NCBI RefSeq assembly: GCF_014204985.1
Contig: NZ_JACHMP010000001.1
Coordinates: forward strand, 7,502,001 to 7,566,000
From: Streptosporangium becharense
GTDB lineage: Bacteria; Actinomycetota; Actinomycetes; Streptosporangiales; Streptosporangiaceae
Length of the DNA: 64,000 bases
Direction: 5' to 3'
Of the stretch, positions 1-64,000 are shown piece after piece; the first letter of the stretch is position 1; every line of letters starts with the position of its first letter. Position numbers and translations under genes: made by a program. The notes under the pieces are model-generated. The model saw only the letters and a program-made list of their open reading frames with translations. It did no database searches and was not told where the DNA came from.

Positions 1-862
1 AGCTGAGGAACGACCACAGCAGCAGGGCCATCACGGCGGTGAGCGGACCGTACGTGGCGCCGAAGGTGCCGCTGCTCTCCGTGTAGAGGGCCAGCAGCAG
101 CGTGAAGAACGTCCACAGGCCGAGGGAGACCAGTGCCCCGAAGGCGAGCCAGGTGTGCCCCGGCTGCCTGCGGCGGGGAGCCGCGCGGAACAGCACGGAG
201 GTCGACATCAGCGCCATCAGGAAGCCCAGCGGCCAGCGCACCAGCGTGAAGGCCCGCATCGCCGCGGCGTCCCAGTCGTAGACCTGGGCCAGGGACCGGC
301 CGATGGCGCCGCCGCCGACCATCACCACGAAGCCGACCGTCATGAAGGCCCCCGAGGTCAGCGCCATGAACAGGGCCCTGCCGTACTTGCGGTGGAACGG
401 GCGGTCCCGCTCGACGCCGTAGATGCGGTTGGCCCCCCGCTCGACCTGGGCCATGGCACTGGTCAGCGAGACCAGGGCGGTGACCAGACCGAACCAGAGC
501 GCCAGGGTGCCCCCGGCGCGGCCGGCCTGGCGGTGGCTGTCGGCCAGCACGTCCTCGACCGCCGCGGCCCCCGCCCCCGGCGCCAGCTGGCTCAGGGCCA
601 GCTCCAGCACCCGGCCCAGCGCCTCCTGGTCGACCACCGAGCTCAGGCCCACCAGGGCGATGGCCCCGGGAATGATCGACAGGCAGATCTGGAAGGCCAG
701 CGCCCGTGAGTTGGTCATGCCGTCGCCGTACCGGAACCTGGTGAAAGAGTCGCGGACGAGATGCCAGCGGCCGTACTTGCGCAGGGCGACCCACGCGTGG
801 TCGGCGGAGAGCTCTTCACCGTTCATGCTCCGCGTCTGCGGAACCTTCGTCGCTGTGCCCAT
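1..862 (-). CDS. YihY/BrkB family inner-membrane protein (3' end outside window)
   Basis: Reading leftward from the ATG at 860-862, the frame stays open to the window edge (about 287 residues), so the C-terminus is missing. The N-terminus is cytosolic, then hydrophobic segments alternate with short loops. Near the edge comes the motif GTFGATYGPLTAVMALLLW, typical of the last helices of the YihY/BrkB family (once misnamed ribonuclease BN). The family is polytopic with no settled biochemical role, and no nuclease should be inferred. The short phrase MTNSRALAFQICLSIIPG resembles the family's first conserved helix. Plus-strand open frames over this stretch are antisense shadows. It is divergent from the ferritin-like gene. 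Confidence 0.85.
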   Translation of the reverse strand, partial: MGTATKVPQTRSMNGEELSADHAWVALRKYGRWHLVRDSFTRFRYGDGMTNSRALAFQICLSIIPGAIALVGLSSVVDQEALGRVLELALSQLAPGAGAAAVEDVLADSHRQAGRAGGTLALWFGLVTALVSLTSAMAQVERGANRIYGVERDRPFHRKYGRALFMALTSGAFMTVGFVVMVGGGAIGRSLAQVYDWDAAAMRAFTLVRWPLGFLMALMSTSVLFRAAPRRRQPGHTWLAFGALVSLGLWTFFTLLLALYTESSGTFGATYGPLTAVMALLLWSFLS

Positions 863-1081
863 GTCGCCCCACGGCTACCCGGAAAGCGACGTTCCGAACA
901 GGTGCGGACGGAAACCGTGACCGAGGACACCGCCCGCCGGCCTCCCGCCGGAAAGCGGAGGACGACACGGGGAGAGGGGGCCCGGCATGACACCGCATGA
1001 CACCGCATGACCCGGTAAGGCACGGTGCGGGGCGGCGGAGAAGGAGCGATGAGCCGGCGATTCGCGGGTAGGGGCAGGCGC

Positions 1082-1633
1082 ATGGCTGAATTCCTGGCAG
1101 ACATCAAGGAGATCCGCGAGCGTGCGCGGGAGGAAATCGACAAGGGGCCGATCACGGCCGCCTACGGGGCCGACCTGCCCCGGGTGATCCAGGTGTGCAA
1201 CGAGGCGCTCGCGACCGAGCTCGTCTGCGTGCTCCGCTACAAGCGGCACTACTACACCGCCACCGGGATCCACGCCGGGACGGTCGCCGCGGAGTTCCTG
1301 GAGCACGCGGCCGAGGAACAGGAGCACGCCGACCGGATCGCGCAGCGCATCGTGCAACTCGGCGGGGAGCCGGATTTCAACCCCAGCACGCTGGCCGCCC
1401 GCTCGCACGCCGAGTACGACGACAGCCTGGACCTGATCGAGATGGTCAAGGAGGACCTGGTCGCCGAGCGCATCGCGATCGCCTCCTACACCGAGATCGT
1501 CAAATGGCTCGGCGACGGGGACGTGACCACCAGGCGTATCTTCGAGGACCTGCTCGCCCAGGAGGAGGAGCACGCCGACGACCTGAAGAGCCTGCTGGAG
1601 AGGCTCCCCGGCGCACTGGGCACCGGCCGCTGA
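1082..1633 (+). CDS. Ferritin-like (bacterioferritin-type) protein
   Basis: This 183-residue all-helical protein has the four-helix ferritin metal ligands: a Glu in NEALATELVCVLRYKRHYY, the ExxH-type EHAAEEQEHADRI, a Glu in KEDLVAERIAIASY, and EEEHADDL near the C-terminus. Such proteins bind di-iron and oxidise or store iron in the cytosol. I start at ATG 1082 (MAEFLADIKEIRERA) because relatives begin there. An upstream in-frame ATG at 1049 sits only 2 bases after a GAAGGAG sequence, so a 194-residue form is possible. The gene is monocistronic and faces a convergent GDSL hydrolase across a strong hairpin. Confidence 0.88.
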   Translation: MAEFLADIKEIRERAREEIDKGPITAAYGADLPRVIQVCNEALATELVCVLRYKRHYYTATGIHAGTVAAEFLEHAAEEQEHADRIAQRIVQLGGEPDFNPSTLAARSHAEYDDSLDLIEMVKEDLVAERIAIASYTEIVKWLGDGDVTTRRIFEDLLAQEEEHADDLKSLLERLPGALGTGR

Positions 1634-1715
1634 AGCACGTCACGCCACCGCGCGTCACCTCACCGCACGTCACGTCACCGCGCGTCGTGGTGGCGCCGTG
1701 TGGCCCGCGCAGGTC

Positions 1716-1758
1716 CGCCGCAGGTACGGGTGCGTGCCGCGCGTCCGTACCTGCGGCG
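1716..1758. terminator. Bidirectional hairpin terminator
   Basis: A perfect 14-bp stem (CGCCGCAGGTACGG at 1716-1729, its complement at 1745-1758) lies between the convergent ferritin-like gene and GDSL hydrolase gene. There is no U-tract, as is common for actinomycete hairpins. Confidence 0.75.
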
Positions 1759-1767
1759 TGGGACCGG

Positions 1768-2868
1768 TCAACCGGCCGTGCACGACACCCCCGACACCGG
1801 CGCCTCCTCCCCGGCGGCGATGAAACCGAGCGTCGCGCTCGCGCCGGGGGCCAGGGAACCGTTCCAGGGGGCGTTGCGCGCGGTCACGGCCGCACCGGCC
1901 TGCGACACGGTGGCGCCCCACGCCTGGGTGACCCGTCCGCCGGAGAGGTCCCAGCCCGCCGTCCAGCCGGTGATCGGGGCGGAGCCGGTGTTGCGCACCG
2001 TCACCTCCCCCTGGAAGCCGCCCGGCCACCGGCCGGCCGGCCGGTAGGCGGCCGTGCACCCACCCGTCGTGGGTGTGACCGTGGGGGTCGCGGTGACGGT
2101 GGGGGTGGCGGTGACGGTGGGAGTCGGCGTGCCGGTGGGTGGCGCGCCGAGCAGTTCGGCGAGCGCCGGGAACCAGCGGTCGGCGATCTTCTGGTCGCCC
2201 GAGGCGTCGGGGTGCACGCCATCGTAGGTGTCGGCCGCGGTGCTGAAACCGGTCCACTGGTCGACCACGACGACGGGTGATCGCGCCGTGCTCCTGCCCG
2301 CCGCCCAGGCCGGGATCGCCGCGTTGAGCGCCTCGACCCGCTGCCCGCACCCGGCGCACGTGCCCGGGTTCAGCGGGATGATCTGGGCGACCAGGATCCT
2401 CATGCCGGGATTGCTCGCCCGCATCTGGTCCACGAGCCTGTCGTAGGCCGACAGGACGGCTGAAACCGGGCGATCGCTCCACATGTCGTTGGTGCCGAAA
2501 TGCATGAGCACCACGTCGGGCAGGGTCGCCGCGAGCCAGCCCGGGAGCAGGTTCTGGTCGGCGACACCGGTGACGAGCGCCCCGCCGTGTCCCTCGTTGT
2601 CCCCGTCGTGGGCGACGCCGCAGCCCTGCGGGGGCAGCGTGCCGACGAAGTCGAGGTCGCCGTACCCGGCGTCGGCCAGCCGGTTCCAGAGCAGGGCCCG
2701 CCAGCATCCGGGCGAGCCGGTGATCGAGTCACCGAGCGCCATGATCCTCGTGGTCGAGGCCCGGGCCGGCGCCGCCGTGCCGGTCAGCAGGAGCCCCAGG
2801 GCCGCGATCGCGGCCACCGCCGCCGTGACCGCCGCGGCCATCCCGTTCCCGTACGTCGTTGTCCGCAT
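1768..2868 (-). CDS. Secreted SGNH/GDSL hydrolase with C-terminal CBM2-like domain
   Basis: The 366-residue precursor has a signal peptide ending near residue 37 (TAAPARA). The SGNH catalytic domain follows: block I MALGDSIT with the nucleophile Ser, block III HFGTNDM, and block V DGVHP with the Asp/His pair. A Thr/Pro linker of PTVTAT repeats (about 245-265) leads to a domain with the family 2 cellulose-binding pattern (CTAAYRP, WPGGFQGEVTVRNTG, ITGWTAGW, WNGSLAPGASATLGF). It is probably an extracellular esterase acting on plant cell-wall polysaccharide acyl groups; the substrate is inferred. The ATG start is followed by a Lys/Arg-poor n-region, RTTTYGNG. It is a single gene, convergent with the ferritin-like gene. 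Confidence 0.88.
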   Translation of the reverse strand: MRTTTYGNGMAAAVTAAVAAIAALGLLLTGTAAPARASTTRIMALGDSITGSPGCWRALLWNRLADAGYGDLDFVGTLPPQGCGVAHDGDNEGHGGALVTGVADQNLLPGWLAATLPDVVLMHFGTNDMWSDRPVSAVLSAYDRLVDQMRASNPGMRILVAQIIPLNPGTCAGCGQRVEALNAAIPAWAAGRSTARSPVVVVDQWTGFSTAADTYDGVHPDASGDQKIADRWFPALAELLGAPPTGTPTPTVTATPTVTATPTVTPTTGGCTAAYRPAGRWPGGFQGEVTVRNTGSAPITGWTAGWDLSGGRVTQAWGATVSQAGAAVTARNAPWNGSLAPGASATLGFIAAGEEAPVSGVSCTAG

Positions 2869-3239
2869 CGTCCGCTCCCGCCGTCGTGGGGCCCCGATGC
2901 TAGGCGCCGCACCCGGCGGCGGGAAGCCGCCCGCCCGCCGTCACCGCGCCGGCCTGCGGCGCGAACCCGCGCGGGGGTGTAACTTTCAGCCGCCGTCGTC
3001 ACGAGTACCCCCTCCGTCCGTGTTTCCGGCTCACGCACGCCCCGCGCCCGCCTGCGTTTCCGCTCCCGTCCGTGTTCCCGCCCCGTCCGTGTTTCCGGCT
3101 CACGCATGCCTTGCGCACGCTCCGTCCGCGTTTCCGCTCCCGTCCGTGTTCCCGGCCTGCGCACGCCCCCTGCTCTACCCGTGTCTCCGCCCCGCCCGCG
3201 TGCCCGGTCCGGTGGCGCCGGCCGTGACACAATCCGCCC
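2869..3239. other. Intergenic region with an imperfect two-copy repeat
   Basis: This 371-bp gap separates the divergent GDSL hydrolase and SARP regulator genes. I see no coding sequence. Its most obvious content is the 69-75 bp tandem repeat at 3014-3155. Promoters for both genes must lie here, but none is clear by eye. Confidence 0.6.
3014..3155. repeat. Imperfect tandem duplication, about 70 bp, two copies
   Basis: Copy one begins CCGTCCGTGTTTCCGGCTCA at 3014 and copy two repeats this at 3083. Both continue to a shared GCGTTTCCGCTCCCGTCCGT block (3054 and 3128), copy two having a 5-base insertion. It lies upstream of the SARP-ATPase gene. Confidence 0.8.
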
Positions 3240-6200
3240 ATGGCGGTCATGTTCCGGGTCCTCGGCCCCTTCGAGGCATGCGTCGACGGGACACCCGTGG
3301 ACGTGGGCGGGCCTCGCCCGCAACTGCTGCTCGCCCGGCTGATCGTCGCCCGGGGGGCCATGGTCTCGGTGGACGCGCTCCTGGATGACCTCTACGAGGG
3401 GGACCCGCCGCCCCGGGCGCTCAGCAGCCTGCACAGCTACGTCTCCAGCCTCCGGCGAGTCCTCGAACCGGGAAGGGCGCCGCGTACGCCCTCCGGCGTC
3501 CTGCTCAACCGCTCGCGGGGCTACGCCCTCGGGCCGCACGAGGTGGACGCCGACGGCTTCTCCCGGCTGACCAGGGAGGGCCGCTACGAGGAGGCGCTGC
3601 AGATGTGGCGCGGCGCGCCGTACGAGGCGTTCACCGACGTGCAGTGGCTGCGCCCGGAGATCGAGCGGCTCGCCGAGACTCACCTCGTCGCGCGGGAGGA
3701 GCACCTGGCCCGCCTCCTGGAACGGGGGGACCCGCATGTGGCGGGCGAGCTCACGACACTGGTGCGCGAGCACCCGCTCCGGGAAGGGTTGTGGGAACTG
3801 CTCGCCCGTGCGCTCTACCGGCTGGGGCGGCAGGCCGACGCGCTGGAGGCGCTGCGTGCCGCCCGCGTCCGCCTCGCCGACGAACTGGGCCTGGACCCGG
3901 GGCCCGGTCTCCAGCGGCTGGAGAGTGCGATCCTCGCGCAGGACCCGGCCCTGGAGACGTCCCGAGCCTCCGCCCGGCTCGCACCCGCCGTGCCGGCCGT
4001 ACCCGGGACGCCCGCCGCGGTCACCGTGGTCGGCAGGAACTCCCAGCTGGAACGGCTCGACGAGCTCGCCCGGGAGACGGCACGCGGACGCCCCGGGATC
4101 GCGGTGATCTCGGGCGAGCCGGGGATCGGCAAGACGTGGCTGGCCGAGGCGTTCGCCGACCGGCGGGCCGCCGAGGGATGGCGGGTGGCCTGGGGCCGCT
4201 GTCACGAGACGTCCGGGGCGCCCGCGCTGTGGCCCTGGCAGCAGGTGGTCCGGAGGCTGAGCGCGGAGGTCGCCCCGGGCGCCGCGCACGCGGCCCCGCT
4301 GGAGATGCTGTCCACGGACGGCGCCGGCCCCGTGCCACCCGTGGAGGCGAGCGAGGCGAGGTTCAGGCTGCACCGGGCCGCCGCGGACTACCTCGACACG
4401 GTCGCCGCCGACCGCCCGCTCCTGGTGGTGATCGACGACCTGCAGTGGGCCGACTCGGCCTCGCTCGGCCTGCTGACCGACCTGGCGGCGCTGCTCCGCG
4501 GCGGGGTCGCCGTCGTGGTCACGGTGCGGTCCGGCGAGGGGCCGGCCGCCATGTACGACACGCTCGGCATGCTCAGCCGCCGCGACGCCCTGCGGCTCCC
4601 GCTGGCGGGTCTCGACCGGGCCGCCGTGGCGGAGCTGTCCGGGCTCGGGGACGAGGGGACGGTCGACGCCCTCGCCAGGCGCACCCGCGGCAACCCGCTG
4701 TTCATCCGGGAGATCCTCCGGCTGGCCGAGGACAGCGGGATCGGCCGGGCTCTCACCGCCGTGCCCGAGGGACTGGCCGATGTCCTGCGCCGGCGGCTGC
4801 TCCGGCTGCCCGCCGCCCACCGGGCCGTCGTCGACGCGGCGGCGGTCGTGGGCGGCGCCGCCGACGCCCTCCTGCTCACCGAGATCGTCGCGGCCCGCAC
4901 GGGCCCCGCGGCGGAGACCGGTCACGGGGAGACCGGCCGGGGGAAGCCCGGTCACGGGGAGGCACCCGGGAGCGGCGGGGGCACCGCCGGACAGGTGCGG
5001 GAGGCGCTCGACGCGGCCGCGGGGCTGCGGCTGCTCTCCGACGACCTGGGGTTCTCCCACGACCTCATCAGGGAGACGGTCTACGCCGACGTCCCGTCAC
5101 GGCGCCGGGCCGAACTCCACCTGGCGGCGCTCCGCGTGCTGGAGCGGAGACCCGGCCGCGACCCCGTGGTCCTCGCCCGGCACGCGCTGGCCGCCGGGCC
5201 CGAGGCGTCCGCCGAGGCGGTGCGCTGGGCGTCGGCGACCGCGGCGCAGGCGGCCGGAAGGCACGCCCACGAGGACGCCGCCCGGTGGTGGCGGCGCGCC
5301 GTCGAGACCCACGGCCACATGCCCGGGGCCGACCCGGCGCGCCACGTGGAGTTGCTGCTCGAACTCGTCGGCGCTCAGCTGAACGCGGGAGACGGCTCCG
5401 GCGCGCGCGAGACCCGCGCGGAGGCCGTGCTCGCCGCCGGAGGGGCGGACGACGTCTCGCTGACCGCGAAAGCCCTCACCAGCCTCGACGCGCCGGGTCT
5501 GTGGAAGTTCTACACCTACGGCGACGTGGAGCCGGAGACGGTCCACCGGATCGAGGAGACACTCGCGGCGCTGCCCCCGGGTGACTCGGTCCTGCGGTGC
5601 AGGTTACTCGCCTGCCTGGGCATGGAGCGCTACGACGGTTCGGCCGACCCCCGGTGCGACTCGGCGACCGCCGAGGCCCTGGCGATGGCCCGGCGCCTCG
5701 TCGCGCGGGGTGAGGCCGGACCGCGGCTGCTGGCGTTCGCGCTCAACGCCCGCTACCTCGGCGTCCACCAGCCCGACAGGCTCACCGAGCTGGAGGCCGT
5801 CGGCCTGGAACTGACCAGGCTCGGCCTGCCCGGGTTCGAGCTGCTCGGGCACCTCATCCTCGAACGGACCCGCCTGGAGTTCTTCGACGTGGCGGGCGCC
5901 GACCGTTCCGCCGAGCGGGCCCGGGTCCTCATCGACCGGCTGAACCTGCCGTGGCCGCGTTTCCAGCACCTCGTCTGGACGGCGGCGCGCCGCCTGGCGG
6001 ACGGCGACCTCGACGGCGCCGACGCCGCCTACGCGGCGGCGGCGGACGCGGGGGAACGGCTGAACCTCTGGTACACCGGCAGCGTGCTCGACTCGGGGAT
6101 GTTGGCGCGCGGCATCCTGGCCGGGGACCTCTCCGACGTGGAGGAGACGGTGGGCCGGATCTCGCCCTTCCCCGCCCACCGTCAGCCTCTGCGCGCGCTG

Positions 6201-6563
6201 GTCGCGCACTTCTCGGGCGACGCCGGGGCCCTGCGCGCGGTGCGGGAGGAGGGCTGGCCGGAGCCGCCCTGGGACTTCCTCGGCCTGTCGTCGCTGTGCA
6301 CCATGGGCCTGGCCCAGCACCTCACGGGCGACCTGGAGGCCGGGGCACGGACCTACCGGCGGCTTCTGCCGTACGAGGACCGGTTCGCCTGCGGCGCAGG
6401 GACGTTCCCTCTCGGCCCCGTCGGCTATTTCCTCGGGTTGCTCGCCCCCGATCCGGCCACGGCGGGAGCGCACTTCGCGGCGGCGGTGAAGCGCTGCGAG
6501 CGGGCCGGTCTCGGCTGGTGGGCACGGCGCATCGCCGCAGAGCAGGCCGCCCGCCGGTCGTGA
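3240..6563 (+). CDS. AfsR/SARP-type transcriptional regulator with AAA ATPase (BTAD-domain protein)
   Basis: At 1107 residues this is a large SARP. An N-terminal OmpR-type DNA-binding domain (about 1-95, FRVLGPFEACVDGTPVDVGG, then LSSLHSYVSSLRRVLEPGR) is followed by a bacterial transcriptional activation domain (about 100-235, with LREGLWELLARALYRLGRQ). A P-loop ATPase follows, with Walker A GEPGIGKT near residue 297 and Walker B LLVVIDDLQWAD near 399. The C-terminal half is helical and TPR-like. Such proteins activate antibiotic or developmental genes in response to nucleotide or effector binding. No biosynthetic cluster lies beside it, so its targets are unknown. Residues around 560-590 are a Gly/Thr-rich loop (HGETGRGKPGHGEA) that looks like an expanded repeat. 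Confidence 0.9.
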   Translation: MAVMFRVLGPFEACVDGTPVDVGGPRPQLLLARLIVARGAMVSVDALLDDLYEGDPPPRALSSLHSYVSSLRRVLEPGRAPRTPSGVLLNRSRGYALGPHEVDADGFSRLTREGRYEEALQMWRGAPYEAFTDVQWLRPEIERLAETHLVAREEHLARLLERGDPHVAGELTTLVREHPLREGLWELLARALYRLGRQADALEALRAARVRLADELGLDPGPGLQRLESAILAQDPALETSRASARLAPAVPAVPGTPAAVTVVGRNSQLERLDELARETARGRPGIAVISGEPGIGKTWLAEAFADRRAAEGWRVAWGRCHETSGAPALWPWQQVVRRLSAEVAPGAAHAAPLEMLSTDGAGPVPPVEASEARFRLHRAAADYLDTVAADRPLLVVIDDLQWADSASLGLLTDLAALLRGGVAVVVTVRSGEGPAAMYDTLGMLSRRDALRLPLAGLDRAAVAELSGLGDEGTVDALARRTRGNPLFIREILRLAEDSGIGRALTAVPEGLADVLRRRLLRLPAAHRAVVDAAAVVGGAADALLLTEIVAARTGPAAETGHGETGRGKPGHGEAPGSGGGTAGQVREALDAAAGLRLLSDDLGFSHDLIRETVYADVPSRRRAELHLAALRVLERRPGRDPVVLARHALAAGPEASAEAVRWASATAAQAAGRHAHEDAARWWRRAVETHGHMPGADPARHVELLLELVGAQLNAGDGSGARETRAEAVLAAGGADDVSLTAKALTSLDAPGLWKFYTYGDVEPETVHRIEETLAALPPGDSVLRCRLLACLGMERYDGSADPRCDSATAEALAMARRLVARGEAGPRLLAFALNARYLGVHQPDRLTELEAVGLELTRLGLPGFELLGHLILERTRLEFFDVAGADRSAERARVLIDRLNLPWPRFQHLVWTAARRLADGDLDGADAAYAAAADAGERLNLWYTGSVLDSGMLARGILAGDLSDVEETVGRISPFPAHRQPLRALVAHFSGDAGALRAVREEGWPEPPWDFLGLSSLCTMGLAQHLTGDLEAGARTYRRLLPYEDRFACGAGTFPLGPVGYFLGLLAPDPATAGAHFAAAVKRCERAGLGWWARRIAAEQAARRS

Positions 6564-6740
6564 GCCGCGGTGCCCGCTGAGAGGCCGCTGAGAGGCCCGC
6601 GAGAGGCCCGCGGCGCGTGAGGAGGCGGGGGCCGGCGGGGTGTCCGCGGGCCGTGGGCGCCGGGTGACCGCAGGTGCGCTCCCAGCGGGCCACAAGCGGA
6701 CGTTGAGTCACCGTGAAGAGGACCCGTCCATCGTGACGGC

Positions 6741-7391
6741 ATGACGACACCGAAGCTGATCCCCCGGCGCGGCGCCGACGAGCCCGCCCCTGACGTCTCC
6801 CTCTTCCTCGCCTTTCACGCGGGGCTTCGCAGGGACTTCGGCCGCCTGGCCGACGCCCTCGACCGGTGCACCCCCGGCGACGCGCGCCGGCGCGCTCTCA
6901 TCGACGAGCACACCGCGTTCCTGCTGCGGGCCCTCCACCACCACCACTCCACCGAGGACGAGGAGATCTGGCCGCTCCTGCGGGCCCTCACCTCCGAGGC
7001 GGGGGCCGTCATGGACCGGCTGGAGGCCGAGCACCGGCAGATGGACGCCGTGATCGAGCGGCTGTCGCAGCCACGTCGCCCCGCGGCCGCGCAGGCCGCC
7101 GACCTGCGCGCGATGCACACCCTGCTCAACGGTCACCTGGACGTGGAGGAGCAGGAGATCGTCCCACTGATCCGCAGGCACGTCAGCGCCGCGTGGTGGG
7201 AGGATTCCGCCAAGAGGGCGACCAAGAGCCACGGCCGTGACCTGCCGCTGGTCGCCGCCTGGACCCTCGACTCCGTGCTCCCGGCCGAGCGTGAAAAGCT
7301 CCTCGCCGCAGGACCGCCGGCCCTGCGGGTGCTCTACCGATTGTCCTGGCGCCGCGCCTACGAGCGCCGCGTGATGCAGGTCTTCGGCTGA
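6741..7391 (+). CDS. Hemerythrin HHE-domain protein
   Basis: The 216-residue protein has the hemerythrin di-iron ligand pattern: an N-terminal FHAGLRRDF helix, HHHHSTEDEEIWP, EAEHRQMD and GHLDVEEQEIVP. Such cytosolic proteins bind O2 or NO, or sense redox state. The C-terminal about 70 residues (AAWWEDSAKRATKSHGRDL onward) form an extension seen in actinobacterial members. The ATG start is the first in frame; there is no obvious operon partner. A GC-rich inverted repeat (GCCCGCGGTG at 7402, complement at 7443) follows and may end transcription. Confidence 0.87.
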   Translation: MTTPKLIPRRGADEPAPDVSLFLAFHAGLRRDFGRLADALDRCTPGDARRRALIDEHTAFLLRALHHHHSTEDEEIWPLLRALTSEAGAVMDRLEAEHRQMDAVIERLSQPRRPAAAQAADLRAMHTLLNGHLDVEEQEIVPLIRRHVSAAWWEDSAKRATKSHGRDLPLVAAWTLDSVLPAEREKLLAAGPPALRVLYRLSWRRAYERRVMQVFG

Positions 7392-7681
7392 TGCCGGCTC
7401 CGCCCGCGGTGCTCCCGCCGCCACGGTCCCCACCGCGGTCCCCACCGCGGGCACGGGCGACCGGCCGGAGCCGTTCCGTCCCCCACTCGGCCGGGCGGCA
7501 TTGGACGGTGGCACAACGGGCCGGGCCCGGTTCGTCGTGGAGGCCGATGAAGGGCAGGGGGAGAGGCGTCTAGGGTTCGGACACGCCTCGTCTCTCCCGC
7601 CGCGGCCTCCGCCGCGTCGCGGTGCCGGGAGACCCCGGCCGCCCGGTCCCGTCGGGCGGACTGCAACGAAAGGATCGTCCA

Positions 7682-9007
7682 GTGGCTGGAGTAGCGGATC
7701 CGGGTCGATGGCACGCCCGTCTCGGCGAGCTGATCACCGAGTACGAGGTTCCCGGCGCGAGCCTGGCCTTCCTGCACGAGGGGGAGGTGCACGAGTTCGC
7801 CGCCGGTGTGCTCAACGTGGCCACCGGGGTGGAGGTGACCACCGACTCGCTCTTCCAGATCGGCTCGGTCAGCAAGGTGTGGACCGCCACCCAGATCATG
7901 CTCCTCGTCGAGCGGGGCGAGCTGACGCTCGACACCCCCGTCTCCCGGGTCCTGCCCGAGTTCCGGGTCGCCGACCCGGAGGTGACCGAGACCGTCACGA
8001 TCAGACACCTGCTCTCGCACACCTCCGGGATCGACGGAGACTTCTTCTTCGACACCGGCCGGGGCGACGACTGCATCGAGAAGTACGTCGAGGCGTGCGC
8101 CGGCCTCCGCCAGAACCACCCCCTCGGCGTCACCCAGTCGTACTGCAACTCCGGCTTCGTCATCGCCGGACGCGTCGTCGAGCGCCTCACCGGCAAGGTG
8201 TGGGACGCCGCACTGCGCGAACAGATCATCGAGCCGCTCGGCCTGACCCATACCTGGACCCTGCCGGAGGACGTCCTGCGCTTCCGCGGCGCCATGGGCC
8301 ACCTGGACGGGGCTCCCGCACCCGTCTGGGGCCTGATGCGTTCCTGCGGCCCGGCCGGGCTGATCTGTGCCCGCGCCGCCGACGTGGTCGCCTTCGCTCG
8401 CGCCCATCTGGGCACCGGGCTGCTCGCCGACCCGCGGGCGATGTGGGAACCGCAGGTGGACATCCCCAACCCGCACACCCTCGGCAGGCAGTGGGGCGTC
8501 GGCTGGATCCTGGACGAGTGGCAGGGCCGCCTGGTCGTCTCGCACGGCGGGAACACCATCGGCCAGGCGGCCATGCTCTGGATGGTGCCGGACACGGGCA
8601 CCGTGGTGTGCGTGCTCGCCAACGGCGGCGACACCCCCGCCTTCCAGCACGCCCTGGCCACCGAGCTCTTCGGCGAGCTGATCGGCCTGGCCGTGCCGCC
8701 GGTGCTGGGCCCGTCGACCGAGCCGTTCGAGACCGACGTCGAACGGTACGCCGGCGTCTACGAGCGGGAGGGCAACCGGACGACGGTGACCGTGCGCGAC
8801 GGCCGGCTCTCGCTGCGCAGCGAGGCCACCGGGAGCCTCGCCGGGATGCGGCCGCCCCTGGAGTTCGACCTCGTCCCGGTGGACGAGGTCACCTTCGTCG
8901 GCCGCGCCGAGGGGCACTCCCAGTGGCTGTCGGCCGTCTTTTACGAGCTCGCCGACGGCACGCCGTACGTCCACATCGGGGCGCGCGCGACCCCCAGGAC
9001 CGGCTGA
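7682..9007 (+). CDS. Class C beta-lactamase-like serine hydrolase
   Basis: This 441-residue protein carries the penicillin-binding-protein-like triad: Ser62-Val-Ser-Lys65 in QIGSVSKVW, Tyr154-Cys-Asn156 in SYCNSGF, and the KTG-equivalent HGG in VVSHGGNTIG. A C-terminal beta-barrel-like domain of about 100 residues follows. No signal peptide is visible from this start. GTG 7682 was chosen because AAAGGA lies 7 bases upstream; an in-frame frame extension back to 7622 has no such site. The family includes esterases, D-aminopeptidases and DD-peptidases. Its position just before a PucR regulator and dipeptide transporter makes a D-amino-acid peptide substrate possible, but that is inference. Confidence 0.85.
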   Translation: MAGVADPGRWHARLGELITEYEVPGASLAFLHEGEVHEFAAGVLNVATGVEVTTDSLFQIGSVSKVWTATQIMLLVERGELTLDTPVSRVLPEFRVADPEVTETVTIRHLLSHTSGIDGDFFFDTGRGDDCIEKYVEACAGLRQNHPLGVTQSYCNSGFVIAGRVVERLTGKVWDAALREQIIEPLGLTHTWTLPEDVLRFRGAMGHLDGAPAPVWGLMRSCGPAGLICARAADVVAFARAHLGTGLLADPRAMWEPQVDIPNPHTLGRQWGVGWILDEWQGRLVVSHGGNTIGQAAMLWMVPDTGTVVCVLANGGDTPAFQHALATELFGELIGLAVPPVLGPSTEPFETDVERYAGVYEREGNRTTVTVRDGRLSLRSEATGSLAGMRPPLEFDLVPVDEVTFVGRAEGHSQWLSAVFYELADGTPYVHIGARATPRTG

Positions 9008-9110
9008 GGCCGCGCTGCCCGGGCAGCCGCGGGAGCGTCCCGCCGGGGCGGACGGCGCCGGTCGGCCGCCCCGGCGGAGGACACCGGCCCGTGCGGACTA
9101 TGGTGATGGG

Positions 9111-10706
9111 GTGATCGCCCGCCCGCGTGCCAGCCTACGGCGGATCCTGGAAGACCTGGGCAGCACCGTCCTGGACGTGGCCGCCTCCCCGGGGGAGCTC
9201 GACGCCGAGGTCACCGGCGTGCACATCTACGACCCCCTCGACGAGCTGCTGGTCCCGGAGGGGGGCATCCTGCTCGCCGTCGGGGTCGACTCCGCCGAGC
9301 GGATCTGCGCTCTGCTCGACGCGGCGGGCTCGGCCGCGGGCGTCGTCGTCAAGCAGCCGGTGGACGTCGACGACGCCGTCCGGGAGAAGGTCCGGCGGAC
9401 CGGGGTGGCGGTGCTGGGCCTCACCCGCGCCGCCTCGTGGGCACAGGTCGCCGCGCTGTTGCGCTCGCTGCTGGCCGAAGGCGACCTGGCCGCGCCGGAC
9501 GACACCGCGCCGGACGACCTGTTCTCGCTGGCCAACGCCGTGCGCGCGCTGCTGGACGCCCCGATCACCATCGAGGACCGGTCGTCGCGGGTGCTGGCCT
9601 ACTCCACCGGGCAGGAGGAGGCCGACCCCAGCAGGGTGGAGACCGTGCTCGGCCGCCAGGTGCCGGAACGGTACCTGCGGATGCTGGAGGAACGCGGGTT
9701 CTTCCGGCAGCTCTACCAGAGCCGCGAACCGGTCTACATCGCGCTGGGCGACGACGGCATCAACCGGGAGGCGATCGCCGTCCGTTCCGGGGACGAGATC
9801 CTCGGCTCCATCTGGGTCGCCGTGCGGGAGCCGCTGAGCGACCAGCGCCGGCACGCCCTCACCGAAGCCGCCAAGATCGTCGCATTGCAGCTGCTCCGCC
9901 AGCGCGCTGGTGCCGACACCGGGCGGCGGCTCCGCGCCGACCTGCTCTCCACCGTGCTGGCGGGCGGCAAGGACGCGGCCGAGGCGGCGGGACGGCTCGG
10001 CGTCACCGGTGAGCGGGTGTGCGTGCTCGCGGCGCAGCTCACCGGCGGCACCGGCGGATCCCACGCCGACGCCGCACAACGGGAGGGCGACAGGCAGCGC
10101 TTCTGCGACGCGCTCGCCCTGCACATCGGCGCCATCCACCCCAAGGCCGCCGCCGCGCTGGTCGGCTCGGTCGCCTACGCGGTGCTGCCCCTGCACACCG
10201 CCGGTGGGGACGAGGAGGCGCGGGCCGTACGGGTCGCCGAGAGCTTCCTCACCCGGGTCGGCCCCCGGCACGTCGCCAACATCGGGGTGGGACGCCTGGC
10301 GGCCGATCTGACCGAGGTGGCGAGGTCCCGGGCCGACGCCGACCGGGCGCTGCGGGTGTTGCGTGCCCGCGAGGCGTCCGGAGCGGTGGCCGGCTACACC
10401 GACGTGCACTTCGAGGCGCTGCTGCTGCAGCTCGCGGACCAGGTCAAGGCGGAGGAGCAGACGCCCACCGGGCCCTACCAGCGGCTCATGGCCCACGACG
10501 CCGAGCACGGCAGCGAACTGGTCGCGACCCTCCGCGCCTACCTGGACGCCTTCGGCGACGTCAACGCCGCCTCCGCCCGGGTGCACGTGCACGCCAACAC
10601 CTTCCGCTACCGCCTGAGGCGGCTCACCGAGATCAGCGGCCTCGACCTGAACGACCCCGACGCGCGGCTCTCCGTGATGCTCCAGATGCGGATCTTCGGT
10701 CGCTAG
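9111..10706 (+). CDS. PucR-family transcriptional regulator
   Basis: The 531-residue protein has an N-terminal PucR domain (about 10-130, with DPLDELLVPEGGILLAVGVD) and a central GGDEF-like/CdaR-type region. It ends in the PucR C-terminal helix-turn-helix (LRAYLDAFGDVNAASARVHV then FRYRLRRLTEISGLDLNDPD). PucR proteins control purine, proline, GABA and other nitrogen-source catabolic genes. It lies 95 bp upstream of, and co-oriented with, a dipeptide ABC transporter, so it probably regulates that transporter and perhaps the convergent peptidase set. GTG 9111 is the only plausible start; the ATG at 9100 is out of frame and closes after four codons. Confidence 0.88.
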   Translation: MIARPRASLRRILEDLGSTVLDVAASPGELDAEVTGVHIYDPLDELLVPEGGILLAVGVDSAERICALLDAAGSAAGVVVKQPVDVDDAVREKVRRTGVAVLGLTRAASWAQVAALLRSLLAEGDLAAPDDTAPDDLFSLANAVRALLDAPITIEDRSSRVLAYSTGQEEADPSRVETVLGRQVPERYLRMLEERGFFRQLYQSREPVYIALGDDGINREAIAVRSGDEILGSIWVAVREPLSDQRRHALTEAAKIVALQLLRQRAGADTGRRLRADLLSTVLAGGKDAAEAAGRLGVTGERVCVLAAQLTGGTGGSHADAAQREGDRQRFCDALALHIGAIHPKAAAALVGSVAYAVLPLHTAGGDEEARAVRVAESFLTRVGPRHVANIGVGRLAADLTEVARSRADADRALRVLRAREASGAVAGYTDVHFEALLLQLADQVKAEEQTPTGPYQRLMAHDAEHGSELVATLRAYLDAFGDVNAASARVHVHANTFRYRLRRLTEISGLDLNDPDARLSVMLQMRIFGR

Positions 10707-10801
10707 CACGACGGAACGCGAGCTTTTCGTCACGGAGAACGAAGAAGCGACCGCCGGTGAGGGGCGAATGTGGGACACCACCCCCACCTCCTGGAGCTCC
10801 G

Positions 10802-12388
10802 ATGAAACACACAGGATCGGCGGCCGTGCTCGGCGCCCTCAGCCTGCTCGCGACCGCGTGCGGCGGTGCCGCCGAGTCCCCGTCGGGCGGATCCGCCGCC
10901 GGGGGCACCTTCACCTACGCGCTCCGCGCCGACCCCGGCGTGCTCGACCCCGCCATGGGTGCCCTCTCGGTCACCAACACGGTGCTCTCGCTGGCGTACG
11001 ACACGCTGACCAACGTCGGTCCCGACGGGAAGATCATCCCCGGGCTGGCCGAGAAGTGGGACGTCAAACCCGACTCGGTGACCTTCACCCTCCGCAAGGA
11101 CGTCACCTGCTCCGACGGCTCCAAGCTCACCCCGGCCGACGTGGCCGCCAACATCGACCACATCACCGACCCGGCCGCCAAGTCGCCGATCAACGGCGTG
11201 CTGGTGCCGGCCGGAATGAAGGCCGAGGCGGACGACGCCGCCGGGACGGTGACGCTCTCCACCCCCAAGCCCTTCAGCTTCATCCTGGAGAGCACGCCGA
11301 TCATCTTCATCGTCTGCGGCAAGGGGCTCAAGGACCGCTCGGCGCTGGCCCGCGGCACCTCGGGCTCCGGCCCCTACACGCTCACCGAGGCGGTTCCCGG
11401 CGACCACTACACCTTCCGGGTCCGCGAGGACTACGCCTGGGGGCCGGGCGGCGCCACCACGAAGGCACCGGGCCAGCCCGCCACGGTCGTGCTGAAGGTC
11501 GTGCCGAACGAGCAGACCGCCGCCAACCTGCTGGTCTCCGGCGACCTCAACGGCGCGATGGTCCAGGGCAGCGATCGTGCCCGGCTGGAGGCCATGCCGG
11601 GTATCGGCAAGTCGATCCAGTCCGCGGGCAACGGGCAGTTCTTCTACCACCAGGGCGATGACCGCCCCGCCAAGGACCCGGCGGTGCGCAAGGCGCTCAC
11701 CCAGGCGATCAACCTGACCGAGCTCGCCGGGATCGCCTCCGGCGGCACCGGCCGGCCGGCCACCGGGCTGGTGCTGGAGCCGCGGCCGTGCCGGGGCGAC
11801 ACGGTCACCGGTCACCTCCCGGCGTTCGACCCGGCCGCGGCGGCGGCCGCGCTGGACGCCGCCGGCTGGAAGGCCGGCGCGGACGGCGTCCGTGCCAAGG
11901 ACGGGCGGAAGCTGACGCTGCGCCTGCTCTACGGCACCACCAGAGGCGCGGGCGTGCAGGCGGCGGCCGAGTACCTGGCCGCGGCGTGGAAGAAGGCGGG
12001 GGCCGACGTCACCCTGAACGGCGTCATCGACACCAAGCTGTCGGAATCGCTCGCCACCGCCCAGGACTGGGACGTCGCCTGGCTGCCGATCGGCGTCACA
12101 CTCCCCACGCAGCTCGTCGCGTTCCTGTCCGGCCCGGCCGCGCCGAAGGGCAGCAACTTCGCCCACCTGACCAACACCCGCTATGAAGAACTGGTGACCG
12201 AGGCGGTGACCAAGCCCGGCGCGGACGGCTGCAAGCTCTGGCTGGAGGCGGAATCGGCGCTGTTCGAGAACGCCGACCTGGTCCCGGTGGTGGAGAACAC
12301 CACGCTGGTCGCCTCCAGGAACGCGACGTTCCAGATGCAGGCGGAGCTGTTCTCCCCGACCTCCTTCCGGATGACCGAGGCGGGCTGA
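10802..12388 (+). CDS. Peptide ABC transporter substrate-binding lipoprotein
   Basis: ATG 10802 has GGAG 5 bases upstream and begins a lipoprotein signal peptide, with lipobox LLATAC and Cys20 as the lipidated residue. The 528-residue protein is a family 5 (cluster C) binding protein: YDTLTNVGPDGKIIPGLAEK, then FTLRKDVTCSDGSKLTPADV, and a C-terminal lobe with DWDVAWLPIGV. It would capture di- or oligopeptides outside the membrane and deliver them to the following permeases. The frame runs open upstream to 10019 but that part overlaps the PucR gene and is not coding. It is first gene of a four-gene operon with no gaps. Confidence 0.92.
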   Translation: MKHTGSAAVLGALSLLATACGGAAESPSGGSAAGGTFTYALRADPGVLDPAMGALSVTNTVLSLAYDTLTNVGPDGKIIPGLAEKWDVKPDSVTFTLRKDVTCSDGSKLTPADVAANIDHITDPAAKSPINGVLVPAGMKAEADDAAGTVTLSTPKPFSFILESTPIIFIVCGKGLKDRSALARGTSGSGPYTLTEAVPGDHYTFRVREDYAWGPGGATTKAPGQPATVVLKVVPNEQTAANLLVSGDLNGAMVQGSDRARLEAMPGIGKSIQSAGNGQFFYHQGDDRPAKDPAVRKALTQAINLTELAGIASGGTGRPATGLVLEPRPCRGDTVTGHLPAFDPAAAAAALDAAGWKAGADGVRAKDGRKLTLRLLYGTTRGAGVQAAAEYLAAAWKKAGADVTLNGVIDTKLSESLATAQDWDVAWLPIGVTLPTQLVAFLSGPAAPKGSNFAHLTNTRYEELVTEAVTKPGADGCKLWLEAESALFENADLVPVVENTTLVASRNATFQMQAELFSPTSFRMTEAG

Positions 12389-13435
12389 GTGGCCGCAACC
12401 CCCCCGCCCGTGCCCCTCCCGGCCGGCGACGGCGCGCTCCCGGACCCGGCGTCCCCGAAGCGGGCCCCGTCCGGCCGGATGGGCGCCGGTCGTGCCCGCG
12501 GCGCGTTCGTGCTGCGGCACCTCCTGCGGTTCGCGCTCTCGCTGGCCGCGCTGCTCGTCGCGTCGTTCGCCATGATCCACCTGATCCCGGGCGACCCGGT
12601 CCGCGCCTCGCTCGGCCCCTCCGCGCCGGCCGAGGTGATCGCCGCCAGGCGCGCGCTGCTCGGGCTGGACCAGCCGATCCCGGCGCAGCTGGCCGCCTAC
12701 GTCCGCGATGTGCTGAGCGGGGAGTTCGGCACGTCGCTGCTCAGCGGGGAACCGGTCGGTGAGATCATCGCCGCCCGGCTGCCCAACACCCTCGCCCTCG
12801 CCCTGCTCGCGACCGTCGTGGCCCTGCTCGTCGCGGTGCCGCTCGGCATGTGGGCGGGGGTCCGCACCGAGAACGGCCGCAACCGGGGCACCGAGGCGGC
12901 CTTCACCTCGGCGACCGGCGCGGCCGTCGCCGTGCCCGAGTTCCTCTACGCGATCGCCCTGGTGACCGTGTTCGCGATCGGGCTCGGCTGGTTCCCGCCC
13001 GCTGGCAGGGGCGGACCCGAGTCGTACGTGCTGCCGGTCCTCGCCCTGGCCGTCGCCCCGGCGGCGATGATCGCCCGGATCTCCCGGGTGGAGACGCTGC
13101 GCGAACTGGGCACCGACTATGTGCGGCTGGCCCGCGCCAAGCGGCTGCCCGCCGCCCGGCTGTACCTGCGGCACGTCCTGCCCAACACGCTCACCGCGAC
13201 CCTCACCCTGGGCGGGCTGCTGCTCACCGGCCTGATCGCCGGGAGCGTGCTGGTCGAGTACGTCTTCGCCTGGCCGGGGCTCGGCCTGCGGATCGTGGAG
13301 TCGATCACCCAGAAGGACTACCCGGTCGCCCAGGGCGTGATCCTCGTCTACGGCGCGATCGTGCTGGCGGTGAACCTCCTCGTCGACGTGCTGCTCGGCG
13401 TGCTCGACCCCACGTCCGCCCTGAAGGAGAGCTGA
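12389..13435 (+). CDS. Dipeptide/oligopeptide ABC transporter permease (DppB-like)
   Basis: The GTG start follows directly after the stop of the binding-protein gene. The first about 45 residues are Pro/Ala-rich and hydrophilic. Then comes a typical DppB start (LLRFALSLAALLVASFAMIH) with the LIPGDPVRA periplasmic motif. Six membrane helices are expected. The EAA loop that contacts the ATPases is visible as DYVRLARAKRLPAARLYLRH. A start at ATG 12479 (MGAGRARGAFVLRHLL) would remove the odd N-terminal tail and fits relatives better, though neither start has a clear ribosome-binding site. The protein is 348 residues as given. Confidence 0.9.
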   Translation: MAATPPPVPLPAGDGALPDPASPKRAPSGRMGAGRARGAFVLRHLLRFALSLAALLVASFAMIHLIPGDPVRASLGPSAPAEVIAARRALLGLDQPIPAQLAAYVRDVLSGEFGTSLLSGEPVGEIIAARLPNTLALALLATVVALLVAVPLGMWAGVRTENGRNRGTEAAFTSATGAAVAVPEFLYAIALVTVFAIGLGWFPPAGRGGPESYVLPVLALAVAPAAMIARISRVETLRELGTDYVRLARAKRLPAARLYLRHVLPNTLTATLTLGGLLLTGLIAGSVLVEYVFAWPGLGLRIVESITQKDYPVAQGVILVYGAIVLAVNLLVDVLLGVLDPTSALKES

Positions 13436-15261
13436 TGCGGCACGCGTTGCGGACCCCCGCCGGGCTGGCCGGGACCGCGCTGGTCACCCTCATGGTGGTG
13501 CTGGCGGTCGCCGGGCCGCCGATCTGGGGCACCGAGGCCGAGCGCATCGACTCCGCGGCCATCCTCCAGGGAGCCTCGGCCGCGCACCCGCTCGGCACCG
13601 ACAACCTGGGCCGGGACATCCTCGCCCGGGTACTGGTCGCCGGCCGGCTCTCCCTCACGCTGGCCCTGCTGGCCACGCTCATCGGCGCCGTCGCCGGGAC
13701 CGTGCTCGGCGCGCTCCCCTCGGTGCTGCCCCGCCGCGCCGGGCGGCTGGTCACCGGCGCGGTGAACGCGTTGGTCGCCTTCCCCGGCCTGCTGCTGGCC
13801 ATGTTCACCGCGGTGGTCGCGGGACTCGGCGCGCGCGGGGCCGTGCTGGGCATCGGCGCGGCGATCGCCCCGGGCTTCGCCCGGCTCACTCAGACGCTCG
13901 CCGCCTCGGTGTCCGCGGCCGACTACGTGTCGGCCGCCCGCATGCTCGGGGTCCCCCGGCGGCTGATCATGACCCGGCACGTCCTGCCCAACATCGCCGA
14001 GCCGCTGATCCTCAACCTGGCCCAGGCGCTGGGCGGCGCGCTGCTCGGGCTGGCCGGCCTCTCCTTCCTCGGCCTGGGGGTGCAGCCGCCCTCGTTCGAC
14101 TGGGGGCGGCTGCTCTTCGACGGTTTCAGCCGCATCTACGCCACCCCGGCCGTCGCGCTGGGACCCGCCGTCGCGGTGGCGCTCGCGGGCATCGGGTTCA
14201 ACCTCCTCGGAGACGCCCTGGCCCGCGCCGCGTCGCGGACCGCCGCACCGATGGGGAAGACCGACCGGCGGGCCGTTCCCGCGTCCCGCGAACTCGGCGA
14301 GCCCGACCCGGAGGCGGTCCTGGAGGTGCGGGACCTCACCGTCGCCTTCCCCGGCGGGGCGACGCCGGTGCGCGGGGTGTCGCTGACCGTCGCCCCCGGC
14401 GAGATCGTCGGCCTGGTCGGGGAGTCGGGCAGCGGCAAGAGCCTGACCGCCTCCGCGATCGGCGGCCTGGTGCCCTACCCGGGGGAGGTGACCGCGGCCC
14501 GGCTGCGGTTGTGCGGCACCGACCTGGACGGGCTGCCGGAGCAGGAGCGGCGCAAGCTGCTCGGCACGTCGCTGGCGATGGTCTTCCAGGACCCGATGGC
14601 CTCGCTCAACCCGGCGCTCAGAATCGGCGGGCAGCTCGCGGAGGTGGCGACCGTGCACCGCGGCGCGAGCCGCGCCGAGGCGCGGACCAGGGCCGTCGAC
14701 CGGCTGGGACACGTGCACATCCCCGAGCCGGAGAGGCGTGCCGGGCAACACCCGCACGAGCTGTCCGGCGGCATGCGGCAGCGCGTGGTGATCGCGATGG
14801 GCCTGATGGGCACGCCACGCCTGATCATCGCCGACGAGCCGACCACCGCCCTCGACGTGACCGTGCAGCGGCAGATCCTGCGTCTGCTGCGCGAGGTGAC
14901 CGACGAGACCGGCGCGGCGACCCTGTTCATCTCCCACGACATCGCCGTGGTCGGCGAGCTGTGCCACCGGGTCGTGGTGATGTACGCGGGCCGGGTGGTC
15001 GAGGAGCTGCCGGTCGGGAAGCTGGCCACCGGCGCCGCGCACCCCTACACCCGCGCGCTGATCGCCTCGCTGCCCGACATGGACACCGACCGGTCCCTTC
15101 CGCTGGCCGGCATCGCCGGCCATCAGCCCTCACCCGCCGAGGTCGGCGCCGGCTGCGCCTTCGCGGACCGCTGCGCGTTGGCCACCGGCCGCTGCGCCGA
15201 GCTGCCGCCCCTCGTCCCGCACGGCACGGGGCACCGCGTCGCCTGCTGGGAGACATCATGA
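13435..15261 (+). CDS. Fused dipeptide ABC transporter permease and ATPase (DppC-DppD)
   Basis: The ATG overlaps the previous TGA by one base and has AAGGAG 5 bases upstream. Residues 1-270 form a DppC-type permease (HPLGTDNLGRDILARVLVAG, with EAA loop DYVSAARMLGVPRRLIMTRH). After a short linker, residues about 295-608 are a complete DppD-type ATPase: Walker A GESGSGKS, signature LSGGMRQRV, Walker B LIIADEP, H-loop FISHD. The C-terminal oligopeptide-transporter Cys region follows (CAFADRCALATGRC). The frame is continuous, so this is a genuine 608-residue fusion of subunits usually encoded separately. The gene overlaps the next one by ATGA. Confidence 0.92.
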   Translation: MRHALRTPAGLAGTALVTLMVVLAVAGPPIWGTEAERIDSAAILQGASAAHPLGTDNLGRDILARVLVAGRLSLTLALLATLIGAVAGTVLGALPSVLPRRAGRLVTGAVNALVAFPGLLLAMFTAVVAGLGARGAVLGIGAAIAPGFARLTQTLAASVSAADYVSAARMLGVPRRLIMTRHVLPNIAEPLILNLAQALGGALLGLAGLSFLGLGVQPPSFDWGRLLFDGFSRIYATPAVALGPAVAVALAGIGFNLLGDALARAASRTAAPMGKTDRRAVPASRELGEPDPEAVLEVRDLTVAFPGGATPVRGVSLTVAPGEIVGLVGESGSGKSLTASAIGGLVPYPGEVTAARLRLCGTDLDGLPEQERRKLLGTSLAMVFQDPMASLNPALRIGGQLAEVATVHRGASRAEARTRAVDRLGHVHIPEPERRAGQHPHELSGGMRQRVVIAMGLMGTPRLIIADEPTTALDVTVQRQILRLLREVTDETGAATLFISHDIAVVGELCHRVVVMYAGRVVEELPVGKLATGAAHPYTRALIASLPDMDTDRSLPLAGIAGHQPSPAEVGAGCAFADRCALATGRCAELPPLVPHGTGHRVACWETS

Positions 15262-15950
15262 TCATCAAGAATCTGACGGTGCGGTTCGGCGCCTTCACCG
15301 CCGTCGACGACGTCACGCTGGAGATCCCGCCCGGGGCGATCGTCGGCCTGGTGGGGGAGTCGGGGTCGGGCAAGTCCACCCTGGCCAGGGCGGTGGCCGG
15401 ACTGGTGCCGTACACCGGTGGGATCACGGGCGGCGACCCGCGGCGGATCCAGATGGTCTTCCAGGACCCCTACGCCTCCCTCGACCCGCGGATGACCGTG
15501 GGGGCGTCGGTGGCCGAGGGGCTCCGCGTGCCCCGCGCCGCCCGCCGGGCGGAGGTGGAGCGGCTGCTGTCGCTGGTGTCGCTGCCCGCCGCGCTGGCGG
15601 GACGCTACCCGCGTGAGCTGTCCGGTGGTCAGCGTCAGCGGGTGGCGATCGCCCGGGCACTGGGTGCGGAACCTCAGCTGCTGGTCGCCGACGAGATCAC
15701 CTCGGCCCTGGACGTCTCCGTCCAGGGGGCGGTGCTCAATCTGATCCGCTCCCTGCGCGCGGACCTCGGGCTGTCGATGCTGTTCATCTCGCACAACCTC
15801 GCCGTGGTCCGGTACGTCTCCGACGTCGTCGCGGTGATGCACCGGGGCAGGCTGGTCGAGACGGGGCCGACGGAGGAGCTGGTGAAGGCACCCCGGGACG
15901 ACTACACCCGCGCTCTGATCGAAGCCGTGCCCCGGCTCGGACGCGGCTGA
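15258..15950 (+). CDS. Dipeptide ABC transporter ATP-binding protein (DppF-like)
   Basis: ATG 15258 overlaps the stop of the fused gene (ATGA). At 230 residues it is short for a DppF because it lacks the C-terminal Cys-rich extension. It keeps Walker A GESGSGKS, signature LSGGQRQRV, Walker B LLVADE and the H-loop FISHN. The residues after the catalytic Glu read EITSALD instead of the usual EPTSALD. It pairs with the ATPase half of the preceding fusion to drive peptide import. It is last gene of the operon and faces the convergent racemase gene across a perfect hairpin. Confidence 0.92.
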   Translation: MIIKNLTVRFGAFTAVDDVTLEIPPGAIVGLVGESGSGKSTLARAVAGLVPYTGGITGGDPRRIQMVFQDPYASLDPRMTVGASVAEGLRVPRAARRAEVERLLSLVSLPAALAGRYPRELSGGQRQRVAIARALGAEPQLLVADEITSALDVSVQGAVLNLIRSLRADLGLSMLFISHNLAVVRYVSDVVAVMHRGRLVETGPTEELVKAPRDDYTRALIEAVPRLGRG

Positions 15951-16015
15951 CGGCCGCCCTCCGCTTTCCCCTCACCGAGGACAGCCGACCGTTGGGCACC
16001 GCTCCGGTGGTCGAG

Positions 16016-16045
16016 TGACAGGCTGTTCCCCGGAACAGCCTGTCA
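16016..16045. terminator. Bidirectional hairpin terminator
   Basis: A perfect inverted repeat, TGACAGGCTGTTCC at 16016-16029 with its complement at 16032-16045, lies between the convergent transporter and racemase genes. The centre CC would open into a small loop. Confidence 0.8.
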
Positions 16046-16137
16046 GGATCAACGCCGAGGTCAGGATCAGCGAGACGAGTGAGGCCCATCCTCCGGCGCA
16101 GAGCGCCGCCGCCAGGGCGAACGGGACCGTGAGGATG

Positions 16138-17238
16138 TCACAGGTCGATCCACTCGGTGGAGACGGTGACCTCGCGCAGCAGGTCGGGCAGCGGGGCGAC
16201 GCCGATGCCGGGCCCGGTGGGGACGTCCAGGTGACCGTCGCGCAGTTCGAAGGGCTCGGTGACGTCGGTGGCGAAGTAGCGGCCGGAGGCGGAGGTGTCA
16301 CCGGGCAGGGTGAAGCCGGGCAAGGCGGCCAGGGCCACGTTGGCGGCGCGGCCGATACCGGTCTCCAGCATGCCGCCGCACCACACCGCCACCCCGTGGG
16401 CCCGGCACAGGTCGTGGATGCGCCGGGCCTCCAGGTAGCCGCCGACGCGGCCGGGCTTGATGTTGACGATCGAGCAGGCGCCCAGCGAGATCGCGGCGGC
16501 GGCGTGCTCGGCCGACTCGATCGACTCGTCCAGGCAGACGGGGGTGGCGATGCGCCGGGCCAGGTGGGAGTGCTGCACCAGGTCGTCGTGGGCCAGGGGC
16601 TGCTCGATGAGCAGCAGGCCGAAGGGGTCGAGGCGGCCCAGGTGGGGGGCGTCGGTGAGGGTGTAGGCGGCGTTGGCGTCGGCCTGCAGCAGCAGATCGG
16701 GGCCGAAGCGCTCGCGCACGGCGCGGACCGGCTCGACGTCCCAGCCGGGCTGGATCTTGAGCTTGATGCGGACGTAGCCCTCGTCGAGGTAACCGGAGAC
16801 CGCGTCGAGGAGCTGGGGGACGGAGTCCATGATGCCGACCGACACACCGGCGGGCACCCGGGTGGCGGCGGCGCCGAGGAAGGAGGCCATGGACTGCCCG
16901 GCGGCGCGGAGCCGCGCGTCGAGCACGGCGGTCTCCAGGGCGGCCTTGGCCATGCGGTGGCCCTTGAACGGGTGCAAGGCGCGGCCGACGGCGTGGACGT
17001 CGGCGTGCCGGGGCAGCGCGGGGATCAGGAAGCGGCGCAGCACGTCGGCGGCGCCGTCGACGTACTCGGGGGAGTAGAGCGGGCCGGACATGGCCACGCA
17101 CTCGCCCCAGCCCTCGGCGTCGGGGGTGACCACGCGTACCAGCAGCACGTCGCGTTCGGTCTCGGTGCCGAAGGAGGTGCGAAACGGCGCGACGAGCGGC
17201 ATCGCGATCCGCCGCAGTTCGATTCCAGTGATCTTCAT
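16138..17238 (-). CDS. N-acylamino acid racemase / o-succinylbenzoate synthase-like enolase-superfamily enzyme
   Basis: The 366-residue protein is a complete muconate-lactonising-subgroup enolase. The acid/base pair is Lys159-x-Lys161 (RIKLKIQ) and Lys261 (NIKPGRVGG). Metal ligands are Asp187 (QADANAAY), Glu212 (LIEQPL) and Asp237 (CLDES). The family contains both menaquinone MenC and N-succinylamino acid racemase (NSAR), which sequence alone separates poorly. No menaquinone gene is near. A COG3375-type acetyl/succinyltransferase, an M20 hydrolase and a dipeptidase lie just upstream on the same strand, which favours NSAR. ATG 17238 was chosen over the open extension to 17340, which has no motif. 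A hairpin at 17481-17498 separates it from the GNAT operon. Confidence 0.85.
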   Translation of the reverse strand: MKITGIELRRIAMPLVAPFRTSFGTETERDVLLVRVVTPDAEGWGECVAMSGPLYSPEYVDGAADVLRRFLIPALPRHADVHAVGRALHPFKGHRMAKAALETAVLDARLRAAGQSMASFLGAAATRVPAGVSVGIMDSVPQLLDAVSGYLDEGYVRIKLKIQPGWDVEPVRAVRERFGPDLLLQADANAAYTLTDAPHLGRLDPFGLLLIEQPLAHDDLVQHSHLARRIATPVCLDESIESAEHAAAAISLGACSIVNIKPGRVGGYLEARRIHDLCRAHGVAVWCGGMLETGIGRAANVALAALPGFTLPGDTSASGRYFATDVTEPFELRDGHLDVPTGPGIGVAPLPDLLREVTVSTEWIDL

Positions 17239-17480
17239 GACGGTGTGCGGCCTCCGCCGCTTCTCCCTCCGGTCACGCCGCCGGTCAGGCGGCTCGTTCC
17301 AACGTCTCGTGCGGCTCGCACCGCGCAGCGGGTCGCGCACCGGGTCGCACGTGGGGCCGCGGGGGCCGCGGGTGGGCGGTGTGCCGGGCCGTGCGGCCCC
17401 GGTCTTTCTCCGGGTTGCGCCTGCGGTCCCTCTCCGGGACGGCGGCCCGCGGCGATCGTACGGCCCCCGCAGGGCCCCGC

Positions 17481-17498
17481 GCCGGCGACTTCGCCGGC
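17481..17498 (-). terminator. Hairpin after the peptidase-GNAT operon
   Basis: GCCGGCGA at 17481-17488 and TCGCCGGC at 17491-17498 pair perfectly, 9 bases downstream of the GNAT stop codon. It would end or attenuate the M19-M20-GNAT transcript before the racemase gene. Confidence 0.6.
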
Positions 17499-17506
17499 CG
17501 GTGAAC

Positions 17507-18286
17507 TCACCGGGCCCGCTCCACGACGTAGTAGTGCCTGTCGTGGAAACCGGTCACCCGGGCCCCCTCCCGCAGGAGGCCGCCCAGCACGTCGCGTACG
17601 GCGTGGCGCCACGACCGGGCCACCTCCGGGTCGGTGCGGCGCAGCGTCTCCACGTCGGCGGGCACGGCGATCAGCACCGTCGCGGTGTCGGTCCGCCCCG
17701 CGACCGGCCGGCCGTCGCACTCGCCCAGCCCGACCGCCGCGCCCGGCGGGACCTCCACCAGGTACGGCTCCCGCCGGGCGGCGGCCAGCACCTGCGGTTC
17801 GGACAGCCGCCAGACGGCGAGCACCCTGTCCGACTCGTCCCCGCTGTTGATCGCGTCGTTCATGACCCCGTAGAAGGACGGCAGGTACTCCTCGGGACGC
17901 GCGCCGAGCTTGGTCAGGTTGAAGTGGGCGTTGCGCCGCACCAGCGGGTCGTAGGTCCAGGTGATCCGCTCCATGCCCCGGGCCAGGGCCCACTCCCGCT
18001 GGTGGAGCTTGAGGGCGAAGCCGATTCCCCGCCCGGCCGCCGCGCCGGTGATGTGGGAGTGCAGCACCCGCTCCGCCGGGGCCCCGAAGAACCCCACCGA
18101 CGCGCCGACCATCCGGCCGTCCAGGTAGGCGCCGGCCACGTAGTTGCCCGCGTGCGACAGCGCCCGCATCATCTCCACCGTGATCGGCGTGTTGGCGGGG
18201 CCGGGGTGCCAGATGCCGTCGAACAGCCGCAGCACGTCCTCGAAGTCCGCGATGGAGTGCAGCTCCCGCAGTACCGGGCCGTTCAT
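17507..18286 (-). CDS. COG3375-type GNAT acyltransferase, candidate D-amino acid N-succinyltransferase
   Basis: The 259-residue protein has a GNAT fold with an acyl-CoA pyrophosphate loop near GAAAGRGIGFALKL. It also has the family-specific phrases LHSHITG, LKLHQREWAL, ITWTYDPL, NAHFNLTKLGA and FYGVMNDAINSGDESDR. These match the COG3375 group, whose Geobacillus member was proposed as the succinyl-CoA:D-amino acid transferase in the NSAR pathway. The start is ATG 18286, overlapping the M20 stop by ATGA, which implies coupled translation. The long open extension beyond it lies in the M20 gene and is a shadow. Acyl donor and acceptor are inferred from context. Confidence 0.82.
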   Translation of the reverse strand: MNGPVLRELHSIADFEDVLRLFDGIWHPGPANTPITVEMMRALSHAGNYVAGAYLDGRMVGASVGFFGAPAERVLHSHITGAAAGRGIGFALKLHQREWALARGMERITWTYDPLVRRNAHFNLTKLGARPEEYLPSFYGVMNDAINSGDESDRVLAVWRLSEPQVLAAARREPYLVEVPPGAAVGLGECDGRPVAGRTDTATVLIAVPADVETLRRTDPEVARSWRHAVRDVLGGLLREGARVTGFHDRHYYVVERAR

Positions 18287-19509
18287 CCGAGCACCGCCTC
18301 GACCAGGCCGGCCAGCAGCGCCGTACGGCCGGGCATCTCGGCCACGACCACGTGCTCGCCGTCGGCGTGGGCGCCGCCTCCCACCGCGCCGAGTCCGTCG
18401 AGGGTGGGGCAGCCGACCCCGGCGGTGTAGTTGCCGTCGGAGGCGCCGCCCACGCCGGCACCGGAGAGGGGGGCGAGCCCGAGCCCGGCGGCGACCCGCT
18501 GCGCGAGGGCGAACAGCTCGGCCGACGAGGAGTGCTCCAGAGGTGGCCGGTTCGGGCCTCCCCGCACCTCCAGGCGGGTCCCGGAGAGCCGGGGGGACAG
18601 GGCCCTCATCAGCTCGTCCACCCGCCGCTGCGCGGCCCGGGTGGGCACCCGGACGTCCACCGCCAGGCGGGCCAGCGCGGGCACGGTGTTGGTGGTGGTC
18701 CCGGCCGACAGCACCGTGGGCGTCACGGTGGCCGACCCCGGGGAAGGCGGGGGAGCGGCATCCGGCGCGGGGGCGGCGGGCGACGACGCCTCCACCGCCG
18801 TCACGGCCGGGAGGCCGTCGTTCGTCACGCCGCGAGCCGGACCGTCGCCCACCCCTCCATCGTGCACCGGAGCGGCGTTGACCAGGTCGGCGATCCCCGC
18901 GACGGCGAGAACCTGGTGGGCCAGCTCGATCCCGGCGTTCGCGCCCCTCTCCGGTTCCAGGCCGGCGTGCGCGGCCCTGCCGTGCACGGTGACCTCGTAC
19001 ATGGAGGTCCCCTTGCGCGCGGTCTTGAGCGCGCCGCCGTCGGCGCTCGCCTCCAGGACGAACGCGGCCGCGCAGCCGCGCGCCGAGTCCTCGACCAGCG
19101 CGCGCGAGGAGAGCGAGCCGACCTCCTCGTCCCCGGTGACCAGCACGCACACCCCGTCCAAGGACGGCAGCGCGGCCATGGCGTGGAACATCTGCACCAG
19201 GCCCGCCTTCATGTCGAACACGCCCGGCCCCCGGGCGATCCCGTCGACCAGCGACCAGGGACGCTCCCGCAGCGTCCCGACCGGCCAGACCGTGTCATGG
19301 TGGCCGACCAGCAGCACCCGGGGGATGCCGAAGGTCCACCGCAGGTGGGTGACCCCGTCGACCACGATCGTCTCCGCGCGCGCGCCGAGCATTCTGCGAC
19401 CCTGGTCGGCGACCACCCGGGCACTGCGGGCCACCGCCTCGTGGTCGGCGGAGAACGACTCGCAGCCGACGATTTCCTCCAGGTCCTGGATCATCCGCGT
19501 CAGGTTCAC
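18283..19509 (-). CDS. M20 family metallohydrolase (CPG2/ArgE-like), candidate N-acyl-L-amino acid deacylase
   Basis: The 408-residue protein shows the M20 di-zinc site: His70 and Asp72 in GHHDTVWP, Asp99 in GVFDMK, the Glu128-Glu129 pair in VTGDEEVGS, Glu153 in VLEASADG, and a late His in GGGAHADGE. His181 in HGRAAHAGLEPE is the dimerisation-lid ligand. Residues about 214-262 are an unusual Ala/Pro/Gly insertion within the lid domain. It would hydrolyse N-acyl amino acids or C-terminal residues; beside NSAR and the COG3375 GNAT, desuccinylation is likely. The GTG start overlaps the dipeptidase stop (GTGA). Confidence 0.88.
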   Translation of the reverse strand: MNLTRMIQDLEEIVGCESFSADHEAVARSARVVADQGRRMLGARAETIVVDGVTHLRWTFGIPRVLLVGHHDTVWPVGTLRERPWSLVDGIARGPGVFDMKAGLVQMFHAMAALPSLDGVCVLVTGDEEVGSLSSRALVEDSARGCAAAFVLEASADGGALKTARKGTSMYEVTVHGRAAHAGLEPERGANAGIELAHQVLAVAGIADLVNAAPVHDGGVGDGPARGVTNDGLPAVTAVEASSPAAPAPDAAPPPSPGSATVTPTVLSAGTTTNTVPALARLAVDVRVPTRAAQRRVDELMRALSPRLSGTRLEVRGGPNRPPLEHSSSAELFALAQRVAAGLGLAPLSGAGVGGASDGNYTAGVGCPTLDGLGAVGGGAHADGEHVVVAEMPGRTALLAGLVEAVLG

Positions 19510-20543
19510 GCGGGCCTGCCCAACTCGGCGCGGAACAACCGGTGCACGTTGCCGCCCAGGATCTTCACGATCTCGTCGTCGGCGAACCCGTGCCCGACCA
19601 GCGCCTCGGTCACCAGCGGCAACCCGGCCGGCCCGGCCAGCCCGGGCAGCGTCGCGTACACGTCCACCTCCCCGTACCCCAGATCCTCACAACACGGCGG
19701 CGTCACATCGTGCAGCACCTCCCGCACGAAATCCGGCCCCAGCCCCACATGATCGATCCCGGCCACCCCCGCCACATGCGCGATGTGCTCCACCAGCCGA
19801 TCCACCCCCCGCGCCGCCGGATCCGCCGCCAGAAACCCCGGAAAGAAATTGACGCACACCACCCCACCGGTGGCGGCCACCCCCCGCAGCTGCGCATCGG
19901 TCAGATTCCGATGATGATCCCGCAACGCCCGCGCCGCCGAATGCGTGGCCAGCACCGGCCGGGTCGCCAGCTCCAGCACGTGCGCCACCCCGGCCGCCCC
20001 CAGATGCGAGACGTCGAACAGCATGCCCAGCCGCTCCATCACCGCCAGCGCCGCCACCCCGGCCGCGGTCAGCCGCCCCCCGGTGGCGTCCTCCCCGCTG
20101 CCGTCGGCCAGCGCGCTCCGCCCCCAGTGCGCGATCGAGGCCACCCGCACCCCCAGCCGGTACACGGTGGGCAGCAACTCCACCGACGCGTCCAGCCCCG
20201 GCATGCTCTCCAGTGCCAGCACCAGCGCGATCCGCCCGGCGGCCAGCGCCGCGTCCACCTGGGCCCCGTCCAGGCACAACCGCACCGCGTCGGCGTTGCC
20301 CTCGGCCAGCACATGCGCGCACTCGATCATCCGCAGCGTCTGGCGCAGCGCACCCTCCGGCCGGTAGCGGTCCTCGACGAAGACCGGCAGCACCTGGATG
20401 TCCACCCCGCCCTCGCGCAGCTGGGGCAGCCACCGCTCCCGGAAGAACGACGCCCACCGCTCCGGCGGCCGGGCACACACCGCCATCAACAAGTCATTGT
20501 GGGTGTCCGCGACGACGGCGCGGTGGTGGAGCTCAACGGACAC
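19506..20543 (-). CDS. M19 membrane-dipeptidase-family (renal-type) dipeptidase
   Basis: The 345-residue protein is a full-length M19 enzyme: His15-x-Asp17 (DTHND), bridging Glu112 (LALESMPG), His180 (FDVSHLG), His201 (ATHSAAR) and a late Asp (HVGLGPDF). There is no signal peptide, so it is cytosolic. M19 dipeptidases tolerate D-residues at the C-terminal position, so they can release D-amino acids from imported peptides. GTG 20543 has GGAGGG about 8 bases upstream. It is the first gene of a coupled M19-M20-GNAT operon and fits as the step between transporter and D-amino acid conversion. Confidence 0.9.
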   Translation of the reverse strand: MSVELHHRAVVADTHNDLLMAVCARPPERWASFFRERWLPQLREGGVDIQVLPVFVEDRYRPEGALRQTLRMIECAHVLAEGNADAVRLCLDGAQVDAALAAGRIALVLALESMPGLDASVELLPTVYRLGVRVASIAHWGRSALADGSGEDATGGRLTAAGVAALAVMERLGMLFDVSHLGAAGVAHVLELATRPVLATHSAARALRDHHRNLTDAQLRGVAATGGVVCVNFFPGFLAADPAARGVDRLVEHIAHVAGVAGIDHVGLGPDFVREVLHDVTPPCCEDLGYGEVDVYATLPGLAGPAGLPLVTEALVGHGFADDEIVKILGGNVHRLFRAELGRPA

Positions 20544-20937
20544 GGGGCAACCCTCCGATGCGTGGTTACGGCGACCGTATGACAGGTCGGGGTGAGGGGG
20601 TTCGTCCCGTTCGCAGAAGAGAGGCCGGAGCGTTCGTCCATTCGGCCAAGACGTCCCGGGCCGCTCGCCTGCGCGGGAGGGACGGTTCGCCTGCGCGGGA
20701 GGGACGGTTCGCCCGCGCGGGGAGGGCGGCCGGTCCGCGCGGTGAACGGCGCGGGGCCGGGATGTGACCGTAGGACCCGCCCATCCGGGACTTTGGTCAC
20801 TGGATGAGGTGTCCTCGCGGCCACTTGAATCTCACGGGTATCGAAGACATCGACGGAGCCCCGCGCTCCCTCGCCCAGGAGGGTGTTTCCCTTGGCGATT
20901 CCCGACGAGTTCCCCGGCGTCCCCCGCGGGGGGCACC
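20544..20937. other. Intergenic region between divergent genes, with 22-bp tandem repeats
   Basis: This gap of about 394 bp separates the M19 operon from the nitronate monooxygenase gene. It holds the 22-bp repeats at 20666-20731. The frame of the next gene is open back to 20764, but that part (RRHRRSPALPRPGG) has no family similarity and is taken as non-coding. No promoter is obvious. Confidence 0.55.
20666..20731. repeat. 22-bp tandem repeat, two exact copies and one degenerate
   Basis: The unit beginning CGCCTGCGCGGGAGGGACGG occurs exactly at 20666-20687 and 20688-20709. A third diverged copy (CGCCCGCGCGGGGAGGG) follows from 20710. Confidence 0.85.
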
Positions 20938-22437
20938 GTGAGGTCCGCGACCCGTCCGCCCGGACCGGCACGCCTCGGGGCCGGCGTGTCTGAGGGCGGG
21001 CTCCCGGTCCTCATCCAGGGCGGGATGGGAGTAGGCGTGTCCGGGTGGCGGCTGGCGCGGGCCGTCGCCCGGACCGGACAGCTCGGCGTGGTGTCCGGGA
21101 CCGCGCTGGACCTCGTGCTGTCCAGGCGCCTGCAGCGCGGCGACCCGGGCGGGCACCTGCGCCGGGCGCTGGCGCACTTCCCGGTCCCGGAGGTCGCCGA
21201 GCGGGTCCTGGCCCGCTTCTTCGTCCCCGGCGGCGCCGACCCCGGCCTGCCGTACCGGCCGGTGCCCCGGCTCGGCCTGCGTCCGCACCGCGCCCGGGAC
21301 GAGCTCACGGTGGTCGCCAACTTCGCCGAGGTCTTCCTCGCGAAGGAAGGGCACGACGGCCCGATCGGGATCAACTACCTGGAGAAGATCCAGCTGGCCA
21401 CGCCCGCCTCCGTCTACGGGGCGATGCTCGCCGGAGTCGACTACGTGCTGATGGGTGCGGGCATCCCCTCGGAGATCCCGCGGCTGCTCGACGCGCTCGC
21501 CGCGCACCGGCCGGCGGAGATATCGGTCACGGTGGCGGAGTCGGCGGCCGACGACCGCCACACCGTCGGCGTCGACCCGGCGGCGCTGCTCGGCCGCGTC
21601 CTCGGGCCGCTGCGCCGGCCCCGGTTGCTGGCCATCGTCTCCTCCCACGTCCTGGCCGCCTACCTCACCCGTTCCGCGGAGACCCGGCCGGACGGGTTCG
21701 TGCTGGAGACACCGGTGGCGGGCGGGCACAGCGCACCACCCCGGGGCAAACCGCAGCTCGACGCCGCGGGCGAGCCGGTCTACGGGCCGCGCGACCGGAT
21801 CGACACCGGCAAGATCGCGGCGCTCGGCCTGCCGTTCTGGCTGGCCGGCGGCTACGGCACCCCGGAGGGGCTGGTCCAGGCGGTCGAGATCGGCGCGGCC
21901 GGGGTCCAGGTGGGGTCGGCCTTCGCGCTGTGCCGGGAGTCGGGCCTGGACGCCACGCTCAGGCGCCGCCTGCTCGGCCGGGCCGCCGAGGGCACCCTGG
22001 AGGTCCGCAACGACCCGCGCGCCTCTCCCGCGGGCTTCCCCTTCAAGATCGCTGACCTGCCCGGCACCATGTCGGACCCGGCCGTCTACGCCGAACGTCC
22101 CCGCCTGTGCGACCTGGGGCATCTGCGCACGCCGTACCGGAAGGAGGACGGCGCGGTCGGCTACCGCTGTCCCGCCGAACCGGTCGGCGTCCACGTCCGC
22201 AAAGGCCGTCCGGAGGAGGACACCGTGGGACGGCGCTGCCTGTGCAACGGGCTGCTCGCCGCCATCGGCCTCGGCCAGCGGCGGCCGGACGGCTACCAGG
22301 AGCCCCCGCTGCTCACTCTCGGCCAGGACCTCGGGTTCCTCGAAGGGCTGCCGGACGACTACTCGGCGGCGGACGTCGTCGGCCACCTCCTCTCCCTCTC
22401 CGCGGCCGGGCGAGCCCGGGTGGCCACCGCGTCGTGA
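20938..22437 (+). CDS. Nitronate monooxygenase / 2-nitropropane dioxygenase-like FMN protein
   Basis: The protein (499 residues from GTG 20938, 483 from GTG 20986) is a TIM-barrel FMN enzyme. It has the opening LPVLIQGGMGVGVSG, a catalytic-region VAGGHSAPPRG, and the phosphate-binding end FWLAGGYGTPEG and AGVQVGSAFALC. The C-terminal extension has conserved Cys residues (RYRLCDL-type, GYRCPAEP, RRCLCNG), as in a longer actinobacterial subgroup. The family oxidises nitronates or acts as flavin reductases; the true substrate is not shown. The start is uncertain: 20938 has only GGGGGG upstream. An FMN reductase gene follows 446 bp downstream. Confidence 0.82.
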   Translation: MRSATRPPGPARLGAGVSEGGLPVLIQGGMGVGVSGWRLARAVARTGQLGVVSGTALDLVLSRRLQRGDPGGHLRRALAHFPVPEVAERVLARFFVPGGADPGLPYRPVPRLGLRPHRARDELTVVANFAEVFLAKEGHDGPIGINYLEKIQLATPASVYGAMLAGVDYVLMGAGIPSEIPRLLDALAAHRPAEISVTVAESAADDRHTVGVDPAALLGRVLGPLRRPRLLAIVSSHVLAAYLTRSAETRPDGFVLETPVAGGHSAPPRGKPQLDAAGEPVYGPRDRIDTGKIAALGLPFWLAGGYGTPEGLVQAVEIGAAGVQVGSAFALCRESGLDATLRRRLLGRAAEGTLEVRNDPRASPAGFPFKIADLPGTMSDPAVYAERPRLCDLGHLRTPYRKEDGAVGYRCPAEPVGVHVRKGRPEEDTVGRRCLCNGLLAAIGLGQRRPDGYQEPPLLTLGQDLGFLEGLPDDYSAADVVGHLLSLSAAGRARVATAS

Positions 22438-22749
22438 CACCCCCGGGGAGGCGGCCCTTCGCACGTGTCCGCCTCCCCGGCGCGGGCCGCCGCCACGCCA
22501 TAGCCCGGCGGCGGCCCGCGGCCCCTGAGTGCTCGCCGCGCTTGGCCGAGAATTCACCCGGTCTTGGAGAAACGCTCCCCTCGATCATGTTCGTGAGCCC
22601 TTTCTGAGGGCAGGTCCGGGAACGTGACGGAGTGTGAGGTCCGGCGGCACCGCCGCCGCCGGGTTGACCTGCGAGGACGCGTACGCCGCCGGGGGGCCTG
22701 CGGGCCGGGCGGCACGGACGGTCCCGCCGGGGGGCCTCCCGCTACCGGT

Positions 22750-22776
22750 CACGGCGATGCCGTGCGGCGGTTTTTT
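22750..22776 (+). terminator. Rho-independent-like terminator
   Basis: CACGGC at 22750-22755 pairs with GCCGTG at 22759-22764 over a GAT loop. CGGCGG and then six T follow (22771-22776), one of the few T-tracts in this window. The T-run is 6 bases from the short stem, so efficiency is uncertain. Confidence 0.5.
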
Positions 22777-22852
22777 CGGTGAATCGGGGAGCGTTTCGCG
22801 CCACCGGTCGCGGTCGCGCGACCACAGCGGTGCGGATCCCCCGTTTTGAGGG

Positions 22853-22866
22853 TCGCGATCTCGCGA
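22853..22866. promoter_or_regulatory. Paired TCGCGA palindromes, possible operator
   Basis: TCGCGA at 22853-22858 and 22861-22866 are separated by TC and lie 18 bases before the flavin reductase start. An operator role is inference from position and symmetry only. Confidence 0.35.
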
Positions 22867-22883
22867 CAGGGATGGGGCCGGGA

Positions 22884-23441
22884 ATGAAGATCATTGGAAT
22901 CGCGGGTGGCCTTCGCTCGGGGGCCTACGTGCGCAGGTTGCTGAAGGCGGCGTCGCGGGAACTGCCCGCGACGACGGAGCTCACGATCTGGGAGGGCCTC
23001 GACCGGGTGCCGCCGCTGACGGACGGCACGCTCCCGCGCGCCGTGGACGAGCTGTGCCACGCCCTCGCCGGGGCGGACGGCATGCTGATCACCGCGCCAG
23101 GGCACAGCTCGCTGCCTGCGCAGCTGGGATACGCCCTCGACTGGGTGGCCTCCCGCCGAGCCGGCGCGGTCCTGGTGGGCAAGCCCGTGGGCCTGGTGAC
23201 CGCCTGCTCACGCCCCCACGAGGCGACGTGGACGCAGATCCAGCTGGGCCGCGCGCTCGGCGCGGCGGGCGCCGTCGTGTACGGGACGGAGGTGGTGGTC
23301 TCCCCGGCTCCGAGCCACTTCGACGCCGACGGCAGGCTCACCGACCCCACCTGCCGAGCGCGGATCCGTCACGTGCTGGAGGAGATCGCCTCGCGCGTCC
23401 CGGCCAGGTCCGGTGCGGACACCGCCCTGTCCCACACCTGA
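22884..23441 (+). CDS. NADPH-dependent FMN reductase-family protein
   Basis: The 185-residue flavodoxin-fold protein begins KIIGIAGGLRSGAYVRRLL, matching the FMN-phosphate loop of the NAD(P)H-dependent FMN reductase family. It continues with GADGMLITAPGHSSLPAQLG (the usual PEYNxSxPxxLK region, here with His in place of Tyr-Asn) and a DWVASR segment. It probably reduces FMN or quinones in the cytosol and could supply a flavin enzyme such as the upstream monooxygenase. ATG 22884 is preferred; ATG 22872 (MGPGMKII) is also possible. Confidence 0.8.
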   Translation: MKIIGIAGGLRSGAYVRRLLKAASRELPATTELTIWEGLDRVPPLTDGTLPRAVDELCHALAGADGMLITAPGHSSLPAQLGYALDWVASRRAGAVLVGKPVGLVTACSRPHEATWTQIQLGRALGAAGAVVYGTEVVVSPAPSHFDADGRLTDPTCRARIRHVLEEIASRVPARSGADTALSHT

Positions 23442-23501
23442 GGACCGCCCGGCCGGTCCGGCGCCCCGGGTGCCGGGCCGGCCGGTTCCTCTGTCGTGGC
23501 G

Positions 23502-23525
23502 GCCGGCCTCCGCCGCGAGGCCGGC
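23502..23525. terminator. GC hairpin after flavin reductase
   Basis: GCCGGCCTC at 23502-23510 pairs perfectly with GAGGCCGGC at 23517-23525 over a 6-base loop, 60 bases past the stop. It has no U-tract. Confidence 0.5.
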
Positions 23526-23626
23526 GGACGGCGGGAGCCGCCGGCGCGGGCCGTGCCGAGAAGACCCCGCGTGATCGCGGTTTCCCCGGGCAGGGACCGT
23601 GCGGACGATCACGCGGAGGAGCGAGC

Positions 23627-24502
23627 ATGACCGAGCTGCTGGCGATCTACAACGAGGGTGCGGGAAGCGCCGGCGATCGGGCCCGGGCCGCGGCCGTCGA
23701 CACGCTCCGCGCCGGTGGCGCCGACGTGGTCGAGGCACCCGTGGGCGAGAAGGACCTCGACGAGACGCTCGACGCCCATCCCGGCCACGACGTGGTCGTC
23801 CTGGGCGGTGACGGCACCCTGCACGTGACGGTCGCCGCCCTGCACCGTCGCGGCGAGCTGACCACCCGCACGGTGGGGCTCGTCCCCCTGGGCACCGGCA
23901 ACGACTTCGCCCGCGGGCTGGGCATCCCGCTCGATCCCCCGCAGGCCGCCCGCGTCGTGCTCGCCGGGCGGTCCACCCCGCTCGACCTGCTGCTCGACGA
24001 CGAGGGCGAGGTCGTGGTCAACGTGGTCCACCTGGGGGTGGGGGCGGAGGCGTCCGAGCGCGCGACGCCCCTCAAGCCCGCGCTCGGGCGGCTCGCCTAC
24101 CCGGTGGGTGCCCTGCTCGCCGGCGTGCGGAGCCCCGGCTGGCGGTTGCGCGTCACGGTGGACGGCCGCCCGATCACCGACGGGCGGCGGGTCCTCATGG
24201 CCGGCATCGGCAACGGCGTCACCATCGGCGGCGGCACCCCGGTGGCCCCTCGGGCCAGACCCGACGACGGCATGGTCGACGTCGTCGTCGCGCTGACCAC
24301 CGGCCCGCTGCAACGGCTGTCGTACGCCCTGCGCCTGCGCCGGGGAACCCACCCGGGGCTGCGCGACGTGGTCACCGCGCGCGGGCGGGAGGTGCTCGCC
24401 GAGGGCGAGCCCGTCCCGGTGAACGCCGACGGCGAACTGACCGGCCGCACCTCCCGCCGCCGCTGGACGGTCGTGCCCGCCGCCTGGCGCATGTTCACCT
24501 GA
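23627..24502 (+). CDS. Diacylglycerol/lipid kinase (DAGK catalytic domain)
   Basis: ATG 23627 has GGAGGA 6 bases upstream. The 291-residue protein shows the DAGK catalytic signature VVVLGGDGTLH and PLGTGNDFARGLGIPL, then the family's beta-sandwich C-terminal domain (GIGNGVTIGGGTPVAPRARP, with DDGMVDVVV and EPVPVNADGE). It transfers phosphate from ATP to a lipid hydroxyl such as diacylglycerol at the inner membrane face. The family also includes sphingosine and other lipid kinases, so the exact lipid is unknown. The frame open upstream to 23054 overlaps the flavin reductase gene and is not coding. Confidence 0.9.
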   Translation: MTELLAIYNEGAGSAGDRARAAAVDTLRAGGADVVEAPVGEKDLDETLDAHPGHDVVVLGGDGTLHVTVAALHRRGELTTRTVGLVPLGTGNDFARGLGIPLDPPQAARVVLAGRSTPLDLLLDDEGEVVVNVVHLGVGAEASERATPLKPALGRLAYPVGALLAGVRSPGWRLRVTVDGRPITDGRRVLMAGIGNGVTIGGGTPVAPRARPDDGMVDVVVALTTGPLQRLSYALRLRRGTHPGLRDVVTARGREVLAEGEPVPVNADGELTGRTSRRRWTVVPAAWRMFT

Positions 24503-24517
24503 CCGGCCCGTGACCGG

Positions 24518-24540
24518 GCGCCGGAGAAGCCCTCCGGCGC
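24518..24540. terminator. Bidirectional hairpin terminator
   Basis: GCGCCGGAG at 24518-24526 and CTCCGGCGC at 24532-24540 form a perfect 9-bp stem with a 5-base loop between the convergent lipid kinase and secreted-protein genes. Confidence 0.75.
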
Positions 24541-24546
24541 CGGCCG

Positions 24547-25449
24547 TCAGGAGCCGACGGCCCGTCCGAACGCGATCGGGCGGTCGGCCATCGGGTGGTA
24601 GCCCGTCGTCACGTTCTCGTTCGCACCCCACCAGTGGCCCAGCGGCCGGTTCGCCGCGTCGGTACGGATGAAGATCCAGCCGCGGCCGAGGCCGGGGTAC
24701 TCGGTGGTGCCGACGGCGCGGGTGTCGCGGAAGTTCCGGTACGGGGACGACGGCGAGGTGGACGCCACCCCATGCGGGTTGCTGGTGACGTCGACCACGG
24801 GAACCGCCCACTCGACCGTGGAGGCGTCGCCGTCCCGGTCGTACGGCACCGGGGCGTCCGCCACGATCATGGCGTGGCCGGTGGGATCGCCGGTGGCGGT
24901 GGGCGAGCCGCCGTACCTGATCGCGATGACGACGCCGGCCCCCAGTTCGTTCACCTGGTCCAGATCCGCGTCGGCGCTGGTGGTGAAATGCTCGACCCCG
25001 GCGGTGAAGGCGTCGTGGTACTGGGCGGCGGTCGGGCTGACCGAGCCGAAGGCGCCCGCCAGGTACCGGTCGGTCACGAACGGCCACGCCTGCCTGAGCA
25101 CCCCGGTGACGAAGCCGGCGCACTTGCTGCGGTTGAAGTAGGTGGTGGCGGAACCGGGGGTGCCCCAGACCACGGACGTCGTCTGGTCGCCGGTGGCGTA
25201 GGTGTTGTAGGCGCTCTGGCCCGGCCAGGCCAGGCTGTTGAGATTGTCGGCGATCTCGGCCGCCGTCAGGTATGTGTCGCCGGGCACGGCCTGCGCCGGC
25301 GTCGCGCCGATCAAGCTCCCCGCCAGGGCCAGGGCCGCGGCCCCCGCCGCGGTCGCCCCACGCGGTCGCCGGCGCATGTCCCGCCGGGTGCCGTTCCGTG
25401 CCGTCGTCTCGTGCCGGTCGTCGGTCGTGCGGGATCTCACGCGTGCCAT
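24547..25449 (-). CDS. Secreted protein with a papain-like (NlpC/CHAP-like) Cys-His arrangement
   Basis: The 300-residue precursor has a twin-Arg-rich n-region and a hydrophobic core ending in PAQA near residue 54, so it is exported. The mature part has Cys110 in RSKCAGFVTGVLRQAW, His192 in TGHAMIVADAP and Asp in VPVVDVTSNPHG. That order (Cys at a helix start, His before a strand, then a polar residue) is the NlpC/P60 and CHAP pattern. I do not recognise a named family. A cell-wall amidase or peptidase role is inference. ATG 25449 has AGGAGAGG upstream. It is convergent with the lipid kinase gene. Confidence 0.72.
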   Translation of the reverse strand: MARVRSRTTDDRHETTARNGTRRDMRRRPRGATAAGAAALALAGSLIGATPAQAVPGDTYLTAAEIADNLNSLAWPGQSAYNTYATGDQTTSVVWGTPGSATTYFNRSKCAGFVTGVLRQAWPFVTDRYLAGAFGSVSPTAAQYHDAFTAGVEHFTTSADADLDQVNELGAGVVIAIRYGGSPTATGDPTGHAMIVADAPVPYDRDGDASTVEWAVPVVDVTSNPHGVASTSPSSPYRNFRDTRAVGTTEYPGLGRGWIFIRTDAANRPLGHWWGANENVTTGYHPMADRPIAFGRAVGS

Positions 25450-25679
25450 GGTTCCTCTCCTGGGTCTTCTCCGGTCTTTCCGGTCATCTCCCCGATCGCG
25501 GGACGCCCGCGTCCGCCGTCGCGCGTGCCACCCTCGTGCCCGTGCCGCGCGTGCCCGTGCCACCTGTGCCGCCTGCGGGAGGGAAGCCAGGCGCGCGCGC
25601 CTCCGCCGGACGGCCGCGGAGCGGGGGCGTGCCGTCACGCCTCCCGCTCCGCGGCCCGGCCCGCGGGACGCGCTCCGCG

Positions 25680-27317
25680 TCAGCCGAGGGTGGCCGAGAC
25701 CAGGTCCCTGGCCTCCTGCTGGACTCGCGCCAGGTGCTCGGGGCCCCTGAAGGACTCGGCGTAGATCTTGTACACGTCCTCGGTGCCGGAGGGCCGGGCG
25801 GCGAACCAGGCGTTCTCCGTGGCGACCTTCAGCCCGCCGATCGGGGCGCCGTTGCCCGGCGCGGAGGTGAGCACCTGCGTGATCGGTTCACCGGCGAGCG
25901 TGTCGGCGGTGACCTGCTCGGCCGAGAGCCTGGCGAGCACCGCCTTCTCCTCCCGGGTCGCCGGGGCGTCGACGCGGGCGTAGGCCGGGTCGCCGAACCG
26001 GGACACCAGGTCGGCGTAGTGCTCGCTCGGCGAGCGCCCCGTGGTCGCGCTGATCTCCGAGGCGAGCAGCGCCAGGATGATGCCGTCCTTGTCGGTGGTC
26101 CACACCGAGCCGTCGCGGCGCAGGAACGACGCGCCGGCGCTCTCCTCACCGCCGAAGCCCAGCGAGCCGTCCAGCAGTCCCGGCACGAACCACTTGAACC
26201 CCACCGGCACCTCCACCAGCCGCCGGCCCAGGTCGGCGGCCACCCGGTCGATCATGCCGCTGCTGACCAGCGTCTTGCCGACCCCCGCGTCCGCGGGCCA
26301 GCCGGGACGGTGCGAGTACAGGTAGGAGATCGCCACGGCGAGGTAGTGGTTGGGGTTCATCAGCCCGCCGTCGGGGGTGACGATGCCGTGCCGGTCGGCG
26401 TCGGCGTCGTTGCCGGTGGAGACGTCGAAGGCGTCGCGGTTGGCGATGAGCGAGGCCATCGCGTACGGCGACGAGCAGTCCATCCGGATCCTGCCGTCCC
26501 AGTCGAGCGTCATGAAACGCCACGTCGGGTCGGTCAGCGGGTTGACCACGGTCAGGTCCAGCCGGTGCCGCTCGGCGATCTCCCCCCAGTAGGCGACGCT
26601 CGCCCCGCCCAGCGGGTCGGCGCCGATGCGCACCCCCGCCTCCCGGACGGCGTCGAGGTCCAGGACCGACGGCAGGTCGTCCACGTAGCGGCCGAGGAAG
26701 TCGTAGCGGCCGGTCGTGTCGGCGGCCACCGCCCTGGCGTACGGGATCCGGCGGACCTCCTTGAGGCCGTCGGCGATCAGCGCGTTGGCCCGATCCTGGA
26801 TCCAGGAGGTCGCGTCGGTGTCGGCCGGGCCGCCGTTGGGCGGGTTGTACTTGAAGCCGCCGTCGGAGGGCGGGTTGTGCGAGGGGGTCACCACCACACC
26901 GTCGGCCCGCCCCGCGGCGCGTCCCCGGTTGTGGGCGAGGATCGCGTGGGACACCGCCGGTGTCGGGGTGTAACCGCCCCGCTCGTCGACCAGCACCCGC
27001 ACCCCGTTGGCGGCGAAGACCTCCAGCGCCGACACCAGCGCCGGCTCGGAGAGCGCGTGGCTGTCGCCGCCCAGGAACAGCGGGCCGTCGATCCCCTGCT
27101 CCGTGCGGTACTCCACGATGGCCTGGCTGGTCGCGAGGATGTGGTCCTCGTTGAACGCGACCCTCAGCGAGGAACCCCGGTGTCCGGACGTCCCGAACGC
27201 CACCCGCTGCCCGACGTCACCCGGGTCGGGGTGCAGCGCGTAGTAGGAGGTCACCAGGCGGGCCACGTCCACCAGATCGGACGGCTGCGCGGGCTGCCCC
27301 GCACGCTCATGAGTCAT
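25680..27317 (-). CDS. pgm: Phosphoglucomutase (alpha-D-glucose-specific)
   Basis: The 545-residue protein interconverts glucose 1-phosphate and glucose 6-phosphate. It contains the opening [12 protein letters not shown], the phosphoserine loop [19 protein letters not shown], the Mg2+ loop [10 protein letters not shown], the sugar-binding [10 protein letters not shown] and a C-terminal phosphate-binding [15 protein letters not shown]. All four functional loops are intact and the length is normal for bacterial Pgm. ATG 27317 has AGGAGA about 6 bases upstream. It is divergent from a ROK sugar kinase, which suggests shared control of sugar-phosphate flux. Confidence 0.95.
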
Positions 27318-27441
27318 CGCAATCTCCTCATATCAGTCGTGGCTCACCGTATCTACCCGCGAATCGGAGAAGTCCGCGTAGCGTGCCCGGCGTGTCGCGA
27401 CCGCCCCGCCGCGGCCGCCCGGACCCGGGACGCGCAGACCG

Positions 27442-27470
27442 TTGACAACGTTGTCATCGCCGTCATACCT
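27442..27470 (+). promoter_or_regulatory. Sigma70-like promoter overlapped by a LacI-type palindrome
   Basis: TTGACA at 27442-27447 lies 17 bases before ATACCT (27465-27470). The perfect 14-bp palindrome TGACAACGTTGTCA at 27443-27456, with a central CG, overlaps the -35 hexamer. The form fits LacI/GalR-family operators. It precedes the ROK kinase gene; the cognate regulator is not in the window. Confidence 0.6.
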
Positions 27471-27550
27471 TCACCCTGTTTGCCCGGTTCCCGGGTGACG
27501 ATCGCCTGTTTCCCAGCACCGGAGGACCCCTTGCACAGCCGCGTGGCGGC

Positions 27551-27610
27551 CCCGGCGGGCACCTGCCGCCCCTTCCCGCCCCCGGCGGGTACCTCCCGCC
27601 CCTTCCCGTC
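27551..27610. repeat. 30-bp tandem repeat, two copies
   Basis: The unit starting CCCGGCGGGCACCTGCCGCC (27551-27580) is repeated with three changes at 27581-27610, immediately before the ROK kinase start. Confidence 0.8.
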
Positions 27611-27634
27611 CCCGCCCGCCCGTGAGGGCGGCTC

Positions 27635-28549
27635 GTGACCGTCCTCGCGATCGACATCGGCGGCACCAAGTTCGCCGCCGCGCTCGTCCGGCCGGACGGG
27701 AGCATGGACCGCCGGACGGAGGTGCCGGTCGGGCCGGACCCCACCGCCACCCTCGCCTCGCTGGTCCGCGAGGTCGGCCCCGCGGAGGTGACCGGGGTCG
27801 GCATCGGCTCCGCGGGCCCGGTCGACGTCACCGCCGGCAGGGTCAGCCCGGTCAACATCCCGGCCTGGCGGGACTTCCCGCTGGCCGACACCGTCGGCGG
27901 GCTCGTCCCCGCAGTGCCCGTCGCACTCGCGGGAGACGGCCAGTGCATGGCGCTCGGCGAATGGTGGCGGGGTGGGCACGGCCCGGCCTCCCGTGCCCTC
28001 CTGGGCATCGTGGTCTCCACCGGTGTGGGCGGCGGCGTCGTCCTCGACGGGGAACCGTATCTGGGCCCGACCGGGAACGCCGGGCACATCGGCCACATCA
28101 CCGTCGACCGCGACGGCGAGCCGTGCCCCTGCGGGGCGACCGGCTGCCTGGAGACGATCGCCAGCGGCCCGAGCATGGTCCGCTGGGCCCTGGCGAACGG
28201 CTGGCGCGCCGCGGCCGGCCACCCGGACGCCAGGGCCCTGGCGTCCGACGCCGCGCGCGGGATCCCCGTCGCCCGGCTCGCCTTCCAGCGGGCCGCCGAC
28301 GCGCTCGCCACGGCGATCCTCACCGCGGCGGCCCTGTTCGACCTCGACGAGGTCGTCGTCGGCGGCGGTGTCTCCGGGGCGGGCGACACGCTGCTCACCC
28401 CGCTGCGGCAGGCGGTCGCCAAGCAGGCCGGGCTCGGCTTCCTGCACCGCCTCACCGTCACCCGTACCGCGCTGGAGCGTGACGCCGGCCTGTACGGCGC
28501 CGCCGCGCTCGTCCTGCCCCGGGAGGTGAGGCCCCCCGCCGGGAGATGA
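27635..28549 (+). CDS. ROK-family sugar kinase (glucokinase-like)
   Basis: The 304-residue protein phosphorylates a hexose with ATP. The phosphate-1 loop is VLAIDIGGTKFAAALV; the ROK signature and zinc site read GHIGHITVDRDGEPCPCGATGCLE (His plus CxCxxxxC); and the catalytic region is VALAGDGQCMALGEWWRG, in which AGDGQ replaces the usual ENDAN-type phrase. No N-terminal helix-turn-helix is present, so it is a kinase rather than a repressor. GTG 27635 has GAGGG nearby. The last codons (REVRPPAGR) are made by the first unit of a tandem-repeat array, so the natural C-terminus may have been replaced. Confidence 0.88.
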   Translation: MTVLAIDIGGTKFAAALVRPDGSMDRRTEVPVGPDPTATLASLVREVGPAEVTGVGIGSAGPVDVTAGRVSPVNIPAWRDFPLADTVGGLVPAVPVALAGDGQCMALGEWWRGGHGPASRALLGIVVSTGVGGGVVLDGEPYLGPTGNAGHIGHITVDRDGEPCPCGATGCLETIASGPSMVRWALANGWRAAAGHPDARALASDAARGIPVARLAFQRAADALATAILTAAALFDLDEVVVGGGVSGAGDTLLTPLRQAVAKQAGLGFLHRLTVTRTALERDAGLYGAAALVLPREVRPPAGR

Positions 28550-28637
28550 GGACCCCGCCGGGAGGTGAGGACCCCCGCCGGGAGGTGAGGACCCCGCCGG
28601 GAGGTGAGGACCCCCGCCGGGAGGCGAGGACCCCGCC
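28521..28637. repeat. Alternating 20/19-bp tandem repeat, six copies
   Basis: Units of the form GGGAGGTGAGGACCCC(C)GCC begin at 28521, 28541, 28560, 28580, 28599 and 28619. They alternate between 20 and 19 bp, so the real period is 39 bp. The first unit and part of the second encode the end of the ROK kinase. There are no spacers, so it is not a CRISPR array. Confidence 0.9.
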
Positions 28638-28667
28638 GGGAGCCCCAGGGCTGGGACCCGGTCGCCG

Positions 28668-28868
28668 TCAGCTTCGGCTGACGTCCGGCGGACGCGCTCC
28701 GTCCTCGGCGGCCTCCCGCGCGGAGCCCTCCTCCAGGCGGGCGCGCAGCCGGGTGCGGATCTCGTCCGGGGTGTAGGCCTGCCGCCGCCGCTCGGCTCGC
28801 GCGATCACCGCTCCCGTGGCCGCCACGCCCGCGACGCCCGCCAGGCCGAGTATCTTCCACCATCGCAT
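28668..28868 (-). CDS. Small single-pass membrane protein
   Basis: The 66-residue protein begins MRWWKILGLAGVAGVAATGA, a membrane helix of about 18 residues. A basic, amphipathic tail follows (ERRRQAYTPDEIRTRLRARL) and then an acidic, disordered end. It would sit in the inner membrane with its tail in the cytosol. The family is common but uncharacterised in actinomycetes. Its start is 17 bases from the start of a divergent papain-fold gene, and both appear to be leaderless from one shared element. Confidence 0.7.
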   Translation of the reverse strand: MRWWKILGLAGVAGVAATGAVIARAERRRQAYTPDEIRTRLRARLEEGSAREAAEDGARPPDVSRS

Positions 28869-28873
28869 GTGCC

Positions 28874-28880
28874 TACGCTA
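28874..28880. promoter_or_regulatory. Shared bidirectional -10 element for two leaderless genes
   Basis: On the plus strand TACGCT (28874-28879) ends 6 bases before ATG 28886. On the minus strand TAGCGT (28880-28875) ends 6 bases before the ATG at 28868. Both fit the actinobacterial TANNNT -10 consensus at leaderless spacing. Confidence 0.65.
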
Positions 28881-28885
28881 CTGGC

Positions 28886-29521
28886 ATGTCCGGTAAGAAC
28901 ATCAGCCTCGACGAGGCCGTCAACCTGACCCGCACCGGTGACGTGTGGCTGTTCCGCGGCCGGACGGTGCCCGACCGCGCCATCCAGACCGTGACGAACA
29001 GCCCCGTCAACCACGTCGGCATGTCGGTCGTCATCGACGACATGCCTCCCCTGATGTGGCACGCCGAGCTCGGCCGCTCGCTGCCCGACCTGTGGTCGGG
29101 GACGCACCAGCGCGGGGTGCAGTTGCACGACCTGTGCGAGGCGGTCACGGTCTGGGCCACCCGGTACGGCCAGCGGGCCTGGCTCCGGCAGCTGGAACCG
29201 GAGATCCCCCGGGAGATGGAGGACGCCGTCCTGCGCACCGTCGCCCGGCTCGACGGCACCCCCTTCCCGTCCACGGCCAGGCTCGCCGGACGCTGGATGA
29301 AGGGACGGATACCGAAGATCTTCAAGCGGGGGCGGGAGGAGAGCGCTCTGGAGAGCGCCTACTGCGCCGAGGTCGTCGCCGTCACCTACGAGGCCATGGG
29401 CCTGCTCCCCGGCGGCAGGCGGCCCAACTGGTACGACCCGGGCCGGTTCTGGAGCGGCGACGACCTCCGGCTGGAGGGTGGTTTCCGGCTCGGGGGAGAG
29501 ATCACCGTGAAGCTGGGGTAG
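28886..29521 (+). CDS. YiiX-like permuted papain-fold protein
   Basis: The 211-residue protein has a His first (His43 in SPVNHVGMSVVI) and a Cys late (Cys160 in SAYCAEVVAVTYEAMG). That is the circularly permuted NlpC/P60 order of the YaeF/YiiX group, whose members are lipid- or amide-acting cysteine hydrolases. It opens with TRTGDVWLFRGR, the family's usual GDxxLF-like strand. There is no signal peptide, so it is cytosolic or membrane-associated. Substrate is unknown. The divergent small membrane protein may be a partner. Confidence 0.75.
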   Translation: MSGKNISLDEAVNLTRTGDVWLFRGRTVPDRAIQTVTNSPVNHVGMSVVIDDMPPLMWHAELGRSLPDLWSGTHQRGVQLHDLCEAVTVWATRYGQRAWLRQLEPEIPREMEDAVLRTVARLDGTPFPSTARLAGRWMKGRIPKIFKRGREESALESAYCAEVVAVTYEAMGLLPGGRRPNWYDPGRFWSGDDLRLEGGFRLGGEITVKLG

Positions 29522-29618
29522 GGCCCCGGTCGGACGGGGCGGCCGACGCAACCCCCGGCGGACGCCGTCCGAAGTCACAGGGGGCGGATCCCGCCGCCGT
29601 CGAACCAGGGGGTTGCGC

Positions 29619-30842
29619 ATGTCGGACACGGTGATCATCGTCGGTGCGGGTCTCGCGGGCCTGGCGTGCGCCGTCCGGTTGCACTCCGCCGGGGTGCCCG
29701 TCCGCGTCGTCGAGTCGTCGGAGGAGGTGGGCGGCCGGGTGCGCACCGACGTCGTGGACGGTTTCCGGCTCGACCGGGGCTTCCAGGTGTTCAACACCGC
29801 CTACCCCGAGGCGGGCCGGGTGCTCGACGTCGCCGCTCTGGACCTGCGCGCGATCCCCTCGGGTGTGATCGCCTTCGAGCGCGGGCGCCGGGAGCGTTTC
29901 ATGCTGCCGTGGCGCCACCCGAGTCAGGCGCTGAGCGGGTTGCTGGCCGACGTGGGGTCACCGCTGGACAAGGTCGCGCTGGCCGCGCTCACCGCGCGCG
30001 ACATCGCCCTGCCCGCCGATCGGCTGCGTGACGGCCGCGAGCGCACCACACAGGAGGAACTGCGGCACTGGGGCATCTCACAGAAGATGATCGAGAAGAT
30101 GATCCGCCCCTTCCTCGCGGGTGTCGTGCTCGAACGCGAGCTGGAGACCTCCAGCCGTTTCTTCCACCTGATCTGGCGGGCCTTCGCCCGGGGCACGGTC
30201 GGGGTGCCCGCGCTCGGCATGGGCCAGATCGCCCGCCAGCTCGCCACCCGGCTCCCGCCCGGTGCGATCTCCCTCGGCACCCCCGTCATCGCGGTCAGTG
30301 AGGACGGCGTGGAGACGGCCGGGGACGGCACGATCCCGGCCCGCGCGGTGGTCGTGGCGACCGACCCGGCCATGGCCGCGGCGCTCTACCCGGGGCTGGA
30401 GATCCCGACGATGAGGTCGGTGACGACCTTCTACCACGCGGCCCCGCGCTCACCCATGGAGGACCCCACGCAGATCGTCGACGTGGAGGGCCACATCACC
30501 GACACCCTGGTCATCAGCGACGCCGCCCCGGAGTACGCCCCGCCGGGCCGCGCGCTGATCTCCACCTCGGTCCTGGGGGTCCTCTCCGCCGGCGACGAGC
30601 CCCGCGTCCGGGCACGGCTGTCGCAGATCTACGGCACCGACACCTCCGGCTGGGAGCACCTGGCGACCTACGCGATCGGGGACGCGCTGCCGGCGATGCC
30701 GCCGCCGTTGCGGATGCGGCGCCCGGTCCGTTTCGCGGACGGCCGCTACGTGTGCGGTGACCACCGCGACACCGGCTCTCACCAGGGAGCCCTGGTCTCC
30801 GGCCGCCGCGCCGCCGACGCCGTCCTGGCGGACCTCGGGTGA
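29619..30842 (+). CDS. FAD-dependent amine oxidase/phytoene-desaturase-like oxidoreductase
   Basis: The 407-residue protein has an N-terminal FAD dinucleotide fold VIIVGAGLAGLACAVRL, then the Glu that binds ribose (VVESSEEVGGRVRTD) and a C-terminal FAD motif (RYVCGDHRDTGSHQGALVSG). It resembles the NAD(P)/FAD-dependent oxidoreductases related to protoporphyrinogen oxidase and carotenoid desaturases. The substrate cannot be told. ATG 29619 is preferred because AGGGGG lies 7 bases upstream, rather than TTG 29613. It is probably monocistronic. Confidence 0.83.
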   Translation: MSDTVIIVGAGLAGLACAVRLHSAGVPVRVVESSEEVGGRVRTDVVDGFRLDRGFQVFNTAYPEAGRVLDVAALDLRAIPSGVIAFERGRRERFMLPWRHPSQALSGLLADVGSPLDKVALAALTARDIALPADRLRDGRERTTQEELRHWGISQKMIEKMIRPFLAGVVLERELETSSRFFHLIWRAFARGTVGVPALGMGQIARQLATRLPPGAISLGTPVIAVSEDGVETAGDGTIPARAVVVATDPAMAAALYPGLEIPTMRSVTTFYHAAPRSPMEDPTQIVDVEGHITDTLVISDAAPEYAPPGRALISTSVLGVLSAGDEPRVRARLSQIYGTDTSGWEHLATYAIGDALPAMPPPLRMRRPVRFADGRYVCGDHRDTGSHQGALVSGRRAADAVLADLG

Positions 30843-30930
30843 TCTCGTAAGGACCTGGGAACGTCCCCGGGGGAGCCGGGGTGACCCCGGGGGCTCCAGG
30901 GGAGCCGGGGTGATCTGGGAGGGTCCAGGA

Positions 30931-31018
30931 GCGACGGCTCCCGCATGGCACGGGGTGGCCCGGTGTGGCCCGGGGCGACGGCTCCCGGACGACCCGGGGT
31001 GGCCCGGCGTGGCCTGGG
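30931..31018. repeat. 44-bp tandem repeat, two copies
   Basis: The unit beginning GCGACGGCTCCCG (30931-30974) recurs at 30975-31018 with several substitutions, and a third copy starts with GCGAC at 31019. It lies between convergent oxidoreductase and PPOX genes in a stretch also rich in GGGGTGACCCCGGGG-type inverted sequence. Confidence 0.75.
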
Positions 31019-31056
31019 GCGACCTTGGAAGGCCGTTCCGCCCGGCGCGTCCGCGT

Positions 31057-31518
31057 TCAGGCCAGGCGGGCGGGGAAGCCGCCGGTAGCGACGGGGCCCC
31101 AGCGCTCCGGGGTGACGCGCAGCAGCGACTTGCCCTGGCGGACCATGGCCGCGCGGTACTCGTCCCAGTCGGGGTGCTCGCCGGAGACGGCCCGGTAGTA
31201 CTCGACCAGCGGTTCCAGCGCCTCGGGCAGGTCGAGCACCTCGGCCGTGCCGTCCACCTGCACCCAGGGGCCGTCGAAGTCGTCCGACAGGACCACGACG
31301 CTCACCCCGGGGTCGCGCCGGGCGTTGGCCGCCTTGGCGCGCTCGGGGTAGGTGGACACCACGATGCGGCCCTCGGCGTCGACGCCGCAGGTCACCGGGG
31401 ACGCCTGCGGCCTGCCGTCGCGCCGTGCGGTGATGAGCAGCGCGCGGTGGCGGTGACGGAGGAAATCCAGCAGCCGGTCACGTGAGACGACCTCGTTGGT
31501 CGCGATCCTCGGGCTCAT
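31057..31518 (-). CDS. PPOX-class (F420-type) oxidoreductase
   Basis: The 153-residue split-barrel protein begins LLDFLRHRHRALLITARRDG and continues RPQASPVTCGVDAEGRIVVS, then YPERAKAANARRDPGVSVVV and GPWVQVDGTAEVLD. That is the pattern of pyridoxamine-oxidase-like proteins that in actinomycetes mostly use coenzyme F420. It ends QGKSLLRVTPERW. The reaction is unknown. ATG 31518 is the natural start. It is one of three PPOX-fold proteins in the window. Confidence 0.83.
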   Translation of the reverse strand: MSPRIATNEVVSRDRLLDFLRHRHRALLITARRDGRPQASPVTCGVDAEGRIVVSTYPERAKAANARRDPGVSVVVLSDDFDGPWVQVDGTAEVLDLPEALEPLVEYYRAVSGEHPDWDEYRAAMVRQGKSLLRVTPERWGPVATGGFPARLA

Positions 31519-31735
31519 GCCCTCACTGTACGGGGGAGGGGAACGGCCGGTTTCCCGTGGTTTTCCGGAATGGAATATCGGCTCTTCTGGACACTTATAT
31601 GGATTTCTGGGAGATAAGTAGTCAAAAATCTCCTAATGTGGCATTTGTGAGGAAGTGTCGGGAATCGATCTCCAAAAGCAGTGGATGAGCGCCTCGGGCA
31701 CCGTCCGGCGGGCCCGGCGGCTCATCCGCCCACCC

Positions 31736-31748
31736 GAAGGAGATGAAC
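31736..31748 (+). promoter_or_regulatory. Ribosome-binding site that decides the fasciclin start
   Basis: GAAGGAG at 31736-31742 abuts an ATG at 31743 with no spacing, but lies 6 bases before GTG 31749, so GTG is the likely start. Confidence 0.7.
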
Positions 31749-32450
31749 GTGGAGAAAAAGGCTCTCCTCGCCTCGGCTCTGACCGTGCTCGCCATGACCG
31801 CGCTTCCCGCAGCCCAGGCGGGCGCCATGAGCCCGGGTCTCTCTCCCGCGCCCGTGCCCACCGACACCGGTGCCAGCCCGCCCGCACCCACCGACATGAC
31901 CTCACCGTCCCCCACCGACATGACCTCACCGTCTCCCACGGACATGACGTCGCCGTCTCCCACCGGGACGGGCGCGATGACCGAGCCGTTCGGCCCGGCC
32001 TGCGCCTCCCTGCCGGCCACGGGTGAGGGCAGCCTGGAGGACATGGCGGGCAAGCCCGTCGCGGACGCCGTCGCCTCCAACCCCGAGCTGTCCACGCTGA
32101 ACGATGCGATCAAGCAGGCCGGTGTGGCCGAGACGCTCAACTCCGCCGAGGACGTCACGGTGTTCGCACCCACGAACGACGCCTTCGACAAGGTCCCCAA
32201 GGACACGCTCGACAAGCTCCTCGCCGACAAGGAGGAACTGACCAAGGTCCTGACCTATCACGTCGTCGAGGGCAAGAAGACGCCCGAGAACCTGACGGAG
32301 GGGACGCTGACCACGCTCCAGGGCGGCACGCTCACCGTCGAGGGCTCCGGTGAGGAGTTCACCATCGACGACGCGAAGATCGTCTGCGGCAACATCCAGA
32401 CCGCCAACGCCACCGTCTACCTCATCGACGGCGTGCTCATGCCCAAGTGA
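31749..32450 (+). CDS. Secreted fasciclin (FAS1) domain protein
   Basis: The 233-residue precursor has a signal peptide (MEKKALLASALTVLAMTALP, ending AQA). A Thr/Pro/Ser linker with three TDMTSPSP repeats follows, made by a 24-bp DNA repeat. Then comes one FAS1 domain (about 100-233) with the H1 box DVTVFAPTNDAFDKVP, the YH motif LTYHVVEGK and the H2-like end ATVYLIDGVLMP. Relatives include the mycobacterial MPT70/MPT83 adhesins. It is probably an extracellular or wall-linked adhesion protein. The 224-bp upstream gap is unusually AT-rich around 31590-31660, consistent with a promoter. A perfect hairpin follows. Confidence 0.9.
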   Translation: MEKKALLASALTVLAMTALPAAQAGAMSPGLSPAPVPTDTGASPPAPTDMTSPSPTDMTSPSPTDMTSPSPTGTGAMTEPFGPACASLPATGEGSLEDMAGKPVADAVASNPELSTLNDAIKQAGVAETLNSAEDVTVFAPTNDAFDKVPKDTLDKLLADKEELTKVLTYHVVEGKKTPENLTEGTLTTLQGGTLTVEGSGEEFTIDDAKIVCGNIQTANATVYLIDGVLMPK

Positions 32451-32460
32451 CCCCGGAGAC

Positions 32461-32524
32461 CGCGACCGGCTCGCCCCCGGACGACCGGGGAACCCGCGAC
32501 CGGCTCACCCCCGGACGACCGGGG
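32461..32524. repeat. 34-bp tandem repeat, two copies
   Basis: CGCGACCGGCTCGCCCCCGG (32461 onward) recurs at 32495 with one change, the unit being 34 bp. It lies just after the fasciclin gene. Confidence 0.8.
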
Positions 32525-32543
32525 AGGTCCCGACCGGCCGACC

Positions 32544-32568
32544 GAGGGGCGCCCGCGCGGCGCCCCTC
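32544..32568. terminator. Hairpin terminator of the fasciclin gene
   Basis: GAGGGGCGCC at 32544-32553 and GGCGCCCCTC at 32559-32568 form a perfect 10-bp stem with a 5-base loop. Confidence 0.75.
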
Positions 32569-32653
32569 ATCCCCGTGATGATCGCGCGCGACTACCCCGC
32601 CGATCCGCGGGTACCTGGGCCGTGACAGTCGGGGAGACCGGAAGGCGGACGGC

Positions 32654-34288
32654 ATGGGCGTCAAAGACGGGTCCGGGGCACGGACGCGGCGGCTGCGGGA
32701 GGTGGCCCGCGAGGTCTTCGGCTGGCGGGAACTGCGGCCCGGACAACTGGAGGCCATGCGCCACCTGCTGTCCGGCGGCGACGCGCTCGTGGTCATGCCC
32801 ACCGGCAGCGGCAAGTCGGCCGTCTACCAGGTGCCCGCGCTGCTGCTCGACGGCCCCACCGTGGTCGTCTCACCGCTGATCGCGCTCCAGCGTGACCAGG
32901 TCGCCGGCCTGCGCGGCGCCGACGCCGGAGGAGCGGTCGCGGTCAACTCGGCGCAGTCCGGCGGCGGCGACTCCCTCGACGCCGTCCGCGCCGGCACGAC
33001 CGAGTTCGTGTTCCTCTCTCCCGAGCAACTGGCCAAACCCGAGACGGTCGAACGGCTCCGCGCCGCCCGCCCCTCGCTGATCGCCGTCGACGAGGCGCAC
33101 TGCGTCGCGGCCTGGGGGCACGACTTCCGCCCCGACTACCTGCGGCTGGGGCAGGTGATCGAGCGGCTCGGTCATCCGCCGGTGGTCGCGCTGACCGCCA
33201 CGGCCACCCCGTCGGTGCGGGAGGAGATCGTCTCGGCCCTCGGCCTGTCGGACGTCCGGCAGATCGTGCGCGGGTTCGACCGGCCCAACCTCGACCTGGA
33301 GGTGCGGCGCTTCACCTCCCAGGAGGACCTGCGCCGGGCCCTGGTGGAGGACGCCGCCTCCCGTAGCGGCCTCGGCCTGGTCTACGTCGCCACCCGCCGG
33401 GCCGCCGAGGAGTACGCCGACGCGCTGCGCGAGGCAGGCCGGCGCGCCGAGCCGTACCACGCGGGAATGAAGGCCGCCGACCGCCACCGGATCCACGAGA
33501 TGTTCCGCGACGACGAGCTGGACGTCGTCGTGGCGACCTCCGCGTTCGGCATGGGCATCGACAAGCCGGACGTCCGCTACGTGCTGCACGCCGCGCCGCC
33601 GGAGTCGCCCGACTCCTACTACCAGGAGATCGGCCGAGCCGGCCGGGACGGTGAGCCGTCGGCCGCGGTGCTCTTCTACCGGCCCGAAGACCTCGGGCTG
33701 CGCAGGTTCTTCGCCGGCGGCCGGGCGGACGAGGAACTGCTGTTGCGCGTCGCGACCCTCGTCCACGAGCACGGCGGCACGGTTCCCGCCCGCGAGCTCC
33801 GCGAGGTGCTCGGCATCGGCGCCACCCGGCTCACCCGCCTGGTGAACCTGCTGGAGCGGGCGGACGCGGTCGAGGTCACCGCGCGCGGTGACCTGCGCCG
33901 CGCCCGTGGCGGCCCCGGCCCGGAGGAGGCGGTCGCCCGGGCCGTCGAACTGGACGACACCCGCCGCCGCATCGACGAGTCGCGCATCGACATGATGCGC
34001 GGGTACGCCGAGACCACGGGCTGCCGCCGCCGGTTCCTGCTGGAGTACTTCGGGGAGCCGTACGAGCGCACCTGCGGGGCCTGCGACACCTGCCGGACGG
34101 GCGTCTCCACCGAGCCCGAGGCGGACGGCCCGTACGAGATGCACGCCCGGGTGCACCACAGCGCCTGGGGCGAGGGGATGGTGATGAGCCGCGAGAGCGA
34201 CCGGATCACCGTCCTGTTCGACGAGGTGGGCTACAAGACCCTCTCCCTGGAGGCCGTGGAGCGCGAGGACCTGCTGACGGTCGAGTAG
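32654..34288 (+). CDS. recQ: RecQ-type ATP-dependent DNA helicase
   Basis: The 544-residue 3'-5' helicase has motif 0 FGWRELRPGQLEAM, Walker A MPTGSGKS, the DEAH box with the RecQ aromatic loop (VDEAHCVAAWGHDFRPDY), motif III ALTATATP, motif V DVVVATSAFGMGID and motif VI YYQEIGRAGRDG. A C-terminal zinc site follows (CRRRFLLEYFGE then CGACDTC), and a winged-helix region precedes it. In place of HRDC the last about 55 residues (ARVHHSAWGEGMVMS, ITVLFDEVGYKTL) look like a DUF3553 domain. It acts in DNA repair. The ATG start begins MGVKDGSG; no operon partner is clear. Confidence 0.93.
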   Translation: MGVKDGSGARTRRLREVAREVFGWRELRPGQLEAMRHLLSGGDALVVMPTGSGKSAVYQVPALLLDGPTVVVSPLIALQRDQVAGLRGADAGGAVAVNSAQSGGGDSLDAVRAGTTEFVFLSPEQLAKPETVERLRAARPSLIAVDEAHCVAAWGHDFRPDYLRLGQVIERLGHPPVVALTATATPSVREEIVSALGLSDVRQIVRGFDRPNLDLEVRRFTSQEDLRRALVEDAASRSGLGLVYVATRRAAEEYADALREAGRRAEPYHAGMKAADRHRIHEMFRDDELDVVVATSAFGMGIDKPDVRYVLHAAPPESPDSYYQEIGRAGRDGEPSAAVLFYRPEDLGLRRFFAGGRADEELLLRVATLVHEHGGTVPARELREVLGIGATRLTRLVNLLERADAVEVTARGDLRRARGGPGPEEAVARAVELDDTRRRIDESRIDMMRGYAETTGCRRRFLLEYFGEPYERTCGACDTCRTGVSTEPEADGPYEMHARVHHSAWGEGMVMSRESDRITVLFDEVGYKTLSLEAVEREDLLTVE

Positions 34289-34342
34289 GACCTGTTCCGA
34301 GCTCAGATCTTCAGGCGGGCTGGGGTTTCGGATCCGCAAGAC

Positions 34343-34362
34343 GGCTCCGCGCAAGCGGAGTC
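34343..34362. terminator. Hairpin with GCAA tetraloop after recQ
   Basis: GGCTCCGC at 34343-34350 pairs with GCGGAGTC at 34355-34362 (one G-T pair) over GCAA, a stable GNRA loop. It may end recQ transcription. Confidence 0.5.
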
Positions 34363-34363
34363 C

Positions 34364-34633
34364 GTGTCGGCCGGGTCGAGGTCGGCCTGGCCGTGGGCGG
34401 CGAAGTTGGCGGGCGTCGCGCTGACCGCGTGGCTGGTGCACACCGGCCGTATCCCCATGCCGGAGAACGCCGCCGCGGCCCTTCGGGAAGTCGGAGTGAC
34501 GGAGGCCGAGGTCATCGCGATCCTTGAGCGGCTGGACCAGAGCGCGAGCCGCTGGCACGCCCTGGCGGTCGGTGAGTCGCTCACCATGGGCTGGCCCTGG
34601 CCGGAGCGACGCGGCGGGCGTCGCACCGCGTAG
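34364..34633 (+). CDS. Small hypothetical protein inside the inverted-repeat element
   Basis: From GTG 34364 the frame gives 89 residues (WAAKLAGVALTAWLVHTGRI, then VTEAEVIAILERLDQSASRW). It looks like a compact helical protein and I recognise no family. It lies in the same frame as recQ, 78 bases past the recQ stop, and the frame between is open. It could be a separate gene or a passenger fragment. There is no clear ribosome-binding site. Confidence 0.35.
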   Translation: MSAGSRSAWPWAAKLAGVALTAWLVHTGRIPMPENAAAALREVGVTEAEVIAILERLDQSASRWHALAVGESLTMGWPWPERRGGRRTA

Positions 34634-34755
34634 CGGCAAAGAACACGGTTCCGGCTGGGCTCCCCTTGACAGGTGAACGGGCAGCCGATCGCGTTGTCGA
34701 GCTGGTTCCACCGGTCACACGTCACCTTCTGAAGATCTGACCTCGGAACGGCCCC

Positions 34756-35217
34756 AAGGCCTGTATCAAAGATCTTGTGGCAAGATCGCGGGGTGCTGCG
34801 ACTCACCGATTTCATCATCGACTGCCCGGACACGATGAAGCTGGCGGCCTTCTACGCTGAGGTGACGGGCCGCCCGATCAAGGAAGGCAGCAACGAGAAC
34901 TGGGCCGGCATCACGTTCGGCGAGGTCGAGCTGGCCTTCATCCGGGTGGACGACTACCGCGCTCCGCAGTGGCCCGGCAGCGAGCACCCCAAGCAGTTCC
35001 ACCTCGACTTCGAAGTGGACGAGATCGAGTCCGAGCAGCGCCGCGTCCTCGACCTCGGCGCGACGCTGCAGCAGGACTTCATCGGCCCCGACGGCTACGG
35101 CTGGCGGGTCTACACCGACCCCATCGGTCACCCCTTCTGTCTGTGCCGCAACAAGGGCGTCACCTGGACCGACCAGGGCCTGATCTGGCCCAAGCATGAC
35201 TAAGGCCTGTATCGAAG
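34756..35217. repeat. Direct repeats flanking the VOC gene
   Basis: AAGGCCTGTATCAAAG at 34756-34771 and AAGGCCTGTATCGAAG at 35202-35217 differ at one base and bracket the VOC gene; the second copy directly follows its stop codon. A perfect hairpin GATCTTG-TGG-CAAGATC (34771-34787) adjoins the first copy. Confidence 0.7.
34793..35203 (+). CDS. VOC-superfamily (glyoxalase-like) protein
   Basis: The 136-residue protein is a single glyoxalase-like unit: LTDFIIDCPDTMKLAAFYAE, then WAGITFGEVELAFIRV, HPKQFHLDFEVDEIES and GWRVYTDPIGHPFCLC. His in QFHLDF and Glu/His near the end could form the metal site. Function is unknown; the group includes resistance proteins and small-molecule isomerases. GTG 34793 was chosen because family members begin near LRLTDF; no strong ribosome-binding site is present. 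It lies between direct repeats in a mobile-looking patch. Confidence 0.72.
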   Translation: MLRLTDFIIDCPDTMKLAAFYAEVTGRPIKEGSNENWAGITFGEVELAFIRVDDYRAPQWPGSEHPKQFHLDFEVDEIESEQRRVLDLGATLQQDFIGPDGYGWRVYTDPIGHPFCLCRNKGVTWTDQGLIWPKHD

Positions 35218-35693
35218 TGCCGGTCAGAGCCATTCGCTGATCGCGGCGACCACCGCGAGTCCCGGCCTGCCGACCGGGCTGATATCGGGCCGGTCGCGAC
35301 GGGCGTTCGAACGGTTCCCGGCCCATGCCCCGGTCACGCCGCGAACGGGCGTCGCAGCGGGGCCGCCCCGAGGAAGGACCGCCGAGCGACATCGGCGGTC
35401 TTGGGGGTGCCCGCCGCCGGGCGAGGAGTCGCTTCAAGCCTCTCCAAGGACGCACAAGCCACTGGCAACGCACGGATGACACCGTGACCACTCCCGGGAA
35501 GCGGCGAACAGGGGGACCGGGGCGTCGAAGGCGGTGAGTCCGCAGGGTCACTCACCTCCGGCGGCCGGCCCCACCGCCTCCCGAGGGACGGTACGGCCCC
35601 GCCGCCCGCGACCGCCGGCTGGCCCGGCATGGCGGGCGTCGAGCATCCGAGCCGGATCACCGCTTTCGTTCCCATGGAAGGATCAGGATCATC
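35204..35693. other. Intergenic region, possible transposase remnant on the minus strand
   Basis: This 490-bp gap has no confident gene. On the minus strand a frame reading NARRDRPDISPVGRPGLAV then VAAISEWL ends at 35224, right beside the second direct repeat. That resembles the tail of a transposase next to an IS end, but I could not confirm a family. The rest is ordinary GC-rich sequence. Confidence 0.3.
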
Positions 35694-36962
35694 GTGCGTT
35701 TCCGTCTTCCCCTCGTAACGGCCGCGGTTTTGCTCGCGGCCGCCGTCGGGGCCGGCCCCGGGATGGCCGCGACCGCCCCGGGACCGGCCGCCGAAGCCAC
35801 ACCGCCGGTACCCGCCGGCTCTTCCGACTACCTGTCTCCTCAGGACCGGCAGGCCATGACACGGCAGGAGCCGCTCGTCCGGGCGGCGTCCCGGATCCGT
35901 CAGCTCGTCGAGGGCGGGGCCGACGCGGGATACGCGGGTCTCGAGATCGCCGGTGACCAGGTGCTCCTGTGGTGGAAGGGCACGCCGTCCGCGGCGGTGG
36001 CCCGCGCCGCGCGTGACGCGGGCGTCCCGGTCGAGGTCAGGGCCGCCGCGCATTCCAGGCGGGAGTTACGGGCCGCCGCCGACCGGCTGTGGCGGTCGGC
36101 GGGCGTCGAACACGGTGGCCGGGTTCACGCGCTCAAGGTGTTCTCCGACGGCAGGGGTCTGGAGGCGGCGGTCCGCCCGGGGCAGGCCCGCGGCCTCGCC
36201 GCGCTCCCCGATGCCGGCGTTCCGGTGGCCCTGGCCGAGCGTGATCAGTTCACACCCACCAGACGATGCGACGACAGGCCCGCGTGGTCCGGCGGGGCCG
36301 CCATCCGCAACGAGGCGGTCGGCAGCTTCGGCCCGTGCGGCGGAGACGCCAACCTGGGGTACAACTGCACCGCCGGGTTCGGCGTGCGCATCGGCACCGC
36401 CGAGTATCTCCTGACCGCCGGTCATTGCGGCGTCCGGGGAAGCGTCTTCTACGACGGCTCCGGTCAGCGGCGCATCGGGCAGGCGACGCACAAGAACCAG
36501 TCCCACGACCTGCTGCTCATCGAGACGGACGCGACGAGCCGTATCTGGGACGGCGCTCCCGGCGTCAGCGACTTCACCAAGCCGGTGGTCGGCTGGGGCT
36601 GGACCGCCTCCGGGCAGTCGCTGTGCTACTCGGGCGTGTACTCCGGGGCGAGGTGCGGGTTCACGGTCGACGGCGAGTACACCACGATATGCGGTGAGCT
36701 CCACGTGGGCGGCACGTTCGAGTGCTGGAACGACATGATCTCCGCGAAGGGATCGTCCGGCGGGAGAGAGTTCGCCAGGAGGGGTGACAGCGGGGCCCCG
36801 GTCTTCTCCCTGATCAACGACTACTCGTGGGCGCAGGCGGCCGGAACCGTGAGCGGCTACATCGACGGCGGAGACGCCGAGTGGATCGTCTTCCAGGACT
36901 TCGGCACGGCGACCCGTGACTTCCCCGGCCTGAACACGATCAATCTCGTCGAACCCATGTGA
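35694..36962 (+). CDS. Secreted S1-family trypsin/alpha-lytic-like serine protease
   Basis: The 422-residue precursor has a signal peptide ending near GMAATA and a pro-region of about 170 residues. The protease domain carries His at about 243 (LLTAGHCG), Asp at about 272 (SHDLLLIE) and Ser at about 366 (RRGDSGAPVF), the S1 triad. Several Cys pairs in the mature part (CGGDANLGYNC, CYSGVYSGARC, ICGELHVGGTFEC) suit an extracellular enzyme. The pro-domain (LEIAGDQVLLWWKGTPSAAV) resembles the folding domains of the streptogrisin/alpha-lytic type. GTG 35694 has AGGA upstream. A strong hairpin separates it from a convergent pseudogene. Confidence 0.9.
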   Translation: MRFRLPLVTAAVLLAAAVGAGPGMAATAPGPAAEATPPVPAGSSDYLSPQDRQAMTRQEPLVRAASRIRQLVEGGADAGYAGLEIAGDQVLLWWKGTPSAAVARAARDAGVPVEVRAAAHSRRELRAAADRLWRSAGVEHGGRVHALKVFSDGRGLEAAVRPGQARGLAALPDAGVPVALAERDQFTPTRRCDDRPAWSGGAAIRNEAVGSFGPCGGDANLGYNCTAGFGVRIGTAEYLLTAGHCGVRGSVFYDGSGQRRIGQATHKNQSHDLLLIETDATSRIWDGAPGVSDFTKPVVGWGWTASGQSLCYSGVYSGARCGFTVDGEYTTICGELHVGGTFECWNDMISAKGSSGGREFARRGDSGAPVFSLINDYSWAQAAGTVSGYIDGGDAEWIVFQDFGTATRDFPGLNTINLVEPM

Positions 36963-37005
36963 CAGGATCCCGTGCCGGGCGTGCGTGCGGGCCCCGGCAC
37001 CCCGC

Positions 37006-37047
37006 GACCAGGTACGGTCCGGTCTTCCATCCGGGCCGTACCTGGTC
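37006..37047. terminator. Long bidirectional hairpin terminator
   Basis: GACCAGGTACGG at 37006-37017 pairs perfectly with 37036-37047. Inner CCGG/CCGG pairs and one T-G pair extend it to about 17 bp with an 8-base loop. It follows the S1 protease gene. Confidence 0.8.
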
Positions 37048-37091
37048 CGTCGTCCGGCGTCCGTCGTCCGGAGCCCGTTGCCTGAGCCGGA

Positions 37092-37443
37092 CTACTTGCG
37101 GGTGATGTCGGACTCGGAGTACAGGCAGTGGGTGCCGTCGGGTCCGGAGCCGAGCTTGGTGGGCTCGCTGCCCTTGGGCACGCCCTGTACCTCTCGCAGA
37201 TGGTGGCGCTGCCGTACACGATGATCCGGCTGAAGCGCGCGGTGTCGCCCCAGTTGGAGTTGATCCCGGCCGGCGCCTTTGTGGAACCGGCGGTGACGCC
37301 GTCCATGACCACGTGCCGCTGGTAGGAGCTGGAGCAGTTGCCGCAGGCCCGGTAGAGCCTGCCCGCGCCGTGCACCTGGAAGTTCCTGATGGTGAGCCTG
37401 CCGGCGCCGTTGTGCTGGAAGACCTTGTTGGAACCGGAGACGC
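37092..37443 (-). pseudogene. Pectate lyase (PL3-type) C-terminal fragment with a frameshift
   Basis: The minus strand encodes VSGSNKVFQHNGAGRLTIRN, then FQVHGAGRLYRACGNCSSSY, VMDGVTAGSTKAPAGINSNW and FSRIIVYGSATICERY. This is the end of a Streptomyces-type secreted pectate lyase. At about 37187-37190 one base is missing, and the tail (QGVPKGSEPTKLGSGPDG, then HCLYSESDITRK and stop) continues in another frame. Roughly the N-terminal half, including the signal peptide, is absent beyond 37443. It is non-functional. Confidence 0.8.
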
Positions 37444-37617
37444 GCGGCGGGCGATGAGGCCGGTGGACACCCGGGAGCGGGAAGCCGCTGCTCCGTCACT
37501 GCCCGGAAACCGGCGAGCCGGACGGGGAGGCCGCACTGTCCCGCCACGCGGGCGATGAAACTTTCACCGGCCGCCTCGGAGGGGGTCCGGCTTGCGGGCC
37601 GGCTCCCCCTTCAGGGG

Positions 37618-38436
37618 TCAGTGTCCGGTCTTGCGGGCGACCCCGCCCATGGACCACGTCTTCTGGCGGCCCAGCGTGGACAGCGGGTTGTCCGGGCGCC
37701 AGTGGCGGGCGTACACCAGCCCCGGCTCGACCAGCTCCAGCCCGTCGAAGAAACGCAGCACCTCGGCGCTGGTGCGGGAGGCGTCCTCGGCGCGGCCGAG
37801 AACCTGCCGGTAGACGTCGACCAGCGGACCGGCCGCCTCCGGACGCACGTCGAAGACGGCGTGGCCGATCACGAAGTAGCTGCCGGCCGCCACCGCGTCG
37901 CGCAGCACGGACACGCTCTTGAACGGGTCGTCCTCGTCGGGGATGAACTGCAGCGCGGATCGGATGATGACGGCCACCGGCAGGTCGAGGTCGACGAGCC
38001 GCCGCAGTCCGGGGTCGGCGAGCAGGGCATCCGGATTGAGGACGTGCCCCTCGACGACGGCGGTGCGGTCGTCGGTGGCGAGCAGGGCACGGGCGTGCGA
38101 GAGCACGACCGGGTCGGCGGCCACGTAGGCCACCCGCGCTCCGGAATCGAGGGAGCGGGCCACCTGGTGCACGTTGTTCTGCGTGGGCAGACCCGAGTCG
38201 ATGACGACGAACTGGGTGACGCCCTCCCCGACGAGGAAGCGCACCGCCCGCCCGATGAAGGCGTTGGCCTCCCTGGCCATGTCCCTGACCTCGGGGGCGA
38301 TGGCGAGCACCTTCTCGGCCGCGCGACGGTCGGCGGCGAAGTTGTCCTTGCCGCCGAGGAAGTAGTCGTTCATCCGGGCGACGTTGGGCACGCTCGTGTC
38401 CAGGCCCGGCCCGGACCGCCGGGTCGCGTCGCTCAT
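37618..38436 (-). CDS. DUF574 SAM-dependent methyltransferase-like protein (degenerate motif I)
   Basis: The 272-residue protein belongs to the actinobacterial DUF574/Methyltransf_19 group: VPNVARMNDYFLGGKDNFAA at the start, HARALLATDDRTAVVEG in the middle, FFDGLELVEPGLV near the end. The SAM-binding motif I reads VVIDSGLPT, where the paralogue next door has VDIGCGLPT, so cofactor binding may be weakened. Paralogues are abundant in these genomes and have no known substrate. ATG 38436 has GGAGGAG upstream. It lies about 96 bp downstream of the paralogue, probably in one unit. Confidence 0.85.
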   Translation of the reverse strand: MSDATRRSGPGLDTSVPNVARMNDYFLGGKDNFAADRRAAEKVLAIAPEVRDMAREANAFIGRAVRFLVGEGVTQFVVIDSGLPTQNNVHQVARSLDSGARVAYVAADPVVLSHARALLATDDRTAVVEGHVLNPDALLADPGLRRLVDLDLPVAVIIRSALQFIPDEDDPFKSVSVLRDAVAAGSYFVIGHAVFDVRPEAAGPLVDVYRQVLGRAEDASRTSAEVLRFFDGLELVEPGLVYARHWRPDNPLSTLGRQKTWSMGGVARKTGH

Positions 38437-38532
38437 GTGCCGTCTCCTCCGCTCGTGACACCGGGCGACGACGTTCGCGAACGGGTGTCAGGGCAAGATC
38501 CCGAGGCTGGAACCCCGGTTTCAGCGGGGATT

Positions 38533-39348
38533 CTATCCCTTCCGCCCGATCCCGCCGACGACCCACACCGCGTCCGGGTGGTGTGGCCCCGGCCCGTCGG
38601 GCCGCCACCGCGGGAGGTGGACCACGCCTGGCTCGACCAGTTCCAGTCCGTCGAAGAAGACCTCGACCTCGGCTCTGCTCCGCAGGTTGGCGCGGTACGG
38701 CCCGGTGACCGACCCCTGCCTCTGGTAGAGGGCGGCGAGCCGGGCGGTCCTGTCCGGGCACAGATCGCGGACCGCGTGCGACAGGGCCAGGTAGCCGCCC
38801 GGCGCCATGGCCTTCTGCAGACCGGTGGTGATCTGCATGGCTTGCACGTCGTCGGTGACGTCGGTCAGGACGGAGAAGAGCAGGAACGCCACGGGCCGGC
38901 CGAGGTCGATCGTCGCGGTGAGCCGGGGATGGGTGAGGAGCCGTTCCGGGTCACGGGCGTCGGCCTCGACGACCGTGACCACGCTCTCGTCCTTCAGCAG
39001 CGCTCTGGCGTGTGTGACGACCATCGGGTCGTTGTCGACGTAGACCACCCGTGCGTCCGGTGCGACGGTGTGCAGGACCTGGTGCACGCTGTCCCGGGTC
39101 GGCAGGCCGCAGCCGATGTCGACGAACTGACGGACGCCGGCCCCGGCGAGGAAGCCGACCGCCCGCCGGAGGAATCTGCGGCCCTCCCGGGCCAGGACGG
39201 GAAGCTCCGGGGCGATGGCGAGCGACGCCCGCGCGGCCTCCCGGTCGGCGGCGAAGTTGTTCTTGCCGCCGAGGAGGTAGTCGGTTATCCGGCTCACGCT
39301 CGGAACCGCGGGGTCGAATCTGGGGCGCTCAGGCGGGGGCGACGCCAT
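38533..39348 (-). CDS. DUF574 SAM-dependent methyltransferase
   Basis: The 271-residue protein is a standard DUF574 member: VPSVSRITDYLLGGKNNFAA, SAM motif I FVDIGCGLPTRDSVHQV, acidic motif II YVDNDPMVVTHARALL, VTVVEADARDP and FFDGLELVEPGVVHL. It should bind S-adenosylmethionine; the acceptor is unknown. ATG 39348 (MASPPPERP) is preferred because GGAGG lies 5 bases before it. The upstream ATG at 39360 overlaps that site. It is the first gene of a tandem pair created by duplication. Confidence 0.88.
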   Translation of the reverse strand: MASPPPERPRFDPAVPSVSRITDYLLGGKNNFAADREAARASLAIAPELPVLAREGRRFLRRAVGFLAGAGVRQFVDIGCGLPTRDSVHQVLHTVAPDARVVYVDNDPMVVTHARALLKDESVVTVVEADARDPERLLTHPRLTATIDLGRPVAFLLFSVLTDVTDDVQAMQITTGLQKAMAPGGYLALSHAVRDLCPDRTARLAALYQRQGSVTGPYRANLRSRAEVEVFFDGLELVEPGVVHLPRWRPDGPGPHHPDAVWVVGGIGRKG

Positions 39349-39616
39349 GTCGTCCTCCATCGGGGGTGCGAGTCTCAGCGGAGACTATCGGCCCGCCCTG
39401 CGGTGTGGCGTATTTTCGCCCTCTGTCCTTTTTCTCCTGGCGGTCTCCTCCGCGGTGCCCGGTCCCTCCCTTCGGCGTTCTCCGCGCTGTGCCTGAACCG
39501 GCGCCCGAATCGGTGCCCCCACCCTGCCCGCGGCGCATCCATGGCGTGTCCATGGCGTGTCCGTGTGCGCGACGCGGCGCCGAACCGGGACGGCGGCCCC
39601 GGGGCGTGCCGGCCGG

Positions 39617-40189
39617 TCAGTGGCAGGCTTCCAGGTGCCGAGGCGCGGGGGGAAGGGCGAAGACCGCCCAGACGGCCTTGCCGCGCGTCTCCAGCGGAGC
39701 CCAGCCCCACGTCTCGCTCACTCCTTCGACGAGCTGCAGTCCCCGGCCGTTCTCCGCCTCGTAGTCCGGCTCGCGCAGGCGGGGTGCCTGGTCGCTGGGG
39801 TCGGTGACCGCGCACAGCACGGAACGCTCGGTGCGGCACAGGACGACCCGTACGTCGGGGGCGGGGCGAGGGTCGAGGAGGCTGTGGGTGCCGTGCCGTA
39901 CGGCGTTGGTCACCAGTTCGGCGAGCACGACGCCGGTGTCGTCGATCAGCGACTCCAGTTCCCAGGACGTCAGTGCCCTGGTGGCGAACTCGCGGGCGGT
40001 CCGTGCGGCACAGGGGTCGTGGCGCAGGCTCCGCACGGCCATCTGTATCTGCCCGACGTGGCCTTCGCCGCCGGCCCATGGGGGCAGGCCGTTGGGCGGG
40101 AGGACGTGATCGAGCATCGACAACCACCGTTCCCACCCGCCGACCTCGGCTCGGACGGGGGTGGCTTCATGTCTTGGGTAACCAGGCAT
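39617..40189 (-). CDS. HATPase_c anti-sigma/serine kinase-like ATP-binding protein
   Basis: The 190-residue protein has the RsbW/SpoIIAB-type GHKL fold: N-box VLAELVTNAVRHG and G-box ENGRGLQLVEGVSETWG, ending in GKAVWAVFALP. Such small ATPases bind sigma factors or anti-anti-sigma proteins in actinomycete regulatory networks. An N-terminal extension of about 50 residues precedes the fold. ATG 40189 is preferred over TTG 40231 and GTG 40219, which lack support. It is divergent from a DUF397 gene and an XRE regulator, a recurring actinomycete arrangement, across a palindromic site. Confidence 0.85.
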   Translation of the reverse strand: MPGYPRHEATPVRAEVGGWERWLSMLDHVLPPNGLPPWAGGEGHVGQIQMAVRSLRHDPCAARTAREFATRALTSWELESLIDDTGVVLAELVTNAVRHGTHSLLDPRPAPDVRVVLCRTERSVLCAVTDPSDQAPRLREPDYEAENGRGLQLVEGVSETWGWAPLETRGKAVWAVFALPPAPRHLEACH

Positions 40190-40257
40190 CGGCGACCTTG
40201 GGGGAGGCGTGACGATCACATAACAGGGCAATCCGCTTAGTCATCTTGCATGCCGTG

Positions 40258-40297
40258 TTGTGCATAAGCAAGTACAGATGCACGTGCATCTGCACAA
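40258..40297. promoter_or_regulatory. Nested palindromic operator
   Basis: A perfect 18-bp palindrome CAGATGCACGTGCATCTG at 40275-40292 is nested within TTGTGCA (40258-40264) and TGCACAA (40291-40297). TATGCT at 40304-40309 could be a -10 box for the DUF397 gene. The likely ligand is an XRE protein such as the one at 40724; this is inference. Confidence 0.6.
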
Positions 40298-40348
40298 AAG
40301 GTCTATGCTCGTCTCGTCGTTCCCCTGCCTGATCGGTGAGAGGCGAGG

Positions 40349-40585
40349 ATGAATCAGCCGTACAACGGCATGTCGGCCACGCTGATGGAAGGCGTCGCCT
40401 GGCGCAAGAGTCGCTTCAGCAATCCCAGCGGGAACTGCGTGGAGCTCGCCGAGCTGCCCGGTGGCGACGTCGCCATGCGCAACTCCCGGGATCCCGAGGG
40501 GGCGGCGCTGATCTACACCCGGAGTGAGATCGACGCGTTCGTCCGAGGGGTCAAGCGGGGGGACTTCGACGATCTGATCGCCTGA
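40349..40585 (+). CDS. DUF397 domain protein
   Basis: The 78-residue protein has the DUF397 core WRKSRFSNPSGNCVELAELP, VAMRNSRDPEG and the ending IYTRSEIDAFVRGVKRGDFD. These small proteins are nearly always paired with XRE/DUF5753 regulators in actinomycetes and may act as toxin-like or co-regulatory partners. Here the XRE gene follows 138 bp downstream. ATG 40349 follows GAGAGGCGAGG closely. Confidence 0.9.
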   Translation: MNQPYNGMSATLMEGVAWRKSRFSNPSGNCVELAELPGGDVAMRNSRDPEGAALIYTRSEIDAFVRGVKRGDFDDLIA

Positions 40586-40723
40586 GCGGGTGGTGTCCCA
40601 CGGGGCGGTAATGAAAGAATAAAATTCTATATAGCCTGAGGAAGGCGAGCGGAGTACGGTGAAGGCTCGCGATCGCCACGAAGAGTGGGCGAAGGCTCGC
40701 GTTTCGCGTCCGAAGGACTATAG

Positions 40724-41641
40724 ATGATCACACCTCACGCCGATGGCGAGCCGGTGAGCCTGAGCTCCATGATCGCGCCACAGGCCAGCTCCACCGTGCT
40801 GAGGATCGTGCTGGGCGCCCAGCTGCGCCGCCTGCGCGAGGGACGCGACATCACCCTCGAGGAGGCGGGACGCGCCATCCGCGCCTCGCACTCGAAGGTC
40901 AGCCGGATGGAGCTCGGCCGGGTCGGCTTCCGGATCCGCGACGTGGCCGACCTGCTCACGCTCTACGGAGTGATCGAGGAGGACGACCGCCGCCCCCTGC
41001 TCTCCCTGGTCGAGAAGGCCAACCAGCCCGGCTGGTGGCACAACTACAACGACGTCCTGCCCTCCTGGTTCGAGACCTACGTCGGCCTGGAGGAGTCGGC
41101 CGCCGGCATCCGCAACTACGAGGTCCAGTTCGTGCCGGGGCTGCTGCAGAGCGAGGGGTACGCCCGGGCCGTGGTCCGGCTCGGCTTCCCCGGCGCCGCG
41201 CCGCAGGAGGTGGAGCGCCGGGTGCGGTTGCGCCTGGCCCGGCAGAAGCTCCTGCACAGGCCCGACCCGCCCCACCTGTGGGCCGTGCTCGACGAGGCCG
41301 TGCTGCGCCGTCCCCTCGGCGGCGCCGAGGTGATGTGCGAGCAGATCGACCACATCCTCCAAGCGCTCGAGCTGCCCAACGTCACCGTCCAGATCGTGCC
41401 GTTCAGCGTCGGCGGCCACGCGGCGGCCGGCGGTCCCTTCAGCATCCTGCGCTTCTCCCAGCCGGACCTGCCCGACGTGGTCTACATGGAGCAGCTCACC
41501 AGCGCCGTCTACCTGGAGAAGCGCGACGACGTCGACCGCTACCTGGAGGTCATGGAGCGCCTGTGCATCGAGGCCGAGCCGGTCACGCGCACCCGTGACA
41601 TCCTCGTCGAGATCCGCGGGGAGCTCGCCCGGCGGCGGTGA
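40724..41641 (+). CDS. XRE-family regulator with DUF5753 domain
   Basis: The 305-residue protein has an N-terminal helix-turn-helix (LGAQLRRLREGRDITLEEAG, RASHSKVSRMELGR). A DUF5753 sensor domain follows (NYEVQFVPGLLQSEGYARAV, LDEAVLRRPLGG, LPNVTVQIVPFSVGGHAA, VVYMEQLTSAVYLE). It pairs with the DUF397 protein upstream. ATG 40724 has AAGGA 6 bases before it. The 138-bp upstream gap is AT-rich near 40612-40640 (AGAAT-AAA-ATTCT) and holds two GAAGGCTCGCG direct repeats (40661, 40691), likely regulatory. Confidence 0.9.
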   Translation: MITPHADGEPVSLSSMIAPQASSTVLRIVLGAQLRRLREGRDITLEEAGRAIRASHSKVSRMELGRVGFRIRDVADLLTLYGVIEEDDRRPLLSLVEKANQPGWWHNYNDVLPSWFETYVGLEESAAGIRNYEVQFVPGLLQSEGYARAVVRLGFPGAAPQEVERRVRLRLARQKLLHRPDPPHLWAVLDEAVLRRPLGGAEVMCEQIDHILQALELPNVTVQIVPFSVGGHAAAGGPFSILRFSQPDLPDVVYMEQLTSAVYLEKRDDVDRYLEVMERLCIEAEPVTRTRDILVEIRGELARRR

Positions 41642-41827
41642 GCGGCCCGGCCCGCCGTCCGGCCGCCGTCGGGAGATCGGCCTGCCGCCGACCGCCCAGC
41701 CCGCCCAGCCCGCCTCGCCCGCCCTCTGGCCTGGCCCGGCCCGGCCCGCCGTTCGGAGATCGGGCCCGCCCGCCCGGCGCGGTGACCGTCCGGCAACCGG
41801 ACGGCGGGGCCGTACGAAGATATCCAG

Positions 41828-43334
41828 ATGAGATGTCTTGTCACCGGCGCCACCGGATACATCGGCGGCAGGCTCGTCCCCGAACTGCTCGACGCCGGGC
41901 ACGAGGTCCGTTGCATGGTCCGCTCGGCGGGTCGCCTGCGCGACCAGCCCTGGGCCTCCCGAGTCGAGATCGCCGAGGCCGACGCCACCGACCCGGAGCG
42001 GACCGGCGCGGCCCTCGACGGCGTCGACGTGGCCTACTACCTCATCCACACGATGGGCGGCGGCCCCGGCTTCGCCGCCGCCGACCGGGAGGCCGCCGCC
42101 GTCTTCGCCGCCGCGGCCGAGCGGGCCGGTGTGCGCCGCGTCGTCTACCTCGGCGGCCTGGCGCCCGACGACGGGCTCTCACCGCACATGCGCTCCCGGG
42201 CCGAGGTCGCAGAGATCTTCCTCCGCTCCGCGGTGCCCGCCGTGGTGCTGCGGGCGGCGGTCATCATCGGGTCCGGTTCGGCCTCCTTCGAGATGCTGCG
42301 CTACCTGACCGAGCGGCTGCCGGTGATGACGACCCCGCGCTGGGTGGGCACCCGGACCCAGCCCATCGCGATCCGCGACGTGCTGCGCTACCTCGTCGCC
42401 TGGGCGGACGTCGCGGAGGAGGTCAACCGCTCCTTCGACATCGGCGGCCCGGACGTGCTGACCTACGCCGACATGATGCGCGTGTACGCCGAGGCCGCCG
42501 GGCTGCCTCGCCGGCTCATCATCCCGGTGCCGCTGCTCAGCCCCGGCCTGTCGAGCCACTGGGTGGGCCTGGTCACGCCGGTCCCGGCGGCACTGGCCCG
42601 GCCGCTGGTGGAGTCGCTGCGCAACGAGGCGATCTGCCGCGAGCACGACGTCGCCCGCTACGTCCCCGACCCGCCGGGCGGCCTGATCGGGCTGCGGCAG
42701 GCCGTCGAACTGGCCCTGCAGCGGATCAGGGAGGCCAACGTCCTGACCCGCTGGTCCTCGGCCTCCACTCCGGGAGCGCCGAGCGACCCGCTGCCCACCG
42801 ACCCAGGCTGGGCGGGCGGGAGCCTCTACCGGGACGCGCGGGCCCGCCCGGTGGCGGTCTCCCCGCAGCGCCTCTGGACGGTCGTCGAGGCCATCGGCGG
42901 CGAGACGGGCTGGTACTCCCTGCCCGTCGCCTGGCGGCTGCGCGGCCTCCTCGACCGGCTGGTCGGCGGCGTGGGCCTGCGCCGCGGGCGGCGCGACCCC
43001 CACCGGCTCCGGGTGGGCGACGCGGTCGACTTCTGGCGGGTCGAGGAGGTCGAGCCGGGACGCCTGCTGCGGCTCCGCGCCGAGATGCGCCTGCCCGGCC
43101 TCGCCTGGCTGGAACTGCGGGTGCTCCGGCACCGGGGCCGGACCGTCTACGGCCAGCGTGCGATCTTCCATCCCCGGGGGCTGGCCGGGCACCTGTACTG
43201 GTGGGCGGTCACGCCCTTCCACAGCCTGGTCTTCGGCAGCATGCTGCGCAACGTCACGGCCGCGGCCGAGCGCGGCGACCCGGCGGCCCCCCGCGGGGAG
43301 CGGCAGGAGGACCCCCGGGCGGTCCGGGGCAGCC

Positions 43335-43342
<8 letters not shown>
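41828..43342 (+). CDS. NAD(P)-binding NmrA-like protein with C-terminal DUF2867
   Basis: The 504-residue protein has an N-terminal Rossmann domain (VTGATGYIGGRLVPELL, with DVAYYLIHTMGGG and VYLGGLAPDDGLSPH), as in atypical short-chain dehydrogenases. A DUF2867 domain follows (about 330-490: LWTVVEAIGGETGWYSLP, VGDAVDFWRVEEVEPGRLLR, HPRGLAGHLYWWAVTPFH). Both domains are complete. The role is unknown; the fused arrangement is common in bacteria. The ATG start has no strong ribosome-binding site. It overlaps the convergent phosphatase gene by 8 bases. Confidence 0.87.
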
Positions 43343-43808
<466 letters not shown>

Positions 43809-44043
43809 GCCTAACAGGATGCCGTCCCCGCCGCGGCGCCGTGTCACCGCGTCACCCGTACGGCCCGTCATCCGCCACGCGCCGCCCGCCGTCCGCGTGC
43901 CGCCCATGCGGCCCCGCCGCGATCCCGCCGCGATCCCGCTGCGGTGCCGCCTCCGGCGTCGTCTTCCGGGGGGCGGTGGAATGGATCACTCCGGCGTGAT
44001 GTTCGATTGCCTCATAGGTACCGTTCACAACACGGAGGTTGTC

Positions 44044-44442
44044 GTGGGGAAACTGAGCGAGGAAGCCAAGGAGCTGCTCAGGCAGCCCATCCACGCCTGG
44101 GTGACCACCGTCAGGCCCAACGGGTCGCTGCACAGCACCGTCGTCTGGGTCGACGTCGACGGTGACGACGTCGTCTTCAACACGGCGGTCGGCCGGGCCA
44201 AGGAGCGTCACCTGCGTGAGGACCCCCGGGTGTCGGTGAGCGTCCTCGACCCCAAGGACGCCTTCCACCTGGTGAGCGTCTCGGGCAAGGCGCGCCTGGA
44301 GCTGGATGGCGCCGACGAGGTCATCGACCGCCTGGCCGGCAAGTATCTCGGCGTGGAGACCTACCCCTACCGGCAGCCGGGCGAGCAGCGCATCACGGTG
44401 CGCGTCACGCCCGACGAGGTCATCTTCAGCCCGGGGAGCTGA
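44044..44442 (+). CDS. PPOX-class F420-dependent-type protein
   Basis: From GTG 44044 the protein has 132 residues: GKLSEEAKELLRQPIHAWVT, VRPNGSLHSTVVWVDVDGDD, FNTAVGRAKERHLREDP and RVSVSVLDPKDAFHLVSVSG. This is a split-barrel PPOX protein of the F420-linked group. GGAGG lies 5 bases before this GTG. An in-frame ATG at 43981 would add 21 residues without family match. It is followed 3 bases later by peptide deformylase, so the two are co-transcribed. Confidence 0.85.
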   Translation: MGKLSEEAKELLRQPIHAWVTTVRPNGSLHSTVVWVDVDGDDVVFNTAVGRAKERHLREDPRVSVSVLDPKDAFHLVSVSGKARLELDGADEVIDRLAGKYLGVETYPYRQPGEQRITVRVTPDEVIFSPGS

Positions 44443-44445
44443 GCG

Positions 44446-45018
44446 GTGGCGCCACGCGGACGCGGCGAGGGCGACGAGTACGCCGGAGGCGCGGTCATGC
44501 CGATCCGGTACGTCGGCGACCCGGTGCTGCACCGGCCCTGCCGTCCGGTCACCGGCTTCGACGAGGAACTGGCCGGGCTCGTCCGGGACATGTTCGCCAG
44601 CATGTACGCCGCCGAGGGTGTGGGGCTCGCGGCCAACCAGATCGGCGTCGACCTTCGGGTGTTCGTCTACGACTGCCCCGACGCCACCGAGGAGTGGCGC
44701 AAGGGCGTCGTCGTCAACCCGACCCTGGTCCTGCCCGAGCCCGCCGACCGCACCGTCGCCGAGTACGAGGAGGGCTGCCTGTCGGTCCCCGGGCAGCGGG
44801 CCGAGCTCGGCCGGTCCGACCGCGCGGTCGTGCACGGCTTCGACGTCACCGGGGCGTCCCTGATGGTCGAGGGCACCGGCCTGCTGGCCCGGTGCCTGCA
44901 ACACGAGACGGACCACCTCGACGGCCGCCTCTACATCGACCTGCTGCCGGCCGGGCACCGAGAGCGGGTCCTGGCCGACTACGAACGAGACCGCGGCCGA
45001 CCGGCGGAGAAGGGCTGA
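44446..45018 (+). CDS. def: Peptide deformylase
   Basis: The 190-residue metalloenzyme removes the formyl group from nascent protein N-termini. All three motifs are present: EGVGLAANQIG, EEGCLSVPG (Cys111) and QHETDHLDG (His153, Glu154, His157). The form with DLRVFVYDCPDA matches actinobacterial paralogues. GTG 44446 gives a short extra N-terminus usual in this group; ATG 44497 is possible. A perfect hairpin follows the stop. Confidence 0.94.
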   Translation: MAPRGRGEGDEYAGGAVMPIRYVGDPVLHRPCRPVTGFDEELAGLVRDMFASMYAAEGVGLAANQIGVDLRVFVYDCPDATEEWRKGVVVNPTLVLPEPADRTVAEYEEGCLSVPGQRAELGRSDRAVVHGFDVTGASLMVEGTGLLARCLQHETDHLDGRLYIDLLPAGHRERVLADYERDRGRPAEKG

Positions 45019-45025
45019 CCGCTCC

Positions 45026-45053
45026 ACCCGGCGGAGGCGGTCCTCCGCCGGGT
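45026..45053. terminator. Hairpin terminator after def
   Basis: ACCCGGCGGAGG at 45026-45037 and CCTCCGCCGGGT at 45042-45053 form a perfect 12-bp stem with a CGGT loop. Confidence 0.8.
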
Positions 45054-45103
45054 TCCGCACCCGGCTAGCATGTCGCCGTCACATCGACCTCGGGAAAGGC
45101 TGG

Positions 45104-45505
45104 GTGTTGAAGGATCCCGGAGAGGGCTTCCGCGCCTTCTGGCGTGAGCGCCACCTCTGCACGCTGACCACCGTGCGCGCCGACGGCACGCCGCACGTCG
45201 TCCCGGTGGGGGTGACGCTCGATGTGGAGTCCGGCATCGCCAGGGTGATCACCTCGGGTGCTTCGGCGAAGGTCCGCAACGTCCTCGCCTCCGGCGGCGA
45301 GACGGCCGGGGGTGCCCCGGTCGCGGTCTGCCAGGTCGACGGCTCCCGCTGGTCGACCTTGGAGGGGCGTGCGACGGTCCGCACCGACCCCGGGTCCGTC
45401 GCCGACGCCGAGCGCCGCTACACCGAGCGTTACAAGCCGCCCCGCGACAACCCCGCCCGCGTCGTGGTCGAGATCCGCGTCACCCGGGTGCTGGGCAATG
45501 TCTGA
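45104..45505 (+). CDS. PPOX-class F420-type protein upstream of cobL
   Basis: The 133-residue split-barrel protein reads FRAFWRERHLCTLTTVRADG, TPHVVPVGVTLDVESGIARV, ITSGASAKVRNVLASGG, VAVCQVDGSRWSTLEGRATV and ARVVVEIRVTRVLG. It matches PPOX/F420 proteins often found next to cobalamin genes in actinomycetes. GTG 45104 is preferred (TTG 45107 is the alternative); AAAGG lies upstream. It overlaps cobL by 8 bases, so translation is coupled, which suggests a link to corrinoid metabolism. Confidence 0.83.
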   Translation: MLKDPGEGFRAFWRERHLCTLTTVRADGTPHVVPVGVTLDVESGIARVITSGASAKVRNVLASGGETAGGAPVAVCQVDGSRWSTLEGRATVRTDPGSVADAERRYTERYKPPRDNPARVVVEIRVTRVLGNV

Positions 45506-46814
45506 CCCCGTGCTCCCCACTGACCCCGCAGCCCCCGTGGTCACCGTGGTCGGCGTCGGGGCCGACGGCTGGGCCGGTCTCTCCGAGACGGCGCGGCGCG
45601 AGCTGCGCGCCGCCGAGGTCCTGATGGGAAGTGCCCGCCAGCTCGCCCTGATCCCCGGGCCGCCGGACGTCGAACGCGTCGCCGAACGCGTCACCTGGCC
45701 CTCGCCGCTGCTGCCGGCGCTGCCCGGCCTGATCGCCTCCCACCGGGGCCGCCGGGTGTGCGTGCTGGCCAGCGGCGACCCCATGTTCCACGGCATCGGC
45801 ACCACCCTGGTCCGGTTGCTCGGCGCCGACCGGGTCCGCGTCCTGCCGCACCCGTCGTCGGTCTCGCTCGCCTGTGCCCGCCTCGGCTGGGCGGCCGACC
45901 GCCTCGACGTGGTCAGCCTCGTCACCGCCCCCGTCGAGACGCTGCACGGCTGGGTGCACGACGGCCGCCGGATCCTGGTCCTCAGCGCCGACGGCCGCAC
46001 CCCCGCCCGGGTCGCCGGGCTGCTCGCCGCGCGCGGGTACGGCGGCAGCCCGGTGACGGTCCTGGAACGGCTGGGCGGCCCCGGGGAACGTGTGATCTCG
46101 GGTACGGCCGCCCTCTGGTCGCTGCCCTCGGCGCATGACCTCAACGTCGTCGCCGTGGAGTGCCTGGCGGACGCCGGGACCGTCGCGCTGCCCCGCGTCC
46201 CCGGCCTGCCCGACGACGCCTACGAGCACGACGGCCAGCTCACCAAGAGCGAGGTGCGCGCGGTGACCCTGTCCCGGTTGGCGCCCGTCCCCGGGCAGCT
46301 GCTGTGGGACGTCGGCGCCGGCGCCGGCAGCATCGGGATCGAGTGGATGCGCGTCCACCCGGACAACCGGGCGGTCGCGGTGGAGTCCCGTCCCGGCCGG
46401 GCCGCGGTGGTCGCCCGCAACGCCGCCCGGCTGGGCGTGCCCGGCCTGACCGTGGTCACCGGCGCCGCCCCGGCCGCGCTGGACGGCCTGGAACGGCCCG
46501 ACGCCGTGTTCGTCGGTGGCGGGGTCACCGTCCCCGGCGTGGTCGAGGGCTGCTGGGAGGCGCTGCGGCCTGGCGGCAGGCTCGTGGCCAACGCGGTGAC
46601 CGTCGAGTCGGAGGCCGTGCTGGCCTCCTGGTTCGGCGCGCTCGGCGGCGACCTGGTCCGGCTCTCGGTCGGCAGGGCCGCCCCGGTCGGCGGTTTCACC
46701 GGGTGGCGGCCCATGATGCCCGTGACGATCTGGACCGCGGTCAAGCCGCCCGCCGCGCGGGAACCGCTCGAATCACCGGGAGTACCCACCTCACCGGGGG
46801 AGGACGTGCGATGA
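45498..46814 (+). CDS. cobL: Precorrin-6Y C5,15-methyltransferase/decarboxylase (CobL, CbiE-CbiT fusion)
   Basis: The 438-residue bifunctional enzyme methylates precorrin-6B at C5 and C15 and decarboxylates the C12 acetate. The N-terminal CbiE-type half (about 12-210) has VVGVGADGWAGL and LASGDPMFHGIG. The C-terminal CbiT half (about 230-415) has the SAM motif LLWDVGAGAGSIGIEWMR and LTKSEVRAVTLSRL. ATG 45498 lies within the end of the PPOX gene. Its TGA overlaps the cobM start (ATGA). It is full length for actinobacterial CobL. Confidence 0.95.
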   Translation: MSDPVLPTDPAAPVVTVVGVGADGWAGLSETARRELRAAEVLMGSARQLALIPGPPDVERVAERVTWPSPLLPALPGLIASHRGRRVCVLASGDPMFHGIGTTLVRLLGADRVRVLPHPSSVSLACARLGWAADRLDVVSLVTAPVETLHGWVHDGRRILVLSADGRTPARVAGLLAARGYGGSPVTVLERLGGPGERVISGTAALWSLPSAHDLNVVAVECLADAGTVALPRVPGLPDDAYEHDGQLTKSEVRAVTLSRLAPVPGQLLWDVGAGAGSIGIEWMRVHPDNRAVAVESRPGRAAVVARNAARLGVPGLTVVTGAAPAALDGLERPDAVFVGGGVTVPGVVEGCWEALRPGGRLVANAVTVESEAVLASWFGALGGDLVRLSVGRAAPVGGFTGWRPMMPVTIWTAVKPPAAREPLESPGVPTSPGEDVR

Positions 46815-47554
46815 CGGTGCGTTTCATCGGGGCCGGGCCCGGCGCCGCCGACCTGATCACCGTGCGGGGGCAGCGGGCCCTGGCCTCGGCACCCGTGTGC
46901 CTGTACGCCGGGTCACTGGTCCCGGCCGAGCTGCTGGAGTGCTGCCCGCCGGACGCCCGGCTGGTCGACACCGCGAAGATGACCCTGGAGGAGATCGTCG
47001 GGGAGATGCTCGCCGCGCACCGCGCCGGGCACGACGTGGCCCGGCTGCACTCCGGCGACCCGTCGGTGTTCAGCGCGATGGCCGAGCAGATGCGGCGGCT
47101 GGACGCCGCGGGTGTGCCCTACGAGGTGGTCCCCGGCGTGCCCGCGTTCGCCGCCGCGGCGGCGTCGCTGAAGCGGGAGCTCACCGTGCCGGGCGTCGGC
47201 CAGACCGTCGTGCTGACCCGCACCGCGGCGCGCGCCACCCCCATGCCGGACGGGGAGGACCTCGGCACGCTCGGCCGCAGCCGCGCCACGATGGTCCTGC
47301 ACCTGGCCGTGCAGCGGATCGAGGCGGTCACGGCCGAGCTCGTCCCCGCCTACGGGGCCGACTGCCCGGTGGCCGTGGTGGCCCGGGCCAGCAGGGACGA
47401 CGAGGTGATCCTGCGCGGCACCCTGGCCGACATCGCGGGGAAGGTCCGGGAGGCGGGGATCCTGCGCACCGCGGTGATCGTCGTCGGCCGGGTGCTGACC
47501 GCCTCGGAGTTCCCCGACAGCCACCTGTACTCCGACGCCCGCTGCCGTGACTGA
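46811..47554 (+). CDS. cobM: Precorrin-4 C11-methyltransferase
   Basis: The 247-residue uroporphyrin-III methylase-fold protein adds the C11 methyl in ring synthesis. Hallmarks are VRFIGAGPGAADLITVRG, SLVPAELLECCPPDA, ARLHSGDPSVFSAM and TPMPDGEDL. ATG 46811 overlaps the cobL stop. It is normal in length and co-transcribed with the PPOX gene and cobL. It faces convergent cbiD across a compound hairpin. Confidence 0.95.
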   Translation: MTVRFIGAGPGAADLITVRGQRALASAPVCLYAGSLVPAELLECCPPDARLVDTAKMTLEEIVGEMLAAHRAGHDVARLHSGDPSVFSAMAEQMRRLDAAGVPYEVVPGVPAFAAAAASLKRELTVPGVGQTVVLTRTAARATPMPDGEDLGTLGRSRATMVLHLAVQRIEAVTAELVPAYGADCPVAVVARASRDDEVILRGTLADIAGKVREAGILRTAVIVVGRVLTASEFPDSHLYSDARCRD

Positions 47555-47609
47555 ACCCTCGCCGCCCCCGTCGCCCACAACCCACGGCGCGACCGGCCCT
47601 CGCGTTCCC

Positions 47610-47654
47610 GGGTCCGGACGGCCGGCGGGCGCCGCGCACCGCCCGGCCGGACCC
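47610..47654. terminator. Compound hairpin between cobM and cbiD
   Basis: GGGTCCGG at 47610-47617 pairs with CCGGACCC at 47647-47654, with further GC pairing inside. It lies midway between the convergent genes. Confidence 0.6.
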
Positions 47655-47703
47655 GCCGTGCGTGCCTCCGCCGGGACGTCCGGCCGCGCGGCCCGGCCGC
47701 GGG

Positions 47704-48777
47704 TCAGCCGGCGCGGCCGACGACGACCCCCGCGCGGTCGATGACCACCACGTCCACCGTGACCGGTGCGCCGCGCAGCACCTCGGCGGCCGTACGGCGG
47801 GCCCGCTCGGCGACCAGGTCGCCCAGCGGCAGGCCCGCCTCCTGGCACAGGCGCAGTGCGTGCAGCGCGGTGTTCGCCGCGGACACCCGCCCGGCCAGCT
47901 CCTCCCCGCCGCCCGCGGAGCGCACGAGCCCGGCGAGCATGCCGAGGTCGACCTGCGAGCGTCCGGAGTGAAGGTCCAGATGGCCGTCGGCGAGCTTGGA
48001 CAGCTTGCCGATGCCCCCGGCGACGGTCAGCCGGGGGACGGGATGCCTGCGCAGATATTTCAGCACGGCGCCCGCGAAGTCGCCCATGTCCAGCAGGGCG
48101 TCCTCGGGGAGCCCGTACAGCTCGGCGGCGACCCGCTCGGAGGTGCTCCCGGTGCACCCGGCGACGTGGGTGCGGCCCGCCGCCCTGGCCACGTCGATGC
48201 CGCGCCGGATGCTGTCGATCCAGGCCGAGCACGAGTACGGAACCACGATGCCGGTGGTGCCGAGGATCGACAGCCCGCCCAGGATGCCCAGGCGCGGGTT
48301 CCAGGTGCGCCGGGCCAGCTCCTCGCCGTCCTCCACCGAGATCTCCACGACCACGTCGCCGCTGCCGCCGTGCCGGGCGGCGACCTCGGCGACGTGCTCG
48401 CGCATCATCTGCCGGGGCACCGGGTTGATCGCGGGTTCGCCCACCGGGAGCGGGAGACCGGGTTTGGTGACGGTGCCGACCCCGGGCCCGGCGGTGAAGA
48501 CCACCCCGCTGCCGGGGGCGCCGTGCCGGACGGTGGAGCGGATCAGCGCCCCGTGCGTCACGTCGGGGTCGTCCCCGGCGTCCTTGACCACCGCGGCCAT
48601 GGCGTACCCGGCCGCCAGCTCCTCCCGGGCCAGCGCGAACGCCGGCCGCTGCCCCTTCGGCAGGGTGATCTCCACCGGGTCGGGGAACCCGCCGCCGAGC
48701 AGCGCGGTGTAGGCGGCGGTGGTCGCCGCGGTCGCGCAGGCGCCGGTGGTCCACCCGTGGCGCAGGGACGCGCTCAT
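47704..48777 (-). CDS. cbiD: Cobalt-precorrin-5B C1-methyltransferase
   Basis: The 357-residue protein begins LRHGWTTGACATAATTAAYT, the CbiD signature. It continues VGTVTKPGLPLPVGEPAINP, the NPRLGILGGLSILGTTGIV core and HVAGCTGSTSE. CbiD performs the C1 methylation of the anaerobic pathway. Here it sits among aerobic-type genes, which lack cobF, so it probably does the C1 step of a mixed pathway. ATG 48777 is the family start. It is transcribed alone and divergent from cobK. Confidence 0.94.
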   Translation of the reverse strand: MSASLRHGWTTGACATAATTAAYTALLGGGFPDPVEITLPKGQRPAFALAREELAAGYAMAAVVKDAGDDPDVTHGALIRSTVRHGAPGSGVVFTAGPGVGTVTKPGLPLPVGEPAINPVPRQMMREHVAEVAARHGGSGDVVVEISVEDGEELARRTWNPRLGILGGLSILGTTGIVVPYSCSAWIDSIRRGIDVARAAGRTHVAGCTGSTSERVAAELYGLPEDALLDMGDFAGAVLKYLRRHPVPRLTVAGGIGKLSKLADGHLDLHSGRSQVDLGMLAGLVRSAGGGEELAGRVSAANTALHALRLCQEAGLPLGDLVAERARRTAAEVLRGAPVTVDVVVIDRAGVVVGRAG

Positions 48778-48836
48778 GCCGTGGGCGCCGATCGGTACGG
48801 CGGGGCGACGTCCCGCGACGGAGGAGAGGAGACGGA

Positions 48837-49613
48837 GTGCTGAACATCCTGGTGCTCGGCGGCACGGACGAGGCCAGGCGGCTGGCCGCCGCGCTCGTCG
48901 GGCGTCCCGGGACGCGCGTGGTGTCGTCCCTGGCAGGACGGGTACGCGACCCGAAGCTGCCGGTGGGGGAGGTGCGCGAGGGTGGCTTCGGCGGCCCGGA
49001 CGGCCTGGCATCGTGGCTGGTCGAGCACCGCGTGGACGTCGTGGTGGACGCCACGCACCCCTTCGCCGCGCGGATGACCGCCTCCGCGGCCGAGGCGTCG
49101 ACCCGCGCCGGCCTGCCGCTGCTGATCCTGCGGCGGCCGGGCTGGCGGGAGGGCCCCGGCGACGACTGGCGCTGGGTCCCCTCCCTCGCCGCCGCCGCCG
49201 AGCTGCTGCCCTCGCTGGGGGAGCGGGTGTTCCTGACCACCGGCCGGCGGAGCCTGCCGGTCTTCGCCGGGCTGGACGGCCTGTGGTTCCTGGCCCGCTC
49301 GGTCGACCCGCCGGAGCCGCCGATGCCGCGCCGGGTGGAGGTGCTGCTCAGCCGGGGCCCGTTCACCGTCGAGGGCGAGCTGGCCCTGATGCGCGAGCAC
49401 CGCGTCGAGGTGCTCGTCACCAAGGACAGCGGCGGTGGGATGACCACCGCCAAGCTGGCCGCCGCCCGCGAGCTGGGCCTGCCGGTCGTGGTCGTCCGCC
49501 GCCCGGCCGCGCCGGACGGCGTGCCCGCCGTGGAGACCGTCGAGGCGGCCCTGTCCTGGCTGGACTCCACGACCGGCCCGGCCGCCGCCGGCGCGGACGA
49601 TCATGCCGGGTAG
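48837..49613 (+). CDS. cobK: Precorrin-6A reductase
   Basis: The 258-residue NADPH-dependent enzyme reduces precorrin-6A (CobK/CbiJ family). It has ILVLGGTDEARRLAAALV at the start, VDVVVDATHPFAARMTASAA, and the closing region VLVTKDSGGGMTTAKLAAAR. GTG 48837 has GAGGAG about 5 bases upstream. It overlaps convergent cobIJ by 13 bases, so the two may interfere at their ends. Confidence 0.94.
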   Translation: MLNILVLGGTDEARRLAAALVGRPGTRVVSSLAGRVRDPKLPVGEVREGGFGGPDGLASWLVEHRVDVVVDATHPFAARMTASAAEASTRAGLPLLILRRPGWREGPGDDWRWVPSLAAAAELLPSLGERVFLTTGRRSLPVFAGLDGLWFLARSVDPPEPPMPRRVEVLLSRGPFTVEGELALMREHRVEVLVTKDSGGGMTTAKLAAARELGLPVVVVRRPAAPDGVPAVETVEAALSWLDSTTGPAAAGADDHAG

Positions 49614-51139
49614 CGGCGGGGGGTGAACACCACCCGGCGGCCGTCGCCCCGCTCGACCACCCGCGTGGTCGACGACCCCACCAGCAGCAGGCAGCGCATG
49701 TCGATCGAGGCCGGGTCGAGCTCTCCGAGGGTGGTGATCGTGAGGCTCTCGGCGGGCCCGCCGACGTCGCGGCCGACGACCACGGGCGTCTCGGGTGCGC
49801 GGTGCTCCAGGATCAGGTCCCGCGCGGCGGCCACCTGCCAGGTGCGGCTCTTCGACGCCGGGTTGTAGATCGCCAGGACCAGGTCGGCCCCGGCCGCGGC
49901 GCTGATCCGCCCGGCGACGACCTCCCACGGCTTGAGCAGGTCCGACAGCGATAGCACGCAGTAGTCGTGGCCCAGCGGCGCCCCGGCCCGGCCGGCCACG
50001 GCGTGCGCCGCGGTCAGGCCCGGCAGCACCCGCACCGGCACGTCCGCGAACCGTGGCTCGCACGCCACCTCCAGCACCGCGCTGGCCATCGCGAACACCC
50101 CGGGATCACCCGAGGAGACCACGGCCACGCGCGACCCGGCCGCGGCCAGCTCCAGCGCGTGCGCGGCGCGTTCGGCCTCCACCCGGTTGTCGGTGGGGTG
50201 GCGGCGCTGGCGCGGGTTCGGCGGGATCCGGTCGAGGTAGGGGCCGTACCCGACGAGCTCGTCGACGCCGGCCAGCGCCTCCTGCGCCTCGGGCGTCAGC
50301 CACGGCCGCCCGGCCGGGCCGAGCCCGACCACGACCACCTCGCCGCGGGTGCCCACGACGGGGGCGGGGGCGGGGGCCGCCTCCGCCGCCGCGGACGCGG
50401 GACCGGCCGCGTTGACCGGGCTCGGGATCAGCGCCAGCGAGAAGTACGGCACACTGTCCGGGTCCACCTCGGCGAGCGGGGCCAGACGCTGCTGCCCGGT
50501 GGTGGCGCGCTCCACGTACCACGCCTCGTCCAGCCGCCCGGCCTCTGCCAGCGCGTCGCGGACCTTGGTGAACGTACGGCCGAGCTTGAGCACCGCGGCC
50601 GAGTCGGTCGCCGCGAGGCGCTCGGCGAGCACGGGGGCGGGGAGCGTCCCCGGCAGCACGGTGAGGACCTCGTCCCGCTCGACCAGCGGTCGGCCGAGGA
50701 CCGCGGCGGCGCCGCTGACCGACGTCACGCCCGGCACCACCTCGGTGACGTAGCGGTGCGACAGGCGTTTGTGCATGTGCATGTAGGAGCCGTAGAAGAG
50801 CGGGTCGCCCTCGCACAGCACCACCACGTCGCGTCCGGCGTCCAGGTGGGCGGCGAGCCGCACCGCGCAGTCGGCGTAGAAGTCGTCGATCGCCCCCTGG
50901 TAGCCGCCGGGGTGGTCGGTGGTCTCGGTGGTGAGCGGGTAGATCAGGGCCTCCTCGATCTGCCCCTCCCGCAGGTACGGCGCCGCCACCGAGCGGGCGA
51001 TGCTCCGGCCGTGGCGGGCGCTGTGAAAGGCGATCACGTCCGCCGCGCCGATGAGCCGGGCCGCCTTGACGGTCACCAGCTCGGGGTCTCCAGGCCCGAG
51101 TCCCACGCCCCACAGCCGTCCGGTCACGTTGCCGCTCAC
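49601..51139 (-). CDS. cobIJ: Fused precorrin-2 C20-methyltransferase / precorrin-3B C17-methyltransferase
   Basis: The 512-residue fusion has CobI at residues 1-240 ([52 protein letters not shown]). An Ala/Pro linker follows (about 243-262), then CobJ (about 265-512: [47 protein letters not shown]). It adds the C20 and C17 methyls and drives ring contraction. The fusion is usual in actinomycetes. The GTG start overlaps the cobH stop (GTGA). It is last gene of the cobG-cobH-cobIJ operon. Confidence 0.95.
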
Positions 51140-51762
51140 TCCTCTTCACTCGCGATCGCGTTGACGGCGGCGGCGGTCATCGCGCTCCCGCCCCGGCGGC
51201 CGTGCACGACCAGGTACTCAAGGCCCGCCGGGTGTTCGGCGAGGGCCTGCTTGGACTCGGCGGCGCCGATGAACCCGACCGGGACGCCGAGCACGGCGGC
51301 CGGTCGCCCGGCACCTTCCTCGACCATCTCCAGCAGCCGGAACAGCGCGGTCGGCGCGTTGCCGATCGCCACCACGGAGCCCGCCAGCCGGTCGCGCCAC
51401 AGCTCCAGTGCCGCGGCGCTGCGGGTGGTGCCCAGCCGCTCGGCGAGCTCCGGCACCCGGGGGTCGCCGAGGGTGCACAGCACCTCGTTGCCGGCGGGCA
51501 GCCGGCGGCGGGTCACCCCCGAGGCGACCATCTGGGCGTCGCAGAGCACCGGCGCGCCGGCGCGCAGGGCCGCGCGGGCCGAGGCCACGACCCCCGGGGA
51601 CCAGGCGAGGTCGGTCACCAGGTCGACCATGCCGCAGGCGTGGATCATGCGGACCGCGACCCGGGCGACGTCGGCGGGCAGGCCGCCCAGGTCGGCCTCG
51701 GCGCGGATGGTGGCGAACGAACGGCGGTAGATCTCCGCGCCGTCGCGGACGTAGTCGATCAC
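51136..51762 (-). CDS. cobH: Precorrin-8X methylmutase
   Basis: The 208-residue enzyme moves the methyl from C11 to C12 to give hydrogenobyrinate. The catalytic His41 lies in [42 protein letters not shown] and [15 protein letters not shown] are family hallmarks. GTG 51762 overlaps the cobG stop (GTGA), so translation is coupled. The long upstream open frame lies within cobG and is not part of it. Confidence 0.95.
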
Positions 51763-53204
51763 AGGTCCCCTCTGGCGGCCGCCAGCGCGGCCGCGGTCTC
51801 CTCGATGCCGGCACAGGTCAGGCCGGTGCCGTCCAGCTCCACGCGGTAGCCGTCGCCGGTGGCGACCACGTCCGCGACCCGTCCTCTGGGCCGGCCGCAG
51901 CGTCTGCCGCAGCCCGCCCAGTGCACGGGGAGCGTACCGGTGCCCGGCGCGCCGCCCGCGACCGCCCCACCGGCTCGGGCGACGACGAGGGCGGCGTCGG
52001 CGCGGACGTCGGCCAGCGACTTGGCGCAGCCGGGACGGCCGGCGCAGGCCGTCACCCCGATCCACGGCGAGGCGGGGTCGGCGACCAGCCCGGCGGCGGT
52101 GAGGCGGGCGGCGGTGGCGGCGACCTCGTCCGGCGGCAGGCCGGGCAGGACGGCGCCGCGCCACGGCGTGAGCCGGATCTCACCGCCCACGGCGGCGTCC
52201 GCGAGCGCCTCGGCCTGCGCGGCGGTCAGCCGTCCCAGCGGCACCGCGACCCCGAGCGCGACGCGGGTGCCGTCCCGGCTCGGGAAGACCCCGACGGGCC
52301 CGAGAGTCACCGGCTCGGCCCTCACCGGCCCGATCTCCGGACCGGTGCCGGTCCCCGGTTCGCTGCCGGTCCCCACCGGCCCGCCCCCCGGACCGCTGCC
52401 GGTCCCCGGCCCGGGCCCGGCGGTCCCGTACCGGGACGGGCCGTCGTCCGCCGCGGAGGACGCGGGAACCCCGGCACGCGGTACGAGGGCCGCCCGCACC
52501 CGGGCGGTGACCCGGGCGGCGCCGTCCCGGAGCTCGGAGATCCGCCAGGCGGTGACGCCCTGGGCCGCCTGCTCGGCGAGGAAGGCGTCGGCGGCGGCCA
52601 GCAGGGCCGTCACGGCCTCGCCCAGCGGGACGCGTATGCCGGTGTCCACCCCCGCGACCAGCAGCGCGGCCTCGTCCACGCCGGTCGGCAGGACGGCGGC
52701 GTCGGCGCCGAGCCCGGCCACGTCCCCGCGTCCGTCGTCGAGGGCGAACATGAACCGGCCGGGCAGGGCGGCCAGGGCGGGACGGGCGCACAGCCGCCGG
52801 TCGAGCTCGTCCACCAGGGGCGTCACGTCGGCGACCCCGGCTCCGTCCAGGCCGCTCAGCGGGGAGGCGAGGACGTTGCGCACGCGCTCGTGGGTGGCGG
52901 ACGGCAGCAGGCCGGCGGCGGCCATCCGGGTGGCGAAACCGTTCCCGGCGCCGTCTGAGGTGCCATCTGAGGGGCCGTCCGAGGGGCCGAGGCCGCGGAC
53001 CTGGACGTTCGCCCGCGAGGTCAGCTCGATGACGCCGCTCCCGTACGAGGAGGCGGCCTCGGCGAGTTCGCGCAGGCAGAAGGGGGTCAGCCGCCCGCCG
53101 GGCACCCGGACGCGCGCCAGGCCGCCGTCGGCGGCGGCGTGCGTCTGAAGGGCTCCGGGGCAGGCATCGAGTCGCGATCGTCCGGGAAAGTCGGCAATGG
53201 CCAC
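51759..53204 (-). CDS. cobG: Precorrin-3B synthase (CobG)
   Basis: The 481-residue siroheme/4Fe-4S-type monooxygenase makes precorrin-3B with O2, a marker of the aerobic pathway. It has the sulfite-reductase-like core: [33 protein letters not shown], and Cys motifs CAGRPGC and CGRRC for the cluster. A Gly/Pro/Thr low-complexity insert (about 305-350) and a [13 protein letters not shown] loop are unusual. I prefer GTG 53204 ([16 protein letters not shown]), with TAACAT 7 bases upstream as a leaderless -10. ATG 53258 (MTLRQSG) is the alternative, but it would lie inside the opposite-strand riboswitch. Confidence 0.9.
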
Positions 53205-53254
53205 GGACAGGATGTTAATGCCAGTTTCTTGCAATGAGCCGGACTGCCGTAGTG

Positions 53255-53404
53255 TCATCGGTGGCGACGGCAAAGGGAGGAAGCCGGTGCGAGTCCGGCG
53301 CGGTCCCGCCACTGTAACCGGGGAGCGAACCCCACCCGGGCCACTGTCCGACGGTCGGACGGGAAGGCCGGGGTGAGCACCGATCCGGCAGCCAGGAGAC
53401 TCCA
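53255..53404 (+). promoter_or_regulatory. Cobalamin (AdoCbl) riboswitch
   Basis: The segment opens with ATCGGTG (53257-53263), which pairs with CACCGAT at 53378-53384 to close the aptamer. In between are the conserved elements GAAGCCGGTGCGAGTCCGGC, GGTCCCGCCACTGTAACCGG and GGGAAGGCCGGGGTGAGCAC. The B12 box GCCAGGAGAC (53391-53400) follows. It lies upstream of cobN, so high adenosylcobalamin should lower cobN expression. The opposite strand carries the start region of cobG. Confidence 0.92.
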
Positions 53405-53533
53405 GCCGTCGTGGCCGACGACGACCCGGGGCGAGGACCCCGAGTGAGGAAGCTCCGTGCGCTTTTCGCCCTTCCCCCGCCACACCGTGGCATCGCTGAG
53501 CCGTACCGTCCCGTCCTCCCTGGAGCGTGGCGC

Positions 53534-57214
<3,681 letters not shown>

Positions 57215-57220
57215 CCCCGC

Positions 57221-57260
57221 CGCGGTGGGTGCCCGGCCGCGCGGCCCGGCACCCACCGCG
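57221..57260. terminator. Bidirectional hairpin terminator
   Basis: CGCGGTGGGTGCC at 57221-57233 pairs perfectly with GGCACCCACCGCG at 57248-57260, with added inner pairs, between convergent cobN and the DUF4242 gene. Confidence 0.8.
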
Positions 57261-57328
57261 GCCGGCGGTCTCCGCGCGCAGTGTCCCCACGCAGTGTCCC
57301 GGAGTGCCCGGCTCCGGGGCCGGGCGGG

Positions 57329-57577
57329 TCAGACGGTCAGCGGCACAGGATGGATCTCGTCGGCCGGGTGGCCGGCGCGCTGGTGGACACGCCGCACGGC
57401 GTCCGCGTCGGGGGCGTCCGACAGGCAGTAGACGACGCCGTCGGCGGGGTCGGCCCACGCGTGTTCGAACGTCACGCCCTCTTCGTGCTGGATCGCGACG
57501 TCCGCCTCGTGGGCCTCGCGCAGTTGCTGGTCGGTGATGCCCACCATGCCATGGTGAACGTCCATGAACCTGGCCAT
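57329..57577 (-). CDS. DUF4242 / SCO4226-type nickel-binding protein
   Basis: The 82-residue ferredoxin-like protein reads ARFMDVHHGMVGITDQQLRE, then HEEGVTFEHAWADPADGVVY and CLSDAPDADAVRRVHQRAGH. This matches the small DUF4242 family whose Streptomyces member SCO4226 was described as nickel-binding. It may buffer a metal ion; placement next to cobalt chelatase makes cobalt also possible. ATG 57577 has AGGAGGG upstream. The AT-rich stretch upstream with a CCCCCAA/TTGGGGG inverted repeat (57702-57723) may control it. Confidence 0.85.
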   Translation of the reverse strand: MARFMDVHHGMVGITDQQLREAHEADVAIQHEEGVTFEHAWADPADGVVYCLSDAPDADAVRRVHQRAGHPADEIHPVPLTV

Positions 57578-57701
57578 GGCTTCCCTCCTGACGTGTGGCC
57601 TCCGGCTGCTGCGCTCGAGACAGGGCGAGACGGGGAACCGGCTCGCACGCCGGATAACTCTCTCAGGCTAAACGGATACACATTGACAAACACCCAATTA
57701 A

Positions 57702-57723
57702 CCCCCAAATGCCCCATTGGGGG
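57702..57723. promoter_or_regulatory. Inverted repeat in AT-rich region upstream of DUF4242 gene
   Basis: CCCCCAA at 57702-57708 and TTGGGGG at 57717-57723 form a perfect inverted repeat beside the AT-rich stretch 57665-57700. It could be an operator or a terminator for the downstream minus-strand FhuF gene; its role is unclear. Confidence 0.35.
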
Positions 57724-57778
57724 AGGGTGAATGCGAGGTGCCGTGCCCGGCTGCCGCACCCTGCGCGTCCGCCGGCCG

Positions 57779-58549
57779 TCACCGGGCCACGCGGGCCGGC
57801 AGCGGGCAGTCGCCGCACCAGCCGCCGCCGGGCAGGCGGTAGTAGAGACAGCAACTGCGCCGCAGGAAACGGGGTCGTCCGGGAGCGGGCTCGGTCAGCT
57901 CGCCGGTTCCGCGCAGCACCCCCAGCCGCAGCAGCTCGCGGGTGAGCCGGAACGCCCGCGCCGCCGCCCCGGGCCGCTGCGCCGCGATCGTCTGGAGCGT
58001 CCCGGCCAGCGCGGACGCCGCGTTCCCCCACAGCAGGCCCGGGGCGACCCTTGTCGTCTCCCGTACGGCGTGCGCGAGCGGTTCCAGCAGGTCGCCGACC
58101 ACGTCGCGGTAGAGCGGGCCGGCCGCCAGGGCGGCGTCGGCGACCTCCCACCCGGCCGGGCGGGGGATCAGCAGGGGGAGCGGCCCGGTGGGGGCGGGGC
58201 GCCACAGGACGCGCGCCGGGTCGAGGTCGACGAGCACCCCGGCGGCGGCGGCGCCGACGGCCGGTGACCAGAACCGGGCCGCGAGCCCTTGGAACAGGAT
58301 GGAGGCGGCGATCCTCCGCTCATCCGTGCCGAGCCGCCGCGCGACACCGGAGACCATGCCGTCCAGGATCTCCGGGTCGGCGTGGAGCACCGCCAGCGGG
58401 CGCCACCCCGCCGCCTCCGGGTCCGCCGCCTCCGGGTCCGCCGGGCCGGTCGCGACGGCGAAGTACGGGTTGACGGCCGAGACGGCGCGCAACGCCCCGG
58501 TGACCACACGGGGCTCCGCCGGACGCAGCCCCGGCGGGTCGTACGGCAT
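57779..58549 (-). CDS. FhuF-like 2Fe-2S ferric-siderophore reductase
   Basis: The 256-residue protein ends in the FhuF cluster motif CC-x10-C-x2-C (RRSCCLYYRLPGGGWCGDCP), which ligates a 2Fe-2S centre. The N-terminal part is helical with VSAVNPYFAVATG. FhuF-type proteins reduce ferric siderophores in the cytosol to release iron. ATG 58549 (MPYDPPGLRPAEPRVV) is the first start in frame past the upstream gene. It lies 88 bp downstream of the siderophore-interacting protein gene on the same strand and should share its iron control. Confidence 0.87.
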   Translation of the reverse strand: MPYDPPGLRPAEPRVVTGALRAVSAVNPYFAVATGPADPEAADPEAAGWRPLAVLHADPEILDGMVSGVARRLGTDERRIAASILFQGLAARFWSPAVGAAAAGVLVDLDPARVLWRPAPTGPLPLLIPRPAGWEVADAALAAGPLYRDVVGDLLEPLAHAVRETTRVAPGLLWGNAASALAGTLQTIAAQRPGAAARAFRLTRELLRLGVLRGTGELTEPAPGRPRFLRRSCCLYYRLPGGGWCGDCPLPARVAR

Positions 58550-58637
58550 GCCGGGCCTCGTTCCGTAGTCGTTCCACCGGAGATCTGAGCACGCTACCGG
58601 AAGTCCCGGCACGGACGGCGACCGACGGTCGCGGGCC

Positions 58638-59585
58638 TCAGGCGGTCTCGGAGCGTCCCAGGCGCCAGTAGCCCATGAAGGCCACCGAGGAGCGGGGGAC
58701 CCCCGCCTCCTGCACCAGGTGGCGGCGGAGCAGCTTGACCATGCCCGCCTCGCCGGCCAGCCAGGCGTACAGCCCGGCGCCGCCGGAGCCCTCCGGGACC
58801 TCCCAGAGGATCTCCGCGTCCACGTCGACGTCCTCCAGTGCGGCGGCCCCCGCGGGGGCGGACGGCCCGCCGTCGCCGGGCACGCCGACCCGGCCGAGGG
58901 CGGCGCGGACCGCCGGGACGAGCAGGTCGCCGTGACCGCCTCCCCCGCGGGGCAGCCAGGTGACCCGCACGCCGGGCCGGACGGCGAGGGGCAGCGCGTC
59001 GGCGGCCTCGGGGACCTCCAGCAGCACGGTCGCCGGGACGTCTCCGGAGAGGGACTCGGCGATGGCCGCGATCGCGGGGACCGCCGTCTCGTCTCCGGCC
59101 AGCAGCAGGTGTTCCGCATCGGCCGGCGGTGCCCACTCCTGGCCGCCGGACGGGCCGGGGAAGGCGGCGTTGGGGCCGATCACCACGATCCGGTCGCGCG
59201 GGGAGGCGTGGGTCGCCCATCGGGAGGCGGGGCTGCTCTCGCCGTGCAGGACGAAGTCGACGTCGAGTTCGCGCAGCTCCGGCCGTACGGCGCGCACGGT
59301 GTAGGTGCGGATCGGGTTACGCAGCTCCTGGGGGAGGGCCCGCCACCGCTGGTACCAGTCGGCGTCGTCGCCCAGCGGGGCGAAGACGCCGCCGGGCAGC
59401 GGGAGGATCACCTTGATCCGCTGGTCGAAGCCGTTGTCGGCGAACTCGGCCAGGTCCTCCCCGCCGAAGGTGACCCGTACGAAACTCGGGCTGAGCCGCA
59501 GCGTCCGCAGGACCTCCACATGGAAGCCCCGGTAGGGGCCGGCCTCGGCCGTCCGCTCCACGGTCCGCTCGCTGCTCACTGTCAT
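58638..59585 (-). CDS. Siderophore-interacting protein (ViuB-type FAD ferric reductase)
   Basis: The 315-residue protein has the SIP fold: FAD-binding RTYTVRAVR, DVDFVLHGESSPASRWA, the NAD(P)H-site strand LLLAGDETAVPAIAAI and the C-terminal MVKLLRRHLVQE then VAFMGYWRLG. It reduces ferric siderophores with NAD(P)H. A Pro/Gly/Ala insert of about 30 residues (about 225-255) is unusual. An iron box lies 49 bp upstream. It is first gene of a probable operon with the FhuF-like gene. Confidence 0.93.
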   Translation of the reverse strand: MTVSSERTVERTAEAGPYRGFHVEVLRTLRLSPSFVRVTFGGEDLAEFADNGFDQRIKVILPLPGGVFAPLGDDADWYQRWRALPQELRNPIRTYTVRAVRPELRELDVDFVLHGESSPASRWATHASPRDRIVVIGPNAAFPGPSGGQEWAPPADAEHLLLAGDETAVPAIAAIAESLSGDVPATVLLEVPEAADALPLAVRPGVRVTWLPRGGGGHGDLLVPAVRAALGRVGVPGDGGPSAPAGAAALEDVDVDAEILWEVPEGSGGAGLYAWLAGEAGMVKLLRRHLVQEAGVPRSSVAFMGYWRLGRSETA

Positions 59586-59633
59586 CCTGCCGCCTTCGCC
59601 GGGTACCCGCTCCGAAGAGCCCTCGCGAGAAAC

Positions 59634-59652
59634 TTAGCTTTGCCTAACCTAA
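59634..59652 (-). promoter_or_regulatory. IdeR/DmdR iron box
   Basis: On the minus strand the site reads TTAGGTTAGGCAAAGCTAA, matching the 19-bp consensus TTAGGTTAGGCTAACCTAA at 17 positions. It lies 49 bp before the siderophore-interacting protein start, so the operon should be repressed by Fe2+-loaded DmdR/IdeR. Confidence 0.88.
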
Positions 59653-59722
59653 ACAATCAAGTCGGCACCTCGGGTTCCGGCCGCTGTGCGCGCCGGGAAC
59701 GGCCGCACCCGGCCACGTTCCG

Positions 59723-60529
59723 TCACGCGGCCCGATCCAGGCGATCCCTCGGTTGTCCCGCGCGGGGGCACGGCACCGCCGGCACTGTCGGCACTGTCGG
59801 CGCGGCCGGTGCGCGCCGTACGATCCGTTCCCGCGCCGCCTCCCGCGTTCCGGCCGCCCTGCGGTGCCGCCCGGCCGGAACACGCGGGCGCCGTCGCCCC
59901 AGGGCGAGCGTGACGGCGAGGACGAGGAGCAACGACCCCGCGACCACGACGGTCTCCGCGGAGACGGGGAGCGTGGGGGAGGGGCCGGTGAGGGGGGCGG
60001 AGACGGGCGCGGGGCGGAGTTCGATCCGCGACGACGCCTGCGAGGAGGGGGCGTCCCCGCTCAGTTTCTCCTTGACCTTGCGCGGCAGCCCGTAACCGAC
60101 GACCTTGCTCTCGTCCCGCTTCTTGCGCCTGAGCCAGACCCGGTCGACGTTCCCCTCGATGGTGTGGATCGTTCCACTTTCCACCCGCTCGACGACGCCG
60201 ACGTGGTCGACGCCGCCGATGTCCTTGCCGCCGGACCAGTCGAAGAAGACCAGGGCCCCGGGCTCGGGCGTCCGCGACCAGGCGCCGTGCACCTCGAACC
60301 AGCGGGCGTGCGAGGGGGTCCACGCGAACTGGCCGACGTACTCCGCGACGCCCGCCCTCTCCGCCGCCCAGGCGACGAACATGCCGCACCAGGGGGCCGT
60401 CTCGTACTGCGGGTCCCGCACCATGTGGGTCGCGTACCATTCGCCGAACTTGCTGTGCCGGCCCGGCCCCTCCCGGTATCCGACTTCGGCCTTGATGATT
60501 CTGAGCAGATCGTCACCGATCGGATCCAT
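59723..60529 (-). CDS. Membrane-anchored CHAP-domain amidase/peptidase
   Basis: The 268-residue protein has an N-terminal CHAP domain (about 1-150) with catalytic Cys48 in APWCGMFVAWAAER and His109 in GVDHVGVVERVE. A Ser/Pro linker follows, then one membrane helix (VVVAGSLLLVLAVTLALG, about 193-212) and a basic tail. There is no signal peptide, yet family members cut peptidoglycan cross-bridges, so the orientation is odd. Either the CHAP domain is exported by a non-classical route or the enzyme acts inside. It is a single gene; the region upstream is AT-rich. Confidence 0.83.
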   Translation of the reverse strand: MDPIGDDLLRIIKAEVGYREGPGRHSKFGEWYATHMVRDPQYETAPWCGMFVAWAAERAGVAEYVGQFAWTPSHARWFEVHGAWSRTPEPGALVFFDWSGGKDIGGVDHVGVVERVESGTIHTIEGNVDRVWLRRKKRDESKVVGYGLPRKVKEKLSGDAPSSQASSRIELRPAPVSAPLTGPSPTLPVSAETVVVAGSLLLVLAVTLALGRRRPRVPAGRHRRAAGTREAARERIVRRAPAAPTVPTVPAVPCPRAGQPRDRLDRAA

Positions 60530-60877
60530 GGCCGTGAGCCACTCCGTCCACTCTCCTCCGCCCTTCCGCGAAGGGGGCGCCGTCCGATACCGCTGGACTG
60601 TATTCGGAGAAAAAACGAAGAGTGCGACTAATCACCCAAAAAATCGGCTTACCCCAGTCTTTCATGCTGAATTCGATGAAGAGCGAGAAATGCCATCGCC
60701 GACTCGTCTACCATCTTCCGCCGGTCATGCCGCGACCGCTGGGATTCCCGGTGACGGGCACCGGGGCCGGGGCGGAGGTCCGCCGCCCGCCACTCCGCGC
60801 ACCTCCGCGAGTCCCATAGCATTGGCTCGCGCCTGCGCGGCAGGTACGACGGCACGTGAGGGCGGGGCGGCTTTCCA
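60530..60877. other. Intergenic region, AT-rich centre
   Basis: This 348-bp gap between divergent genes has an AT-rich part (about 60595-60700, with AAAAAAC and CCCAAAAAATC tracts) that probably holds promoters. No gene is convincing; a 65-residue open frame at 60622 has no family signal. Confidence 0.5.
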
Positions 60878-61327
60878 ATGTTCGACGACAAGACGCAGGA
60901 GACCCTGCGCCGCCTTCTGGATCTCGCCGAGCACCCCTCCACTCCGCAGGCGGAGCGGGCCCTCGCCGTCGCCCGGATCCGGGCGCTCATCATGGTGCCC
61001 GAGGGCGACGCCCGCCGTGCGCCGGTCACCCCGGCGATGGAGACCGATCTCCTGCGCCGGACCAGGCCGCTGGCCCGCCGGGTCGACGAGGAACTGGTGA
61101 ACGAGGTGCACGGCGACCTCTACGCCTTCAGCACCCGTTACCGGGTGATCGGTGAGATCGCCGAGGAACTCGCCGTCCTGCTCGAACGCTGGAGCGGGAC
61201 CGTGGCCACCAAGCGCCACCGGCACGAGGAGGCGGTCCGGGCCGCCGCCGCCAAACTCGCCTACCTGCTGGAACGCCGTGACCTGTTCCGCAGGCCCCGC
61301 TGGGGCAACCGGCCGAAGAGCAGGTAG
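60878..61327 (+). CDS. Hypothetical helical protein
   Basis: The 149-residue protein is predicted all-helical and charged (RRLLDLAEHPSTPQAERAL, ARRVDEELVNEVHGDLYAF, LAYLLERRDLFRRP). I recognise no domain. The codon pattern is typical of the neighbourhood, so it is likely real. ATG 60878 is the first in frame. It and the next small gene are co-oriented with the trypsin-like gene downstream. Confidence 0.6.
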   Translation: MFDDKTQETLRRLLDLAEHPSTPQAERALAVARIRALIMVPEGDARRAPVTPAMETDLLRRTRPLARRVDEELVNEVHGDLYAFSTRYRVIGEIAEELAVLLERWSGTVATKRHRHEEAVRAAAAKLAYLLERRDLFRRPRWGNRPKSR

Positions 61328-61450
61328 TCTCCGGCGGCCCGCACCCGCGGCGACCCCGGGGTGGGTGGCGGGACGTGGCGCGGAGCGAGGCGAGGATACT
61401 AGCCTGGACCGATCACGTCGCAGGCCGGCCAGTCAGGGGATGGTCATCAG

Positions 61451-61774
61451 ATGCAGCCCGAGCGTCCGCTGCCCGCCCTGACTCGGGCCGAGCAGGACTT
61501 CCTCAACCACTACTTGCGGATCATCGAGCTCCTGGGCCGGATCAACCCGGCGTACGCGGAATACACCATCGGGGGCATGAACGCCGCTCAGGCCCTGGTG
61601 TCGGAGGCTGTGAAGCTGCGTGAGGCGCTCACGCTGATGTACGACAGGGCCGAGACGGAGATCCATCGCGAACCCCTCGTCCAGGCGCTCAGGATGCTCG
61701 GCGCCGAGGAGCGGGTCCGGCGGCTGTCCGTCTCCGGCCCGGGGTCCGATCGCGACACCGACGACCGGCCGTGA
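61451..61774 (+). CDS. Hypothetical helical protein
   Basis: The 107-residue protein has a conserved-looking core TRAEQDFLNHYLRIIELLGR, INPAYAEYTIGGMNAAQALV and LREALTLMYDRAETE. No known family is recognised. It lies 123 bp after the previous hypothetical gene and could be co-transcribed with it. ATG 61451 has no clear ribosome-binding site. Confidence 0.6.
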   Translation: MQPERPLPALTRAEQDFLNHYLRIIELLGRINPAYAEYTIGGMNAAQALVSEAVKLREALTLMYDRAETEIHREPLVQALRMLGAEERVRRLSVSGPGSDRDTDDRP

Positions 61775-61786
61775 CAACCGGACGCG

Positions 61787-62011
61787 ATGAGCGTCCTGAT
61801 CGGCTTCCTCGCGGCCCGTCCGTCGCCGCCCGGCACGCCGACCGCACCGGGGCGGCCGGCGCTGAAGCCCGTCGATCCGGCCGCGTTTCGGGCCGCCGTG
61901 GACGCCGCCGCGAAGAAGCCGCCGGTCCCCGGGGCGGCAGGCCCCGCCGGCGCCGTTTCACCTGCGGAAAGGGGAGCCGTTCGGCCCCGGCGAGGCCGGC
62001 CGCCTCCGTAA
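61787..62011 (+). CDS. Possible small Pro/Ala-rich protein
   Basis: From ATG 61787 the frame gives 74 residues (LIGFLAARPSPPGTPTAP, DPAAFRAAVDAAAKKPP). The sequence is low-complexity and may be chance. It begins 12 bases after the preceding gene. Included at low confidence. Confidence 0.25.
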   Translation: MSVLIGFLAARPSPPGTPTAPGRPALKPVDPAAFRAAVDAAAKKPPVPGAAGPAGAVSPAERGAVRPRRGRPPP

Positions 62012-62285
62012 GGCCATCGCCGTCCTGCGAAACCACCGCATAAGGCGGAAAAAGGGGCAGTGATGAAAGGTTCTGGCGGCATGTAACGGCCTATCCGGGC
62101 CGGCCATTACGAATAACGGTGAAACGCTTGGCTGCCTGGCCTACGATCCCTTTACGAATCGGACGCAGCGCACACTACCTTTGGCCGCCGAATGAGACGT
62201 GAACGGAAAGCCCGGGTGGATCACCGCTCCGGCCGCCGCGGGGAGCCGGAGACACGCTCCGTCCAGCCGTCCGGAATCGGTCGCG

Positions 62286-63968
62286 ATGCACCCGGCTGAC
62301 CCGGGCGCTCCGTACCCGTGGCACGCGCGCATCCGCGACGCCGCCACCGGGCAGATCCTGGGCGCCGGAATGCTGGTGGGCACGGAACACGTGCTGACCT
62401 GTGCCCACGTCGTCGGCTCCGGCGAGGACCCGCCCGGCTCGGACGTCGCTGTGGAGTTCATCACCCGTCCCGACGCGGCGACGAGCGGGCGGGTCGAGGA
62501 CGGCTGCTGGGTGCCGAGCAAGGAGCAGGGTGCCGGGGACGTCGCCCTGCTCAGGCTGGTCCACGCCCAGCCCGGCGGTTGCGGTGCCCCGCTTCACCGG
62601 CGCGCGATGCTCCTGGGCACCGAGGTGTACGCGCAGGGGTTCCCGGCCGGCCACGCGGACGGTCTGGGGGCCTTCATGAAGCTCGCCGGCAACTGCGGAC
62701 CGCGCGGCGAATGGGTGCAGCTGACCGGCTGGAGCCCGGGCAGCCCGGCCAGGGGGTTCAGCGGTGCCGCCGTCCTCGACAGCGGCAGCGGCCATGTGGT
62801 GGGCATGGTGGTCGGCAGGCACACCGGTGAACCGGCGGGCGTCGCCTACATGATCCCGGTCGAGACCGTCGTGCGCTACCTCCCACGGGTCGGCAGATGG
62901 ACGCGCGGGCACACCGCGGTCGATCCGAAGGCGGCGCGGAAGTTCGATCCGCGGGTCCCGGACGTCGAGTTCGGCCAGCAGGTGACCGACTGGCTCACCG
63001 CGCCGAGCAACGTACGCGTGGTCACCACGGGTGGCCGCGACTCGGAGCGGTCCAGGACGCTGCGGAGCGTCATCGTGTCGTCCGACCGGGAACAGCGTCC
63101 TCCCGACGAGGTGCTGGCCACCGCGCCGCCCGGCACCGTCTCCCCGGCCGCCGGCCTCGACCTGGCCGTCGACGCGTCGAGCAGGACGGTGGAGGAGATC
63201 TCCCAGCGCGTCCTCGACCGGCTCGGCATCACCCCCGGCCCCTCCGCCAGCGCGACGGACCGGGTGCGCGACGGCGTCCCGCCCATGACCATCGTGGTGT
63301 ACGGCATCGACGAGGCGGGCGACCCGGTCTCCCTGGTCGACCGGCTGCTGCGACTCCTCGCCGAACAGGGGTCGCGCCTGCTGCTGGTGTTCCACCACGA
63401 CTCCTCCCCGGCCCTCGACCGAGCCCGGTCGCTGGAGGCGGACGCGGTGACCGCCGCGCGTGAACGCCTCCAGCGGCTCCTCGGCGAGGCGGCCGGCGAG
63501 GTGGCCGGTCTCGAAGCGGCCGAGAGGCGGGTCGTGCGGCGCTGGCGGGAGATCGCCCCGCGCGTCGCCGGAGTGCCGGACCCGCCCGACCTCGCGGCCT
63601 CGTTCCGGCTGCGCCTGCTGCGGCCTCCCGGCTCCACGCCCGAGGACCGCTGGACCGAGGGCGAACTCCACGACCTCCTGCGCGCCGGGGAGCGCGCATC
63701 GGCGCGGATCGAGGAGTTCGGCCGGACGCTGGAGGCGTCGCTGGCCCGCAGGAACGAGCTGCGCAGGCGGGCGGAGGCGGACAAGGCGGTGGCCGCCCGC
63801 GCCGGTCTAGCCGAGGATCTCGCACTGGAGCGGGTCTACCGGAGGGTGCGGCTGCTGCTGTGGCACGAACGACCGTGCGACCTCGCGGAGGCCGAGGCGG
63901 CGGTCAAGGACTACGAGGCGGCGATCAGACGTATGCGCGCGAGCGGACCCGAGGAGACCGGGAAGTGA
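62286..63968 (+). CDS. Trypsin-like peptidase with STAND-like (inactive) NTPase domain
   Basis: The 560-residue protein has an N-terminal S1-type domain (about 10-210) with His41 (LTCAHVV), Asp85 (GDVALLRL) and Ser159 (RGFSGAAVL), all in normal spacing. Residues about 245-390 resemble a P-loop NTPase: a degenerate Walker-A loop VVTTGGRDSERSRTLRSVI lacking the GKT, and a Walker-B-like strand TIVVYGIDEAGDP. The C-terminal region is a long charged helix or coiled coil (ARASAGERLxx-type EAAERRVVRRWREIA, EASLARRNELRRRAEADKAV). It is cytosolic with no signal peptide. This matches conflict-system effectors that pair a trypsin with an inactive STAND. ATG 62286 was chosen (MHPADPGAPYPWHARI). It overlaps the next gene by GTGA. 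Confidence 0.78.
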   Translation: MHPADPGAPYPWHARIRDAATGQILGAGMLVGTEHVLTCAHVVGSGEDPPGSDVAVEFITRPDAATSGRVEDGCWVPSKEQGAGDVALLRLVHAQPGGCGAPLHRRAMLLGTEVYAQGFPAGHADGLGAFMKLAGNCGPRGEWVQLTGWSPGSPARGFSGAAVLDSGSGHVVGMVVGRHTGEPAGVAYMIPVETVVRYLPRVGRWTRGHTAVDPKAARKFDPRVPDVEFGQQVTDWLTAPSNVRVVTTGGRDSERSRTLRSVIVSSDREQRPPDEVLATAPPGTVSPAAGLDLAVDASSRTVEEISQRVLDRLGITPGPSASATDRVRDGVPPMTIVVYGIDEAGDPVSLVDRLLRLLAEQGSRLLLVFHHDSSPALDRARSLEADAVTAARERLQRLLGEAAGEVAGLEAAERRVVRRWREIAPRVAGVPDPPDLAASFRLRLLRPPGSTPEDRWTEGELHDLLRAGERASARIEEFGRTLEASLARRNELRRRAEADKAVAARAGLAEDLALERVYRRVRLLLWHERPCDLAEAEAAVKDYEAAIRRMRASGPEETGK

Positions 63969-64000
63969 CATCCTGCGGGTATCCCGGCTGCGGCGGGAGT
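63965..64000 (+). CDS. Start of zinc-ribbon protein gene (cut by window edge)
   Basis: GTG 63965 overlaps the trypsin gene stop (GTGA) and encodes MTSCGYPGCGGS before the edge. The CxxxxCGG phrase resembles the N-terminal zinc ribbon of PknG-like Ser/Thr kinases (CxxPGCxG). With only 12 residues visible this is a guess; tight coupling says it works with the trypsin-like protein. Confidence 0.45.
   Translation, partial: MTSCGYPGCGGS

Follow-up and report, generated by a model that had tools for sequence, protein, structure and literature searches.

Sakai et al. reportedly described in 2006, in Geobacillus kaustophilus, a trio of a GNAT acyltransferase, an N-succinylamino acid racemase (NSAR) and an M20 hydrolase, which was proposed to act as a D-to-L amino acid relay and in which the NSAR/o-succinylbenzoate synthase (OSBS) is said to serve possibly in two pathways. 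For the prototype of these racemases, the Amycolatopsis enzyme, OSBS is given as the biological role in the available part of PMC4215206, which cites a reassignment to OSBS dated 1999. The NSAR substrates named in the accessible text of PMC8142540 are N-acetyl-methionine and N-succinyl-phenylglycine, and in the accessible text of PMC7431475 the acyl groups tolerated by NSARs comprise N-acetyl, N-carbamoyl, N-formyl and others. Here, a locus was analyzed in a 64,000-nucleotide stretch of the genome of Streptosporangium becharense, referred to as the window. It is reasonably likely that this locus is an actinomycete module for the use of peptides with D-residues and that, in a genome without a dedicated menC, its racemase probably also makes o-succinylbenzoate.

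All ten genes listed by the first-pass annotation were found as intact open frames (Table 1), nine of them backed by Pfam families, the exception being the GNAT. The plus- and minus-strand sets are convergent and separated by a hairpin with a folding energy of -27.4 kcal/mol on either strand (z -5.67 and -4.50). The translational coupling suggested for the last three minus-strand genes was confirmed by 4-base overlaps between M19 and M20 (GTGA) and between M20 and GNAT (ATGA). A gap of 268 bases lies between the GNAT and the racemase start, the ATG at 17238, the GTG at 17340 being an over-extension. No operator common to both operons was found upstream of them, the best 16-mer match being 14/16 and equalled by 8 of 25 shuffles, and an Rfam search of window positions 5000-24000 returned no family at gathering score. 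The lack of a shared operator and the strong hairpin between the two operons count against our main reading.

Table 1. Features of the locus, with positions counted from the first letter of the window.
Feature	Position	Strand	Evidence and remarks
Serine hydrolase, class C beta-lactamase fold (S12 type, PF00144)	7682..9007	+	Pfam 212.7 bits
PucR-type transcriptional regulator	9111..10706	+	PF13556 and PF17853 over cut-off
Solute-binding protein, peptide/nickel family 5, probable lipoprotein	10802..12388	+	PF00496 192.3 bits
ABC permease, DppB/OppB type	12389..13435	+	PF00528, PF19300
Fused ABC permease (DppC type) and ATPase (DppD type)	13435..15261	+	PF00528, PF00005, PF08352 in a single frame
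ABC ATPase, DppF type	15258..15950	+	PF00005; overlaps the gene before
Perfect 14-bp inverted repeat, probable two-way terminator	16016..16045	.	Between convergent operons; no T run
N-succinylamino acid racemase / o-succinylbenzoate synthase (NSAR/OSBS)	16138..17238	-	TIGR01928 323.5 bits
GNAT acyltransferase, presumed D-amino acid N-succinyltransferase	17507..18286	-	Predicted fold, Foldseek, linkage to racemase
M20 hydrolase, presumed N-succinyl-L-amino acid desuccinylase	18283..19509	-	PF01546, PF07687
M19 (renal-type) dipeptidase	19506..20543	-	PF01244 256 bits

By sequence, the racemase belongs to the Amycolatopsis type of NSAR/OSBS enzymes: it exceeds the curated TIGR01928 cut-off of 200.65 bits and matches the Amycolatopsis N-acylamino acid racemase (1sja) with 576 bits over 364 residues. 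The residues K159, K161, D187, E212, D237, K261 and R264 are invariant in 92/92 linked homologues, which thus keep the two catalytic lysines (K161, K261), the three metal ligands (D187, E212, D237) and R264, the equivalent of 1sja R266, a residue reported to favour racemisation. Two other families were rejected, i.e., the dedicated actinobacterial MenC (NF002782, cut-off 288), for which the racemase scored 68.1 bits as protein and 64.4 bits in the genome search, and the L-Ala-D/L-Glu epimerases (64 bits against 343 for NF011708, 60.6 against 500 for NF041118).

The GNAT had no match in Pfam and NCBIfam. Its predicted structure (pLDDT 94.6) was assigned to the GNAT fold by Foldseek comparison with solved GNAT enzymes (best E 5e-8, probability 1.00; TM by target 0.61-0.84 among the 50 matches listed), and it is presumed to be a D-amino acid N-succinyltransferase. 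The M20 hydrolase, whose nearest solved chain is carboxypeptidase G2 (1cg2), is presumed to be an N-succinyl-L-amino acid desuccinylase; H70, D72, D99, E128, E129, E153 and H381, which we take to have active-site roles, are conserved in at least 98% of 72 homologues. Similarly, the M19 protein (nearest solved chain 3id7) matches its family profile and keeps H15, D17, E112, H180 and H201, presumably the metal ligands, which are conserved in at least 98% of 34 homologues. The serine hydrolase might be a D-aminopeptidase, amidase or esterase: its nearest solved chain is 7spn, further matches include the alkaline D-peptidase 4y7p and the D-amino acid amidase 2dns, and S62, K65, Y154, N156 and H288 are conserved in at least 98% of 52 linked homologues. 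It reached no NCBIfam cut-off among the 25 matches listed, scoring only 88.3 bits for class C beta-lactamase (NF033085, cut-off 415).

Within the importer, the solute-binding protein has by eye a lipobox-like cysteine near its N-terminal start, and relatives of the permease-ATPase fusion are annotated as dipeptide/oligopeptide/nickel permease/ATP-binding protein. The equivalog for the dipeptide-binding protein DppA (NF043070, cut-off 1005) was rejected at 36.8 bits, the broad SBP_bac_5 family alone being reached. Among the 10 NCBIfam matches listed the binding protein stays below every specific family cut-off, an observation against our main reading.

Linkage was counted with fixed thresholds in 36 family loci, 80 named GNAT loci and 58 control menB loci, the controls being shorter stretches. 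The racemase adjoins the GNAT in 29/36 family and 65/80 named loci, and next to the GNAT are found the M20 hydrolase (15/36 and 58/80), the M19 dipeptidase (10/36 and 25/80, i.e., it is optional in such clusters), the serine hydrolase (9/36 and 38/80), the PucR regulator (9/36 and 41/80) and the binding protein (7/36 and 28/80). Since each of the nine partner genes was found in 0 of the 58 shorter control stretches, the association is more than chance. Same-strand GNAT-racemase pairs overlap or abut in 65 of 90 cases. A GNAT without a racemase in the flank examined occurs in 7/36 family and 15/80 named loci, six of these 15 carrying M20 and M19, and this, like the optional M19, weighs against the main reading. 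Beside the GNAT, 12 of the 80 named loci, spread over eight genera, combine the whole importer with racemase, M20, serine hydrolase and PucR, and five of the 12 also have M19; the union of importer, dipeptidase and converter, previously thought unusual, is therefore not so, and the window holds a rearranged two-operon version of a cluster common in actinomycetes. In a set of 61 genomes, 27/27 with a GNAT and 6/34 others carry a racemase that passes the TIGR01928 cut-off, three of these 33 racemase genomes, one with GNAT, being borderline at 200-202 bits. Additional peptidases in such clusters are an S9 peptidase, a class A-like hydrolase and a PF07969 amidohydrolase; the S9 peptidase is once fused to the serine hydrolase. 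The prediction that converter, importer and peptidases form one functional set is supported by their context (conserved linkage and intact active sites).

In the proposed mechanism, whose substrates, direction, regulation and double role are all inferred, the ABC importer would take up short peptides from which the M19 dipeptidase and the serine hydrolase would release D-amino acids. The GNAT would succinylate the D-amino acid, the racemase would interconvert the N-succinyl-D and -L forms, and the M20 hydrolase would desuccinylate the L form alone, thereby drawing the reaction towards the L-amino acid. PucR would control the whole set, and the racemase or a second copy, located near G000:C1:498.5 kb, would provide o-succinylbenzoate for menaquinone. 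Peptidoglycan is not favoured over other D-peptides as the source, since the NSAR substrates named in the accessible text of PMC8142540 suit other D-peptides at least as well.

Alternatively, the relay might be reversed or act on other acyl groups, producing D-amino acids (or their N-acyl derivatives) for peptide antibiotics or the cell wall, or salvaging N-acyl-amino acids. NSARs accept the diverse acyl groups named above, and a PF07969 amidohydrolase, of a family that includes D-aminoacylases, occurs in some relatives and in the second locus of the window's genome. However, the importer and several peptidases within the same clusters favour catabolism, and such M20 enzymes tend to be L-specific, making this alternative unlikely.

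Next to its catabolic part, the preferred reading of a module for D-residue peptides includes a role in menaquinone synthesis. The window's genome encodes MenB and MenD- and MenE-type genes, and MqnA/D were not found in it. It lacks a dedicated MenC, also in the place between menB and menD, with 80.3 bits as the best score in the NF002782 search. Ten further PF13378 proteins, scanned as N-terminally trimmed frames so that their scores are lower bounds, gave none over a menC cut-off among the matches listed (E up to 1e-25). The sole weak OSBS candidate, L233, scored 99.2 bits against 200.65, and TIGR01928 matches as weak are found also in menC-positive relatives, e.g., G038, G044 and G051. With the dedicated menC absent and no other strong OSBS candidate found, the window's racemase, or else the second copy, is the best OSBS candidate and probably also the source of o-succinylbenzoate for menaquinone synthesis. 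Among the 61 genomes searched, all 12 menB-positive, menC-negative genomes, the window's included, carry a racemase over the cut-off, and all 12 are related. Fisher tests of menC absence versus racemase presence, ignoring kinship, gave p 2.6e-4 (model cut-off) and 3.4e-5 (279 bits), a significance that is not claimed because relatedness accounts for much of it; a test restricted to racemases sharing at least 76% identity with that of the window was set aside, as identity was measured in part of the racemase-bearing genomes. On a tree built from MenB+MenD of 41 genomes, those lacking menC lie within one clade, with at least three changes. Of three independent pairs one is in the expected direction and two are uninformative, so that the association loses significance once phylogeny is considered.

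These data also bear on the explanation that the racemase is simply the genome's MenC, that GNAT and M20 serve another acyl-amino acid and that the D-amino acid story is incidental. In public annotation, relatives of the racemase are labelled menC in 6/6 plasmid stretches examined, the genome lacks a dedicated menC, G012 and G039 have a racemase, no GNAT match and no menC, and OSBS is the printed role of the prototype. However, racemase and GNAT are coupled in most relatives, and in its own genome the racemase lies far from menB. Moreover, Streptomyces and Embleya genomes with the racemase-GNAT pair have an MqnA/MqnD family over cut-off in 11/11 and MenB (E 1e-60) in 0/11, and all nine Amycolatopsis, Lentzea, Kribbella and Nocardia genomes with a separate MenC have both the racemase and the GNAT. 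This explanation is thus quite unlikely. As an example, A. rubida (L144) encodes a 98.6% identical copy of 1sja next to M20, GNAT, PucR, serine hydrolase and importer genes, and additionally a dedicated MenC (439 bits). Together with the futalosine-pathway genomes carrying racemase and GNAT, this favours a role of the prototype with D-amino acids, contrary to the printed one. The first-pass annotation had treated a menC role as incompatible with D-amino acid conversion; the racemase falls outside dedicated MenC, and this view is incomplete, as in this genome both roles probably apply.

Returning to the double role, we lean, with little more than even confidence, towards a takeover of an essential biosynthetic step by a catabolic D-amino acid racemase: in the window's clade the dedicated menC would have disappeared from its place between menB and menD, on several occasions if the tree is read without regain, because the peptide-salvage racemase already makes o-succinylbenzoate. 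G012 and G039 would have kept the menaquinone job alone, and the founding N-acylamino acid racemase would always have been a true D-amino acid pathway enzyme. If true, respiration would be tied to a nutrient-scavenging enzyme. Murein-peptide recycling proper, in which dipeptides of the L-Ala-D-Glu type are imported and broken down, is very improbable, for although the peptide-family importer, the M19 dipeptidase and a regulator of the MurR/RpiR family close to two distant GNAT-menC pairs would fit it, the racemase does not qualify as a dipeptide epimerase, D-Ala and D-Glu are served by their own dedicated racemases, and a murein amidase or LD-carboxypeptidase was found by Pfam in 0/10 window genes.

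As a summary, the module proposed here offers a hypothesis on what a widespread operon does, in which the key genes carry wrong or merely generic names, and presents one enzyme family in three apparent natural states, i.e., racemase only, OSBS only and both. The operon context, Streptomyces without the classical menaquinone route and the menC-less relatives make this a directly testable case. In a literature search covering titles and abstract starts among the matches listed, with subscription papers mostly outside, neither the operon nor a replacement of menC by an NSAR was described, which is weak evidence that no such account exists.

The D-to-L relay itself is known, and the window would hold a variant with importer, peptidases and a probable double role in a menC-less genome. 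Compared to the Geobacillus kaustophilus trio, the same three enzyme types stand together (window 16138-19509) with the same proposed relay, the likeness being one of enzyme type; the window adds the peptide-family importer, the M19 and S12-type hydrolases and the PucR regulator. With the N-acylamino acid racemase of Amycolatopsis sp. TS-1-60 (1sja) it shares the catalytic residues and, judged by the A. rubida copy, the same kind of neighbours, whereas 6/6 Amycolatopsis genomes tested have a dedicated MenC and the window's genome is without one. As in the clusters of the L-Ala-D/L-Glu epimerases YcjG and YkfB, described in the available part of PMC5808125, an enolase-family enzyme lies beside peptidase genes; according to the same text these epimerases act on dipeptides directly, and the window racemase lies far below their family cut-off. 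Finally, plasmid loci of Deinococcus and Pseudosulfitobacter resemble the window in that a GNAT gene stands next to a gene labelled menC, or is separated from it by a single gene, and ABC transporter genes are present, but differ in their MurR/RpiR or DeoR regulators and a GNAT identity of 34-41%.

The ten genes claimed in the first-pass annotation are borne out, every frame being open. The window that carries them lies on contig 1 of the 7.8-Mb genome (bases 7,502,001-7,566,000), and the genes form two converging sets separated by a gap of 187 bases (see table). The coupling claimed for the minus-strand trio M19, M20 and GNAT holds as well, with 4-base overlaps at M19/M20 and M20/GNAT. The racemase start follows the GNAT end after 268 bases; its frame opens mechanically at GTG 17340 and its alignment to the Amycolatopsis N-acylamino acid racemase 1sja at ATG 17238.

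Features of the locus in window coordinates
Feature	Position	Strand or placement	Remark
Serine hydrolase, PucR and importer genes	7682-15950	+	one set
Perfect 14-bp inverted repeat/hairpin	16016-16045	between convergent operons	stable on both strands, without T run
M19, M20, GNAT and racemase	20543-16138	-	one set

The racemase scores 323.5 bits against the NSAR/OSBS profile TIGR01928 (cut-off 200.65) and 576 bits against 1sja, and its catalytic lysines, metal ligands and the arginine matching R266 of 1sja, a residue reported to act as a racemase determinant, are invariant in 92 of 92 linked homologues. Assignments as dedicated MenC or as dipeptide epimerase were rejected, both falling below curated cut-offs. 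Pfam and NCBIfam profile searches gave no match for the GNAT; its predicted structure (44-row alignment, pLDDT 94.6) resembles solved GNAT enzymes. The solved chains closest to M20 and M19 are carboxypeptidase G2 and the renal-type dipeptidase 3id7, a Streptomyces enzyme reported to prefer L-D dipeptides. S12 motifs are intact in the serine hydrolase, which is closest to 7spn, D-specific peptidases and amidases ranking lower. The importer is of the peptide/nickel family, and one of its genes fuses a permease to an ATPase. The window's M20 (18283-19509) has 408 residues compared to about 365-387 in six homologues, and a stretch rich in Ala and Pro is a possible insertion.

The GNAT was found in 27 of 61 family genomes searched, and 36 stretches around it were fetched from 41 match rows besides the window's own. 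Partner genes were counted at fixed identity thresholds in family, named and control loci. Beside the GNAT, the 36 family loci contain racemase (29), M20 (15), M19 (10), serine hydrolase (9), PucR (9) and binding protein (7). Of at least 594 GNAT loci in the named genomes scanned, the 80 best were retained; racemase is present in 65 of these 80, M20 in 58, PucR in 41, the serine hydrolase in 38, the binding protein in 28 and M19 in 25. Both sets overlap in some records, e.g., L049 and L086. At equal thresholds none of the partner genes was found in 58 control menB loci, comprising 0.62 Mb compared to 0.68 and 1.60 Mb of GNAT loci. Racemase, M20, serine hydrolase, PucR and the whole importer occur together in 12 of the 80 named loci (best 80 of at least 594), five of which, from four Lentzea and one Nocardia, also carry M19 (L133, L139, L141, L146, L151); in Lentzea albidocapillata (L139) all ten genes are co-directional. 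Gene order varies by lineage and the linkage therefore outlasts rearrangement. In 65 of 90 pairs the GNAT gene overlaps that of the racemase or directly adjoins it. The GNAT stands without racemase at 7/36 family loci and at 15/80 named loci (best 80 of at least 594), six of these 15 carrying M20 and M19. In two family genomes, G003 and G031, parts missing at the GNAT locus were found elsewhere in the genome. A partial racemase match adjoining the GNAT in G003 (L053) and a racemase match split in two pieces in G049 (L076) may reflect decay.

The simplest chain using every gene would be that the importer takes up peptides, hydrolysis frees D-amino acids, these are N-succinylated, the N-succinyl-amino acids are racemised and L-specific desuccinylation yields L-amino acids. 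The last three steps are proposed by analogy to Geobacillus, for which Sakai et al. in 2006 reportedly set the precedent for this chemistry. Additional peptidases recur in such clusters: an S9 peptidase is present in L127 and L153, and in L121 (local 5246-8593) it is fused to an S12-type serine hydrolase, giving a protein of ~1100 residues at the place of the serine hydrolase. Two further families recur by similarity: class A-like hydrolases in 17 loci (two members scanned), and PF07969 amidohydrolases in 14 loci (one member scanned), in nine of which they are located two genes ahead of the GNAT. This variety of peptidases favors peptide breakdown. In L239 (local 4308-7691) the serine hydrolase position also holds a ~1100-residue protein, which may be such a fusion judging by size and label. 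As NSAR substrates include N-acyl methionine, phenylglycine, norleucine and homophenylalanine in the excerpts of PMC8142540 and PMC7431475, D-residues of antibiotic peptides, or non-canonical D-amino acids occurring free, would, as far as these excerpts go, suit at least as well as murein as the source.

The window's genome carries a second locus (L042, G000:C1:490000-509900; local 8498-19898), encoding in one direction a racemase (61%), a GNAT (44%), PucR, a PF07969 amidohydrolase between PucR and the importer genes, the importer and a serine hydrolase; neither M20 nor M19 was recognised in the fetched stretch.

The same genome has MenB, adjoined by MenD- and MenE-type genes; MqnA/D were looked for and are absent, and a dedicated MenC was not found (best 80.3 bits, cut-off 288). 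In its menB region (L041, local 7775-11703) MenB and MenD are 130 bases apart, without menC between them. Among 58 men loci compared, this one included, MenC separates MenB from MenD in 30 (gap 924-1726 bases). In 11, all from MenC-less genomes including the window's, MenB and MenD are 12-130 bases apart; G033 has this short gap too, but MenC elsewhere, and in 16 stretches MenD was not seen. Fourteen of 61 genomes have no MenC above the cut-off. MenB was unmatched at the limit used in two of them (G035, G050); the other 12 have MenB, and all of them carry a racemase over the cut-off, as do 20 of 46 genomes with both MenB and MenC. Each of the 12 has a racemase 76.8-100% identical to the window's (its own counted). 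Two of the 12 (G012, G039) gave no GNAT match. On a 41-genome tree the MenC-less genomes group in a single clade that also holds three genomes with MenC (G025, G038 and G051), requiring at least three MenC-state changes, and more if regain is excluded; with three independent pairs the association of menC loss and racemase is not significant. Independent of the loss count, a pathway otherwise present lacks one enzyme, and the racemase family is the best candidate for the OSBS step; an enolase-family protein (L233, 99 bits) is a weaker one.

An excerpt of PMC4215206 states that the Amycolatopsis enzyme turned out to function biologically as OSBS. The Amycolatopsis rubida racemase (L144), 98.6% identical to 1sja over 366 residues, neighbors M20, GNAT, PucR, serine hydrolase, importer genes and an amidohydrolase-family member, and this genome has its own MenC (439 bits), as have all nine genomes searched from Amycolatopsis (6), Lentzea, Kribbella and Nocardia. 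Each of the 11 Streptomyces/Embleya genomes examined encodes the MqnA/MqnD family and yet has racemase and GNAT at its loci; MenB was found in none of the 11 at E 1e-60. In these organisms the racemase should therefore be dispensable for menaquinone, and the window's genome presents the reverse situation; these new data set the two roles apart. Public records label the racemase menC and attach a menaquinone term to it on Streptomyces and Arthrobacter plasmids (L235, L236, L239). Deinococcus and Pseudosulfitobacter plasmids (L237, L238, L240) also carry GNAT-menC pairs, accompanied by ABC transporter genes and with DeoR or MurR/RpiR regulators nearby.

Among the open-licence literature matches listed, we found neither the actinomycete-wide union of the trio with an importer, peptidases and a PucR regulator, nor the prototype racemase placed in such a cluster, nor the apparent replacement of menC by the racemase. 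A double role in D-amino acid and menaquinone metabolism, if shown, would raise the interest of the system, of which the GNAT/NSAR/M20 trio is already known.
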